DNA from: Tetracentron sinense
Lineage: Eukaryota; Streptophyta; Magnoliopsida; Trochodendrales; Trochodendraceae
DNA length: 64,000 nucleotides
Assembly (NCBI GenBank): GCA_015143295.1
Contig: CM026554.1
Span: 28,781,531-28,845,530, forward strand
Reading direction: 5' to 3'
Part shown: piece by piece, positions 1 to 64,000 of the stretch
Layout: each line of letters starts with the position of its first letter
How positions within the stretch are numbered: position 1 is the stretch's first letter
The notes under the pieces: model-generated
What the model was told of the DNA's origin: nothing
What the model saw: only the letters and a program-made list of their open reading frames with translations
The model's database searches: none
Made by a program: the position numbers and the translations under genes

Positions 1-1118
1 TCTAAACTTCTATGTTGGGTTGTGGGTGTATTTTTTCTCCTATTTTTGGCTGATCGATGAAGATTTAGAAATATCAGACTTGATTGATATATTTGTACAT
101 TTATTTATTATTTTTATTGTCTATATATACTATACATATACTACGGTACTACCTTTATAAAAAGCCGCTAACTTCTCTCTTGAATGTTCTTTGCTCGCTC
201 GACAACCCATAGATTTCCACCGCTCCGGTGATGAAGACGACACCAACTCATCATTCACGTACTCCAATGGAAAAATAGTACTCATTTTCTATCTCATCCT
301 CTTGGGTTCTTGTTCGATTTCCTCTTTTCATTTTTTTATTGTGCTTTGTGTTTATCTTTGCTGTTCTTGTTTGTAGGTTGGGAGCTTTATGCAAACAAGA
401 GCTAGGGTCTTACAAAGGCAGCAAAACTAGGTTCAAATCCATTTTTCTCATTGTCAGTTAAATGGGATAGGGATGGACGGTTTTGTTAGGGAATCTAGAG
501 GGACATGTGTTTTCTCTCCCTCGCATTGCGACCAACTACCACCGATGATCGAAATATATAGAGTAAGCTATTTATGTATTTTCTTTATTCTGTATTAGGG
601 TTTTGTTTAGATTTATGCATATTTTTGTTAATTATATGGATTTATGCATATAAGGGCTTTAGTGAATTGGTTTTTGGATTTACTCTATTGGATCTTCAAG
701 AAGACCCCGTTGTCTTGAAGAAGAAGACTAATAATAGCTCTATGGAGAAGAGAACATAAAAAGGATAGTCAAATAATCATTAAGGTTCTGTTATAGAGGG
801 AAAAAGGAAAGGAAGGACACACTCATCTCTTTTTCTTTGGCTCTCAAACCCTCTGCAGCACCTCTCAGTCTTTTTCTCTATTTTCACCTCTCAGTCTTTT
901 CCTCTATTTTCACTGATTGGCAACAATCAATAGAATCCACGCTCATGAAGCTTATTGAACAAATGGATATGATTAATTGGATAAAATATATTTTTTGGGT
1001 AAATTTTTTATATATTTTTCTATTTTTTGAATATATGATTCTAATTGAGTAGTGATATTTAGTTTTTCTTGATCTTACCGAGGATCCAAGAGAGATTAAA
1101 TAATTATGTATAATAGCA
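1..1118. other. AT-rich DNA, no gene recognised
   Basis: Only short open frames are present, none with a recognisable domain or convincing codon pattern. A TA-rich patch near 120-160 followed by pyrimidine-rich sequence could be an old promoter or leader, but nothing downstream supports it. Confidence 0.5.
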
Positions 1119-2400
1119 ATGCATTTGATTTATTGTTTCGTGGTTTGCTCACCAAAACTGGATCTTCAGTCCTTGAGCCAAATGACTATAAAAAGCTCAA
1201 AGTACACATGTCTACGCTGGCCTGTCTCGTGGGTATGTTTTAGGATCAATACAGCTCCCAAACGTTTACCATCTTGGATTGACTTGGATAGCATGAATTT
1301 GATTTTTGGATGGTGAAGCATGCTATCCAAGTCATTAAATTTTTTTTATAGGTAAATATCAAAAATATTAAATATTAAATATTAAAACTAACAATTTACA
1401 TGCTATCCAAGTCATTAAATAGTAAAAAATTTGCCATCAAAACTAACAATTTACCATTAAATATTAAATTGTCGGTTTTGATATTTAATTTAGAAGAAAT
1501 TTTATGCATTACTGATTTTGATATTAATTTTCTTTTGGTATTTTGAAATAGAGAAAGGCCTCTATCTCTCTCCATGAATACTTCTTGCTAATCAGTTTAT
1601 TTATTTGGGTTCATGAAATTAAAAAATGATAAGGTTTTCAGTTTGTTGTGGATGTCTAGGTAGTGAATTAATTCCTAATGTAGATGCACTTATTGAAAAC
1701 AAATGGTAACTTGCTATGTCAAAATAGGAAGGGTGGTGGGGTTCTTGGATTGAATATAGTAGTAAGTTAATAATAAAGTTTGAAGTATTTATATATAACT
1801 ATATATTTATTTAGGACAAAAATGACAAAAGAAAGATGATTGTACCTGTAAAGCAGGGGAATTTGCAGGGGATTGCTTTCTACCCTGAATGGATAGCAGA
1901 CACCTGCTGGTATATATTTCGTGATTGAGTTAATTGTATTGGCCAACTAATCTTATGAGGTATGCCACATATCTCACTTTAGTTTTTAGGTTCTAAATAT
2001 TTGCTTGTGCAGGTATTGTTACTTCTTGAATATGGTGAATGAGGTTGAAGAAGGGACGTCGAATTGCATCTCTATGTGGATGGAGAGGCCCTTGATGATG
2101 ATCAAAAGCCAATGAATGATCTCCATATATTTCAATTGTAGCAGCAAGGAGATAACTAATTGGTATAATTAGTTCATTTTTATAATACATAGTTGCTATT
2201 TGTATTTTAAAATGTTTGATTTCATTTTAAAGCTTTAGTACATACAGAGAAGAGAATTGTTTCAGGATGGTGGATTTCTTCCAAAGCAAACCACATTAAT
2301 CCAGTTCTGCAAGCTGATGTTGTACATAATATTGAAATGAAACTTCTTCCACCTATTCCCTTGAAACTTTACAATGAAGTGATCTGATTTCATCATTGAG
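1119..2400 (+). other. Possible decayed exons of an unidentified gene
   Basis: Several short frames read like coding sequence bounded by intron-like AT-rich DNA: about 1131-1232 (frame beginning FRGLLTKTGSSVLEP), about 2054-2150 (contains HLYVDGEALDDD) and about 2270-2388 (ends in a stop after KLYNEVI). I do not recognise the protein. They could be upstream parts of the HEAT-repeat relic at 3548-4007 or of another dead gene. There is no continuous frame or clear start. What can be seen is only the local coding-like character; the link is a guess. Confidence 0.2.
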
Positions 2401-2767
2401 AAGACTATTTGATTCAAAATTGTGTTGAATTTATTTCATTTTCTTATCTATTCTTTTAGTCCATAATCATGGTATCCACATTAGAATGGAACCAAACTCA
2501 CACTAGGATGAAACGTAATGTCATATTTATCCCTAGGTTGTTTTTTTCCGGAGGATCAGGTTTTTTTTCCACTGTTAGCTATATATTTCTTTTAATTATA
2601 TTTATTTTGCTATATATTTCTGTAATAGTATATTTTCTTTGCTCTATATTTTTTATATAATATTTTCTTTTCAATCAGTTTCAAGTCTTAGCACGTGCCT
2701 TGCACGTGGCAATTTAACTAGTATTATATAAATGTACTTCTCTCTCTCCCTATATATATATATATAT

Positions 2768-3087
2768 ATATATATATTTCTATAATCTTTCATTAACTTT
2801 GTAAATCTTTTTACAGTTTTTCTTATATTTTATATATTTGTTAAAATGAGAGAGCATTAAGCTTTCTTGTGAAGCTTAAGCCTCACGCCTCAAGGCTTAC
2901 GCTTCACGCATCTTGAGGCCCTAATCGGTATATATATTTCTATAATCTTTCATTAAATTTTTAAATATTTTTATAATTTTCTTATATTTTATATATTTGT
3001 TAAAATGAGAGAGCATGAAGCTTTCTTGTGAAGCTTAAGCTTCACACCTCGAGGCTTACGCCTCATGCATCTTGAGGCCTTAACACC
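2768..3087. repeat. Imperfect tandem duplication, unit about 160 bp
   Basis: Two adjacent copies, about 2768-2929 and 2930-3087, share the sequence from a TA-rich start through 'ttaaaatgagagagcat' to the end 'catcttgaggcc'. Each holds several small inverted words around 'aagctt' and 'cctcaaggcttac', so the unit can fold. It lies in AT-rich intergenic DNA. Confidence 0.75.
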
Positions 3088-3547
3088 TTGCCTCACACCT
3101 TCACGTTTTAAAGCATTGTTAGATGTTATGTTTTTATTTGGCTGGGCGCACAATGACTATTGAGAAAGTTTGAAATTTCATGTGATGGGTTCACCTGAAA
3201 AATTATATGACCTTTCTCTATTTCCCTGTCTGTTTTTTAGCTGTCCATCTACTTGAATCATTTGGTTAAGGATATAACAATATAAATCAATTGTTTTGAG
3301 TATCAGCAGTTCATCACAGCTATACGCAATTACTAGAATTCTCTTGTATAAAATCAGAATTTCTGTAGTTGAAAAATTATCCTTTATGATTAAACAATAG
3401 AGAAATTGTTGCTATTACTCCAGTATAGCAAGGATAACTTCACTGCTAAGGAGGTACATGCTGCTTGATATGGAGATGAGAATTCATTTGTTTCTTCTCC
3501 AGGTATAGCTTTCATTTATGAAGTTTGCCCTGTGTTTTCTTGGGCAG
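3088..3547. other. AT-rich DNA upstream of HEAT-repeat relic
   Basis: No frame or repeat is recognised. The stretch ends with a pyrimidine-rich tract and 'gggcag', which serves as the splice acceptor of the relic exon at 3548. Confidence 0.5.
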
Positions 3548-4007
3548 GTGAGAACTGCATCAGTTACATGTTTTGCGGGTATAACTTCCTCTGTTTTCAC
3601 AAAGGAAAAACAAGATTTCGTCTTTCTTCTTCTGTAAGTGTAGATATGACATTTAAACCTATTGTTGCTTTCCCAATTGATGAATGAACCAGAGTAATTT
3701 TGATTAGATTATTTGTTATTCCTACAAAACCTTTGTAGATCATAGCAGCCCTGAATGATGAGGTTTTTTCAGTTAGATCAGCTGCTTGTCGAGCCATCGA
3801 TGTCATTGCATGTTTCCCACAAAGTTCTTATTGGTGATTCCATGTTCATGCGATGTGATGTCTTAAAGTTTGCATGAGAACTTATTAGTTCACGTTCTTG
3901 CGAACAAGGGGCATATAAATTACCAAAATCTTCAATCATGTAGTGCAAAGATCATTGACAAGTTTATTCCTGCTGCTGAGTTTAACATGCATGACTCCTT
4001 GGTTTCG
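3548..4007 (+). pseudogene. HEAT/ARM-repeat protein relic (HEATR6-like), three exons
   Basis: Three short exon pieces with plausible splice borders can be read. The first is 3548-3633 (VRTASVTCFAGITSSVF...), after an acceptor 'gggcag' and before a donor 'gtaagt'. The second is 3739 to about 3825 (ALNDEVFSVRSAACRAIDVIA), after 'ttgtag'. The third is about 3943-4007 (KIIDKFIPAAEFNMHDSLVSV), before 'gtatat'. The mix of helices and the RSAACRAI.VI.CFPQ pattern match, from memory, plant HEAT-repeat proteins related to HEATR6. Exon 2 runs into a stop after CFPQSSYW, and the next expected exon (continuing SVRITASWALANLC in the family) is not seen. I take this as a partial gene copy or a dead gene whose introns were kept, so a DNA-level duplicate and not a processed pseudogene. 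The rest of the gene is not found nearby. Confidence 0.65.
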
Positions 4008-4009
4008 GT

Positions 4010-5790
4010 ATATACAATCTCCATTTTTTTTTTTTAATTTAGTTTTTTTTACCTAAGCATGTACACAGTTCCCCATGAATACTTCTTGCTTCAGGCGTGA
4101 ATATCAGCTTCCTGGGCACTAGCAAACATATGTGATTCTCTCCGTCGCAGTACAAGTGATTTGCCATTGGAGAGGTGTTCTGCAGGTGGGTTAGGGGTTT
4201 GAGAGGGATTAATTTATTTGTCTTATTCTCCACCAACCTTGGTTACAATTTTCCTTTTTCTTGTTTTCTAGTACTGTCCCAAAGATGAATTCCTGATCAA
4301 TAGCCCCTGTTAGCTGGATGTGCTTTGCGGTCAACAAAGGATGGTGACAAGGTAAAGAGGTTTTAACTATAATTTTATTTAGTTTTTCCTTGCATTGTCA
4401 CCTTCTTTTCTGCCTCTATTTTTTGCAATTAAGTATACATGTCAAGGTAAGCTTTGGTTTTAAAATTTTTTTTCCCTTTTAACACATCTTTCTCCATTTA
4501 ATGTGTGTGTCAATACACATTAACTTGTGAGTTTGTGTCAGTATTTTTATACCTTCTTAGGTTTCTGGATTTAGGTTTATCTCTACAAGTGGAGCAATTA
4601 GTTGGATAAGTGGATAGATGGATACATAAACTAGTGGTTGAGTGAACTTCAATTTCAGTGCACCATCTTTGGATTGTTCCTAGGGGATGAGGAGCAAACC
4701 AAGGAGTTCTCTTGCAGACTTGAGCAGAGGGAGGCGGGTCTGGATGACAAGGTGAAGGGAGTCCTTGTAGGGTCCAGCATACTAGTACATTGGGAGGTTA
4801 GAAATCTTCTCGATTGGGGATTGAGTAATGGGAAGACATTGGAATGGAGAGAAGCGAGAGGAGTAGAGCCTTAGAGAGCAGAGGGGAGGGGAGGGTCTGA
4901 AGCAAGTGGGGCATAATTCCTTTTGTTTTTTTTTTCGTGATGATCTTTTCGTGGAAATTAGGGGGTTAGGAAGTCTGAAGAGTAGGACAACTCTTTGGGC
5001 CTTAATAGGGAGAACAATGTACATTTGGTGACCCAAGGTTTTAATCTTCAACTTTGCAGGAAATTTCACCAGCCAAATATATGAGAATTTATCCACAGAT
5101 TATCGACAATTTAAAAGAGTAGATAGCACTCTCTATTGGACAATATGGGTTTTCACGCTAGCTCACAAGGTAGCCCTGCTCATATTTTATGATAGCTTTC
5201 ATACTGAAAGTAAGTAGCCATTTCTATTGTTAATACCCAATATTAGCTTCACACATACTCACAAGTAGCCATTTCCAATAAAAATTGTTCCACCATGCAA
5301 ATGAGATGCCTAACATATGGTCAATCTAGACTCGATCATCCTGAGAGGCCAAATAGGGATAAGTCAAACACCTACAAATTGGAATCTAAACCTTTTAGTA
5401 GAAACAACTAGGGTGCATGTGCATATTACAAAGCATAGCTCTATGAATTAGCCACTAATTGCATAAAAATGAAAAAAAGTTTAATTTTAATCAACCAGAA
5501 GACTAAAGTAGGTGTATTATCCTCAATCAATTCATGTTTAGCTTGGACAAGTATGAATATGAAGATCTAGCCAAGAATACAAGACATGCAAAGGCAAATA
5601 AGAACAAACAAAAATATTTTTAGATTTTTTAAATGTTTACTTTTTTATTTTGTTTTTAATTTTCAAGGAAATAACCTAACAAAAAAAACTAAAAAGAAAA
5701 ATCACACCAAAAATAACCAACCTAAACAAAAAAAAAAAAAACTAAGAGGAGAACAAACTACTAATATACAAGATAAAGCATAGCACTTGT
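4010..5790. other. No gene recognised
   Basis: The DNA is AT-rich with homopolymer A and T runs. A 78-codon frame at 4638-4874 (+) and overlapping frames on the other strand match no family I know. Poly-A stretches near 5680-5745 give lysine- and asparagine-rich frames that are not credible genes. Confidence 0.5.
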
Positions 5791-5792
5791 GT

Positions 5793-6970
5793 AAAGTCAG
5801 AATTCATAATTGATTAATTTCGTTGCAAAAACTGAGTCAAGTTGTAATCTTGAGTACTATACATCCATGGTAGTGTTGTTCGTGAAGATGAAGTTTGAAG
5901 AGGTGCTACTAAATATCAAGATGCCAAAAGCTTGTTCTCACCTCTTAGGATGGTAAGTGACCTAGATACCTAGTCTATTACTTTGGTGGATTGACTTAGA
6001 AAATTGCTTTTACCTTAGGTAAGTAGAGGCTTGACTATAAATATAGAATTTCAGACATAAGTGCACATAGTGCATATTTGCAGACAAGCTGTATCGAGTT
6101 AGCCTTGTTTGGCTCGAGCGAAGTATGCTGGCTCATGCTCTCGGTTTTTAGAGTACTATAATGTCTGATCAATTGTAAAAATATCAGTAGCCTTCTTGCT
6201 TGAGCAAACAAGGCTGGCTCGAGCGAAGTAGTCTCGGGTTGTGACAGTGCAATTGTTGAAGCAATTCCACTAAACATTTTGCTCGAGCGAGATATGTTTG
6301 GCTCGAGCAAGTATCGTAGAGACAGTAATTTAGTAACTTCCAAACTCTGTTTTATGGTTACCTAAATATACTATTTGTTTTCCAGAACAAATTAAGGTTT
6401 TATTTAAGAGAGTTGAGAATTGTGAGTGTGTTTTAGGGTTTCTAACACCTCTTGGTTGAGACCCCATTGTTTTCCCTATACCCTTTTCTAGAGATGCCAA
6501 CTTGACTCAATTGGTCTAATACTTGCTTGCTATAATTTATTATTGTGTTCAAAGGTTTGTTAAACAATCATTAGATATTATTCTTCATACTTAATTCATT
6601 GAGGTGATCAATTGATTAGATCGTGGATCCTGAGACCTTTGAGAAAGTTTGGAGGAGTTCGAGTTGTTACGGTGGAGATCGAACTTGTGGGTTCGTGGTT
6701 TGTAAATGTGGGGAACTTGTACCGAGGATCATTGTGTTGAGTCCGGTTGGGTAAAGTTCAAGGTTTGTAAGTGTGTTGCTTTTTTCAAAATGATCACTTG
6801 TGCTAGATGAGGTCCCGTGGTTTTTATCGAAAGGGTTCCTCATGAAAATCTTTGCGTGCTATGGTGTGCGACTTGTCTTTAAATTATTTAATCAAAAAGT
6901 TGGTAGATAATCATTAATAGACCTATTCACCCCCCCCCGGTCTTGTGATCTCATAACTAATAGAATTTCG
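5793..6970 (+). mobile_element. Ty1/Copia LTR remnant with CTCGAGC motifs
   Basis: This stretch lies directly upstream of a decayed tRNA-Met-type primer site and Copia gag sequence, so it is read as the 5' LTR of that element. It carries four copies of a 'gctcgagc' motif near 6111, 6215, 6281 and 6300, three of them followed by 'gaagta', 'gaagta' or 'gagata'. A TATA-like 'ttatttaaga' lies near 6400, and the stretch ends in the 'ttcacccccccccgg' type sequence common at Copia LTR ends. The 5' boundary is uncertain; a TG at about 5793 is one choice. The matching 3' LTR is not in the window. Confidence 0.5.
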
Positions 6971-6972
6971 AT

Positions 6973-6984
6973 TGGTATGAAAGC
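6973..6984 (+). other. Decayed primer binding site (initiator tRNA-Met type)
   Basis: The sequence tggtatgaaagc resembles the usual tggtatcagagc with two changes. It lies just after the LTR end and before gag, which is the expected position. Confidence 0.55.
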
Positions 6985-7030
6985 GGGATCACTTGGCTAA
7001 AAACCTAAAGTGCGACATTAGGCAAAATCC

Positions 7031-7407
7031 TTGAATTATGAATTCATTGAGAGAGGTTGGATCCATCATTCATCCTCCGTTATTCAATGGGAACAACTAT
7101 GCTTATTAGAAAGCTCGAATGAGAGCATTCTCAAATCTTTGGACGAGAGAGTATGGATGACTGTAGAAAAATTGTGGAAATCTTCCACTAAAATTGTAAA
7201 GGAACATACCACTATAAAACCTTCTGGTGAATGGACTCGAGATAAATTTGAGAGTTGTGAGTAGAATACGAAGGTCTAAATGCCATCTTCAATGCTGTCA
7301 GACTCGAAAATTTTCGAAGAATCTCTAAGTGTGACACATCGAAGGAGACATGAAATATTCTTGAAATCACATATGAAGGGACTACCACTATCAAGATTTC
7401 TAAACTT
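7031..7407 (+). pseudogene. Copia gag fragment (UBN2-like)
   Basis: The sequence reads, with one frameshift near 7065-7085, as the N-terminal part of a Copia Gag: IIHPPLFNGNNYAYWK, then RMRAFLKSLDERVWMTVE, WTRDKFESCE, a stop at 7261-7263, [12 protein letters not shown], and [19 protein letters not shown]. The pattern FNGxNYxxWK...MRAFL and the later ETWxxLexTYEG is the standard Gag motif pair of plant Copia elements that contribute the nucleocapsid. The frame stops abruptly at about 7407, where minus-strand Gypsy sequence begins, so the rest of this Copia element is missing. It is dead. Confidence 0.75.
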
Positions 7408-7747
7408 CCAATGCTCATGTTCCTCCTGAGACAATGAGTGCATCAAAATAGCGTTAATAAGCACCACCACAAACTGATCATAAAATTGTTTAAAGGTATG
7501 ATTCATCATGTCTATAAACGTCGCTGGAGCATTAGTCAATCTAAAAGGCATCACTAAAGATTCATAGTACCCATTTCTTGTCCTAAATGCCATTTTAGGG
7601 ATATCGTCATCCTTAACTTTGAGTTGATAATATTCAGATCTAAGGTCGATCTTAGAAAATAATTGGGCTCCTTTCAATTGATCAAACATATCATCAATCC
7701 TTGGTAAATGATACTTTTTCTTTATAGTCACTTGATTCAGCTATTAG
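7408..7747 (-). pseudogene. Gypsy element A: reverse transcriptase fragment, part 1
   Basis: On the minus strand this encodes a Ty3/Gypsy reverse transcriptase core: [49 protein letters not shown], and [13 protein letters not shown]. The sequence where the YVDD catalytic box is expected reads [12 protein letters not shown], so the active site has decayed. The upstream half of the same domain lies at 28621 and beyond: joining 7747 to the base after the duplicated 5-mer restores the order ...[25 protein letters not shown].... The gene was therefore split by the insertion of element B. Two or three stop codons lie near the joint. The other edge (7408) abuts Copia gag. Confidence 0.9.
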
Positions 7748-10042
7748 TGTAGAGACCCGAATTTAGTTCATCGGCATTCGTGTCATTTATTTGAATTTCT
7801 TAGAATATATTTGTTTGATTTTAAATGCATATGTTCCTATGGGAATTAATGTGGAATGCCTAGTTGTAGAAAGCCAAAAGTTTTGGAGTTTTCTTTCACC
7901 ATCATCCAACTTGATGAGACATTTTGACCTCTAAAGACTTGAAATTAGGACATCACTATTATATAAGAAATTGTTCCCCTTCGAATGAAGATTCCAACGC
8001 ATTTTGAATCGTCAAATTCCAATAACCGAGTCAAAAATTACGGGTCTTTTACCGAATCGGGTTTTGGAAATAATATAAAAAATCAGACATGTCAAGGTTC
8101 GATCGATCGGAGCTACCAACCCGATCGATCGGACAAGACCAATAGGGTCTAATAGATTGGCCCTAAGTCCCGATCGATCGGGGATCGTGCACAGAAATAA
8201 AATAAAAAACGCGATTTTTTGACTTTTTGGCTTCCCAAGGATTCCAAACTCTATAAATAACCTTCTAACTCATGAGTTAGGGTTTCTATATGCTTCTAAA
8301 CCTAAAAGAGAGAAAAGGAGTTTTCTAAGAGATCAAAACAAGGAATCTTAAGGAGTTCAAAGATTAGATCAGAAAAAGGAAGAAGAAAGCTTGAAGATCG
8401 GGATCGAGTCTTATTCGCAAGCGATAGATCATAGGGAAGCGATCAAGTGAGGTAAATAACGAACCTAGTTTTTCATATCTTGAATATTAACCTAAAAGAT
8501 GAATTAAAAGAGATAGCTCTAAGTAAGAACCTAAAGATAAACAAGATTTATGAATTTTTATTGTTCCTGATTTATTAATTTATGAATCGTTAAATTAGGA
8601 TGCGAATGTTATATTTTGTTTATGCTTCAACAATGAGATTGAGATTTATATTGAATGTATGTGGATATATGAGGAGGATGTGATGAATGTATGGAATTGA
8701 ATGGAAGATATGAAAGAATTTGAATGATTGAGATGAATTATTTGTGGGATTATAATTATATGTTAGTTTGATTTTGTAATCATAATTCATGAGAATTATT
8801 ATTGATAAAATAGCTGGTATTATGATATTGATCTCGATTAAAAAAGGAGAGTTTAATATTTAAGTTAGATTGTGACATGTGTATTTAAATATAAACTGTG
8901 ATTATAGATTATTGAATTAATAGAAATATGAAAGATTGTGTGTTTATTTTAGTGATATATATTTAGGTAAAGGAACCTTCGATGAGAGTCAAGTTTGCCT
9001 AGGCCTGGTTAACATAGTGGAATGAGACGCTATGGTGAGATGTCCTATGACCCTTAACTATTAGTCTTATGTACAATTTTAACCAAAAGTGTATCACTAT
9101 GCACTCACCAATGAAAAATATGCACATGTATGAAGAGAGATCTAAGGGCACTAATAAGATTTCAAGTAAGACCAAAAACAAAGTAAGTATGTAATAAAGA
9201 AAGATACACGAAAGCGATAATGCATGTTTATGTTTTGCACCACCGAATACCATCAAAAGGGTGATAAGTATACCAAAGTAAGTAAGCCGTCGTACCGAAA
9301 AATGTACTGAATCGTCCGTGCCGGATAATGTACAAAGGGTAGTATCTCGGTAAAGTAAAGTATAGTAACCCCTTTTCTTATACAGTAAAACGGTATTTTA
9401 ATTTATTACCGATGCATGTGGATGTATTGTTCATAAAATGATAAAGTAAGAAGTATGAAAAGTAAGAAAGTAAGAAAAGAAAGAACGAAAAGAAAACAAT
9501 TGACATAATGCACATGTTCGTTTTCCACACTCTGATTTATGAACTGAAGTATGAAATACATGTATGTTAATGTTCATTATATTATTTACTATTATTCGTT
9601 ATAGACGCAGAGTAACTTGTTACTCAGTCAATGACTTTGTTATCAGCAGGTTCTAGTTTTGACATCTGTGCACCCGGACCGTGGGAATAAGAATAATACA
9701 TAGAAGAACCTAAATGTAATTATCCCAAAGAAGAACGGGATCTTGATCGATGACCCTACTGTTGAAGTTGATTTATTAGTATTTAAATTTCAAGGAGACT
9801 TTAATTGACTTTATGGAGAATCATGTTTAGTTTAGTTTCATGATTATGATCATGATGAATGATCAGGATTTTATTATATTTTAGTTGTAGTTATAGATTA
9901 CTGATATAGTTGATGTTATTAATGGAAGAAATTTTTAGGTTCGCATTTTAGTATGCCTTAAATTCTTTTAACACGATGGTTTGTTAAGTAAGTCACATGC
10001 CAAGATCTCACATTCTCCTAGGTGGGGTTTTGGGGTGCAACA
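7748..10042 (+). repeat. Element B 5' LTR (2295 bp)
   Basis: It aligns along its whole length with 26817-28620 except for a block (8151-8605) missing in the 3' copy. It starts TGTAGAGACCCG and ends TGCAACA. The U3 part holds three copies of the palindrome 'cgatcgatcg' near 8100-8181 and a TATA box at 8252. The remainder is AT-rich and contains purine-rich 'aagtaagaaag' runs near 9440-9490. Confidence 0.93.
8252..8259 (+). promoter_or_regulatory. TATA box of element B LTR
   Basis: The sequence is tataaata in a GC-richer context, about 70 bp downstream of the last 'cgatcgatcg' copy. The equivalent position in the 3' LTR is deleted. Confidence 0.7.
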
Positions 10043-10046
10043 GAGG

Positions 10047-10058
10047 TGGTATCAGAAC
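10047..10058 (+). other. Element B primer binding site
   Basis: The sequence tggtatcagaac begins four bases after the LTR end. It matches the 3' end of initiator tRNA-Met in 11 of 12 positions, the usual primer of chromoviruses. Confidence 0.85.
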
Positions 10059-10218
10059 AAAGGCATTAGGTTAGCCAGGGCATGAGTTTAGCAATATCAT
10101 ATGCTAAGATGAGTCATTGAAGGCTAGGACTAGTCATTGTTTGCTTTTATGAATTTTAGTGATAAAATTAAAGTTGTTTCCAAAATTAAACTTGTAGTTA
10201 CCATTTGTTCTCAAGATT

Positions 10219-10370
10219 ATGATAATGAGACACGGTGGCAGAGGTCGTAGATACAATACTAGGGGGAACACTGGAAGGGGCATTAGAGAAGGACATCTAG
10301 AAGGTTATGACCAGCCCGACTTGACACAGGTTTTGGGGTCCATTGCCCAAACGATGGCACTCCTTGTAGA
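10219..10370 (+). pseudogene. Element B gag, N-terminal part (split by element C)
   Basis: The frame starts at the ATG at 10219 and reads MIMRHGGRGRRYNTRGNTGR, then ...EGYDQPDLTQVLGSIAQTMALLVD, a glycine- and arginine-rich start typical of chromovirus Gag. It is cut at 10370, where the LTR of element C begins. The protein resumes after 23868 with RQPVAATPEHVEVHAPPPHP. The start is chosen because it is the first ATG after the primer site that leads into the open frame. Confidence 0.8.
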
Positions 10371-11728
10371 TGTTGATGATAGTTATTGAAAAGTTTGACT
10401 TGTGAAATTTTGAGCTTAAGAACGTTGTTCATAATCCAATAAAATAATGACACGTGGCTCAATAGACATTCTGACATATTACATACTAAAATCCTCTTTT
10501 GAGATTTGATCAACAGAATTCCATGTTTATCTGATAATGATGATTTTAGTCATTAATGATTACTGATTTTCAGGCTTTTATGCTTTTAGTTCATGTAAAT
10601 GATTATGCTCCTTGATGACTTTTTTACCCCTACACCATTGATGAAAATTGAAACTGTTGCGCTTTTAATTCTATTGATGCAGATTCAGGCTCTAACGCCT
10701 TTGGATATTGATTCAAGCTTCAACGCCTTTTTGATGATGATGGGCTTGGTATGGATTAGTACCCCCCTCTGTGTACCTTTCTGATGACCTATACCAGAAA
10801 GAGGATTTGTTCTGTCAGGGGTGAACGGTACGGATTGGTACCCCCCCTGTGGGAATGAGTGTGACTGTTTCCCTTCATTACCTATTCCAGTGAAGCATGA
10901 ATTACTTCCTTGGCTGACAATCAGGGAGAAAGCATTGAGGATGGATTTTTCCTCAGTTTCTCTTAAGGCCTGACGGGATGGGTGTCTTCGTCCAACACCT
11001 CCGCTTTCCCTATTAGACTTGAGATGATTATTATTATTATTATTATTATTATGATTACTACTTAGAGGAGTGTTGCTGTCTGAACACTAATACATTACCT
11101 CAATAGGACAGTACACCATGAAAGCGTATGACCCGCTTTCACGATGTAGTTACCAACTGCTTTGGGGGAGGATGATGAGTTGTGGTTTGGAGGGCTTAGA
11201 TAGAATTTGTTAAAAGATGGATATTATAAATACCGCTTTTAACCTTTGAAGAATATATCCAAAAGCTTTGGTCATAAAAGCTTAAAGGAGGTATGGTGAA
11301 AACGCCTTTATCTTGATGGAATCCAATATTTTCTCTCTAAAAGTCGGTTACAAAAATGGTTATGATAGCTGTACAAGTTAGTTATAAATTATGTTGATCA
11401 CCTATAAATAGAGGTGACCCCCTCTTGTTTCAGGGAGAGATTTTTCCCAATTCCAATAAGATTTCCTGAAATCAGATTTCCAACCAGAATTTACAGAGAG
11501 AGAAAGTAAAGGATTCGTCAAGGAAAGACATTCTGTCACTACTGTTCTTCATTGTTCTTCCTTCTCTCCCTCTGAATCATTTCTTTCTTTTTCCCCTTTC
11601 TTTCTTGATATTCCTGAATCATTTTCTCCCAAAATAACTCAATTTAGAACGGTGTGGATATCGGATTTAAGTTACATTGAGGTTACAGTAAACCCTATTT
11701 CTTCAAAAATCAAAATTACCCCTCAACA
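10371..11728 (+). repeat. Element C 5' LTR (1358 bp)
   Basis: It is nearly identical to 22420-23868. It holds a short run of a 28-bp unit ending 'cctttggatattgattc' (one full copy plus a variant), an ATT microsatellite near 11030-11051, paired 'aaagcg'/'cgcttt' words near 11124-11142, and a TATA box at 11403. The transcribed end 'ttcttcaaaaatcaaaa' is shared by both LTRs. Confidence 0.95.
11403..11410 (+). promoter_or_regulatory. TATA box of element C LTR
   Basis: The sequence tataaata lies in 'cacctataaatagaggtg', and the same site is present in the 3' LTR at 23543-23550. It would drive the genomic RNA of the element. Confidence 0.75.
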
Positions 11729-11730
11729 TT

Positions 11731-11747
11731 TGGTGACTCTGCTGGGG
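11731..11747 (+). other. Element C primer binding site
   Basis: The sequence tggtgactctgctgggg lies two bases after the 5' LTR end. It is of the 'tggtgactc.gctgggg' type that I know from Tat-lineage elements. I cannot assign the tRNA with certainty. Confidence 0.6.
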
Positions 11748-11771
11748 ATTCTGTAACAATTTTGAGAGAAA

Positions 11772-13045
11772 ATGGTGACTAAAAAAAGTGCTTCGTCTCA
11801 AGCACATGTTATTCAAGAAGAAAATAGGGAAGAATCTCATACTTCCAGAGTGGAAGTTCCTGATTTCTCTGCTGTTCTTGAGCCTTTTCTTGCTCAGTTT
11901 CAAGCGGCCCAAGTACAGATGCAAACTCAGATGCAGGCTATCTAAGCCTAGGTAGCAGCTCAATTGGCAGCAGCAGAAAAGCAGATGCTAGAGTTTTTCA
12001 AGAAAGCCCACCATGAAGATAATGTTCACAATTTGGAGAGGTCACAAGAGCATACACCTTCTCCATCTCGGCATGATGAAGAGAATGATATCCATGATAA
12101 TCCTCCTAAGAAAGATCCAGTTCTTTCTTCTTCACCCTGTAATCATCATGAACAAGAAGGAAGACATTCTTCATATATGACGGCCGAAGATTTTTCTGAG
12201 ATGTTCGAAAGGGAGCAAGCAAAACACTCCGGACTTTCAAACGCTTTCGATGCTAGACCGTCTTTTTCGGCAAGGATCATGAGAATGGAATATCCAGTAG
12301 GATATGTAACACCCCAGTTCACCCTTTACAACGGAAGAACTGGAAATGCTCGAGAACACGTGATGCATTTCACTGATGCTCTAAGCAGATATACCAACAA
12401 TGAAGAGCTCCGCCTTCGCGAATTTGCTAAATCTCTGACTCATCGTGCCTTTACTTGGTATACAACTTTGGCCCCAAATTCCATTCATTCTTGGGAAGAA
12501 ATGGTCAATATCTTTTCCAAGAAATTCTTCTCTGTAGAAGATCGTGTTACTCTCAATACTTTGTCAGAAGAGTGACAAAGACCTAATAAAGATCTGACAC
12601 ACTATGTTTGCCGTTTTTGGTATTTGGTTCTAGACTGTCATGAACAAACAACTGAGGAGCAACTTGTACAAATATGTGTAGATGGAGTAGCAAAAGAATA
12701 CAGAGCTTATTTGGAAGTAGCCACTATCCCCTCTTTTGAAAAGCTTTATGATATCTTCCAAAGGCTCAATACAGTCATATCTAGGGTAGCTCCACCAAGG
12801 TATGAAGACAGATATGGTAAGAGGGACAAGAGAGAGTCAGCAATGGCGGCAGAAAATTCTAGAAGGCGGCCATTCCAAAGAAGTACCTCTTATCAATCTG
12901 ACAAAAGGCTAAAATATAATCCAGAAAACATTCCACCGCCTTTTCCCTGCAGCATGGCAGAAGTATTGCGTATTGTAGAAGTTTGGATTGCTGATGGCGT
13001 TTTGTACTTGCCATCACCATTCCGAAAGCCTACAGAAGAGACAAG
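11772..13045 (+). pseudogene. Element C gag
   Basis: The frame opens at the ATG at 11772 (MVTKKSASSQAHVIQEEN) soon after the primer site. It runs in one frame to about 13045 with stops at 11943 (TAA), 11949 (TAG) and 12573 (TGA). The Gag core is at about 12300-12800: YVTPQFTLYNGRTGNAREHV, FTDALSRYTNNEELRLREFA, AFTWYTTLAPNSIHSWEEM, the common retrotransposon Gag pattern. A 1-base shift near 13045 moves the frame to the protease (...YCVYHQTVRHSTNDF, the usual zinc-knuckle-like H-x-C region of this lineage). The protein would form the capsid of the element. As it stands it cannot be made whole. Confidence 0.88.
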
Positions 13046-13995
13046 CAAAGTAACAAATACTGTGTGTATCACCAGACTGTACGCCATTCAACGAATGATT
13101 TTTTTCTCTAAGGCGGATTTTCAATGACAAAATAGTTGCTGGACATTTGAAAATCTCAACGACTCTTGAAGGATCTGTCCATCAGGATCCTTTGCCAAAT
13201 CATAAAGGGAAAGAAGCGGTTGCTATGGTTTGTCATAATTCAAATCATATGGAGGAGAAAGAAATTGAAGAAGAAATTGTCTCTAATGTTCCATCAGTAG
13301 TAGAAACTCTTTCACAGAGTTCAAAGTTTAAAAATTTCTTTGACCAAATGCATTTCTCAAAAGCGGCAAGAATAGCTGCAATAACGGATTTGACATCAGT
13401 TGCAGAAGCTCATTCAGAACATTGCTTTCTTGCCTATTCTGCCACAAGAAAGGTAATGCCAGAAATGCAAGATGTAAGTTTTACCGCCGATGATATGAAA
13501 GCTTCATCAACAGCTCATAACAAGCATTTATATGTTACAGCTTTAATAAACTCCATTAAAGCAAAAAGGGCACTGATAGACCCTGGTTCTTCCCTAAATC
13601 TTATTCCATTATCAACAGCAGTAGCAATGGGATTAGATGCTTCAAAGATTTCAAAGCAGCCTATAGAAATATCAGGATTTGGAGGACAGTGTCAGAACAC
13701 TATTAGTTATGCTACTATTAATCTTCAAGTGGGACCAATAAATTCGGCAATAAGAGTCCATGTCATTGAGGCCAATGTAAGCTATCATATTCTTCTCGGC
13801 TGTCCTTGGATTCACAAATTCCAGTTAATACCATCAACATTTCATCAATGTGTTAAGGGGGTATACAAAGGAAAAGTTATCAGAATACAAGCAACTGCTA
13901 CGCCATTTGATAAAGCCGAAGCTCATATCTCAGAAGCATTGTTCTATGATGAGTTGACTGAGGAAGGTGAAACAGCTTTTGAAATGGCCAAATGA
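13046..13995 (+). pseudogene. Element C protease region
   Basis: The frame is open from about 13046 to a TGA at 13993-13995 and continues in the same frame into RT. The aspartic protease is at about 13530-13860, with the catalytic triad as IDPGSSLNLIPLSTA, followed by SGFGGQ and the closing HILLGCPWIHKF motif. The usual D-(S/T)-G is D-P-G here, a form common in Tat elements (family knowledge). It would cleave the polyprotein. A highly charged linker (about 13996-14160, KRPRDESGKIEVQRG...) and a further TGA near 14170 follow. Confidence 0.85.
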
Positions 13996-14217
13996 GTTAT
14001 GCTACCATCATCCACTGTTTCAACGCCATCAGAAAATTCAAAGGCGTCAAAAAGACCACGCGACGAAAGCGGGAAAATAGAAGTTCAAAGAGGAAACTCT
14101 ATCAAAGAATCAAGGGCTGGAGGCTATAAGAGGGTGATACAACCAGATGGAAAGGTTGTATACATCTTATGACAATCAAAGGAAACTGATTCATCAAAAG
14201 AAAATCAGACTCCTACG

Positions 14218-15017
14218 ATGAATCAGATATTTCAACCTGAAGAAACAACTGAGATTGGGGAAGCACCAGAGCAGATGCAGGATAGTGTAAAAGCGGTACA
14301 AGAAAGTCTTGAAGAAGTAAATCTTGCAGAAAATTTATCAGAAAAACGTCAAGTACTTATCAGTTCCAAGTTAGTCCCAGAAGAAAAAGAAGAATTGGTA
14401 AATTTGCTCAAAGAATACAGGGATATTTTTGCGTGGAATTATGAAGAAATGCCAGGGTTAAATCCTGTATTGGTCACACATAAATTGAATATTGGGCCAG
14501 GGTATGTACCAATAAAGCAATTGCCAAGGAAATTCAGACCAGATATTGAAGACCAAATCAAAATAGAAGTTGAAAAACTCTTGAAAGCAGGCTTTATCAA
14601 GCCAATTCAACACCCTACTTGGCTAGCCAACATTGTACCAGTTAAGAAGAAGAATGGTCAAATCCGTTTCTGTGTTGACTTCAGAGATTTAAACAAAGCA
14701 TGCCCAAAAGATGAATTTCCTCTACCCAATATGGATCTATTAGTTTATGCAACAGCAGGTCATGATGCTTTTTCATTTATGGACGGTTACAGTGGGTACA
14801 ACCAGATTAAGATGGCAGCAGAAGATGTAGAAAAAACAGCCTTTCGGACACCTTTTGGGAATTTTTATTATACAGTAATGTCATTTGGGTTGAGAAATGC
14901 CGGAGCTACTTATCAAAGGGCTATGACAGCCATTTTTCATGACATGTTTCATAACACAGTAAGAAGAGTTGTTATCAAGTCCCAATTTAGAGTCAACATT
15001 GTTATCAAGTCCCAACA
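14218..15017 (+). pseudogene. Element C reverse transcriptase, catalytic box deleted
   Basis: The RT of a Gypsy element reads in order: LLKEYRDIFAWNYEEMPGL, HKLNIGPGYVPIKQLPRKFR, ANIVPVKKKNGQIRFCVDFR, FPLPNMDLLVYATAG, FSFMDGYSGYNQI, KTAFRTPFGNFYYTVMSFGL, and GATYQRAMTAIFHDM. After HNTVRR the sequence should continue through the YVDD active site. Instead it reads VVIKSQFRVN and then repeats IVIKSQ, with the text between this point and VQAI missing. Loss of YVDD and of the following thumb region means no reverse transcription activity. The frame then shifts into the RNase H part. Confidence 0.92.
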
Positions 15018-16193
15018 TTGTACCAGGCAATTGCATCCATGACAGCTCCAAGCACGGTTAAAGAGTTAAAAAGCTTTCTAGGAATGATATCCTATATAAG
15101 AAGATTCATTCCAGGACTGGCAGCTGTCATAGTACCTCTTATGCCACTCCTACGGAAGAATTGTAAGTTCAAATGGGACTTATTGCATGAAAAAGCTTTT
15201 AAGCAACTCCAACAGATGATGAGTTCAACAGCAACCATGATGGCGCCAACTCCAAAAAAGCCTTTGATCCTGTATTTGGCTTCAACAGAAACCGCTATTG
15301 GAGCTCTTCTAGCTCAAGAAGATCTGTCTGGTTGTGAACGGCCAATATACTATCTCAGCAGAATTCTCAGAGATGCAGATTTAAGATATCCTCGGATTGA
15401 AAGAAGTTGTTTATCTCTGATCTATGCTTTACAAAAATTCTGCCATTATTTACTGTCTCATAAGATTTTTCTGATTACAAAATCTGATCCAATTAAATAT
15501 CTCATGTCAAAACCAATTCTTTCAGGACGAGCAGCTAAATGGCTTCTTTCATTATCAGAGTTTGATATTACATGTCTTCGCCCTCGTGCTATCAAAGGAC
15601 AAGCAGTAGCAGATTTATTAGCAAATTTTCCAGGAAATGATGATCTGACATTAAAAGAAGAACTACCCGGAGAATTACCTGAAGCAATGACTATTGAAGC
15701 AATAGAGGAATGGTTCATGTATTTTGATGGATCTAAAACTACAGATTCAGCTAGGGCAGGTATTGTGTTAAAAGTTCCTGGGGGTGAGGTAATGTCCTTT
15801 TCTTTCAAACTGGATTTTCCTTGTTCTAACAATATAGCAGAATATGAAGCTCTTCTCATAGGTTTGTCAATTGCTAAAGAGTTAAAAGCCAAGAGAATAA
15901 ATGTAATGGGGGATTCCAATTTGGTAATTAGCCAAATGGAAGGATCATTCAATGTAAAGGATGTTGGTCTAGCTCCATATAGAACAGCAATTCAGAAAAT
16001 AATGACCAGTTTTGATATGGTAGAATTCAGGTATCAAGAGCGCACAAGAAACCGCTATGCTGACGCACTTGCTACTTTGGCATCAAAACTAATATTTGAA
16101 GGAGAATCTTCTCAAGTGGTAGTCAAAAGGCGTACAATAGCTACGCCTCTAATGAGGGAATTATGTGAAAAAGAATCTAAAGAAGCAGATTAG
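15018..16193 (+). pseudogene. Element C RNase H plus archaeal-type second RNase H
   Basis: The frame begins with the end of the RT connection (VKELKSFLGMISYIRRFIPG). The Gypsy RNase H follows (LILYLASTETAIGALLAQE, RPIYYLSRILRDADLRYPR, RAAKWLLSLSEFDI). A second, archaeal-type RNase H is at about residues 235-370: WFMYFDGSKTTDSARAG, NIAEYEALLIGL, VMGDSNLVISQM and RNRYADALATLA, so all four acidic residues D, E, D, D are kept. The double RNase H marks the Tat lineage (family knowledge). The frame ends at TAG 16191, and the next part is in another frame, with the shift at about 16265. Confidence 0.92.
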
Positions 16194-16265
16194 AAAGAAC
16201 TAATTTTGAAAGACATTTACCGCCTTCATGATTCAACAGTGGTCCCTACTACAACATTGAAAGTC

Positions 16266-17788
16266 TTAAAAATTTCTTGCAGATAAATGGGGATCTATAT
16301 TTCAAAGGGCCTGAAGGCGTTCTGATGAGATGTGTTGGAGCAAGAGAAGCTAAAGAACAAATGATGCAAATCCACACAAAAATATGTGGGTATAATCCCT
16401 CTGTTAGCCTGTATAGGAGGTTACAGCGTTTTGGGGTATACTGGCCAACAATGGAGATAGATGTTGTTATGTTACAGAAAGAATGTTCTGATTGTCAGAT
16501 ATTGCCAGATAGAGAAGAATGTCACTTTACAAATTCTTGGGAAGATTGGAAGAAACCATACAATGACTACTTCATAGATGGGATAATGCCTACTGATCAA
16601 AATGAAGCTTTCAAGTTTAAAAAGAAAGTTGTTAAATTCTACTTTAACAAAGGAGAATTATTCAGGAAATGATATAATGGTATTGCTCTCAAATGTCTGT
16701 CTGGAAAGGAGGTTGAAATAGCATTACATGAAACTCATAGTGGGGATTGTGGTGTTCATCAAGGAAAAAGCAAGTTGTTTCAACACATTTTGGGATTGGG
16801 ATATTATTGGCCTACAATGGAAGCAAATTCACATTTATATGTTCAAAGCTGTCATCAGTGTCAAATCAGAGGAAATGTCATTCATGCACCTGCACAGTCT
16901 CTACAGTATGTCTCTACACCCTGGCCCTTTCACACTTGGGGGCTAGATTTAGTTGGACCTGTTAATCTTCCTGCTGAAAGATATGTTTGGATACTTGTAG
17001 CTACTGAATATTTTACCAAGTAGGTAGAGGCTATACCATTAAGAAAAGCTACAGGTATCATGGTGGCTAAATTTATCAAGGAAAACATTATTTGCCGCTT
17101 TGGAATACCAAAGGAGGTTGTCACAGATAATGGAACGCCTTTCATAAATTCTAATGTGAGAGAGTTATTGGAGAAATATGATATCAAACACAAGAAGTCA
17201 ACCCCTTATTATCCTAAAGGGAATGGGCAAGTAGAAGCTACTAACAAGATTATTCTGAAGATAATTGGAAAGATGATAGAAGGTGCTCATAAAAAATGGT
17301 GTGAAAAGCTTCCAACAACACTTTGGGCTTACAGAACTTCAGCAAGGATTGCAACATGTGTTACTCCTTTTTCTCTAGTGTACGGAACAGAAGCTGTTGT
17401 ACCTTTGGAAATTAAGATACCATCCACAAGAATTGAAGTATTTGATGGAGAAATGGCAAGCCTTCAAACTGCTAGGTTAGCTCAGTTGGAAGTTGTGGAT
17501 GAAAAGCGTGAAGTTGTTGCTATGAAGACAAAAGCGTATCAAAGAAAAGTTGCTAAAGTGTATGACAAGGCTGTACAACATAGAATCCTAAAAGAGGGTG
17601 ACTTAGTCCTCCGAACAGCTATTCATATTAGGAATGGTACAAAAGCGGGGAAGTTTACTCCTAATTGGGAAGGGCCATTCTTGATAAGGCAAAGCTTTGA
17701 TAGCGGTTACTGTCTTTTATCTACGCCATCTGGTGAAGTATTACATGATCCTATTAATGTGAAATGGTTAAAGAAGTATTATGCTTAA
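16266..17788 (+). pseudogene. Element C integrase with duplicated zinc-binding module
   Basis: The frame is open from about 16266 to TAA 17788 with stops at 16670-16672 and 17021-17023. There are two H-H-C-C-like modules. The first, at about 16319-16500 (MRCVGAREAK, IHTKICGYN, CSDCQ), is followed by a 60-residue linker. The second, at about 16690-16866 (CLSGKEVE, HETHSGDCGVHQ, YYWPTMEANS, CHQCQ), is the canonical one. The catalytic core has WGLDLVGP, TDNGTPF and, 35 residues on, the E of GQVEATN, so the D,D35E triad is complete. The C-terminus reads EGDLVLRTA... to KWLKKYYA. The stops alone would prevent activity. It is followed 71 bp later by the 3' end of the convergent passenger gene. Confidence 0.92.
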
Positions 17789-17859
17789 TAAAAGGAATGA
17801 ACAAAAGATTTTCATATTCATTACTGTCAAAATTTACAAGGTCAATAAAAGAATAACTT

Positions 17860-19139
17860 TTACAAAATTTCTGACGTAAAGCCTTTTTCATTCAAAGATA
17901 CAAGTCTTTGAGCAGAAGCTCTTAGACGAGTATACTCTTCATGATCTGTTTTAATCTCTTCTTGTAAAGCTTTTAAGTTGTCTTGTGTTTCAGATATCTT
18001 CTTTTCTTTTTCTTCTAATATGGCTTGATGGTGGGCAATCTCTTGATGAATAGCATGAATGCTATTTTGTTCATTCAGCACCGCTTTCTTGAGTTCTTCT
18101 GCTCTAATTATTTTGCTAGTATAGGAACTGTTCAGCTTAGCAAAATTTTTAGCCTGAAAAAACGTCATGGATAAACTGTTTACGAAATCCATCAGCCATT
18201 TTACATTAACATTAATGTCTTCCAGCTCCTTTAGCTCCTGGCTCCAATCTTCAAAGGTCTTTATCCTCAAAAGCGTAAGATGAGGCTTGATGTCTCTAAC
18301 TTTTCTGATAATAGAGCAAACTGTCTCTATGCAGCCTGCTCTGATGATACGATTCTTCAAAGAACAAGAAGAGGTAATGTCTTGATAGCGCTTTACTATC
18401 TCTGACCAAAGAGGAAGAGAGCTTTCAGATACAGCATACCGCTTCAGAATTTCTTCAGGAGAACCTATTGATGGCGACTCAGTTGAGACAGAAGGAGTAG
18501 CAACCTCTTCACTTACGAAATTTCCGACGAAAGCAGACAAATCTAATGAAACAGTTTTCGGAGGGATTGCTGCATGAAGATCAGAGCCAGTGATTAGTGT
18601 TTCTTCATCAGTAGTCGTATTGATCTCCATACCAGAATCAATAATTGGGATCTCTTCATGAACGTTTCCTAGAGCTGTCTCTGTGGTAGTGGGAATCCTT
18701 TCATCAATAATATCCTCTCCGATAATTCCTTCCTCAACATTCTGTTCTGAACAACCGACGATGACGCTTTCAGTAGAAGCAATCACTTGAGCATTAACGC
18801 CCTAGGTAGAAGGCACTGGTGTTTGGATATCATCAGAATGATTGAGACTAGTTGAGAGAGGAAGATTTTCAAGAGGTTGTTGTTCAGAGTTCTGAACCAC
18901 AGGAGAGAAAAACACTATTTCACTAGTGGAAGGAGGTTCCACCTCCATAGGTTGTTCTGAAGCCTCAACTCCGACAACTTTTTCACTTGAAACATCTTCT
19001 ATTTCAGCCTCAACAACATTTGATTCCTTGTCCTTGGGAGCGTCGTTAAAAAGAACCTCAACTATTGCAGAAGCAGATATGATATTGTCTTCAACATCAA
19101 CAGGCTCCAATATTTCAGCTTGAACGCCTTCAGAAAGTC
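17860..19139 (-). pseudogene. PMD gene coding exon 3 (acidic region and coiled coil)
   Basis: It starts GA-CTT-TCT (Gly-Leu-Ser after splicing) behind the acceptor 'attttgaag'. The first part is acidic (VEDNIISASAIVEVLFND, EAEIEDVSSEKVV). A TAG at 18804-18802 interrupts it. The C-terminal 110 residues form a coiled coil (EELKKAVLNEQNSIHAIHQE, ILEEKEKKISETQDNLKALQ, EEIKTDHEEYTRLRASAQRL). The frame ends SEIL-stop at 17860. Coiled coils often mediate dimerisation, so self-association is an inference. Confidence 0.82.
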
Positions 19140-19248
19140 CTTCAAAATAATACATATGTTGTTAGAACACTTTATTAATGCATTATGAATGAGAAAATAA
19201 ACAAATAAGTACATATATTGATAAAACGTTTTTTTTAAAGTAACTAAC

Positions 19249-19747
19249 CTGCGCTTTCAGAACTAGCAATAGTAGCCTCAATCATAAGAGGTGATGAGGA
19301 TTGCACAGTCCTTTGGAGAAGAAGTGATTTCGCCTTGATAGCTTGCGATCTCATTCTTTTCGGAGAAATTAACGCTTTAGCTATATCAATGGTCCTCGTA
19401 GGGTTTGCAATCTTCTGAATACCAGAGGCTTTAGCAGGTCGATCTTTCTGCTTGGAAAGTGGAGAAGAACTGGGCTCACTCTCAGGCCAGACATTTGCTA
19501 AGTTTTCAACTTGTACCCTTGCTTCCGCTGATGAAGGGAAGGGAATATCAGCAATATTATCTCTAGGAACACCAAGCCCCACTGGAGTTAATGGAGTTCC
19601 AGAGCTCCCTACACCAATGTCTAAAGGCGGTGCTCTATTCTTTTCTTGGGCTAAAGAAGTTTCAGTCCTTCCTAACTGATGTTGACTTTGTAAATTTTGT
19701 TTATGCATAATCAATGGTTCATTATCTTCACTATCAGAGGAAGGATC
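19249..19747 (-). pseudogene. PMD gene coding exon 2 (acidic, serine/proline-rich)
   Basis: It begins after the acceptor 'tttgttacag' with DPSSDSEDNEPLIMHKQNLQ. It is open throughout, low in hydrophobic structure and rich in S, P and E, and ends ...IEATIASSESA plus the first base of the next codon, before the donor gttagt. No domain is recognised. It is likely a flexible linker. Confidence 0.8.
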
Positions 19748-19835
19748 CTGTAACAAAGTTTTAAAAAAAAAGAGTGTGAAATTGAAAAGCGTATGTATAA
19801 GGAATTATTTTTAAACTTTGAAAAGTATTGCTTAC

Positions 19836-21701
19836 TGATTGACTCTTGCGCTTCTTAGAAGGAGGAGCCTTCTTCTTTATTGCAGTTTTCTTGATTCTAG
19901 GCGCTTTTGGAGTAGCCGCCTTTGAAACAGTAACATTTGAAGGCTGAGGAGGGGTAATGTTTTCCTCTCGAATCTCAAAAGGACCTCCGTCAGCAGATTT
20001 TGATTTTGGCTTTTTGGGTGGAGAAGCTACCGCTTTCCTCTTCTTGCCTGCACCAGGGGGCTCCTTCAAACATTTTTCCTTATCCATAGTCAAATTAATC
20101 GGTTGACTGATCATTGGCGGACTTTGAACAAAAGCTTTGAAAGTACCAATGCAAGCTTTCCAGAAAAGCTGATAGTTCTTCGTGCATCTGCCCATTCTGT
20201 GCTCCCCAGCCAAGTAGAAACCAACAACGAATGACCTCAAGTTTGAAGACCAGCTCTCCATAATAAAAGCTTTCATGGTTTTCTTCAAGGAGAAAGATTC
20301 AACTACACCATCTGGGACACCTTGATCAAGCCCAAATTGCCTCAAACACCGATCAGGGTTGTAAGACTCGAGACAGAAACTGTTTGTCTTGCCGCCATCC
20401 ACACTGAAGAGACCTACTAGGTGACACTTAGATAAAATAGCAAAGCAATGGAGATCCTTCAATAAAATTTCTTCCCGCTCTTCAGAATTTGTACCCAGAA
20501 AGGCCAAAGGAGTTTCAGAATGATAAGAAAATCTTTCAATTCCTTTCAAAGGCTCAATATAAGGCCTGAAGCAAAAACACTTTTCTTTGTCAATAAAATC
20601 AAAGATCAATGCATCCTTCTTCCTGGAAATGCTACTCTACCGCCATGCCCTGGGACTTGGGAAATCTTCAACGGCGGTATCATCAGCTTGTAATGGGGAA
20701 AATTGTCTAGCTGAAGGCGCATAGCCAGGAAAGCGTTCCCACAACCACATCTGGAGGAAAGCGGTGTGAACAAATGATTCTATATTATAAGAACTTGCTG
20801 ACCAAGCTTGACATTTGTGAATCTGATCTAAGTTCTTGTATAGAGTTCCCAAAAAATATATTCCCAAGGGAAAGCTTTGACCATCAGCAAGGTGGAAAGG
20901 CAGAGGAAATAATCTGTCCAAAACTTTATCTGTTGGAGCGCCTTCAAAAATGTATCTTGACAGCCACATGTAGATGAACGCTGTCAGCTCCAAAGGAGAC
21001 TTGTACTCTTTCCCATATTTATATTCTCTAACTCCTGTCTCCTTGTTCACAGGACCTTTCTCTCTGAAGAAGTAGTGTACCCAACCGTCAAAGTTTGGCC
21101 GCCTTGCATGAGATTCCTTTGAAGCTCCCCAAACAGGATTCACTCTTGTTTCCCAAACTAGAGCATGCAAAAGCCTTGCCGCTTTTATCTCTTCTTTGCT
21201 CAAAACAATGTCTTGTATATCACTGTTCCCAAATATGGGTAATCTCCATAACGTCATTACATCTTCCAAAGTAGGGGTAATTTCTCCCCACGAAGTAATA
21301 AAAGTGTGAGTTTGATTGTTCCATCTGGTAACCAGCTGTGATAAGCTATCCGTGTCTTTTCTAACTTCAAAATCCTTTGAAAGCTCTATGGCTCTAAATA
21401 TCTCGGCAGCGTGAAGTTTAGGCCCATACTCTGGGTGAGTAAGTATGTAGTCACACCAGGCTTTTCATCAATTTGTACAGCCGCAATGAGAATTGAAATT
21501 AACTTGTGAAAGCGGAAAATCTTTCCTTTCTATTCTAAACATGGTAGTAGCAAAAGGTGAAGGACAAAATCCTTTAGCTCCGCCAATATTGCCATAAGAC
21601 AAAGCCCACCCATCAGGAGGAATAGCGGTATCCTAGGAGTGATGCATAGCTGAATCCCAAAATTCACTACTTAAAATATTTTTTTGAGAAGAGGAAGTCA
21701 T
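19836..21701 (-). pseudogene. PMD gene coding exon 1 (PMD plus basic linker)
   Basis: The ATG at 21701-21699 is the first after the leader and is followed by MTSSSQKNILSSEFWDSAMH. PMD signature blocks: AWCDYILTHPEYGPKLHAAE, RWNNQTHTFITSWGEITPTL directly followed by EDVMTLWRLPIFG (the TLEDV..L..LP..G core), AFIYMWLSRYIFEG, FPLGIYFLGTLYKNL, FLQMWLWERFPGYAP, and ESYNPDRCLRQFGLDQGVPD. After the domain come GKKRKAVASPPKKPKSKS and APRIKKTAIKKKAPPSKKRK, which look like nuclear localisation runs. The exon ends in TCA before the donor gtaagc at 19835. It contains four of the five stops. Confidence 0.88.
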
Positions 21702-21703
21702 AG

Positions 21704-21962
21704 CTGAAAGCGTAAAAATTGCAGAAATAGAAAAATGGATTACAATGTGTTCTTATATATATATATATAAACATATACATATATAACAATAATAAATATA
21801 CATGATAATAACAAATGGAAGAAGTAGATGGAATGATATAAAGCAGAAATGATCAAAACCACTCGCACAAAATAAAAAGATGAAAAAAAAAACAGCAAAT
21901 ATGAGCATAAGCAGAAGATAGAAACGGTAATAAAAAAAGAGGGTAAGAAAATAGAGACTCAC
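21704..21962 (-). other. Probable 5'-UTR intron of the PMD gene (259 bp)
   Basis: The minus strand has a consensus donor (cttctg then gtgagt at 21962-21957) and a pyrimidine-rich acceptor ending tttcag at 21704, two bases before the ATG. The intron is AT-rich with a TA microsatellite, unlike the leader. Splicing is inferred, not shown. Confidence 0.55.
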
Positions 21963-22114
21963 CAGAAGTTTAATGGATGTTCTGAAACTCCAAATATAAA
22001 TTGAAAGCCTTGATCACCAAAAAAACTTAATCACAGAAGAAGAAGATGAACACTCAGAGTATGTTTGCATGATGAAGAAGATGAACAGTAGGTAATAAAA
22101 AGCTGATTCTTTGA

Positions 22115-22122
22115 TTTTTATA
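22115..22122 (-). promoter_or_regulatory. TATA-like box of the antisense PMD gene
   Basis: The minus strand reads tataaaaa, about 150 bp upstream of the 5'-UTR intron donor and about 410 bp upstream of the ATG. It lies outside the LTR, whose edge is at 22420, so the passenger would have its own promoter inside the element body. Confidence 0.45.
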
Positions 22123-22403
22123 CTGTTTAAACATTTATGGTATGCGGATATCAAGAAGAACGTTTTGGTTTGAAATTTGAAAAAATGTATAATCATAATG
22201 ATACTGGCAGGCTGGCTGCGTAATCCTATTGGTTATAAATCTGATAAGTTATTTCTGTGCAGAATTTGAAAAGACAGCTTTTGATACTCAAGACGTCATA
22301 TTTATGACAAGTATATTATTTAATGATTACAAATATTTTTTAAATAAAGAATGTTTTGTCTGCTCAAACGCCTTTGGTATCCTCAAACCCAAAAGCGTCC
22401 TCA

Positions 22404-22419
22404 CAGACAGGGGGCTAAA
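22404..22419 (+). other. Element C polypurine tract
   Basis: The sequence agacagggggctaaa ends directly at the TG of the 3' LTR. This is the expected plus-strand primer site. Confidence 0.8.
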
Positions 22420-23157
22420 TGTTGATGATAGTTATTGAAAAGTTTGACTTGTGAAATTTTGAACTTAAGAACGTTGTTCATAATCCAATAAAATAATGAC
22501 ACGTGGCTCAATGGACATTCTGACATATTACATACTAAAATCCTCTTTTGAGATTTGATTAACAGAATTCCATGTTTATCTGATAATGATGATTTTAGTC
22601 ACTAATGATCACTGATTTTCAGGCTTTTATGCTTTTAGTTCATGTAAAGGATTATGCTCCTTGATGACTTTCTTACCCCTACATCACTGATGAAAATTGA
22701 AACTATTGCGCTTTTAATGCTATTGATGCAGATTCAGGCTCTAACGCCTATGGATATTGTTCATGCTCTAACGCCTTTGGATATTGTTTCAGGCTCTAAC
22801 GCCTTTGGATATTGATTCAGGCTCTAATGCCTTTGGATATTGATTCAAGCTTCAACGCCTTTCTGATGATGATGAGCTTGGTATGGATTAGTACCCCCCT
22901 CTGTGTACCTTTCTGATGACCTATACCAGAAAGAGGATTTGTTCTGTCAGGGGTGAACGGTACGGATTGGTACCCCCCTGTAGGAATGAGTGTGACTGTT
23001 TCCCTTCATTACCTATTCCAGTGAAGCATGAATTACTTCCTTGGCTGACAATCAGGGAGAAAGCATTGAGGATGGATTTTTCCTCAGTTTCTCTTAAGGC
23101 CTGACGGGATGGGTGTCTTCGTCCAACACCTCCGCTTTCCCTATTAGACTTGAGATG

Positions 23158-23192
<35 letters not shown>

Positions 23193-23868
23193 GATTACTA
23201 CTTAGAGGAGTGTTGCTGTCTGAACACTAATACATTACCTCAATAGGACAGTACACCATGAAAGCGTATGACCCGCTTTCACGATGTAGTTACCAACTGC
23301 TTTGGGGGAGGATGATGAGTTGTGGTTTGGAGGGCTTAGATAAAATTTGTTAAAAGATGGATATTATAAATACCGCTTTTAACCTTTGAAGAATATATCC
23401 GAAAGCTTTGGTCATAAAGGCTTAAAGGAGGTATGGTGAAAACGCCTTTATCTTGATGGAATCCAATATTTTCTCTCTAAAAGTCGGTTACAAAAATGGT
23501 TATGACAGCTGTACAAGTTAGTTATGATTTATGTTGATCACCTATAAATAGAGGTGACCCACTCTTGTTTCAGGGAGAGATTTTTCCCAATTCCAATAAG
23601 ATTTCCTGAAATCAAATTTCCAACCAGAATTTACAAAGAAAGAAAGTAAAGGATTCGTCAAGGAAAGACATTCTGTCACTACTGTTCTTCATTGTTCTTC
23701 CTTCTCTCCCTCTGAATCATTTCTTTCTTTTTCCCCTTTCTTTCTTGATATTCCTGAATCATTTTCTCCCAAAATAACTCAATTTAGAACGGTGTAGATA
23801 TCGGATTTAGGCTAGATTGAGGTTACAGTAAACCCTATTTCTTCAAAAATCAAAATCACCCCTCTACA
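22420..23868 (+). repeat. Element C 3' LTR (1449 bp)
   Basis: It matches the 5' LTR but is 91 bp longer. The 28-bp unit with 'aacgcctttggatatt' is present in about three extra copies (22735-22860), and the ATT microsatellite is longer (about 23158-23191). A TATA box is at 23543-23550. Confidence 0.95.
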
Positions 23869-24988
23869 CCAGACAACCTGTTGCAGCTACACCTGAACAT
23901 GTGGAAGTGCATGCACCACCACCACATCCTCCTCCTGTACATCATACTGCAGGAATTGAAGCTTTCAGGAGACTGAGGCCCCCAACGTTTGATGGTACTA
24001 CTAATCCAATGACGGTTGAAGCATGAATCATGCAATTTGAGAAGATTTTAAGGGCGCTCCAGTGTACAGATGAACAGAGGGTTGATTGGGTTTCATTTGT
24101 TATGGAAGGTGAAGCCGAGCACTGGTGGAGAGCTATGGTAAGGTAGAGAGACATTACTAGGACAAGGCAGCCATGGACATGGGCGGAGTTCCTGGACTTA
24201 TTCTACAAGCAATATTCCCAGCATTCGTAAAAGAATAGAAAGAAATTGAACTCCTCACCTTAGAACAGGGAGTAATAACAGTGGTAGAATATGAAGCAAA
24301 GTTTGTTGAACTATCTCAATTTGCACCTCAACTGATCTCGAATGAGAATATGAAGGTCAGAATGTTCGAAATGGGTCTAAGGACATTCATCAGAGACAAA
24401 GTTTCTATACTATAATTAGGAACTTTTGGAGAGATAGTGAACAAGGTTTAGATAGCTGAGAAGAATTCTGAGGAGTTCTTCAAGAGGAGGGACAACAACA
24501 TAAGGGACAGAAGAATGGTTAGAGGCCAGACCAGGGGGCCAATGCAACCAGAGAAGAGGGCCAGTCCTGCCCCCTATCTGGTTGCTAGGCCGATGCAGAA
24601 TACTCAGAGGCCTACACCTGCCCCTCGCCCTACCCCGACTACGACATCAATCAATCGTCCTGCCCAGCCTACCCCTCCAGTAGTGTTTGAGACTTGTGTT
24701 CATTGTGGGAAAAAGCACAAGGCTGGGGGATGCCACACTCTCACTGGCAAGTGTTTTCAGTGTGGTGATTTGGGACATCAGATTAGGGATTACCCTCAGC
24801 GGTCACAGCCAACAACTCAACAGTCCCAGATACAAGGAAACAGGTCTCCAGCTAAGCAAACACCACAAAAAAAGCCTCCTCTAGCGCCAAGGACTCAGCA
24901 GGCTCCTCATCCTCCTCGCCAGAACACTCAGGGTAGAGTCTTTGCCATCTCAGAGCAAGATGCTCTAGCTTCAGATGATGTGGTCTAA
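23869..24988 (+). pseudogene. Element B gag, remaining part
   Basis: This continues the Gag begun at 10219: HHTAGIEAFRRLRPPTFDGT, IMQFEKILRALQCTDEQRV, FVMEGEAEHWWRAMVR, WAEFLDLFYKQYSQ. After a shift it reads ELLTLEQGVITVVEYEAKFV, then MVRGQTRGPMQPEKR to the zinc-knuckle region CFQCGDLGHQIRDYPQ, where the last cysteine of CX2CX4HX4C is a tyrosine. A second C-rich block (CVHCGKKHKAGGC) precedes it. It contains several stops (24024, about 24145 and others) and a frameshift near 24230. The frame ends at TAA 24986. Confidence 0.88.
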
Positions 24989-25430
24989 GGTACGTATGAC
25001 TTATAATTTAATTGAGTAGAATTAATTACATGTTGCAAATTGATTGTCTGATATTGTACTTGTAGGAACATGATATTATATATGTATATATATGATATTA
25101 TGAAATTATATACTATGTATGATTTAAATTATGATATACTAAATTGACACTTAGTTATTTATGAACTCAGGATCACTATTGATAAACGATTGTCTAACAC
25201 ACGTGTTGATTGACACAGGATCTGCGCACTCTTTTGTTACACCTAGGTTTGCCCAAGGTTTTCCATCAAAGTCGTGACGGCTAGATAGTGAGTTGTCCAT
25301 TGCCACTCCCCTTGGTAGCTTAGTTATCACAAGTGAGGTGTACAATACCTGTATTATCCGTATCAGGCAACACGAAATACCAGTGAATCTGATAGTACTC
25401 GATTTCTAGGATTTTGATGTAATTCTGGGC
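24989..25430 (+). pseudogene. Element B protease region
   Basis: About 25175-25430 reads LLINDCLTHVLIDTGSAHSF, VTPRFAQGFPSKS, stop, LDSELSIATPLGSLVITSEV, ...IPVNLIVLDF, stop, [20 protein letters not shown]. The DTGS catalytic motif and the closing ILGMDWL are intact. The first 180 bases after gag are AT-rich and do not read as coding. Two stops inactivate it. Confidence 0.82.
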
Positions 25431-26445
25431 ATGGATTGGCTATCAACCTACTACGGAAATGTCGACTGCTTTGAGAAAAGAGTTGATTTCAAGCCAGTCA
25501 ATGAAAATCCTTTTCACTTTCGGGGATTGAGGAAGATGGGCCTTGTCCGATTTACGGCTTTGAGCATTGCTACTTCAGAAACACCAGAGTCGGTAAGCAT
25601 TCCGGTGGTTAGTGAATTTATGGATGTATTTCTAGAAGAATTGTCAGACCTACCACCAGATCGAGAAGTAGAATTCATGATAGACTTAGCCTCGGGAACA
25701 ACACCAATATCGAGAGCACCTTATAGGATGACTCCAGCTGAGTTAAAAGAATTAAAGGAACAAATCGAAAAATTGCTTCACAATGGTTTCATCAGACCAA
25801 GTGTATTACCATGGGGAGCTCTAGTGCTTTTCGTGAAGAAGAAGGATGGATCGATGAGAATATGCATCGATTATAGGCAATTAAACAAGGTCACCATAAA
25901 GAATAAATATCCTTTACCAAGAACAGATGACCTGTTTGATTAATTGCAAGGGGCAAAATTCTTTTCCAAGATCGACTTAAGGTCAGGATACCATCAGTTG
26001 AAAATCAGATCAGAAGATATTCCTAAGTCGACATTCAGGACAAGATATGAACATTACGAATTCTTGGTGATGCCATTCAGACTAACAAATGCACCTACAA
26101 CATTTTGGATATGATGAACAGGGTGTTCAAACCAGCCCTTGATAGTTATGTTATAGTTTTTGTGGATGATATCCTTGTATATTCCAAGACTATGGAGGAT
26201 CATGACCATCACCTCTGAATTACACTTGAGACCCTAAGAGAACATAAGTTATATGCTAAACTCAGCAAGTGAGTGTGAACTTTAGCTAGAGAATGTGGCA
26301 TTTCTAGGCCATGTGGTTTCTGGGGATGAAATTTCAATTGATTCTGCAAAGATTTAAGCAGTGTCAGATTAGAAGAGGCCGAAGAGTGTGACAAAGATCA
26401 GAAGTTTCTTAGGCATTGCTGGATATTATAGAAGGTATGTTGAGC
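25431..26445 (+). pseudogene. Element B reverse transcriptase
   Basis: The order of motifs is [114 protein letters not shown], then after a frameshift near 26100 VIVFVDDILVYSKT. The FVDD active site is kept. Stops are at about 25941, 26218, 26272 and 26356. The RT connection KIRSFLGIAGYYRRYV follows. At 26446 the text jumps to the far end of integrase, so RNase H and most of integrase are deleted. Confidence 0.9.
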
Positions 26446-26774
26446 CATTTGAAATCATCTGGAGGGTAGGCGAAGTAACATACCTGGTTACTTTACCTCC
26501 TCATATGGCAGCAATCCATAATGTCTTCCATGTCTCAATGCTAAGGAAATACATTCTGAACCCATCTCATGTCATTGACTTGGAACCACTAGAAATTCGA
26601 AAATATTTGATAGTGGTTGAACAACCGGTTCAAATTCTAGATCAAAAGGAGTATGTCTTGCGCAAGAAGACCATCCACTTTGTTCTCCTACGTTGGTAAC
26701 ACTACTCCGCTGAAGAAGCCACGTGGGAAAGAGATGATGAAGTTCGAGAAAAGTATCCTCACTTGTTTAACTAA
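26446..26774 (+). pseudogene. Element B integrase tail with chromodomain-like end
   Basis: It reads EPFEIIWRVGEVTYLVTLPP, HNVFHVSMLRKYILNPSHVI, QPVQILDQKEYVLRKKTIHF, stop at 26697, then HYSAEEATWEREDEV, KYPHLFN and TAA. The EEATWE block is the C-terminal part of the group II chromodomain of Tekay/Del chromoviruses, which targets integration to marked chromatin (family knowledge). It joins RT directly through the deletion at 26446. Confidence 0.88.
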
Positions 26775-26800
26775 GGTATGTAATTTCGAGAACGAAATTC

Positions 26801-26816
26801 TTTTAAGGGGGGAGGA
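26801..26816 (+). other. Element B polypurine tract
   Basis: The sequence ttttaaggggggaggatgta includes a purine run that ends where the 3' LTR begins (TG at 26817). Confidence 0.75.
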
Positions 26817-28620
26817 TGTAGAGATCCGAATTTAGTTCCCCGACATTTATGCCATTTATATGAATTTCTTAGAATATATGTCTGATTTTAAATGCATGTA
26901 TACCTATGGAAATTAATATGGAATGCTTAGTTGTAGAAATCCAAATGTTTTGGAGTTCTCTTTCACCTTCATCCAACTTGATAAGACATTTTGACCTCCA
27001 AAGACTTGAAATTAGGATATCACTATTAGATAACAAATTGTTCATATTTGAATGACGATTCCAACGCACTTTGAATCGTCCAATTCCGATGACTGAGTCA
27101 AAAGTTACGAGTCTTTTACTGAAGCGGGTTCTAGAAAAAAAATATCGAACTGTCAGGGTCCGATCGATCGGACAAGACCAGTAGGGTCTGAAGAACCATG
27201 TTATATTTTGTTTATGCTTCAACAATGAGATTGAGATTTATATTGAATGTATGTGGATATATGAGGAGGATGTGATGAATGTATGGAATTGAATGGAAGA
27301 TATGAAAGAATTTGAATGATTGAGATGAATTATTTGTGGGATTATAATTATATGTTAGTTTGATTTTTTGATCATAATTCATGAGAATTATTATTGATAA
27401 AATAGCTGGTATAATTATGATATTGGTCTCGATTAAAAAATGGGATTTTGATATTTAAATTAGATTGTGACTTATGTGTATTTAAATATAAACTGTGATT
27501 ATAGATTGTTGAATTAATAGAAAGATGAAATGTTGTGTGTTTATTTTAGTGATATATATTTAGGTAAAGGAACCTTCGATGAAGGTCAAGCTTGCCTAGG
27601 CCTAGTTAACATAGTGGAATGAGACGCTATGATGAGATGTCCTATGGCCCTTGACTATTAGTCTTAGGTACAATTTAACCAAATGTGTATCACTGTGCAC
27701 TCACCAATGAAAAATATGCACATGTATGAAGAGAGAACTAAGGGCACTAATAAGATTTCAAGTAGACCAAAAGCAAAGTAAGTAAGTATATAATAAAGAA
27801 AGACACACAAAAGCGATAATGCGTGTTTATGTTTTGCACCACCGAATACCATCAAAAGGGCAATAAGTATGTCAAAGTAAGTAAGCCGTCGTACCGGAAA
27901 ATGTACTAAACCATTCGTGCCGGATAATGTATCTCGGTAAAGTAAAGTATAGTAACTCCTTTCCTTATACGTAAAGCGGTATTTTAATTTATTACCGATG
28001 CATGTGGATGTGTTGTTCATAAAATGATAAAGTAAGAAGTATGAAAAGTAAGAAAGAAAGAAAAGAAAGCTACTGACATAATGCACCTGTTCGTTTTCTA
28101 CACTCTAATTTATGTATGTGAATTGAAGTATGAAACGCATGTATGTTAATGTTCATTATATTGTTTACTATTGTTCGTTATAGACACGGAGTAACTTGTT
28201 ACTCAGCCGATGACTTTGTTGTCGGCAGGTTTTGGTTTTGACATTTGTGCACCCGGATCGTGAGAAGAAGAAGAATACATAGAAGAACCTGAAAGTGAGT
28301 ATCTCGAAGAAGAACAAGATCTTGATCAATGGCCCTACTGTTGAAGTTGATTTATTAGTATTTAAATTTCAAGAAAACTTTAATTGACTTTATGGAGAAT
28401 CATGTTTAGCTTAGTTTTATGATTATGATCATGATGGATGAGCAGAATTTTATTACATTTCACTTGCAGTTATGGATTATTGATTTAGTTGATGTTATTA
28501 ATTGAGGAAATTTTTAGGTTCGTATTTTAGTATGCCTTAAATGCTTTAACATGATGGTTTGTTAAGTAAGTCACGTACCAAGATCTCACATTCTCCTAGG
28601 TGGGGTTTTGGGGCGCGACA
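26817..28620 (+). repeat. Element B 3' LTR with internal deletion (1804 bp)
   Basis: It aligns with 7748-10042. About 455 bp corresponding to 8151-8605 of the 5' LTR are missing at 27189-27198, which removes the TATA box and two of the three 'cgatcgatcg' copies. It ends GGGCGCGACA before the flank gttag. Confidence 0.93.
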
Positions 28621-29565
28621 GTTAGTAATCTATACACATCTACATAGATTTATCATTTTTCTTAACAAATAATACTAGAGCACCCCAAGGCGGCACACTA
28701 GGTCTAATAAAGCCTTAGTCTAAGAGATCTTGTAATTGCTCATTGAGTTCTTTCAATTCAACAGGTGTCATTCGATATAGAGCCATTCGATATAGAGCCT
28801 TAGAAATATGATTAGTTCCAGGAATCAATTCAATAGTGAAATCTACTTCCCTTCTTGGTGCCAACACTGGTAACTCTTCTAGAAATACATTAGGCAAATA
28901 TTTGATAACAAGGAAATTCTACAAACATATCTTTTCTTTATTATCTCCCACAATATAGGCTAAAAACTCTTGGCGTCCCTTCCGAATAAGATTAGTGGCA
29001 CATAATGTAGATATTAAATGTGACTATGCTACACATTAAGTACCTCGAAATTGAAATTTAGACTGACCAGGAATTTGCAAAATGAAAGTCTTTCTAAAAC
29101 AATCAACAGTAGCACGATAGACATAGACAGAGTCAATCCATACCCAAAATCATATCAAAATCTTGCATCTCCAACAATATCAGGTATACTATCGATTCCT
29201 TATCTTGTATATTAACTAAACAAGACTTACATACTAGATTTGAAATCAAGGAATCTCCAACTAGTGTGGCCATTGATAAAGAGTGGTCTAATTCTTCTAT
29301 TTTTACATTCAACTGACATGCAAAATGGGATGATATAAAAGAATGTGTCGAGCCGAGGTTAATAAGTACTCGTGCTATAAACTAAAAGATGATTAGAGTA
29401 CCTTCAATAACTGAATTGGAGGCATGGGCATCTTGCTAGATCAGTGCGTACAGTCTCCCCTGAGTATTAAATCTCTTATTGTCTCTTTTTGCTCTTTGTT
29501 CTGTCGAGACTAATGTTGTTGTCAATGCTTCTGGGGCTGATCATGCCTAGTCTATTGCATTCCAC
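28621..29565 (-). pseudogene. Gypsy element A: protease to RT start, part 2
   Basis: On the minus strand, 28897-28715 reads MPNVFLEELPVLAPRREVDF, ELIPGTNHISKALYRM, TPVELKELNEQLQDLLD, then [18 protein letters not shown] and CIDY. This is the segment just before the RT core at 7747-7408. A small tandem repeat doubles ALYRM. Upstream (28900-29500) decayed protease sequence can be recognised (ILAGRQEFLAYIVGDN-like and DMDFGYGLTLSMSIVL-like blocks) with several stops. The fragment ends near 29565, where unrelated repeat DNA begins; LTRs of A are not seen. Confidence 0.85.
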
Positions 29566-30321
29566 GTGGATACCAATAGGGTGGAGTCAGGAATTTTAAC
29601 TTGGGGGGCCGAAGTACATACATCAAAAAAATTAATGGGACTGGGTATGGGGCATAGGGGGGGGGGGGGGGGGGGGGGGGGGCATAGCCCCGAATAATTT
29701 TTTTTTAGTAATGAGTCCATCCTGGTCATAAAATTCGTTAATGTTGCATTCCAAAAAGGAGTTAATTTACCGCGCATTTTCACTTTGGAACGAAATGTCG
29801 GTCTTCATTGGGGCTGCGGCTTCTGCCCACCTTTTTAATACTCACTAATTGTGGTTAGGATTCACTCACCCCTAGAGTTCATCCATTTAACCTTGGTTTT
29901 TAGAAAAAAATAAAAACTTTAAATTGGTTAAGCTTAACCACGATTAAACGAAATGAAATGAGAATACATTTTATGTAGTCAAATGCGGGATGTGCTAATC
30001 ACTACTCTAAAATTACTGTATTTTTATATACTTTTTATTACTATCATCATCATGATTATTATTTTTACACGCGCAATTTGTGTTTAGTGGAATGTGTGTG
30101 TCTCCCTTGCTTGACACACGTCCCTTTTAACATCTATTAACTGTGGTTAAGATTCACTCACATGCTTGACACACGTCCCTTTTAACATCTATTAACTTAA
30201 CTTACACGCGCGATATTTTTTGGGGGCCACTATATACAAAGTTTACATATTATTATTATTATTTTTTTTAAAAATTATCCATATAAAATACTAAACTTTC
30301 AAAAAAAATTTAGGGGCCATG
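29566..30321. other. Repeat DNA with a 26-base G run and foldback MITE fragments
   Basis: 29575-29830 begins 'ggtggagtcaggaatttta' and contains a run of 26 G at 29657-29682. 29846-29960 and 30106-30200 are partial copies of the 'tgtcccttttaacaccc...gattcactcacccctaggg' repeat seen many times to the right. No gene is seen. Confidence 0.6.
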
Positions 30322-31058
30322 TGTCACGGGCAAAGCACGTAACTAGTCAAATCTCATGCGACATTTGATCGATTCGTTGACCAAGTTAGCCTGTTCGGTC
30401 AGTTGCCTAGAAATAAGAATAAGCACACCACAATACACAAGAAATAAGTAAAGATCAATAATATGCTAACAAGATAACGTGGAAAAGAATAGTCCTCTTA
30501 GGCTCTTGGAGCACCTATCCCTAGAAGAACATGAGAGAGTGTATCTTTGGACTTCATCTCGGCCTTGCCAAAAGTAAGGGAGGTGGTAGTTTACTTGAGT
30601 GAGTTGTCTTTGTACTATCTTTGATCACTTGCTTCCTTAGTGTCTCTATTTTTTTTTTGCATAGTGACTTGTAACCTTTACCTTGATGCAATACTATTGA
30701 TCTTTGTTTCTTTCTTGTGAATAGTGGTATGTTTATTCTTGTTTCCTAGGTAACTGATTGAACAGGCTGACTTGGTCAATGAATCGATCAAGTGCCGCAC
30801 GGGATTTGACTAGCTACGTGCTTTGCCCGTGACAATTGCTCTCTCATGGTCTTCTAGGGATAGGGTGACTCCAAGAGTCCAAGAAGATTCATTTCCACCT
30901 TATCTTGATGCAATACTATTGATTTTTGCTTCTTTCTTGTGTATTGTACTATGCTTATTCTTGTTTCCTAGGTAACTAACTGAACAGACAGACTTGGTCG
31001 ATGGATATCAATCAAGTGCCGCATGGGATTTGACTAGCTATGTGCTTTGCCCATGATA
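30322..31058. repeat. Inverted and direct copies of a Copia-type LTR end
   Basis: The word 'tgtcacgggcaaagcacgt' starts at 30322 on the plus strand. Its reverse complement ends at 30834 and again, with changes, near 31058. The accompanying sequence ('ctagtcaaatc', 'gttgaccaagt', 'tgcctag', 'aagaataagca') is shared by all three. So one LTR-end copy lies on the plus strand and two on the minus strand, about 220 bp apart. No coding part of the element is present. Confidence 0.6.
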
Positions 31059-31065
31059 GATGGCG

Positions 31066-31251
31066 TCCTGGATATCAAGACAATGATGATGGCACGTTCT
31101 TCTCCGATATTCCTACCTATAGCAATACTAAAGTCGAGCATACATACGATGATAATCATGCGTTAATAGTCGGGAGGAAAAAAAGGTGGTAGATGATAAT
31201 GAAAATGGACGCGATGGGTGCGTGGAATGGATGATGGAACGTTATTTTTTT
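31066..31251 (+). other. Unassigned stretch with a short open frame
   Basis: About 31064-31197 is open in one frame (DRWRPGYQDNDDGTFFSDIP and on) for roughly 45 codons with a composition that looks coding. I do not recognise it, and it has no start or clear splice borders. It may be an exon relic or chance. Confidence 0.2.
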
Positions 31252-31522
31252 GGCTTTGGATTCTCGCCAGAGAGGTGCTCTCGGGCCACCACAAATGAGG
31301 CTACAAGTGGGTGGAGAAGTCATTTCATGGGCCCCATGATTTTGACTTCTCCAGCCTTTATTTGACACTTGGTGATAAAATGGTGAGATAAATGGAGTGA
31401 TATATCAAATGGGGAGAAGTCAAAAATCAGGGGAGAAATGAAATGACTTCTCCCACCACTTGTTGCCTAAGTGTGGTGGCCCGAGAGCACCTCTCTGGCA
31501 CGGCCAGAGAGAATCCGAAGCC
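31252..31522. mobile_element. Foldback MITE with 9-bp target duplication (Mutator-like)
   Basis: Left end GGCTTTGGATTCTC and right end GAGAATCCGAAGCC are inverted repeats with one mismatch. The arms continue with 'gccagagaggtgctctcggg' against 'cccgagagcacctctctggc'. The flanks tattttttt (31243-31251) and tattttttt (31523-31531) agree over nine bases, the length expected for Mutator-type insertions, though the site is low-complexity. It is 271 bp long and has no coding potential. Confidence 0.7.
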
Positions 31523-31827
31523 TATTTTTTTTACTTTTAAATTGCCATTTTACCCTCGGCCAAGGGGTGAAAGAGGAGAAAGAATGAACGGGGGTAGAGA
31601 GCAAAGGACATAAAAGGTAGGGGCTTTCTTACAAATAGCTAAAATGATAAGGGGTATTTATGGAAACCTGAGACTTTTTACGAATAGTTAAAACGATAAG
31701 CCCTTCGTTTAAATTAGGGTGGTGCTACTCGAACCCCCCACATTTACTGAAATACACATATTAGAAAATTATAGGGTGAAACACCATTAAGAAGATAAAA
31801 AGACTGAAGAGCCCTCTTTGTCTGTCG

Positions 31828-32204
31828 GCTCAGGATCCTCTCGAGTTCAACTCGAGAGAATCTCTCAGTTTGAACCCCTAGATGTCACCACGTGTCTCCT
31901 TTGACACCCCTTAACCTTGGGTAAGGTTCACCCACCCCTACGGTTCACCCATCCATCTTTGGTTTTTTTTTTTAAATATTATTTCTTTTTTTAAAATAAT
32001 TTTTTTTTTAAAATTAAAAAAACTCTAAAAACAGTTTTTTTTAATTTAAAAAATAATAATTAATATTAATATAAAAAAAAACCCAAGGATGGGTGGGTGG
32101 GTGAACCTTACCCATGGTTAAGGGGTGTCAAAGAGACACGTGGCGACCTCTATGGGTTCAAACCGGAGAGATTCTCTCGAGTTGAACTCGAGAGAATCCT
32201 GTGC
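31828..32204. mobile_element. Long foldback MITE, copy 1 (family F)
   Basis: It is almost wholly self-complementary. The left arm runs from CAGGATCC at 31831 through 'ctcgagttcaactcgagag', 'caccacgtgtctcctttgac' and 'ttgggtaaggttcacccacc'. The right arm mirrors these and ends at 'gaatcctg' 32201. An AT-rich centre (about 31970-32075) joins them. The outer 3-4 bases may add to the TIR. No clear target duplication was found. Confidence 0.75.
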
Positions 32205-32514
32205 CTCGTCTTAATCCTTTTTCTTGGTCGAAAAAATTCCTGCAACTCGTCTGTCTTTCTATTCGACCAAAGAGAAAGCGAGTTAGAACCTTGCTTCTAT
32301 CTCTCACGGTTAGGTGCGTCTGTGATAATAATCCGCCTTCAGATCCTTCACAGACCTAGACCTTGATCTAGTTGGTGATGCCAGGTTGTTTGGGTGATGA
32401 CCTGAACCATCTTCGTGCGTCCTCATAATAATATATAGGCTTTCTGCAACCATAGAATGGACAAATATACATGCAAATTGCTGAAAGGACCCACTTAGAA
32501 CACAAATTGATAAG
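32205..32514. other. No gene recognised
   Basis: This is mixed-composition DNA between the MITE and the LTR of element D. Short frames here match nothing I know. It is probably the DNA into which element D inserted. The 5 bases before the LTR are ataag. Confidence 0.4.
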
Positions 32515-32716
32515 TGTGAGGGGAAATTACCGAAAGGACACGCGTCAGCAGCAGCTCCTCTCAAGTTCTGGTTTACCAGTAGAAGGTTGGAGTGGAGGGT
32601 GTGATACCCTGACCTGTGCTCCGATGATAAAGTCAGTAGGTGTAGAAGATGATGAACAGTAAGAAAAGTGCAGAGAGTTTGAAGGTCTTCGCCCCCTTCA
32701 CACTGTTTTTCACATG

Positions 32717-32724
32717 TTTATATA
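32717..32724 (-). promoter_or_regulatory. TATA box of element D LTR
   Basis: The minus strand reads tatataaa within 'ggcctatataaacatgtg', about 320 bp downstream (in transcription sense) of the 46-bp repeats. Confidence 0.65.
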
Positions 32725-33040
32725 GGCCACCCTTGCCATGGCCATGGGCACCCATTGATGTCCATGCACACCTCAAATCCCTGATGTGTACTTCAGTAAG
32801 CATTTTAGATAGATCTCCCGGTCATCCGTAGTGCACGCGTATCTGCACACAAAAGAGAGCAGGCAAAGAGTAGGAACTCGTCCGAGGTGACTGGCATTTA
32901 ATGCTGCATTTAATGCCAAGATAGTGTTTCCCACCTACCATTGTAGAGGTGGGATCAGTCCCAGGAGACTGGGCAGTAGTGCCAGATCTCATTACGTGTT
33001 AGGATACGCGATCGTTGACAATAGGACGACGGATACGTCG

Positions 33041-33235
33041 TCAGAAGGAGGACGTAATCGTCACGAGTCCGTCGTCAAAATGAGGACGTGATCGTTGTCC
33101 GTGAGACCACGAGTCCGTCGTCAAAATGAGGACGTGATCGTCGTCCGTGAGACCACGAGTCCGTCGTCAAAATGAGGACGTGATCGTCGTCTGTGAGACC
33201 ACGAGTCCGTCGTCCATACGACCACGGGCCCGTCG
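33041..33235. repeat. 46-bp tandem repeat in LTR of element D
   Basis: Copies start at 33082, 33128 and 33174 ('gaggacgtgatcgtcgtccg' and on), with a shortened copy before and a diverging one after. The unit is rich in CpG and in 'cgtcgtc'/'gacgac' words. It lies in the U3 part of the LTR, upstream of the TATA box. Confidence 0.85.
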
Positions 33236-33664
33236 TCGAAGAGACGACGGAAATGAGTTCAAACGATAATACCACACTGAGGATGAGCTCGTTACTATCA
33301 TACTTAGGTTTTTACGAAATTTACCCATTACAAATTGCCCATTTATGATACTTTGAACGTGGTTCAGAGTGTCATAAATATAGTGAAACGGCGGAGGAGA
33401 AGATACAGCTAACCTCAGGATGAATGATAGGTCACATACTCTGCACGCGAAGGCATAGCGTCGTGCCAGTTGTATTGCGCGTGCCGAAACGTCATACCTC
33501 ATAAATGCTTGGCTGGCTGTCATCATTACCTTCCAGACGCTTCGTTTTTCCCGACGGTTACTTAACTCGGTCAGAAGACCATCCTGTCCTTTACTTTGTC
33601 TGCATGCGTGGACACGCGTACGGTACAGATCGAGGTCATTATCGTCCTTAAAGTTATGGACCGG

Positions 33665-33674
33665 TCTATAAGTA
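33665..33674 (+). promoter_or_regulatory. TATA-like box of element D passenger gene
   Basis: The sequence tctataagta lies about 220 bp upstream of the ATG at 33891 and outside the inferred LTR. It is followed by a pyrimidine-rich leader ('catcttcttcatttg'). The position parallels that of the TATA-like box of the PMD gene in element C. Confidence 0.45.
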
Positions 33675-33890
33675 TCGAAGGCCTGGTACTTCATCTTCTT
33701 CATTTGAATTCTTGCATTCTGTTACTCTGCCGGAATTTCTTCTCACCGACGATCTGCCGTTCTGGTCTTCTTTCTTCTCCGGTTGTGCCCCCCTTGCTTC
33801 CTAGATATAGTTTCGGTAAGATCCCTCTCTTTTCTTTTTGTTCTGTGGTCGTCTTCCCTACATTTTTTCTTTTTCTCCTTGTTTGCGACC

Positions 33891-36225
33891 ATGTCTGCCG
33901 AAATAGTTAGGATAGACAGTGCCGATGAGGCCAGTTGTTCAGGCAGTGCCCCTCACGGTGTTATCACCGGGGTTTCCAAATCCAAAACTAAACCAGTTGT
34001 CAGATTCGCACTTGACCATTACCGAGCCCTCTTCCAAATTCCCCCTCATGTCCACATTCATTTTGGGGAAGAAGACGTTCTTCCTGACCATCGTTCTTCC
34101 TATACAATCGTCTACCTCGCTCAGTTCGAGGCTGGACTTCGATTTCCCCTCTCTCCCATCACGGACTCCGTCCTGTCCGCCCTTCAAATTGCCCCGGGGC
34201 AAATGCACCCGAAGTTCTACAAGTACATGTCTCTGATGGACAAGTTCAACAGAGACGGGTACAATGTAGAGGCTAGGCACGTCTTCCACTTCCGCTACGT
34301 CGTGAAGTGTCCCAGGGTTGTCGAGGAGGGAAAGAAGACGTTCTTCACCTGGAGGCAAAAATCCAGAATCCCCGATATCATCTCGCACCTTCCCGATGTG
34401 GAACGGGACTGGAAGGAGATGCCCTTCGTGGTCTCCGGAGCTTGGAGGGCGGAGACTGCCCGTCCTGTTCCCCATGAATTTACCTCAAGTCTGTTATTTT
34501 TTAGTCGTTCTCCGTTGTCGGTTTTGAAAACGTACTCCTGTTACACGGCTAATAATGTGTCGCTTTTTTTTGCAGAGACTTCTAAGATACATTTCTCTGA
34601 CCTGTCCGCGGAAGAAGAGTATGCGCTTAGGAGGGTTCGCAGCGATAAGGAAGAGGCTTACGTCACCTGGAAGCCGTCCTCTGCTCGAGAGACAAGATCC
34701 GTGGTGGGAGCAGGGACCTTGCCTAAAAAGAGTCGTCGACCAGCTCATCCGCCGTCACAGAGACCGCTCGGACCGGCAGCTACCCTTGACGAGGAGGAAG
34801 CCATGGCTGACCAACCTCCAACGCGATCTTCACAGGCTCCGGCCTTGACTCGTCCTCCACGTCCTACTCGTCCATCCGCGGCGGATAAGAGGGCGGAGAA
34901 ACGAGTGAGGGTAGAAGCTCTCAAAACGCTGAAAGCGAAGAAAGCTCGGCGAGAAGCGGAGCACGATCAACGGGTCCGAGAACGGGAATCGGCCGGGACG
35001 TCATCTACCTAAGCCGCAACACTCAGCGAGGGGAGTAGTGCCCCCGTTGAGGAGCCTCCAATTGTCTGCACCGGCTTTCCCGTGGATGTCGTAGCCGCTC
35101 CGTCTACTGTGGCAGAGACGGCTCCCCCTGCGATTGTCCCGGCCTCTACTTCCTCACCAGCCGCGAACATGGCTTCTTCTTCTGCCCCTCCTCGAAGAGA
35201 GGATTACCATGGGGGGCCCCGCTGAGCTGTGGAATCCCGTCTTCCCCAGATGGTACACTCGTCCTACCGTCGCCCATTCGGCGATAGAGCACGATTCCAT
35301 CGCCACATCGATGATGTTAGCGATGAGGCTCCCAGCGGATATAGCCGCCACGAGGGACTTGTACTGGATGGGGATGTTCAGTGCCGCGAGTCGAGCTGTT
35401 GCAACGGTACATTTTTTTTTTTTTTACCATCTTCCTTTCTCTTTCTTTCTGTAGCTGGGCAACATGCTCGCCGGGATGTACGAGGTCACAGCCGAAAACA
35501 GGCGTACTTCCAATGGGCTGAGGGACAGAGTCCTTGACCTGGAAAGGAGGGGAGCCGAGGACGTGAAACGGCTGAACCACGAGCTGATGTCCGCTAGAGC
35601 TGATTTACGGTCTGCTAAAGGCACAATTACCACGGCCATGAAACAGCGGGACAAAGCTCGGGATGAAGCTCGCAAGGCAATGGAATGAGAGAAGGCGGCA
35701 GTGGAACAAGCCGAAACGTCCGTCCTCCGGATCAGCGAGATGGACGAGATCGTGAATACTCTCCGTCAACGGCTAGAGGCGACTGAAGCCGAGAAGGCAG
35801 CAGTGGCCGAACAGCTCGAGGAGGCCGCGGCCGTGAGGGACAAGGAGGTTGAAGCCGCCAAGGAGGCTTTAATGGAGTCTCTTCGAGCCCACTTCCAGAA
35901 GGAGATGGAACGGCTGATAGATGAAGACCGGGTTGAGACGGAGAGAGAACTGATGAACGAGCTCCGAGAGTCGGGACGACTAGTAGAGTCTCCCCAACAA
36001 TCGAAGGACGAGACTACTCGTTCTGAGGCTGTGGGTATGGAGATCTCGCTCGATGAAGAGCCCGAGGTTCAAGGAGGGGGGCAACCCCCGTCATCTATCA
36101 GACCATCTTCCGTTCTCCCCGAGGCTCCAGCTGAAGTCGCTTCCGCCGATCCCACTGTTGCTGCTGACGACGTTCCGACCGTTCCTGATGATGCTGTCGT
36201 GATCGTTGATGTTGGCGAAGACTGA
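33891..36225 (+). pseudogene. Antisense passenger gene of element D (gypsy-type transposase-like domain, coiled coil)
   Basis: This gene is opposite to pol and lies between integrase and 3' LTR. Its ATG at 33891 opens MSAEIVRIDSADEASCSGSA. Exons appear to be 33891-34488, 34576-35406 and 35455-36225. The intron 34489-34575 (87 bp) ends tttttttgcag, and 35407-35454 (48 bp) ends tttctgtag; the second is unusually short, possibly shrunk. The N-terminal domain (HYRALFQIPPHVHIHFG, PLSPITDSVLSALQIAPGQM, FFTWRQKSRIPDII, DWKEMPFVVSGAW) resembles the Pfam 'transposase (putative) gypsy type' family (PF04195). A basic, alanine- and proline-rich linker and a long coiled coil follow (RLEATEAEKAAVAEQLEEAA). 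Damage: TAA 35010, a frameshift near 35205 and TGA 35686. Function is unknown; 'transposase' is a family name without shown activity. Confidence 0.75.
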
Positions 36226-36292
36226 TCCTTCCTCCTTCCTATCCCTTTCTTTTCATATTTTGTATCGGCTGTACTTTTGTTCGTTTCTTATC

Positions 36293-36298
36293 AATAAA
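36293..36298 (+). terminator. Polyadenylation signal of element D passenger gene
   Basis: AATAAA lies 68 bp after the stop, preceded by the T-rich stretch 'ttcatattttgta' and followed by a TA microsatellite. This fits a plant 3' end for a plus-strand transcript. Confidence 0.55.
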
Positions 36299-36530
36299 AG
36301 TTTTTATATATATATATATCTTCTTTTGTGATCACTGTGTTGCAACCGCTTGACCCGGAATAATCATCTCGTTCAAATAAGACAAATAGCACATAATTAA
36401 CTCGTGATTGGATATAAATCTCATAACGAATATAATTCACCATGTCATTCTAATAACGAATTGTCAAAGACGCAGATTAACACTACGGACGTAATTCGAC
36501 AAAAAGTCCATTTCATAAAGATGAACTTAT

Positions 36531-36820
36531 GGTAACTCGTGGTGGGACACCATGCTCAGAGGACATTCCATTAGTATAAGCCGCCAAGATGCTCAGATGG
36601 CAATTCCTTTGTATGAGCCACCTGTGTCCCGTGGTGAGTACCCTGTTCGTGTGAAATGCATTCGCCGTGGTAACTCGTGGTGGGACACCATGCTCAGAGG
36701 ACATTCCATTAGTATAAGCCGCTAAGATGCTCAGATGACAATTCCTTTGTATGAGCCACCTGTGTCCCGTGGTGAGTACCTTGTGCGAGTGAATTGTACC
36801 CGTCGTGGTAACTCGTCTAG
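36531..36820. repeat. 138-bp tandem repeat
   Basis: The marker 'ggtaactcgt' occurs at 36531, 36669 and 36807, exactly 138 bp apart. The two full copies differ at few positions and the third is only a start. It lies between the passenger's 3' end and the integrase stop, so it separates two converging genes of element D. Confidence 0.9.
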
Positions 36821-36900
36821 AACATTTTACCAAGTACTGAATACGTTAATAAAACGATTGATCTCATGCTCCTATCAAACGTCCATAACGCACAACTTTA

Positions 36901-37545
36901 TTAGAAAAACTGTTTTAAATTCATAATGTTCCACGACTTTTGAATTACATTACCTTGTAAGTCTTTAAGGTAGTACACCCCGGGACTCCCGACACGGTCC
37001 ACGATGTATGGCCCTTCCCAGTTGGGACCCAGCTTTCCGCTATTGATTTCTCGTGTATTTTGAAAGACTTTTCGAAGAACGAGATCTCCGACTTGAAGAA
37101 TCCTTTTCCGTACTTTCTTGTTGTATGCCTTTCGTAATTGTTGCTGATACCGTTTCATCTGAATGCTGGCATCTTCCCGCTTTTCTTCTAGCAAGTCTAA
37201 ATGAATAGCCATTAGTTCGACGTTTTTGTCTTCGTCTCCGTGCTTCTTCCGGGAACGTGTTGTTGGCGGGCAAACTTCGGTGGGAATAACAGCCTCCGCC
37301 CCGTATGCCAAAGAGAACGGGGTTTCGTTCGTAGGGCTCCGCGGTGTTGTCCTGTATCCCCACAACGCGTTATGTAATTCGCTGGTCCACTTTCCCTTGG
37401 AATCTTCCAGTCTTCTCTTGAGGGCATTCAAAAAGTTCTTGTTGGCTGCTTCGGCAAGGCCATTCCCCTGAGGATAATAAGGAGAAGAGAAGATGTGCTT
37501 GATTTTCAACTCTCGGCAAAAGTCGGCAATGAGTTTTCCCGTGAA
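36901..37545 (-). pseudogene. Element D integrase, C-terminal half
   Basis: This continues in frame after the TAG at 37548-37546: FTGKLIADFCRELKIKHIFS, YYPQGNGLAEAANKNFLNAL (the E of the D,D35E triad), GYRTTPRSPTNETPFSLAYG, EVGDLVLRK-like KRILQVGDLVLRKVFQNTRE, GPNWEGPYIVDRVGSPGVYY, and the end MNLKQFF and TAA. One CAG-to-TAG change explains the stop that separates it from the upstream part. Confidence 0.9.
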
Positions 37546-39222
37546 CTACTTCCCGTTATCAGAAATGATGGACTGCGGGATGCCGAATCTACAGATAATA
37601 TGTTCCCACAAGAACTTCTTCACTTCTTGTTCTCTAATACGCGCTAGTGGAACAGTCTCGATCCACCGGGAGAAGTAATCCGTGGCTACCAGCAGAAAAA
37701 TTAGATTACCGGGAGCTTTAGGAAAGGGCCCTACGATATCAAGTCCCCAACGAGCGAAAGGCCAAGGTTGAGATACGATGTTGAGTTCCTGAGCAGGGGC
37801 ATGAATTAACTTCGCATGACGCTGACACTGACTGCATTTTTGTACGTATTTCTGTGCGTCGGCTTGCATGTATGGCCAAAAATATCCTTGCCCCAGAGCA
37901 CGATGAGCGATAGTCCGTCCTCCCGAATGAATGCCGCAAATTCCCTCGTGTAGCTCGACTAAGATCCTCTCTACGTCTTCAGGATGTACGCATTTCAAAA
38001 GAGGTCCTCCAAAGGATTTACGGTACAGTTCCCCGTCCACAAGGGTATAACGGGGAGCTTTATACTGTATCTGTCTTGCTTCCTTCGTGTCAGAGGGGAG
38101 AATTCCATTCTTCAAATAAGTGATTATGCCCGTCATCCAGTTCGGCGCTTGATTTACAGACAACACCGTGCGTTGCGTTTGTAGCTCAATAGAGGGGTAT
38201 TCCTTATACTCTATGAGAATTGTCTTGGGTTCATCAGTTTGCATCATCGAGGCGAGATAGGCCAATGCATCAGCATGCCTGTTATCGTCCCTTCGGACAT
38301 GTTTAATCTCGATAACATCAAAGGCCTTTCGTAGTTCTTGTAAGAGCGCAGCGTAGCGTCTCATCCGTTCATCTCGACATTCATAGATACCGTTGACTTG
38401 GTTCACCACGAGCTGTGAATCACAGAACACTCGGAGTTTAGAAATTCCCAACTCTCGGGCACTCTGCAATCCAAGTATTAACGCCTCATATTCAGCTTCG
38501 TTATTGGAGGCAGCATAACCAAGGCGCGTCAGTTTCTGTACTTTAACATGATCGGGGCTGACAAGAACAGCACCAAGTCCCGAACCGCTGACATTAGACG
38601 ACCCATCCACGTACAAGACCCAATCGCACCACGCCGTCGGTTTGTTTCCGTTTCCTGCTTCGTCTTCCACAACGGGATCCTCCTCCGCATCGTCTGGGAG
38701 CTCGTGACGGTCGGGCTCTACTGAAGTTTCGGCATCCTCCACGGGAAAATCGGCTAGGAAGCTTGCGACGACCTGCCCCTTCTCCGCGGTTCGGGCCTGA
38801 TATTGGATATCGAACTCGCTGAGCGCCACTGCCCACTTCGACATACGTCCCGCGGTTTCAGGTCGTCCCAACACAGTTTTCAAAGGGTACGTGGTAATGA
38901 CGACGATAGTGTGTGCCTGAAAATAAGGACGTAACTTCTCAGCAGAAAAGACAAGAGCCAGGCATACCTTCTCCAATCTACTATAATTGGATTCTGCCTT
39001 GTGGAATGTTTTGCTGACGAAATAAACAGGCTTCTCTACGCCGTTGTGACTTCTGAGCAGCACGGAGCCAATGGCTCGTTCCGAAACAGAGAGATAGAGG
39101 TACAACACTTCACCAGGTTCAGGTACTGAGAGGATCGGAGCGGAGCCTAGATACGTTTTCAAGGCGGCGAAAGACTGGGAACATTCTTCTGTCCATCTGA
39201 AGACGGAATCCTTCCTCAGCAA
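37546..39222 (-). pseudogene. Element D RNase H, second RNase H and integrase N-terminal half
   Basis: Minus-strand frame of 558 codons. The Gypsy RNase H is RWTEECSQSFAALKTYLGSA, LYLSVSERAIGSVLLR, NYSRLEKVCLALVFSAEKLR. The archaeal-type RNase H is WVLYVDGSSNVSGSGLGAVL, NNEAEYEALILGLQSAREL, VFCDSQLVVNQVNG and NRHADALAYLAS, with D, E, D, D all present. The integrase zinc module is ELHEGICGIHSGG ... CSQCQRH, and only one is seen, unlike element C. The core has WGLDIVGPFPKAPGN and ISDNGK, then the TAG. The frame is open throughout, so this part is well kept. Confidence 0.93.
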
Positions 39223-39244
39223 CTCGAACAGAGGTCTACAACGG

Positions 39245-40250
39245 TCAGAAGACTTTGATATAAACCGGTTGAGAGCAGCTATACGTCCCTGTTAGTTTCT
39301 GAACTTCTTTCTTTGTCTTCGGTTCCGGCATATCTATCAGAGCACGGATTTGGGTGGGATTTGCTTCGATGCCCCGTTGACTGACGAGATAACCAAGGAA
39401 TTTGCCCGAGGCGACGCCGAATGTGTATTTCTCAGGATTTAACTTCAGGTTGAAAGTACGTAAAATAGAGAACGGCTCTGCCAAGTCGGCTACAAGAGAG
39501 GCCCGAGTTCGGCTTTTCATGACGATATCGTCAATATACACCTCCACCGATTTACCAAGCAAGGGTCCAAACATCAGATTCATCAATCGCTGATAAGTGG
39601 CCCCGGCATTCTTCAGGCCAAAGGGCATGACCCGGTAACAGAACAGGCTGCGCTCCGTTATGAAGGCCGTCTTCTCTTGATCGTCCTCCGCTAAGAGGAT
39701 TTGATTGTAACTCGAATACCCGTCTATGAAGCTCAACATCTCATGACCCGCGATTGCAGTGATAAGTCTATCGATTTTGGGAACTGGGAAGAAGTCTTTC
39801 GGACAGGCTTTATTAACATTAGTGAAATCGATACAGACTCTGACTTTCCCGTTCTTCTTCGGAACAGCTACTACATTGGCTATCCACTCCGGATATTGGA
39901 CCTCACGAATGAACCCGTGCCGAATTAACTTATCGATCTCTTCATTGACGGCCTCATGGTACGCTGGAGCAAGTCTACGAGGCTTCTGTTTAACAGGATT
40001 GACCACGGGATCAACGTTGAGATGATGACAGATGATTTCAGGACAGATACCCGTCATGTCCTGTGGGACCAAGCCAAAACATCAAGATTTTTCCTCAGAA
40101 AATCTATCAACTCCTGCTCTTCGTCCGTTGTCAAACAGGTCCCGATTTGTAGCCTTCTTGGCTCGTTCTCCGTCCCCAGGTTGACAAGCTTCGTAGGTTC
40201 CACAGAGTGGTTCGTCAACGATTCACCCGTGTTCTCCTCCTCCACGGTCC
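39245..40250 (-). pseudogene. Element D reverse transcriptase
   Basis: The upstream part at 40245-40054 (DEEQELIDFLRKNLDVLAWS) and the main frame at 40072-39245 are joined by a frameshift. RT motifs: DPVVNPVKQKPRRLAPAYHE, GFIREVQYPEWIANVVAVPK, KVRVCIDFTNVNKACPKDFF, LSFIDGYSSYNQILL, VMPFGLKNAGATYQRLMNLM, and VEVYIDDIVMKS. The YIDD active site is intact. One extra base near 39290 shifts the frame before the RNase H part, which ends this frame with a false tail (TYSCSQPVYIKVF). Confidence 0.92.
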
Positions 40251-40326
40251 TGACCTGTAATTGCTATTTGAGCGGTCGGGTGAGGCATAATCACACTTCT
40301 GCGACGCCAGCTAGTCTCCTCGTATT

Positions 40327-40958
40327 TCACTTGGTCCGTTCGGAGTGGGGGATTTTAGTACCTGATAATAGGAAGACGGAACAGCTCTCATCTCGTGAGT
40401 CCACCATCCCCCAAGATGGCATTGTATGGAGACGGCGCGTCGATAATGGAAAATCGGTGTGGACAGGGTGACAGGTCCGGCATTTGACCGGTAGGACGAC
40501 TTCTCCTATGGGTTGCATCGAGCTTCCTTCGAATCCTATCAGGGGGGTCTGTGCAAGGACGAGAACCGCCGGTCCAACCCCATCTTTGCGAAAGCATGGA
40601 GATACAGGATATCTGCCCCACTTCCCAGGATCAACGAGCACTCGCCTGATGTCGAAATCGTCAATTCGCATAGTCAAGACAAGAGCATCGTAGTGAGGCC
40701 TAACCACAGTTGCCATGGTCCTGATCAGTGAACGATAGGGCCTGCTCGATTTCCTTTGCCGTCGATCCACCTGAAAAACTTTTAAACCACGTTTATAATT
40801 TCCCTTTCCTTTGCTCGGTAACTGCTTGCTCGTATCGTCCCCCGTCTCGAGCGCGATGGATGACAATTTTATACTCCCTTCGAGCTTCTCCCCTCGGCCC
40901 CTAATGGACCGGATGGCTTCTCCCCTCGTTCGATCGAGTGGACGGATCCGCAATATGC
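40327..40958 (-). pseudogene. Element D protease
   Basis: Minus strand: KVFQVDRRQRKSSRPYRSLI, PHYDALVLTMRIDDFDIRRV, then LVDPG, where the active-site text breaks off by frameshift into KWGRYPV. The rest can be followed across frames: LAQTPLIGFEGSSMQPIGEV, VLPVKC, and IDAPSPYNAILGDGGLTR, the normal closing motif of Tat proteases. At least two frame changes are present. Confidence 0.8.
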
Positions 40959-42200
40959 CTTCTTCTCTTCAGGTGTCCCATACTCCTCCCAGATAGCTTC
41001 ACGGACCATCTTTCCATTATTCTCTTAGGATGCACAAAAACGATTTTGTGAGGTCCGTGCACTTGTGATACTAGACAGTATTCATGCACCCTGGTCCCGT
41101 GGTTGACACCACTAACGGTCCCGTGGGCTGGCCATTTCCGAAGTATGTTTTCTTCCCATCGTCTTCATTTTATCGTCGCCGGCCTCGCTGAGAAGTTGAC
41201 TGACCACCACGAGATTCAAAAGGCGTCTTTCTGTTGTCTGATCTCCTCTCCTTGTAACTCCGGGCTCCTCTCGTCTCTGATAGGCACGATCGTCCCGCTT
41301 TGGAAGTTGACGTATATCCGTGCCTCCTTGACGAGTCTACATCTTGGTGACTCCCAATGATAGTCGGTTCGGCTCTCCCCGTCGTTCACTTATACCACAT
41401 TTCCTGTCCGTGTGCGTCTTCGTGGTTCTTCGTCGCTGTAAGATGATCATACTTTGGTTTTCTTCCTCTCTTCGAGGAGGGTCTGCTCCCCATTCCACAG
41501 CTTACCCCTCGTGCTCTGGGATCTGTTGCTGCAATATCTCTCCATCCTTCGTACTTAGAGGCACGGGACGATCAGCTCGTCCCTCTTGATTGACAGTCAA
41601 GGGCCTAAAGACTCGTAGAGTGTAGAACTCTTGGGTATGACTTCGTGAAGGCAGCGATGCTAGTTGCAGTCCTCGATTGGTCGATCGTTAGAGACTCATC
41701 GGTCAACGTGCCTAAAATCTCTAAGGGGTTCCGCCGACTCCTCTCATGGCGAAGAGTTGAATCTGAGCTGCCTTTCTTCTTCTTGTTATGATATACTGGT
41801 AAATGAAAAATGACCTGAGTGTTATCAGCCATAAATGGAGCGACCCCGCAGCGTAGATTACGAACCATCTCGCAGCCGCTCCAGTCAAGCTACTCGGGAA
41901 GGCTTTATAGAGGAGATTATCATCCGGGTTCGGACAGAAATAGCATTCTTGAAGTCGGTCAGGTGGTCAATACGATCTCTTCTCCAATCGAAACTTAACA
42001 AAATCGGTACCTTGAACTTTGATGGGGTATAAGATTCGCGATTCCGTGAAAAAAAGGGACGTATCATCCGCGCCTTGTACTTATGAGATATTGATGAGAG
42101 AGGAACGCCGTGTTCCTCTGACGCGGGCATTAATCAGGGCTTCCAAGTCCTGGAGGGTCAAACCGTCTTAAAAACCGTCGTTGCTGACACACAGAGATCT
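40959..42200 (-). pseudogene. Element D gag
   Basis: Minus strand, broken frames. The core is SKFKVPILLSFDWRRDRIDH, LTDFKNAISVRTRM (42060-41890), then NLRCGVAPFMADNTQVIF and HLPVYH (41865-41780), a Gag capsid pattern (xxFKVPxLxxFDGxxDPxDHLxxF). Downstream is a charged, arginine-rich C-terminus with many stops. It is more decayed than pol. 42200-42680 is the expected gag start and leader but shows no continuous frame. Confidence 0.75.
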
Positions 42201-42679
42201 CGATGTCGGCATGAGCACCAGAGAACGAGGATAGGCTGTTTCGTCAGTTAGAAGGAATGAGAGTGCCTGTCTCTCCAGATTCTCTGGTGCAGACGGCGAG
42301 ATGGGATGTTCCTTTGGGGGGAGGAGAAAGGAAGAAGGGAAATGAGGTTTGCGAGCCTCAGGCGCCCCTCTAGGGAGATTTCGTCATCGGTCTCAACTTA
42401 CTGTGCCTCCAAAGCATCAAGCCGCTCCGGCAGTGGCTGTGTGGCGGACTATCTGGGCCAAAGTGGAATGTTGTTGTTGTAAATAGTAAAACAGGCATGG
42501 GATCGGTGTGTCATGGGCCTTTATGGTTGTCCAGAAGAATGGCACGATGCTAACGTTTGCATGGTGGGAAGGGGTGGCAAGGAAAGGCTTGAAGGGGGCT
42601 GGTTTCGAGTGCTAGATGGGGAGTTTGGTTGCCATGCTGACTGAAAGAGTGGTGTGAGCAGAGGGTGGTTTTGGCTAAG

Positions 42680-42698
42680 TTTCCAACAGACGGCGCCA
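42680..42698 (-). other. Element D primer binding site
   Basis: The minus strand reads tggcgccgtctgttggaaa just inside the LTR edge at 42703, with a short spacer. The 'tggcgccgtctgt' type is common in Tat and Athila relatives (family knowledge). Confidence 0.7.
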
Positions 42699-42727
42699 AT
42701 TTTGTGCAGGGGAAATTAACGAAAGGA

Positions 42728-42827
42728 NNNNNNNNNNNNNNNNNNNNNNNNNNNNNNNNNNNNNNNNNNNNNNNNNNNNNNNNNNNNNNNNNNNNNNNNN
42801 NNNNNNNNNNNNNNNNNNNNNNNNNNN
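42728..42827. other. Assembly gap (100 N)
   Basis: There are exactly 100 N, the usual length used for a gap of unknown size. It removes almost all of the 5' LTR of element D, and sequence on the far side does not continue it. Confidence 0.99.
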
Positions 42828-44240
42828 GACCACTGGAGGGGGTGCTTTCTCTTACCTATAGCCCTTCACAACACATTCCCCTTGTACCTACACCTTCAGC
42901 CCTAAAATAAAATGCCCCAATTTAACTAGCTATCATTGATATATCACTTTTTTTCCCCCCCCCCCCCCTTTGGGGGGCCTAACCTCCTGCGAATATGCCA
43001 TTGAGGGGGCAACACCTCCTTACAGACCATTCTCTCTCACTCACTCCCTAAATACCTAGCCCCTTATTTAAAGACAACTTAACCCTTTATAAGAACCGCA
43101 GATATTCAAATTCTAAGAAATCCTAATCAAAATCCACAATCTCTTAATTAATTTTCTCTTGAAAAATGGTTATACCATAATTCCACCTACATTGAAATAA
43201 CCTTGTCATCAAGGTTTCGAACCAACGTCGTACTTTATATCCTCATCGAAGTTATTGTGAGTTTTAAGAATTTTTTATATTTTCAAAAGGTCAAAATGCC
43301 CCTACCTTTTTAAAAATACCAAAGCCCCCCTAATCCTGTTTGAAATAATTCCAACCATTATTTGCATTAATTTTACCCAAATTAGTTTTTTACAACATTT
43401 TAAAATATTTTTTAAAGCATTGTTAAAAATATTATTTAGCTTTTTTTCAAAGGGGCCCCAATACATTAAGATGCCGACCGTGTCCCCATCTTCAACCTTT
43501 CGCCTTTTTCAAAGTTCTTTTTTTGATTTTTGGTTGTGTTTCTTTGATACAAACGGATTTACAACTAATTCAAATCTTATCCAAAGCATTTTTTTACTCA
43601 TTTAATCAATCCCATGTAGAGATTACTTGATCATGGAGAGTTTGGATCTCTTTTCACAGCCTAATCCCCAGACTTTAACCACAATACAACTCGTTTTTTC
43701 AATCATAATAACCGATGAACCGAATAAAGGCGGAACGATTTGAGAACAAAAGATTAGGCTAAGGGATCCTCCCAGAGTGTACGTCCAAAATCTAACCATT
43801 TGCTCAATTATTAACGTTAAGGGTTAGGATTATAAGCTGACTGATATTCGAAAGGAAACATTAAGCCAACCCACATCCTGGCCCTTAGGTGGTTTGGTTT
43901 TAAAACGTATTATGTAGGGGATATATTGGGATACCCTTGGGGGGGGGGGGGAGACCACTTCGAATAAAAATAGGGATAATATAGGGTTGCTGTACGAGCA
44001 CACCACTAGTGAAGCGACTTGGACCCCTTTAAAAAAATTAACTTACCATTTATTTTATAGGTTGTATTCTATGTCACATCTCACAGACCCCAAAGCCCTA
44101 AACCCTTATAACATCTCCGAACAACATCTTCTCCTTTATAGAAGTAATCTTCTCATGTCTCTCCTTTTATATCCCTTCTCGACTTCGATATGTTTGGTCT
44201 CCTTCTATATTTTTTTTTGGTCTTATTCTTTATATTGATA
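42828..44240. other. Noisy repeat DNA after the gap, no gene
   Basis: It contains long C and G runs (near 42955-42968 and 43940-43951) and many short homopolymers. Around 43170-43240 the minus strand reads 'ccttgatgacaaggttattt', similar to the DNA after the integrase of many chromoviruses, followed by LTR-like text; this could be the end of another Gypsy copy. I see no clear frame. Sequence quality may be low here. Confidence 0.4.
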
Positions 44241-45360
44241 ATCCCAACATAGGTGGGTCATCACACGGTGGTCGCGGGCGACAAGGACTCTTTCAATAAA
44301 TTGACACGTGGCAGCTTATAGGGTGAAACCCTAAGGGTGCCGTGAAATTTTAACCACAGTTCCTGGGTCTTAACAATGCCACTAGTAGCTCATATAGCCC
44401 TTTAACTATGGTTAGCTCAATCTCCCTAAGTTATATTTTTAAGGTTATATATTTTCTTATAATTTTTTCTTTCTAAAAATAAGGTTATATGAACCGAAAC
44501 CTAAGGTGAGTGAATCTTAACCATTATTAGTTGGGTTAAAAAGGACTTGAAGGTATACAGATCCGGCGCGCACGGGAAACCGTATTTCCCTTAAAAATGG
44601 TGTAGAAGTAGAAAATTTATATGCATTATTTTACTCTTGGTGTACTCGTAGAATTTGTTTATATTTTAAGGGGGTTCCGGTTATAATAATATAAATGGTG
44701 TCCCAGTAGTCGTCAATACTGGGTGCTCACAAGCATCTCCTAAATATAGCGAAGAATTTGGAGAGAAAATTTCAGAAAAGAGGAGTTAGAGAGGATGACT
44801 ACGTTCATCATCGTCTTCCTCCTTTGGCCAACATCAATTCCATCCCAATTTGGGCAACAAGACACATCTTGCTCTTCGCAACCTTCTACCCGAACAAAGC
44901 TCTACCTCTTTACATACCAACGAACCATAAGGCAGCGAGCGCTTTCTCCGCTTCATTCCGCCCAGAATAGGCATAGTTAGCATGGTGTTATCTGTTTCAT
45001 TGTTTAGAATATGTTGTTTCAATAATGTCAAATTTTTAGATTATCTTAATGGTTATTTAAAACGAAATTTTTTTCAATTAGTTTGTTTAGTATTAATTAA
45101 CCGAGCATCTATTAATGTTAGCTACATGTTTTTAATAAGTTAATCATTCCTTAGCAACTTAATTAGCTTATTAAGCGATCTTAGTTCATTTTTTTTAAGA
45201 TATAATATTCTGATTCTTAGTTTTATTCATATATAATAAGTCATTTTTTTGTTGTAAATTAAGCATGATAGTTTTAAATTCCGATTTTAAGGATAATTTA
45301 ATCGATATCCTATGTGCAACAAATTAATATGGGTTCATTACGTATCCTCTACACCACAAA
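44240..45360. other. AT-rich DNA with foldback repeat fragment
   Basis: About 44290-44560 holds both arms of the 'aaccatggttaa...gattcactcacc' foldback repeat in decayed form. The frames at 44758-44980 overlap each other and match no family. The rest is AT-rich. Confidence 0.5.
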
Positions 45361-46560
45361 AAACCAGTAAGGATGGACAGTCTACGGGTGGCAGCTGGGG
45401 GCATAATACTTCCTCGAGACCAATCACATCCCTTACCCTCATATCTACACGATATGATTTCCTTGTGCCACACTTGTAAGCAAGGGATTGCTCACTCACT
45501 TCCAATTCGAGATATATATCTAATCAAAGAGAGGAAATTCAAGTCGTCACCTATCCAATTTTCGGGTTAAATATATAGATTGGGGTAAGGAGATTCGATT
45601 ATGTCCGGGGACGGTATGCACCCCATGCACACCGTCCCAAGAAGGTTCCTACTTAATGACCCCTATATTCACATAAATTCGATTTGAATTTTAACTATAT
45701 GCGTAATCAATAACAAAAATCAAACTTTATTATACTTACATAACCTAGATCAAAATTTTATTACCATCTAAAACAAAGAACCTGAGATAGATTAATTAAT
45801 AGAACTAAGTTCTTATCTAAGGAGATATATTCGCCCTAATTAAAAATAGCTAGCATAAAGATCTAATCGATAATAAATAAACTAACTAAAAAAATTCAGT
45901 TTTAAATAAACGTTAATCTAAAATTCTGCCCATTATTGATACAAACTAATTTTCAAACTGAACAAGAGCACCTGCTCACTATTGCTATATGGCGTGAGTG
46001 AAGAAGGGAGAAAGCGGATCCTACGGTTATTGGCTATGTGAAGAGTGGAGCTTCTGTCGGTTTGGTGAATAACAAGGATGCTGCGTGATGAAGAGGAAGA
46101 GGGCGTTTTTGCTCCTTTAACCCATATGGGGGATTATACCTTAAACCCCGTCGAGCTGTTCGTTAATATGGATTGCAAGGGCGTGGAGAGCTTCTGCCAT
46201 GCCGTTTGCACAACCGGAATGTCAAAGCTGCATTGCCATGAAGGTGTTTCCTTCTTGATTTATTATCTCTGCAAAGCAACTGTGGAGCGATTGCAAAAAA
46301 AGAATGTTTTCCGAAATAGGGGATGGACTTTGTGCTGGCCAAAGGATAAAGATGAAACATGACCAGTACCGTCCTCTCTAACTCCTCCTTTTCTGAAAAT
46401 TTTCTCTCTCAATTTATCTCCTTTTTGTTTCTCCAAATCTGTTCTCCTTTATTATCATTTCATAGAGGGGGTATTTATAGATTGAGAAGAACGAGCTGGA
46501 GTGGGGTTGAAACTCTGGGGATTAGGCTGACAATGAGATAGAGAGAGGAGTTTTTGGTTT
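45361..46560 (+). other. Unidentified sequence, possible small hypothetical ORF
   Basis: A frame of 94 codons at 46078-46362 (MLRDEEEEGVFAPLTHMGDY and on) has a reasonable composition but no domain I recognise, and overlaps a frame on the other strand. Other frames (45373-45570) are similar in kind. There is no TATA-ATG arrangement I would trust. I list it as unproven. Confidence 0.2.
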
Positions 46561-48084
46561 TAATCCAAACTCCTCCATAATCACCCTATGTCTCCTTTGG
46601 ATTGATTTGCATGAGTAATAAAATGCTTTGGGTAAAGATTTGAATTAGTTATTTTAAATCCTATATTTATTAATCAAAGAAAACATAACAAACAAACAAA
46701 ATAAATAAAATCGGATGTTAAAAAATTCGGTTTTAACCCTTTAGTTAATGTTATGTTATTTTATTTTTCTAAAAACCAATGGTAGATGGGTGAATCCCTA
46801 AGGGTGGATGGATCTTAACCATAGTTAAATGGGTTAGAAAGGGGACACATGGCAAGAAAAATGGAGCCTCCTCGCGTCACCGACCGAGGAGGTGATTATT
46901 TTACATGAAAAGAGAATTTGTCTTTTGATTAAGGCACATCACTTTTGTATTAAATCCAATGTGTGGTTACTCTTGGTGTAGATATTTGCAATGAGATACA
47001 TTGCTCTAGATTACACAACGTAGAAAAATATGGATTTTTTTTTTTTTTTTTTTGCAGTTCATGGCTCCAAAAAAAAAATTAGATAAAAAGCGAAAGTATC
47101 AAAAAAAAAAAAAAAAACCACAATCTATTAACCATTTACTTGCTGATGGTTTTGACCGCGAGGTTGCACTGCGCAAGTATTTATGGCCCGAAGGTTTTTA
47201 CTTTAAAAGTATTTGTACTAGACAATTTGGAGGCATGGTACACCACAAACATTAGTCCAATCACACATCTAACATCTAGCAGTTGATCATCATTGATGAA
47301 GTTTTGATTGACTTCAATTCAAAATTTGCAAAATTGCATAGTCTTTTAAACACTTATGAAAACATCTTTTGACAGGTATAGATCTCCAACACAATAAAAA
47401 TTCCCCTTCCCCACGATGTTAGGATCAAACACCCCTCAAACGCTTTTTCGTGCATTATGGGTTGTCGTCTGATCTCTATTATGCCTGTGAAACAACCACA
47501 TCCGTCTTTGGGCCGGCACTCGATCTATTGTAGCATGCATCATTGTCATTAGGGTTGTCAACAGAGCGGATTCGAAGTGAATAGTGCAATATCCGCATCC
47601 GATCCGATTAATTCTACCATTATCCGTATCCGCTCCGATATCCGGCGGATAATAAATTGAAGTACCGAATTTGAATTCGATTAACAAAACGAATTCGGAT
47701 AATATCCATATTCGCTCCAATTAAATAATCGAATTCGAGTATATTCAGATAGTTTTCCGAATTCGACCGCCGATTATAATCAGAATAGTGTCTGATTACA
47801 ATCCGAATTTGATTATTATCCAAAGTCTTTATCTCATGATCTAAAAAAAAAAATCAAGACACCAAATACCTGATTCTGTTTTCACGATCTCCTCATCTCC
47901 CCTTGACTTTACTCCTCCTCTCCTTCACGTTTTAAAACAAAGAAACTAAAATATTTGGCCTTTAATTATATGCAGCTTAAAGGGGTAGGATAAACATTTT
48001 ATCTTTTCACAATTAAATAAAATTACCAATTTGCATCTACATGCCCTACTTGGTAAATATGTTAAAAGCATGTCATTTTCAGTA
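46561..48084. other. Repeat-rich intergenic DNA
   Basis: 46760-46870 is a foldback repeat fragment ('gatgggtgaatccctaaggg', 'cttaaccatagttaaa'). 47040-47120 has T and A runs around a 67-codon frame that is probably chance. 47570-47830 is packed with 'atccg', 'cggat' and 'gaattcg' words on both strands, an unknown palindromic repeat. No gene is recognised. Confidence 0.5.
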
Positions 48085-48456
48085 GGCCCAGGATTCTCTC
48101 AAGTTTGAACCCCTAGAGGTCGCCACTTGTCTCCTTTGACACCCCTTAACCATGGGTAAGGTTCACCCACCCCATGGGTTCACTCATCCATCCTTGGTTT
48201 TTTTTATATTAATTATTATTTTTTAAATTAAAAACTGTTTTTAATATTAAAAACTTTAAAAACAGTTTTTTTAATTAAAAAAATAATCATTAATATAAAA
48301 TAAAAAAAACAACAACAACAACAAGGATGGGTGAGTGAACACTATGGGTGGGTGAACCTTACCCAGGATTAAGGGGTGTTAAAAGAGACACGTGGCGACC
48401 TCTAGGGGTTCAAACTTGAGAGATTCTCTCAAGTTGAACTTGAGAGAATCCTGATC
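48085..48456. mobile_element. Long foldback MITE, copy 2 (family F)
   Basis: It has the same design as 31828-32204. The left arm starts caggattctc at 48089, then 'gtctcctttgacacccctta' and 'atgggtaaggttcacccacc'. The right arm ends 'gagagaatcctg' at 48453. The centre is AT-rich. The left tip lacks one 24-bp inverted segment present on the right. The words 'cagta' flank it on both sides (48080-48084 and 48457-48461), a possible target duplication. Confidence 0.75.
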
Positions 48457-49284
48457 CAGTAAGTAATACAAATAAAAAGCATGCCCTATTCAGTGAAGAA
48501 CTCTTTCTATCATGTATTGTTCAGTGTTCTTTCTAATATTGACTCAGTATGGTGAGTATATAATCCTAATAGTTGTTATTAATGTTATTATTATTTTTTT
48601 TTGGCAGTTGTGGGTGACTTGATTCAGTAAACAGTTCTGGCTTGGATGAGCCATTGCCGAACCTCCATTAACGGCCGGTATGAAATACGTTAATATCAAT
48701 TAATTCCCACTCCGTCTCTCTTGCTCCCCTCCTACTCCATGGCTCTCTCTCTCCCCCTCCCACTTACGTCTATTACTAATACTTCAATCAATGAAAGAGA
48801 TCATGTTTTCATATAGTCTCAATATTTATTTAGAAATTACCCTATTGTAACCATTTTTTTCAACTCGGGTAGGAGAGTCATGTTATCAATTTGTATTGCT
48901 TATTCTTATTTATTTATTTTTTTTGTCTTCTTGAAGGGATGCTTTTGAAGGCTCATTTCATTAAGAGCAATAGTTCGCTCCAGGGGCGAGGAGCCAACTA
49001 TCGCTCCCCGCTCGTACAAAGCCAACCCTTCCCCTGCTACGAACTCGGGTTAAGTTTTTATTACCCTATGGTTAAACTTTTTTATTTTATTTTTCTAAAA
49101 ATCAAGTTTAGATGGGTGAACCCTAAAAGTGGGTGGATCTTAACCATAGTTAAAAGCAGTTGAAAGAGGGACACATGGCAAGGAAAAGGGAGCCAAGACG
49201 TACTTTCTCGCGTCACCGACCAAGGAGGTGATTATTTTCCTTTCATTAAATCCTTATACTTCGACAGGTAACTGTTTTTTTTAC
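48457..49284. other. AT-rich DNA with foldback fragment
   Basis: A further decayed copy of the 'gatgggtgaaccctaaaagt...cttaaccatagttaaa' repeat lies at about 49080-49240, close in sequence to 46760-46900 (including 'cgcgtcaccgacc.aggaggtgattatttt'). No gene is seen. Confidence 0.5.
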
Positions 49285-49464
49285 GATGAAAACTTTCATC
49301 GAGTTAGGATGGGCAATAGCGCAACAGTGTCTTACAAAAAATGGGGCCCCTTTTTTTTTTATTCCCAGTTTACCCTTGTTGAACGTGGGGCCCTCCTTGG
49401 TAAGACACAAAGGGGCAACAACGCAACAGCGTGCGCTGTTGCCCATCCGAACTCACTTTCATCC
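49285..49464. repeat. Foldback repeat with 'gttaggatgggcaa' arms
   Basis: The left arm 'gagttaggatgggcaa' at 49301 pairs with 'ttgcccatccgaactc' ending near 49454, and outer 'gatgaaa'/'tttcatc' extend it. Inner 'gtcttac' and 'gtaagac' also pair. A single left arm is found again near 52812-52838. It is MITE-like. Confidence 0.55.
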
Positions 49465-51289
49465 AAGATTTGAATTTCATGAAATTTCGGTTTCGGCCAA
49501 CACCAACGACATCGACTGGGTTTATTTTGAAAATTAGATTTCGGGTAAAATTTTGGATTTCGAAGATTTCGGAATTTCGGCCGAAATCTGATTTTTTATT
49601 TTTAAATAGGTTTTTATTATTATTTTTAATTAAAATTTGGAAATATTCCGAAATATTTTGAAATTTTTATTGAAAATTTCAAAATTTTATATATTAATTT
49701 TAAAAATAAAATAATAATATTTATATAAATATATAAAATTTTAATAAAATATTATTTTTAACATATATATAATTAATAAAATATTAATATTTCGGATTTC
49801 GAATTTTGCTGAAATCCTGCATTTTTTCGTGATTTCGATTCGGGTTGGCTGGCCGAAATCATCGCAAATTTCAAAATTAAAAACCTTGCTTTCATCTCCT
49901 CGGTCGTAGGACGTGAATTACTGTATCTCCCCCCCACCCCGGTACCCTTTTTTTTTTTACCACGTGTTCCCATTTTCACTCATTTTAATTGTGATTAAAA
50001 TTCACTAATCCTTAGTATCAAAGCATCTAACCATGATTTTTAGATGGAAAAAAATTTAACCGGAGGTTAAAACTTACTAATCATAATTTGAAGGGCTTTG
50101 TGTGGGCGAGGAGGGGACTATTCCTCTTTTCTTAATTGAATTGATCAAATTGGGAACACGAATATATGACTTCAATTTTAAAATTTGGTGGGAGCATCGC
50201 TTGCCCCATCGGTAGTGTGTGCTAGTCACCATTCCATTGATCCGGGTTCCACTCCCAAGAGGGTATGAGGGTTGTCATCTCCATCCATTCATGACTTATA
50301 ACAGATACTAACCTATTAAGCAGGGTTGTGGCCTAACCGCGTATATCTCACTAAAGAATTTTAAAAATTAAAATTTGGTGATGACAAAAGTTTACTTCAT
50401 TGTTATGTGAGATACTACCAGACTATGAACCTATAGTTGTTTGTTTGCAAGCATTCTACTGTTGGTGAAATAACCTTTATCTTTACTATTATAATGCCAG
50501 CCGGTGTGGCCTGATTTTTCCGAAATTCTCAAACTACTCTTATAACTATTAAATGTGAGAGGTAGGCATAGCTTGATTTTTCCGAAGTTCCCAAACTATA
50601 CTTATATAAAACAAAATTTTGATTTAATATTTTACTTTAATTTCCAAACTACCCATTGCTCATCTATCTATTTAAAAAAAAGAATCACAGTCAATTGCGA
50701 TTGAACTCGGGAATAGTTCAATCGCACCTGCGGGTTAACATATGTCCCTTCTAACTCCTATTACCTGTGATTAACTCCTTCCCCTCTCTCTCACTCACGT
50801 GCATCGTACGTGCCACACACTAGTAGTTTTAATGGCATATCTGCCCTACGTACCTGTTTACCGAAGTACCAATCCTGGTCTACGAATCACTTCAATTTAG
50901 AATACCTGTATTTTCTTTCAGTAATACACGGAAGAGAAGTTTTAAAAAAATAATAATAATAATAATAAAATGACCTTCAACTTAAGGCTTACATAACTGA
51001 TTTCTTATCACAAGTGCCCACTACTCCTAAAATGGGTGACGATTTGGAGTCCTTATATGGTTGACTACGGAGATATATGTTTCGGCATTTGCGCATTTTA
51101 CCTTGAACATACGAACAAAGATCAAATTCCAATTTTTTTTATGCATGCCTTTTTAGAAGTATTTTTTAATGATTTTTTTCACTGTTATTTTTTGCATCCC
51201 GGGCATCGCACGGGTTTCTGCTTAGTGTTAAAAAATGGAGAATGATTCTTTCTGCGTGAGCGTTCCACTCGCACGCAGTCCCTGCTTGG
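49465..51289. other. AT-rich DNA with 'ttcggccgaaat' repeats and MITE fragments
   Basis: 49487-49880 repeats words such as 'gatttcgg', 'tttcggcc' and 'ccgaaat' around a very AT-rich core and may be another foldback element. 49965-50110 and 50690-50830 hold family F-like fragments. Between them is unassigned DNA and a 'taa' microsatellite near 50948. No gene is seen. Confidence 0.5.
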
Positions 51290-51962
51290 CACGTAACTTG
51301 TTTTAACACTCATCTCATTTAACTGTGGTTAAGATTCATTCACCTATAGGTCCATCCATCTAACCTTGGTTTGTAGATTTTCTTAAAAATATTAACCTTG
51401 GGTTGACTAACCTCAACCACGGTTAACACTTGCAGCTGCTACAGGTTGCCACATGTCCCTTTTAACACCCACTAATTGTGATTAAGATTCACTCATCCCT
51501 AGGGTTCATCCATCTACTCTTGATTTTTAGAAAAAAAAATTGAAAAAATATTAAACTTGTGTTGACAAACCTAAACAACAGTTAATGTGCGTGCCTAGAA
51601 GTTGCCACATGTCCCTTTTAACACCCACTAACTGTGGTTAAGATTCACTCACCCGTGAGGTCGATCCATCTATCCTTGGTTTTTAGGAAATAAAATAAAA
51701 AATATAAACTTTGGGTTAACTAACCTAAACCATAGTTAACACACGCCTATAATTGCCATGTGTCCCTTTATCACTCACTAGTTGTGGTTAAGATTCACTC
51801 ACCCCTAGGGTTCATCAATTTACCCTTAATTTTATATAAAAAAAAATTAACCCTTAAATAAATAAACCTTAACCAAGGTTAAAAGGAACCATGCGGCAAG
51901 AGCATGGAGTGTCCATGTTCCACTGAGTTGGAACGCGGACACGTAAAGAATCAATCAAGCCC
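51290..51962. repeat. Tandem array of MITE-related units (about 155 bp, four copies)
   Basis: Successive units begin at about 51290, 51451, 51607 and 51758, marked by 'acatgtcccttttaacaccc' or variants, then 'tggttaagattcactcaccc' and 'ttggttttta'. Each contains its own inverted pair 'aaccttggt'/'accaaggtt'. Spacings of 161, 156 and 151 bp show a true array. Confidence 0.8.
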
Positions 51963-53310
51963 CTTGAAAAATTGTAAAACAATTATTAAAAATTTCTAAA
52001 AACCTAATTTGGGAAAAATTAAGTCAACTAAACTTTTTGAAATTATGTCAAAGGATTATGGGTATTTTGGTGATTTTAAAAAGGCGGGGTATTTTGATAA
52101 TTTTTGACTTTATAAAAAATGGAGAGGCAAGGACATTTCCAAGGAAAGACCGTGCAAAACATGAGTGTTGGCAATGCTTGTTTTTGTTTTTGTTATTATT
52201 ATTTTTCATTTATTTTATTATTAATTTCTTTAATTTTATTTTTAAAATTTTAAATGTTATTTCTTCCAAACTTATTTCTGTTCCAGAACAGATGATGGCT
52301 TACTTATTACTGTCAAACGAGTTTTTAGCACATAATTAATCTTAAAAGTACATGAGAATCAATAGAATTGATACCAAACGGGCCATTGGATGCATAGATC
52401 CGTTCTATTACAAGACCTGCCACTTTTCTATGGAAATGGTTAATAAACTGCTCTTCAGCATTTACTTAATGAACTGCCTGCCTGCCTCCCTCGGCTTTTT
52501 GGTATCCTGTGAAGGAGACAGTTCCCATACGGTAATAACATCCCTTGGGGACTGGTTCGACAATATTCATATGATATGATCATATCTATGCAATTATTCC
52601 AAAGGCTAGCTTTAGCTACTAATTAGTTTATGGGTTCATTCTACTGGTGTGGGTATCTTTGCAATTGCCAAATGGTGATAGTCTGGGAGCAGAGTGTTGG
52701 TCTCTTTGGCCAAATGCACTTCACTGGCAATTCAAGACCCTCTATTTATACATGACACCCTCTCCAGCTTCATCCCCTGGCGACTCTGGATATGCGTCAA
52801 CCATTTTCGACGGAGTTAGGATGGGCAACAACACACGCTTTTGAATCCGTCATGCACGTCTATAGTGATTAGCTAATCTCTGCAAGCAATATTCAAATTA
52901 TAGTGCTCGTCTTTTGTTCAAAGTAATTCTATCTATATATATATATATATATATATTGTTTTTGGAAGGTAAGCTGGGGTATGTTTTGTCATTTGTGGGA
53001 CAGAGACTTTTTCAGCCTAGACGGACTGTGATGGGCATAGATTTATGCCTTTGTTTTCTCTTCGGAACTATAGGTAGTATCATGCATGGTTTCCTCCGCC
53101 CATGTCTATTGTCTCCCTATATATCCAATGCCAACAAAAAAAAAAAAAAACATTTTCATTGTAACCATCTATATGAACAAAGTGGCCTGCAATTGCGACA
53201 TAGCAATTTTATTTAACAAATAATATAATGTTATCAGATTAAAAAAACCACCAGTATCGCCATTTTCTCATTTGTCGACTTGTACCAGTCGCAGATACCT
53301 CCTCAAATAT
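51963..53310. other. Upstream intergenic region of the ERF gene
   Basis: 52285-52386 is the right end of a MITE ending 'ttgataccaaacgggcc', also found at 57141. 52812-52838 is a fragment of the 49285 repeat. 52932-52956 is a TA microsatellite. No exons are recognised. Regulatory DNA of the ERF gene probably lies in the last few hundred bases. Confidence 0.5.
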
Positions 53311-53315
53311 GCTAC

Positions 53316-53322
53316 TATAAAC
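53316..53322 (+). promoter_or_regulatory. TATA-like box of the ERF gene
   Basis: The sequence tataaac in 'gctactataaacagtttg' lies 57 bp before the ATG. Transcription would start near 53345-53350, giving a short leader. Confidence 0.55.
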
Positions 53323-53378
53323 AGTTTGCCTCAGGCGTCCCAAGTGCATTCAGTTAATTACAATATATAGCAGCTATT

Positions 53379-54272
53379 ATGGGTGTGCCAACCGAAGTCA
53401 GAAGGGCAACGTCAAGGGCTCATCGGAGATTCGTCGGAGTTCGACAGAGGCCATCCGGAAGGTGGGTGGCCGAGATCAAGGACTCCTTGCAGAAGGTTAG
53501 GCTATGGCTGGGAACTTTTGACACTGCAGAGGATGCAGCCCGTGCCTATGACGACGCAGCTCGAGCTCTCCGAGGTGCTAATGCCCGCACCAACTTTGAA
53601 TCACCAACCATGTCTGCATCTGGCCATGCTAACCATGGCATACCAGAAAGTATCGAGCCATTCTCGTTTGAGGATGGGGCCGAGACGGCGGCAGAAGGAC
53701 TGCTTGGTGCACTCAAGGCAAAGCTACTTGACGGGAAGGCGATACGGATGCCATTGGCACCGGGGAGATGTGCAAGTGTGAGGCCTAGTGTTGTGATTGC
53801 ACCCCACGCTGCAAATAAAGAGCAATACAGCATCCGCGCCAAGGTACCCAATAATCAAAATGTGCTTACAAGTCACGATGATGAGCTGGAAGGTCACGGT
53901 TGCACCAAGTGGCACCATTTCCCAACTGCAATCACTATGAGTAGCCAGATGGCAAGTCCGGTGTGGCCGAATGAACCGACACATGAGAATGGTTTGTTGG
54001 GGTCCCTCCCTGGGCCAATTGAAGCAATGGGTGATTTTTCATTCTCAGATCAGTGCCTTGGAGGACTGCCGCCAGAGGCAAAGAAGAGGAAGATAGATGT
54101 GTCTCAAACTTATGAATCTATAGGAGGCATCTGGGCCTCGTCGGAGTACAATGCACAGTGTGATCAGAATAGCTGCTGGGGTGTTGCCAATGGCTCTTGG
54201 GATCCTCTGCTCTATTTATCCTCTGTGCTAGGGGGTGATCAAACGCATTTACCCATTAAAGATCAGTGTTAG
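53379..54272 (+). CDS. AP2/ERF transcription factor
   Basis: This is a single-exon gene of 297 codons with no defect. The AP2 domain is at residues 18-73: [56 protein letters not shown]. It contains the WLGTF core and the RWVAEI strand that contacts DNA; the domain binds GCC-box or DRE-type sites in the nucleus (family knowledge). Valine at the position called 14 and aspartate at 19 mix the DREB and ERF marks. From memory the domain looks most like the ERN1/RAP2-11 branch. The rest is low-complexity with a basic PEAKKRKID run near residue 235 and a tryptophan-containing acidic end ([11 protein letters not shown]), possibly an activation region. The start is the first ATG of the frame, just before the domain. 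It is the only intact cellular gene here. Confidence 0.92.
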
Positions 54273-55930
54273 GTTAGATACAAAGGTCCTGCCCCCTGTC
54301 CCACAATTGCACCCCATCCCCCACTAGAAAGTAGTTAGCTGTAGCTGTAAGGGTAGAGAGAGGTGAATTCAGTGCTATATATGACATAATGTCCATAGAA
54401 AGGTGACCATCTTAGACATCCAGACATGGGGAGGGTAGGAAATAAGGGAGTACTTTTCTATTCTAATTCATTCTTTCCTATCTCTAACAATGCTTTTGTA
54501 GTCCACTTAATTTCAGGTCTGTATTATCTTCTTAAAAAGGAAAGTCCATACAAGTATTTTCAGTAATCCTAGAAATGTCCATAATTAAATTTCCAACTCA
54601 TGACCCAATGGGAAGCCAAATTAATAATAAATATATAAAATAAAGGAGGAGAAAAAAGGGTTCAAGATGTTACTCTAAAAAAAGCTCTGCTAAACAATGT
54701 TTTACATCAATCTCACCAAAAAAATTAAAAATAGTGCTGATCTTGATTATAGTTTTCTTCCAATATGGGGCGTCGATATCATTTATCTACAGTTAGTTGT
54801 TAGTGTTAGTGGCTGTCATATCACCCAATGGGGGAACTTCTATCATTGAGAGCTTCCCTCTCTTTGAATGGATCCCAAGACTTCTTACAAGCGAGAACAC
54901 ACCAGCACCATCGGAGCTAATAGTGATCTATTTAGAACCATCAAAAGGGAAGAGAAAAAAAAAAGGATGGGGAGTTCGATTATCCATCCTGTCCTTTTTT
55001 TTGCCAAAAAAACAAAGAATGCTCATCTCAAATGAACCTTATATGCAACATTAGTAAACGAAACTGCCGCACACAATTACTAGCCGGCTGCAATCAACTA
55101 ACCAACGACACTCCCTCCGACGATCAGACCTTGCTCAGTGCTCACCAACCATATATATTGTCGATCTTGTCAAATCCGTGGTGTATTAATAATTTTGGTG
55201 TATTGTTAGAAGTTCTATGATAAAAAGCATCAAGCGAATTCCAGAAATCCTCGAGAAATAGAAAACAATAAAAGAAGAATAAAAAGAAATAATTTTACAT
55301 GAGACGCGAGATGATCCATGAATTTTCTGCCATGGCTTTGTTGATATGATGGTGTTGAAAATGATGCAGTTAAAAAAAAATCTGTTCTTATTTTTTGGGC
55401 AGAGATGTCAAAGAGTTGTAGGGTTTAAGGCAAGAAGAAATAATTGCTTATATGAAGAAAGATGGATGAAGAAGGAAAGTGGAAGAAAAAGCAATCTGAA
55501 GATAAGTGCTTATAGGAGCGACCCCTTGACAGAGGCAGGACAGGAGGATAGAAAGAGGGGAGGTTGACGATGATGGGCAGTATTGTCCATTTCTTTTCCT
55601 TTAAGGTGCAACTACTTAAAATTTAAATATTGGGGTATAATAATCAAAAGATGGGGTGCGAGTAGCACCACCCTTTAATAATTGGCATATGAATCCACGT
55701 TGATAGCTCTACCATAGGAATCGACGTTGATAGCTCTCTGTGAACCATGACCTAATCAAAGTTTATCAATGGAACTATGACCTACCAATACCATACCCAA
55801 CTAGATCAGTAAGTTGGAGTAGCCTACAGTGCATAGCCCTACCTAGTATAAGGAGGACAAGATGATTGTCTAGACCAAAGACTTAGAAATATATACTAAA
55901 TTTTAATTGGTAGGGGTGCGCCACGCAATG
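54273..55930. other. 3' region of ERF gene and intergenic DNA
   Basis: The first 250 bases probably include the 3' UTR; no single polyadenylation signal stands out. The rest is AT-rich with short frames (54797-55054, 55346-55567) that match nothing I know. Confidence 0.5.
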
Positions 55931-56260
55931 CCTGAGTTAAGTAACTTTGATCTTTCGCCCCTTGTCAGGCAGGTCTTTTGAGGAGTATTGGTCTAGACAC
56001 TCATTAATAGTATCAGAGCAGGCACCATGTCTTGGGTTTGAGTCGGTGGGGTGTGTTTTTTGGGAAAGCTACCTAGGGTTGGGTTATGGGGCCCATGCTT
56101 CACGGCGGCCACGTGGCTGAAGGTCCCCTAAATGACCGTCGTGGATGTCGGTTCGGAAGGATGGTGGTTTGCTATGTACCTGAGTTAAGTAAATTAATCT
56201 TCCGCCCCTTGTCAGGCCGGTCTTTTGAGGAGTATTGGTCGAGGCACTCATCAAGTATCC
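55931..56260 (+). repeat. SINE-like repeat with partial tandem duplication
   Basis: An 80-bp block starting 'cctgagttaagtaa' occurs at 55931 and 56179, 248 bp apart. It contains 'gccccttgtcaggc' and 'tcttttgaggagtattggtc'. Between them lies 'tagtatcagagcaggcacc' and 'ggtttgagtc', which resembles a Pol III B box (GGTTCGANTC). The layout suggests a tRNA-derived SINE with one full unit and one partial unit. The class is a guess. Confidence 0.45.
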
Positions 56261-56322
56261 AATTTTAAACTCATAAAAACAAATACTACACTTGATCTTA
56301 GCCAAAAGGCCGAGAAAGGTAT
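56256..56322 (-). ncRNA. U2 snRNA 5' fragment (pseudogene)
   Basis: On the minus strand the first 67 bases match, from memory, the 5' end of plant U2 snRNA. The first 40 agree fully, including 'ctcggccttttggctaag' and the branch-site pairing sequence GTAGTA, and about 6 differences follow. After that it runs directly into the SINE-like repeat instead of the Sm site and 3' stem-loops. Upstream I see no plant snRNA promoter element (TCCCACATCG) or TATA at the proper distance. It is therefore a truncated copy that cannot act in splicing. Confidence 0.85.
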
Positions 56323-56729
56323 GGTTTTGTGAATTTTGAGAGAGAGAGAGGGAGAGAGAGAGAAAAGGGCCCGATCCCTTGTGAGAATTTTGAACCACTA
56401 CCTAGGTACAATTGGACCACTAGAAGTTTTATGTAAAAAAAGAATCGTATTTTATTTTGGGTTCAATATACATACAATCTTTAGGCCACAACCCAAGTTT
56501 GTATGGTTCGTATATGTTCAAGGTTAGTGAAACAGGTGGATATTTCAACCATCACACCCTCTTAGTACTTGATCCCAGATCAAAGTTGTGGTGTACCACA
56601 ACCAATGGGGCAAGCATTGAACCTAAAAAAAAAAAAATTGTCCAACAAGTATGGATTAAATGTCTAAGTACTGGAAACCATGCATGACTTGCATTAAGCA
56701 CCTCCAAGAACAAAGAATTCTACCAGGCT
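56323..56729. other. No gene; GA microsatellite
   Basis: A GA-rich run lies at 56338-56363. The rest is unassigned AT-rich DNA with short frames. Confidence 0.5.
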
Positions 56730-57156
56730 GTTTGGCATCACTCACGAGGAACAATTCTCTATTCCCCAGGAATAGAAACCCATGAATAGTGTTTGGTTGG
56801 CAAAGACTCTGGAACAATTCCGCAAAATGTTTTAGAGTAAGAATTTAAGAGTAAATTTTTAACTTTTCAGAACTATTTCTCAGGAAAAATAAAAACAAGG
56901 GCTCTCTCACACGTTATTATTATTATTATTATTGTTATTGTTATTATTAATAATAATAATAATATTACTATCTCTTTATTTTTTTATTTTTTTGGTTCCA
57001 TCCAAAATGGTTATATTATTTATATTCTTTAGAACAAATCCTAACTTATTGTTGCCAAACAGGTTTTCAGCACATAATTGATCGTTAGAACGCATCTTCA
57101 AGTTTGAACAATTCTTCTTAGAACAAGAGAATCGCTAGCATTGATACCAAACGGGC
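56730..57156. mobile_element. MITE with GTTTGGTATCA-type ends
   Basis: The left end 'ctgtttggcatcact' pairs with the right end 'ttgataccaaacggg'. The inside is AT-rich with mirrored 'tta' and 'aat' runs around 56918-56960. The right half closely resembles 52285-52386. There is no coding capacity. The end type is like hAT- or PIF-derived MITEs; no clear target duplication is seen. Confidence 0.55.
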
Positions 57157-57647
57157 ACAATTTCTAAATTTATTCCAGAAGTTTCTACCCGTCAGATTGC
57201 ATGCTTGTAAATTCATATGTAGCACTAGGCTGAAAGTTTCTATTTCCTTAAATTTTGCAAAAATCCATTAGATTGAAACTTTGCAGCTGTATTCAAATCA
57301 TTTCTTACAAAACGGGCTCCACAAATAATGAAAAATTCACTCTAATTCTGTGAACCTCTGTCAATATCATCATCAACAACACATCATCCCAATTATTTGT
57401 GGTTCCTCCAATCCCTGTGCTGGCTGCTAAATAATCAATACTACCAGTCTACCATGCAGAAAATATTTGGTTGACCAATTTGCAGACATCAATATTATGT
57501 ATTCCAGATTTAGTTCATGTGTAATTACAAAACTACATTTGAGGATCCATTCTATCACAAAATCACCTCATGCTGAAAATTGAAGGCCTCTTATATGAAA
57601 ATGTTCACCTTTCTAAGACAATTGCTCCTCTCTGCTTAATATCCTTT
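57157..57647. other. No gene recognised
   Basis: AT-rich DNA between the MITE and the Copia LTR, with no repeat or frame of note. Confidence 0.5.
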
Positions 57648-59018
57648 TGTTAGCCTCAAGGTTACAACTCTAAGTACCCTTAATAGTTTTGATGATAACA
57701 CAATAATGAAATGATCATTATGGTGCTAATGTTTCCATTTAGTCTATGTACTTTCAGAGAAAATGAACATTAAGAGCATCATTCAAGCTATGGAGAATAG
57801 AAAAGATCAACTACTCAAGTGAATCAACTCAAAAGCCAAATCTAAGTCATTTCAAGGAAAAAGCTTCAAGGACTCAAGCCAAATCATGAAGAGTCAAGAC
57901 TGAGGTTCCATAAGAAGATCAACTCTCAAAGTTGCCTTATGTTAATCTAGGATCATGTAAAGTCCTCAAGAACGTGGAACTTGATTGCTCAAATATACCT
58001 AGAGTGACCTTAGGATACTTAGAATAGGTTGGACATCATTCTAAGGCCCTAAAAATAATTAAAATAATGATTTTATGAATGCCAAAAAACCAAGACATAA
58101 TTCCTATCAAATTGATCCCATCAAGATGAGTTCTCTGTAAAATTTCAGAGAACTCGTCAACGAGTGCAAGAGACTCGTCGACGAGTGACATGACAGTAAA
58201 CTCAAGTTTGAACACTGTCTCCACTCGGCAACGACTCCAGGATTTTCCAGACTCACTTGTCGACGAGTGCTTGCGGGAACTGAACATAACGGCTAGTTTT
58301 TCAACGGCTATTTCGCATTAAATTTTCCTACAACGGCCAAATTGATTGCTCAACTATAAATAGAGCTTATTTATGAACAAAATACAACAATCTTCTACTA
58401 TTCATTGATTCATTGATTATCAAATTTGATCTAGCATTCAATACTCTGTTTTTCACTGAAAACCTAGAATCCCAATCCTTGTGTGTTTGAGTATTCAATT
58501 CCAATCATGTTTTGAGAGATTATTAGCTTTGCTTTTCACTCTTATTCAGCTTATCAAGGAGCATTCAATTTCGGATTAATCATCCAACTACTTATTGTAA
58601 AAAGCTAAGTCAAGAATCAAGGATTCTTGCACCAGAGAAGAAGAGTTCTTCTTGTAGCCAAGAGAGGCACTCTCTTGAAGAGGTTATATCCTAAGCCCGA
58701 GAAAGGATTGTAAAAGGTGTAATCCTCACCCGTGAAGAAAGATTGTAAAGGCTTACTCTCTGCCCGTAAAGAAGAGTACGATCAGTGGAATCGTGTGGAA
58801 ATCCTTAAAGCGAGAAACTTAAAGGCGGGGACGTAGGCAAGTTGCTGAACCCCGATATCAATCTCGTGTGTGGTATGTTTAATTTTTCTCTCTATTTAAC
58901 TTAATTATTGCTCGTAGTATTTTGTTGATTCATTTAAATTCCGCATAAATCACTTAGAAAATTTTAAAATTGTCATTGACCCTAATCACCCCCCTCTAGG
59001 CCCATTAGCTGGGCAATA
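57648..59018 (+). repeat. 5' LTR of the Copia element (about 1371 bp)
   Basis: It is taken to start TGTTAGCCTCAAGG and end at 'gggcaata' before the primer site. Without the 3' copy both borders are inferred. It contains palindromes of the type ctcgtcgacgag near 58153, 58174, 58222 and 58254, 'caacggc' words near 58290-58340, and a TATA box at 58355. Confidence 0.65.
58355..58362 (+). promoter_or_regulatory. TATA box of the Copia LTR
   Basis: The sequence tataaata in 'caactataaatagagc' lies about 85 bp downstream of the last ctcgtcgacgag-type palindrome. Confidence 0.7.
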
Positions 59019-59020
59019 AT

Positions 59021-59032
59021 TAGCATTAGAGC
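59021..59032 (+). other. Copia primer binding site (decayed)
   Basis: The sequence tagcattagagc corresponds to tggtatcagagc with three changes, two bases after the LTR end. It is initiator tRNA-Met type. Confidence 0.55.
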
Positions 59033-59093
59033 AAGTACTCTAGCTATTCAGATTTAATCATCTTAGAGTTAAGGATTTTATAGCAAACATTTT

Positions 59094-60689
59094 GCTACTA
59101 CCTTAGGAGAGGGCCAATCAACCACCCGTCCTCCATTGTATAATGGAGAAAACGACAACTATTGGAAAACCAGGATGATGTTCTACATCCAAGCTCTTGA
59201 CTATGAATGTTGGAGAGTCATAGTCAAAGGTCCACATCTTCTCACAAAAGTGGTTAATGATGTCAGAATTCCTAAAGTTGAGGAAGAGTGGAATGAAGCT
59301 GATATTAAACTCATTCAGATAAATGCTAAGGCAATTAGCAATTTAGACTGTGCTTTAAACCCACAAGAGTTTAAAAGAGTCTCTGGATGTGATTCAGCCA
59401 AGGAAATATGGGATAAACTTCAAGTTACATATGAAGGAATTAACCAAGTTAAGGAAGAAAAAATCAGTATGTTGGTTCATAAATATGAACTTTTCAAAAT
59501 GGAAAAAGATGAATCAATTAGTAAAATGTTCACTAGGTTTGCTAACATTTTGAACGGACTAAAGGCACTTGGTAAAGTTTACTCTAGTGCAGAAAATATA
59601 AGAAAGGTGTTGCGTTCATTACCAAAGGAATGGTCTCCCAAAGTGACAGTCATTCAAGAAGCAAAGGACTTAACCAAGGTCCAAATGGATGAGCTTCTAG
59701 GGTCATTGATGACGCATGAAGTAATCATGAAGGGGCATCAAGAAGATGAGCCCAAGCTCAAGAAAGGACTTGCTCTAAAGTCTTCTCATTAAGAAGAAAG
59801 TGAAGAAGAAGAAAGCGATGAGGATGAAGACATTGCCTTCATGGCTAGAAAATTTAAAAGGTTTCTTAAAAACAAAAAGAATTTCAAGAAGAAGCCTTAC
59901 AAGAAAGAATTCACCAAGGAGGTATTCAAAGGTGAAGCAAGTAAGAAAGAGTCAATCATTTGTTATGAGTGCAAAAAGCCGGGACACATCAAGACGAAGT
60001 GTCTTCAACTCAAGAAGAGCAAGAAGTTCCGGAAAAAGGCTATGAAAGCTACATGGGATGATTCCGAGAAAAGCGGCCCGGAAGCTTCTAGCGATGAAGA
60101 AATAGCCAACTTGTGCCTCATGGCCAATGAGGATGAGGTAACTCCTTCACTCAATGAATCTCTTACTTATGATGAGATTAAGGATGCCTTTGATGAGTTA
60201 TATATAGAATGCAAAAGAATTGTTTCAATGAACAAATCTTTTAAAAAAGTCACTCTTACTCTTACAAATTCTTGTGAATCCTTTAAAAATGAAAAGACCT
60301 CCCTAGCAAATGAAAATAAGATATTGAATGAAAAATTAAAAGAATTACAAAATCTATCACATGGCTCATCTTGTGAGTGTGATGAACTTCAAGCTAAAGT
60401 CAAAGATTTGACTAAAATAGCTCGCACCTTGTCTATGGAAGAAAAGAACCTAGAAAGACTATTGAGCCAACAAAGATGCATCTTTGGTAAGGCCGGACTT
60501 GGGTATAATTCATTTGCAAAACAAAAGGAATACCAAAATTTCTTCACTAAATCAACTAGTCTTTTAAACCCACCATCTAATGCATTCTTCACTTTCAATG
60601 GAAAGAAAATGATTAAAAGGTGTGGGTCCCAAAGGGAACATTCACTCCTAAGACCAACCAAAAAGGATCAAATATGGTTTGGGTTCTAA
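59094..60689 (+). pseudogene. Copia gag
   Basis: The frame is open from 59094 with a TAA at 59790. No ATG is found at the expected start (the codon before GCT ACT ACC is TTT), so the start codon seems lost. Gag motifs: PPLYNGENDNYWKTRMMFYI, SAKEIWDKLQVTYEGINQVK, KVLRSLPKEWSPKVTVIQEA. After the stop come an acidic run and a lysine-rich run, then the zinc knuckle CYECKKPGHIKTKC (CX2CX4HX4C, complete). A C-terminal stretch has coiled-coil character (ENKILNEKLKELQNLSHGSS). The frame closes at 60687-60689. Confidence 0.9.
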
Positions 60690-60770
60690 AAGGAACTTAT
60701 CCTCCCAAGAACAATCATAAGTCAATTTGGGTACCAACCAAAATGGTGTGGGTACTGGGGGGAACATATA

Positions 60771-61442
60771 TTGGAGTTACTTAAACTTATCTTGCAGGTA
60801 TGTTTGAAGTCTAGCTCTTCCAAGATGACATGGTTTTTGGATAGTGGATGCTTAAGGCAAATGTCCGGAAATAAAAAGTTTTTCATCTCAATCACTCCAA
60901 AAGATGGAGGGCATGTGACCTTCGGGGACAACGCGAAGGGGAAGATCATCGGTATAGGTAATGTTGGTAAGGACAATACTACTTTTATTGAAAATATTTT
61001 ATTAGTAGACGGTCTTAAACATAATCTCATAAGTATTAGTCAATTGTGTGATAAAGGTCTAAATGTGTCTTTTAAATCAAATGTTTGCATAATTAAAGAC
61101 AAAGATAACATTAATACTATGTTTATTGCTTATAGAAAGGAAAATGTGTATACCATAAATTTTGATGAATTAACCTCCCAAAACTTAATGTGCTTTTCAG
61201 CTATAAATGAAACTAGTTGGCTTTGGCATAGAAAGTTAGGCAATGCAAGTATGGATCTACTATCTAAATTATCTAAAAATAAACTTGTAAAAGGTTTGCC
61301 AAAAACCAAGTTCTCAAAAGACAAAATTTGTGATGTTTACCAACTAGGAAAACAAATTAAGTCATCTTTCAAAAAGAAACTAGAAACATCAACTTCTAGA
61401 CCCTTGGAATTATTGCATATGGACTTTGTTTGGGATAAATGA
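60771..61442 (+). pseudogene. Copia protease and GAG-pre-integrase domain
   Basis: TWFLDSGCLRQMSGNKKFFI holds the DSG catalytic motif of Copia proteases. It continues VTFGDNAKGKIIGIGNVGKD, ILLVDGLKHNLISISQLCDK. The pre-integrase zinc region is WLWHRKLGNASMDLLSKL and KICDVYQLGKQ, where the usual CxxC second cysteine pattern (CDxCxxGK) has become CDVYQ. The frame stops at TGA 61440 in place of the integrase HMDFxGP core (HMDFVWDK). Confidence 0.9.
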
Positions 61443-62389
61443 TGTAGCAAGCTTAGGTGGTAAGCTTTATGCATTTGTTATTGTTGATGATTTTTCTAGA
61501 TACACTTGGGTGCTATTTTTATCTCATAAAAGTGAAGTGCATGCTATATTTGAAAATTTTTTGTAAAAGAGTTCAAAATGAGAAAGGCTACTCCATTAAT
61601 AATATTAGAAGTGATAGAGGTAGAGAATTTAAGAATAAAGAACTTGAATCTTTTTTTGAAGAAAATGGTTTCAACCATAACTTCTCCGCTCCTAGAACTC
61701 CTCAACAAAATGGGGTAGTTGAAAGAAATAATAGATCTTTACAAGAAATGGGTAGAACAATGCAAAATGAACATAAACTACCTAGTTATTTTTGGGCTAA
61801 AATCATAAATACTTCTTGCTATGTAATCAATAGGTTTGTTATAAGAAACAAATTGAATAAAACCCCCTATGAGCTTTGGAAATGAAGATTTCCTAATATA
61901 GGTTACTTCAAGGTGTTTGGATGCAAATGTTTTATTCTCAATGACAAACACAATTTAAAGAAGTTTGAACCAAAATCTAGTGAGGGAATCTTTCTTGGTT
62001 ACTCTTCAAATAGCAAAGCCTATAGAGTGTTTAACAAAACTTCCCTAGTTGTAGAAGAATCAATGCATGTAATATTTGATGAATCTAATCCTTTTGAATC
62101 TAAGAAAATTGATGAAGATGATCAAAATGACAAAATAGTCAACATATCTAAAGATATTGCAAATTTAGAAATCAATAAAGATAATAATGAAAATCTAGTG
62201 AATAATGTTGATAAAACCTTAGAAGTTGAAAACTTAGATGAAAATGTAGAAGAAAATGAACTTCCTAAGGCTTGGAGATTAATAAAAGATCATCCTAAAT
62301 ATCTCATTCTTGGAAATATGGAACAAGGTGTGAGAACAAGAAGAAATATTTGTAATAACTTTGTCTTCCTCTCACAAATTGAACCTTAA
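61443..62389 (+). pseudogene. Copia integrase
   Basis: Across two frameshifts (near 61445 and 61562) it reads GGKLYAFVIVDDFSRYTWVL, FLSHKSEVHAIFENF, KGYSINNIRSDRGREFKNKE, SAPRTPQQNGVVERNNRSLQ. The D of SDRG and the E of VVERNN are 35 residues apart, as in D,D35E. The C-terminal part is FGCKCFILNDKHNLKKFEPK, GIFLGYSSNSKAYRVFN. It is followed by an acidic, asparagine-rich linker to the RT. A stop is at 61882-61884. Confidence 0.9.
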
Positions 62390-63240
62390 GAATTCATTTG
62401 AAGTAATTAATGATAAATCTTGGGGAATTGCTATGCAAGAGGAACTTAATCAATTTGAAAGAAACCAAGTGTGAGATTTAGTACCTAGACCTAATAACAA
62501 ATCCATAATTGGTACTAAGTGGATCCTTAAAAATAAAAAGGATGAAAGTAGAAACATCATAAAAAAATAAAGTTAGATTAATAGCTCAAGGATACAACCA
62601 AGAAGAGAAAATTGATTATGAAGAAATTTTTGCCCCGGTTGCTAGACTTGAAGCTATTAAAATGCTTCTTGCATATGCTAGTTATAAAAATTTTAAACTA
62701 TATAAAATGGATGTTAAAAGTGTCTTTTTGAATGGATTTATTTCGGAGGAAGTATATGTTGAACAATCTCCTTATTTTGAAAATCATAAATTGCCTAATC
62801 ATGTTTTCAAACTCACCAAAGCCCTATAGGGTTTAAAGCAAGCTCCTAGAACTTGGTATGATAGATTAAGTGGCTTCCTACTTGAAAATGATTTCATTAG
62901 AGGAAAAATTGATACTACATTGTTTATAAAATCCAAAAATGATGATATGTTTATAGTACAAATCTATGTAGATGACATTATTTTTTATTCTACTAATGAA
63001 ACTCTTTGTGAAGAATTTGCTAAGACCATGCAAGATGAGTTTAAAATGAGCATGATGAGAGAGTTGAACTTCTTTCTTGGACTTCAAATCAAGCAAACAA
63101 AGGAAGGTGCCTTCATCAATCAAGCCAAGTACACAAGAGAGCTTCTCAAGAAATTTGGGATGGACAACTCAAAGAAAGCTGTCACTCCCATGAGTCAATT
63201 TACAAAGCTGGATAAAGATGAAAAGGACAAAGTGTAGAAG
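62390..63240 (+). pseudogene. Copia reverse transcriptase
   Basis: In pieces over several frames it reads SWGIAMQEELNQFERNQV, IIGTKWILKNKKDESRNI, RLIAQGYNQEEKIDYEEIFA, PVARLEAIKMLLAYASY, YKMDVKSVFLNGFISEEVYV, GLKQAPRTWYDRL, and VQIYVDDIIFYSTNETLCEE. The YVDD active site is kept. Stops are at about 62473, 62566 and 62827, and TAG 63235 ends the last frame. Confidence 0.9.
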
Positions 63241-63302
63241 AAACTAACTATCGAGGTATGATTGGTAGTTTATTATACTAGACTGCTAATAGACCTGATA
63301 TC

Positions 63303-63870
63303 ATGTTTAGTGTATGCATGTGTGCTAGATTTCAAGCTAATCCTAAAAAATCACATATGACTGCCATCGAAAGAATTTTCAAATATCTAATTGGTACAAT
63401 TAAAATAGGATTATGGTACCCTAAGAACACTTCACTAAAACTAGTTAGTTATTCTGATGCTGACTTTGCTGGATACAAAGTTGATCGGAAGAGCACTAGT
63501 AGCACATGTCACTTCTTAGGACACTCATTAGTTTCATGGTCTGGTAAGAAACAAAACTCAGTTGTTCTATCTACAGCTGAGGCTGAATATGTGGCAGCTG
63601 GGAGTTGTTGTGCTCAAACTTTTTACATGAAACAACAATTAAAAGATTTCAAACTATTCTATGATAAGAACTCTATCAAATGTGATATACAAGTGCAATA
63701 TGCATGACCAAAAATCCTATTCAACATTCAAGAACTAAGCACATTGAAATAAGATATCATTTTATAAGGGACCATGTTCAAAATGGGGACGTAGTGTTGG
63801 AATTTTTTTAAACAAATAACCAACTAGCTGATATTCACTAAACCCCTCCCTTATGATAGATTCAGTACCT
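63303..63870 (+). pseudogene. Copia RNase H and pol end
   Basis: MFSVCMCARFQANPKKSHMT, AIERIFKYLIGTIKIGLWYP, LVSYSDADFAGYKVDRKSTS, SWSGKKQNSVVLSTAEAEYV. The acidic residues of Copia RNase H are present (SDADFAG, STAEAEY). After TGA 63705 another frame continues NPIQHSRTKHIEIRYHFIRD, LADIFTKPLPYDRFSTLRRE, the normal C-terminus. Confidence 0.9.
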
Positions 63871-64000
63871 TAAGAAGAGAATTAGGCATAGCTAGACTAT
63901 GTGATATAAAATGAAAATATGCCTAGTATCTAAAATTGAAAAATCTTGGTTGAATGTGCTAAATGATGATATGTGTTGAATGATGGAATGTGTTCAATGT

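Follow-up and report, generated by a model that had tools for sequence, protein, structure and literature searches.

In a window of 64,000 nucleotides of Tetracentron sinense DNA, an interrupted gene with a plant mobile domain (PMD) was found on the strand opposite to the gag-pol of a Tat-type retrotransposon. It is probably a decayed accessory gene that is typical of the lineage of its element, likely the Ogre group, and whose splicing would have been confined to transcripts of its own strand.

The anatomy of the element is as follows:

10371-11728, + strand: 5' LTR of the Tat-type element, starting with TGTTGATG and ending with ACA (pairwise alignment with the 3' copy)
11729-11749, + strand: probable primer binding site TTTGGTGACTCTGCTGGGGAT, adjoining the end of the 5' LTR
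11772-17788, + strand: decayed gag-pol with gag, protease, RT, RNase H, second RNase H and integrase (Pfam, five pieces)
22407-22419, + strand: probable polypurine tract directly 5' of the 3' LTR, judged by eye
22420-23868, + strand: 3' LTR (pairwise alignment with the 5' LTR)

The two LTRs are 97.7% identical when gaps are not counted (1330 of 1361 aligned bases, 93 gap columns, K2P 0.023), in an alignment that includes four bases upstream of the LTR start. The tRNA type of the primer binding site is perhaps tRNA-Arg, as judged by eye. The gag match reached 23.8 bits, slightly below the Pfam cut-off of 24.1, and the RT has an internal loss. Reading in three frames gave eight stops and three frame changes, both counted by eye, up to the end of the integrase frame at 17788; stops at 13993 and 14170 fall between protease and RT in this decayed copy. 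A clean target-site duplication was not found at the flanks, where GTAGA and CCAGA have three of five bases in common, and joining the flanks across the element gave no clear continuous host frame.

Pfam matches to RT_RNaseH (E = 5e-25) and RVT_3 (E = 2.5e-20) were obtained within 15018-16190, and the domain order is RT_RNaseH, RVT_3 and integrase core (piece from 17060). Since a second RNase H besides the one that follows RT is the mark of the Tat lineage of Ty3/Gypsy in the available part of the published classification (Neumann 2019, PMC6317226), the element was assigned to this lineage. The same part of that source places the second RNase H of the Ogre/Retand subgroup after RNase H and before integrase, as found here, and gives a PMD for 57% of Ogre elements, a frequent and not universal trait. 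The extra ORF in the window has this domain (PF10536). Transposase_28 (PF04195), likewise a frequent and not universal trait, is given for 23% of Retand elements in the available text (PMC6317226) and for all but two of 63 Retand clusters in that of a later survey (Vicient 2025, PMC11963269); a scan of the antisense gene, which took in five of its seven stop-free pieces (all except the first 22 codons and 18805-19137), gave no match to it at E ≤ 1. Judged from these domains, the element is most likely an Ogre-group Tat-type Ty3/Gypsy retrotransposon.

The antisense gene occupies the space between the integrase frame and the 3' LTR, and its parts are listed in the order in which it is read:

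21704-21962, - strand: probable leader (5'-UTR) intron, 259 nt, T 0.54
19836-21701, - strand: exon 1, 1,866 nt or 622 codons, start codon at 21701, four internal stops
19748-19835, - strand: intron 1, 88 nt, GC 0.24
19249-19747, - strand: exon 2, 499 nt, a linker without Pfam match
19140-19248, - strand: intron 2, 109 nt, GC 0.20
17860-19139, - strand: exon 3, 1,280 nt, PEARLI-4 match, helix-forming C-terminus, one internal stop at 18804

This antisense position, the exon layout with GT-AG introns of 88 and 109 nt and the leader intron had been proposed in a sequence-only reading, and all coordinates, lengths and GT-AG ends were reproduced. The claimed in-frame join of 1,214 codons was right as to length (3,645 nt, 1,214 codons plus stop), but the frame is interrupted by five stops which that claim did not include: TAG at 21635, TGA at 21470 and 21467 and TAG at 20639 in exon 1, and the TAG of exon 3. 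In 500 base shuffles of the joined sequence the number of stops averaged 77 and never fell below 50, and the remaining five frames of the joined exons have 54 to 106 each. Since stops are scarce in one frame only, the frame is not random.

The PMD blocks that had been claimed for the N-terminal half were confirmed with the PF10536 profile, which matches both halves of exon 1. Two adjacent stop-free pieces gave E = 8.7e-33 (114.4 bits, profile positions 2-197 of 347) and E = 2.2e-9 (37.4 bits, positions 231-346), both above the curated cut-off of 34.9 bits, and a lysine/arginine-rich stretch follows the domain. Extra ORFs with a PMD in Ogre elements of the Tat lineage were reportedly described by Steinbauerova in 2011. 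In exon 3, PEARLI-4 (PF05278) was matched over residues 121-282 of the 313-aa piece 17863-18801 (E = 7.5e-8, 32.7 bits, cut-off 29.9); this is the weaker assignment because the composition is coiled-coil-like and gives many weak matches to unrelated families. The gene might also matter through its antisense RNA and not through a protein, the transcript annealing to the 3' portion of the genomic RNA and feeding small-RNA silencing, with the frame as a relic. Such a transcript would indeed be complementary to the genomic RNA, and a role of this kind is proposed in the available part of a review (PMC7264820). It would not, however, require a 1,214-codon frame that has few stops and a near-full PMD profile, and we regard it as quite unlikely.

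A search with the whole exon 1 protein returned 25 proteins, all with PF10536 and 20 of them from named angiosperms. A 275-aa piece had no match among 384 candidates, which were perhaps limited by length, and the joined 1,214-residue protein had none at E 0.001 among 7,993 scored candidates, a list perhaps filled by low-complexity words. The C-terminus of exon 3 resembles that of P0001, the best of the 25 exon 1 homologues tried against it (score 75, compared with at most 62 in 300 shuffles); clear likeness among the 25 was limited to this protein, the second-best, P0008, falling within the shuffled range. Since P0001 is itself a PMD homologue, its likeness ties exon 3 to exon 1. The exon join region is weakly similar to P0001 (10 of 1000 shuffles reach the score), and exon 2 alone showed no similarity to it (626 of 1000). 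An AlphaFold model of P0001 from 22 rows was too poor for a fold search (mean pLDDT 43, pTM 0.32), with mostly helix and block means mostly above 70 from about residue 809 to the C-terminus. No solved structure matched P0001 or the exon 3 piece with E < 0.06.

The introns look genuine by their low GC and mostly high-ranked splice sites. Their GC is 0.20-0.26, compared with 0.39-0.43 in the exons. When 216 GT and 352 AG sites were scored with a consensus matrix, the donors at 19248 and 21962 ranked first and second and the one at 19835 only 45th, while the acceptors at 21704, 19748 and 19140 ranked 4th, 8th and 13th. The exact joins are not unique, because the frame stays open with 17 of the 67 GT-AG pairs tried at intron 1 and with 12 of the 53 tried at intron 2, counts that include the proposed pair in each case. 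Together with the weak first donor and an exon 2 that has no detected relative, this would fit three separate antisense ORFs split by T-rich inserts or by decay, and the 2025 Retand survey, in its available part, used an ORF finder for antisense ORFs (PMC11963269). Separate ORFs are nevertheless unlikely in our judgement: the three low-GC, T-rich stretches have GT-AG ends at mostly high-ranked sites, and a single protein, P0001, resembles exon 1 as well as exon 3.

In a phylogenetic tree with long branches and no labelled clade references, the window protein grouped with P0001, P0006 and P0008 (86/81), and this group plus five Cannabis proteins formed a set of nine rows (100/100) apart from 17 others. 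The tree bears on the origin of the gene, which could be a host PMD gene that a single element captured or received by insertion and carries as a mere passenger. Introns, typical of host genes, would count for such an origin, and host PMD genes are described as ubiquitous in angiosperms in the available part of Ikeda 2017 (PMC5418596). Against it, the window protein stands apart from the 17-row PMD group, as far as a tree of that kind can place it, and the place and orientation of the gene are those described for such ORFs in the available text of PMC7264820. Moreover, a one-off passenger is unlikely because of the share of Ogre elements with a PMD given above and because the PMD-A1/A2 clades are reported to be exclusively Gypsy-encoded (PMC5418596, part available), and we consider it very unlikely. 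The term passenger, used in the sequence-only reading, was dropped, since these sources describe both accessory ORFs in antisense and extra ORFs with a PMD as features of the lineage. An accessory gene of the element remains the preferred explanation.

The same reading had named a TATA-like box outside the LTR:

22113-22122, - strand: TATA-like sequence, chance level

Such a box occurs at least once in 1,384 of 2,000 base shuffles of the 714-nt stretch, and this frequency ruled it out as evidence for a promoter. With the box at chance level and five stops in the frame, the claim of a complete second transcription unit is not supported. Comparison of the PMD piece with genome contigs gave 15 pattern-matching stretches, none confirmed, and no match in viral contigs, where the integrase gave four, none confirmed; since both collections are prokaryotic or viral, this failed search for sister copies says little about plants. 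The window itself holds a second, inverted Tat-type element with a broken antisense gene and possible T-rich introns.

Stop density is alike in gag-pol (eight in about 2005 codons, by eye) and in the antisense gene (five in 1214), which suggests that both decayed together. A simulation over the LTR age gave a mean of 1.3 expected stops, with at least five in 2 of 400 runs and in about 14% at twice the rate. Since five stops exceed this expectation, the antisense gene may already have been defective when the element inserted.

In an active element, Pol II would start at the 5' LTR to transcribe gag-pol rightwards, and near the 3' LTR to transcribe the antisense gene leftwards. Usable splice sites would exist only in the leftward transcript, from which up to three introns would be removed, and its product would be a PMD protein of roughly 1,200 residues, located in the nucleus and ending in a helical, PEARLI-4-like tail. 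By likeness to MAIN/MAIL1, it may act in chromatin or silencing. The genomic RNA would hold the introns as their complement; carried in this form, they would escape removal and be copied along in every round of retrotransposition. This logic, already put forward in the sequence-only reading, was upheld: intron 1 reads CT...AC on the sense strand of the element.

We tentatively propose, as a serious possibility, that splicing from several exons is the rule for the accessory genes which Tat elements carry in antisense (with PMD in Ogre and Transposase_28 in Retand), and that these genes share one plan: a domain at the N-terminus, a basic or disordered middle and a helical C-terminus. On this view, what surveys list as independent antisense ORFs would be the exons of a single gene, and it would be the antisense orientation that allows a retroelement to keep introns over repeated cycles. 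Should the introns prove real and conserved, spliced genes are present in a large class of plant retrotransposons, where annotation based on ORFs breaks them up or overlooks them, and several antisense ORFs of unknown function would become one protein with testable selection, expression and partners. It would also bear on the question of whether MAIN/MAIL1-type silencing factors derive from an element-borne protein.

Among known systems, the HBZ gene of HTLV-1 is spliced, and its protein is not known to be related to the PMD protein of the window. HBZ likewise lies opposite to gag-pol in an element that replicates by reverse transcription (PMC11963269), but this is an animal retrovirus and the antisense promoter lies inside the 3' LTR (PMC7264820), according to the parts of both sources at hand. 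MAIN and MAIL1 of Arabidopsis share the plant mobile domain, whereas they are host genes of the PMD-C family that act in silencing outside any element (Nicolau 2020, PMC7156037; PMC5418596; available parts). The Ogre PMD extra ORFs have in common with the present gene the Tat second RNase H before integrase and the PMD in an extra ORF, but the available portions of the published descriptions mention neither introns nor a PEARLI-4-like tail (PMC6317226, PMC5418596). A limited search, covering parts of the literature, found no description of introns in antisense genes of Tat elements. Gene23 of maize Grande, reported as antisense with its own promoter and a nuclear protein in the available part of Vicient and Casacuberta 2020 (PMC7264820), and the Retand Transposase_28 ORFs also lie antisense between pol and the 3' LTR; the Retand ORFs differ in carrying Transposase_28 and not PMD, and in the available text they were predicted by an ORF finder without introns being considered (PMC11963269). 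Antisense genes in Tat-type elements are known already, and their introns appear to have been little noticed so far.

The antisense gene is a three-exon frame on the minus strand, between the integrase and the 3' LTR of a Tat-type element, which has the following features.

10371-23868, Tat-type element, bounded by the two LTRs
10371-11728, 5' LTR
22420-23868, 3' LTR
~11772 to 17788, plus strand, gag-pol, with Pfam gag, protease, RT, RNase H, second RNase H and integrase
11943, 11949, 12573, 13993, 14170, 16191, 16670 and 17021, plus strand, gag-pol stops read by eye
21701-19836, minus strand, exon 1 of the antisense gene
19747-19249, minus strand, exon 2
19139-17860, minus strand, exon 3

The three exons joined give 3,645 nt (1,214 codons plus stop) and no frameshift is needed. 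The same coordinates and length were thus recovered as in the sequence-only reading, bearing out its exon layout and 1,214-codon join. The joined frame holds five in-frame stops in the present copy (21635, 21470, 21467, 20639 and 18804), versus a mean of 77 and a minimum of 50 in 500 base shuffles, and 54 to 106 in the five remaining frames of the joined exons. The earlier account did not mention these five stops, and its claim that the element carries a complete transcription unit is not tenable for this copy. The anatomy is real, while completeness and novelty were overstated; we consider the anatomical reading of the antisense gene likely.

The gene falls into seven stop-free stretches, and the Pfam scan covered five of them (all except the first 22 codons and 18805-19137). 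The PMD profile matched two adjacent pieces, at 2-197 (E 8.7e-33) and 231-346 (E 2.2e-9) of 347, both above the Pfam curated cut-off, which supports the PMD identity proposed for the exon 1 product. Lysine/arginine-rich stretches C-terminal to the PMD, seen by eye, are compatible with a nuclear location of the predicted protein. In exon 3, a PEARLI-4 match lies above the Pfam cut-off.

With the 622-residue translation of exon 1 (X at stops) as query, 25 proteins were found, all with PF10536 listed and 20 of them from named angiosperms. The best match was P0001, a Tetracentron protein 34% identical, annotated as hypothetical and with an N-terminal FAR1 domain. For exon 3, its final 203 residues were set against the last 170 of each of the 25 homologues, the best ten being reported. 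The P0001 tail, best of the 25, scored 75 against a maximum of 62 in 300 shuffles (z 8.1), and the second-best, that of the homologue P0008, scored 50, inside the shuffled range (maximum 54). PEARLI-4 is present in P0001 as a trace (E 1.8, residues 814-887). Compared with P0001 alone, the exon 1/exon 2 join region showed a weak likeness (score equalled or exceeded in 10 of 1000 shuffles) and exon 2 by itself no similarity (626 of 1000). Because one natural protein resembles both ends, P0001 supports the predicted joined product. In a tree of 26 PMD rows, none a labelled clade reference, the window protein groups with P0001, P0008 and a further homologue, P0006 (support 86/81), although long branches meet there and such joins carry a tool warning. 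A set of nine rows (100/100), including the window protein and five Cannabis proteins, is separate from the 17 others, likewise unlabelled as to clade.

Each of the three proposed introns runs from GT to AG and is rich in T and poor in GC, with GC of 0.26, 0.24 and 0.20 (leader, 1 and 2) versus 0.42, 0.43 and 0.39 in exons 1-3. On the minus strand of 17400-22415, by a consensus matrix, their donors rank 2, 45 and 1 among 216 GT sites, that of coding intron 1 being weak, and their acceptors 4, 8 and 13 among 352 AG sites. Each coding intron has a length of 3n+1 and would disrupt the frame if retained. Open joins come from 17 of 67 GT-AG pairs tried for intron 1 and from 12 of 53 for intron 2 (both counts include the proposed pair), and the exact boundaries are therefore probable rather than proven. 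The TATA-like box taken as a promoter sign was not upheld, since 1,384 of 2,000 shuffles of the AT-rich stretch hold at least one. An upstream ATG (22070) lies inside the supposed leader, and candidate plant poly(A)-like motifs, AATGAA (17822) and AATATG (17818), follow the stop codon.

The LTRs share 1330 of 1361 aligned bases, with 93 gap columns and K2P 0.023, in an alignment including four bases before the LTRs. A 28-nt tandem repeat (4.8 copies, 22731-22862) lies within the 3' LTR, and the 5' LTR lacks 83 nt at that site in the LTR alignment, so that the element's two LTRs differ in length. Repeats at ~7748-9332 and 26817-27931 flank the element and resemble LTRs belonging to an outer element in which it is nested. 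The gag match falls slightly short of the Pfam cut-off, and gag-pol is broken by eight stops, three frame changes and a loss inside RT (three frames read by eye). The stops at 13993 and 14170 may be no lesions, since they fall in the interval from protease to RT, in which Ogre elements normally have a gap separating two frames (Neumann 2019 PMC6317226). Neutral simulation of the antisense gene at half the LTR divergence gave a mean of 1.3 new stops, with five or more, as seen here, in 2 of 400 runs; at double rate this rose to about 14%. Stop density is similar in gag-pol (8 in ~2005 codons, by eye) and the antisense gene (5 in 1214). Together, the excess and the like densities point to either methylation-driven mutation or a template damaged before insertion.

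A second Tat-type element is inverted relative to the first.

~33.9-41 kb, minus strand, second Tat-type element; gag-pol ~36901-40953, with RNase H, RVT_3 and integrase
33891-36225, plus strand, its broken antisense gene
34489-34575, T-rich GT-AG stretch of 87 nt, possible intron
35407-35454, T-rich GT-AG stretch of 48 nt, possible intron

One part of this antisense gene matches Transposase_28 weakly (E 0.018, short of the cut-off), and another is charged and, by eye, coiled-coil-like. The 35407-35454 stretch ends beside an in-frame stop and its flanks join in frame, but 48 nt is short by plant standards, which counts against an intron, as does the open frame of 34489-34575 for that stretch. 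Also on the negative side, the gene has a frame change near 35220 and further stops at 35010 and 35223. Antisense genes with proposed T-rich introns in both recognised Tat-type elements, in a non-systematic look at the window, are a lead. Tandem repeats of 46 nt (33016-33245) and 138 nt (36530-36805) flank the gene, like those reported in Retand elements (Vicient 2025 PMC11963269). Elsewhere, the clearest host gene noticed is an AP2-domain ORF of 297 codons (53379-54272, plus strand, E 6.4e-14); ORFs at 59136-62389 (plus strand) resemble, by eye, a broken Ty1/Copia element whose gag has a zinc knuckle, and inverted and direct repeats of ~80-230 nt at 30316-31064 are possibly a DNA-transposon remnant.

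In genomic RNA from the 5' LTR the introns would read CT...AC, a form unlikely to be used by the spliceosome. They would therefore pass intact through reverse transcription, and a leftward Pol II transcript could be spliced and then translated. The antisense gene would be the reverse of the laboratory indicator cassette, whose intron has the same orientation as the element and is lost. Since MAIN and MAIL1, both PMD proteins, function in silencing (Ikeda 2017 PMC5418596; Nicolau 2020 PMC7156037), an element-borne relative might, by analogy, modulate the chromatin or silencing of its element, a role we suggest only tentatively.

Only Tat elements have two RNase H domains, the second lying between RNase H and integrase in Ogre and Retand; PMD was detected in 57% of Ogre elements, and Transposase_28 in 23% of those of the Retand group (Neumann 2019 PMC6317226). 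PMD-A1 and PMD-A2 are encoded exclusively by Gypsy elements (Ikeda 2017 PMC5418596), and PMD was the most frequent non-canonical domain in a 2022 orchid survey. Antisense ORFs between pol and the 3' LTR have been described, including a Grande gene with its own promoter and a nuclear protein; a possible double-stranded-RNA role was proposed for antisense transcripts, and study of antisense and spliced transcripts was urged (Vicient and Casacuberta 2020 PMC7264820). Retand clusters hold 104 antisense ORFs, as ORF-finder predictions, and introns are not mentioned in the portions of that paper covered (Vicient 2025 PMC11963269). Given these antisense ORFs and element-borne PMDs, an antisense accessory gene is an established feature of such elements, to which the present case adds, as far as the literature searched shows, the intron layout and the PEARLI-4-like tail.
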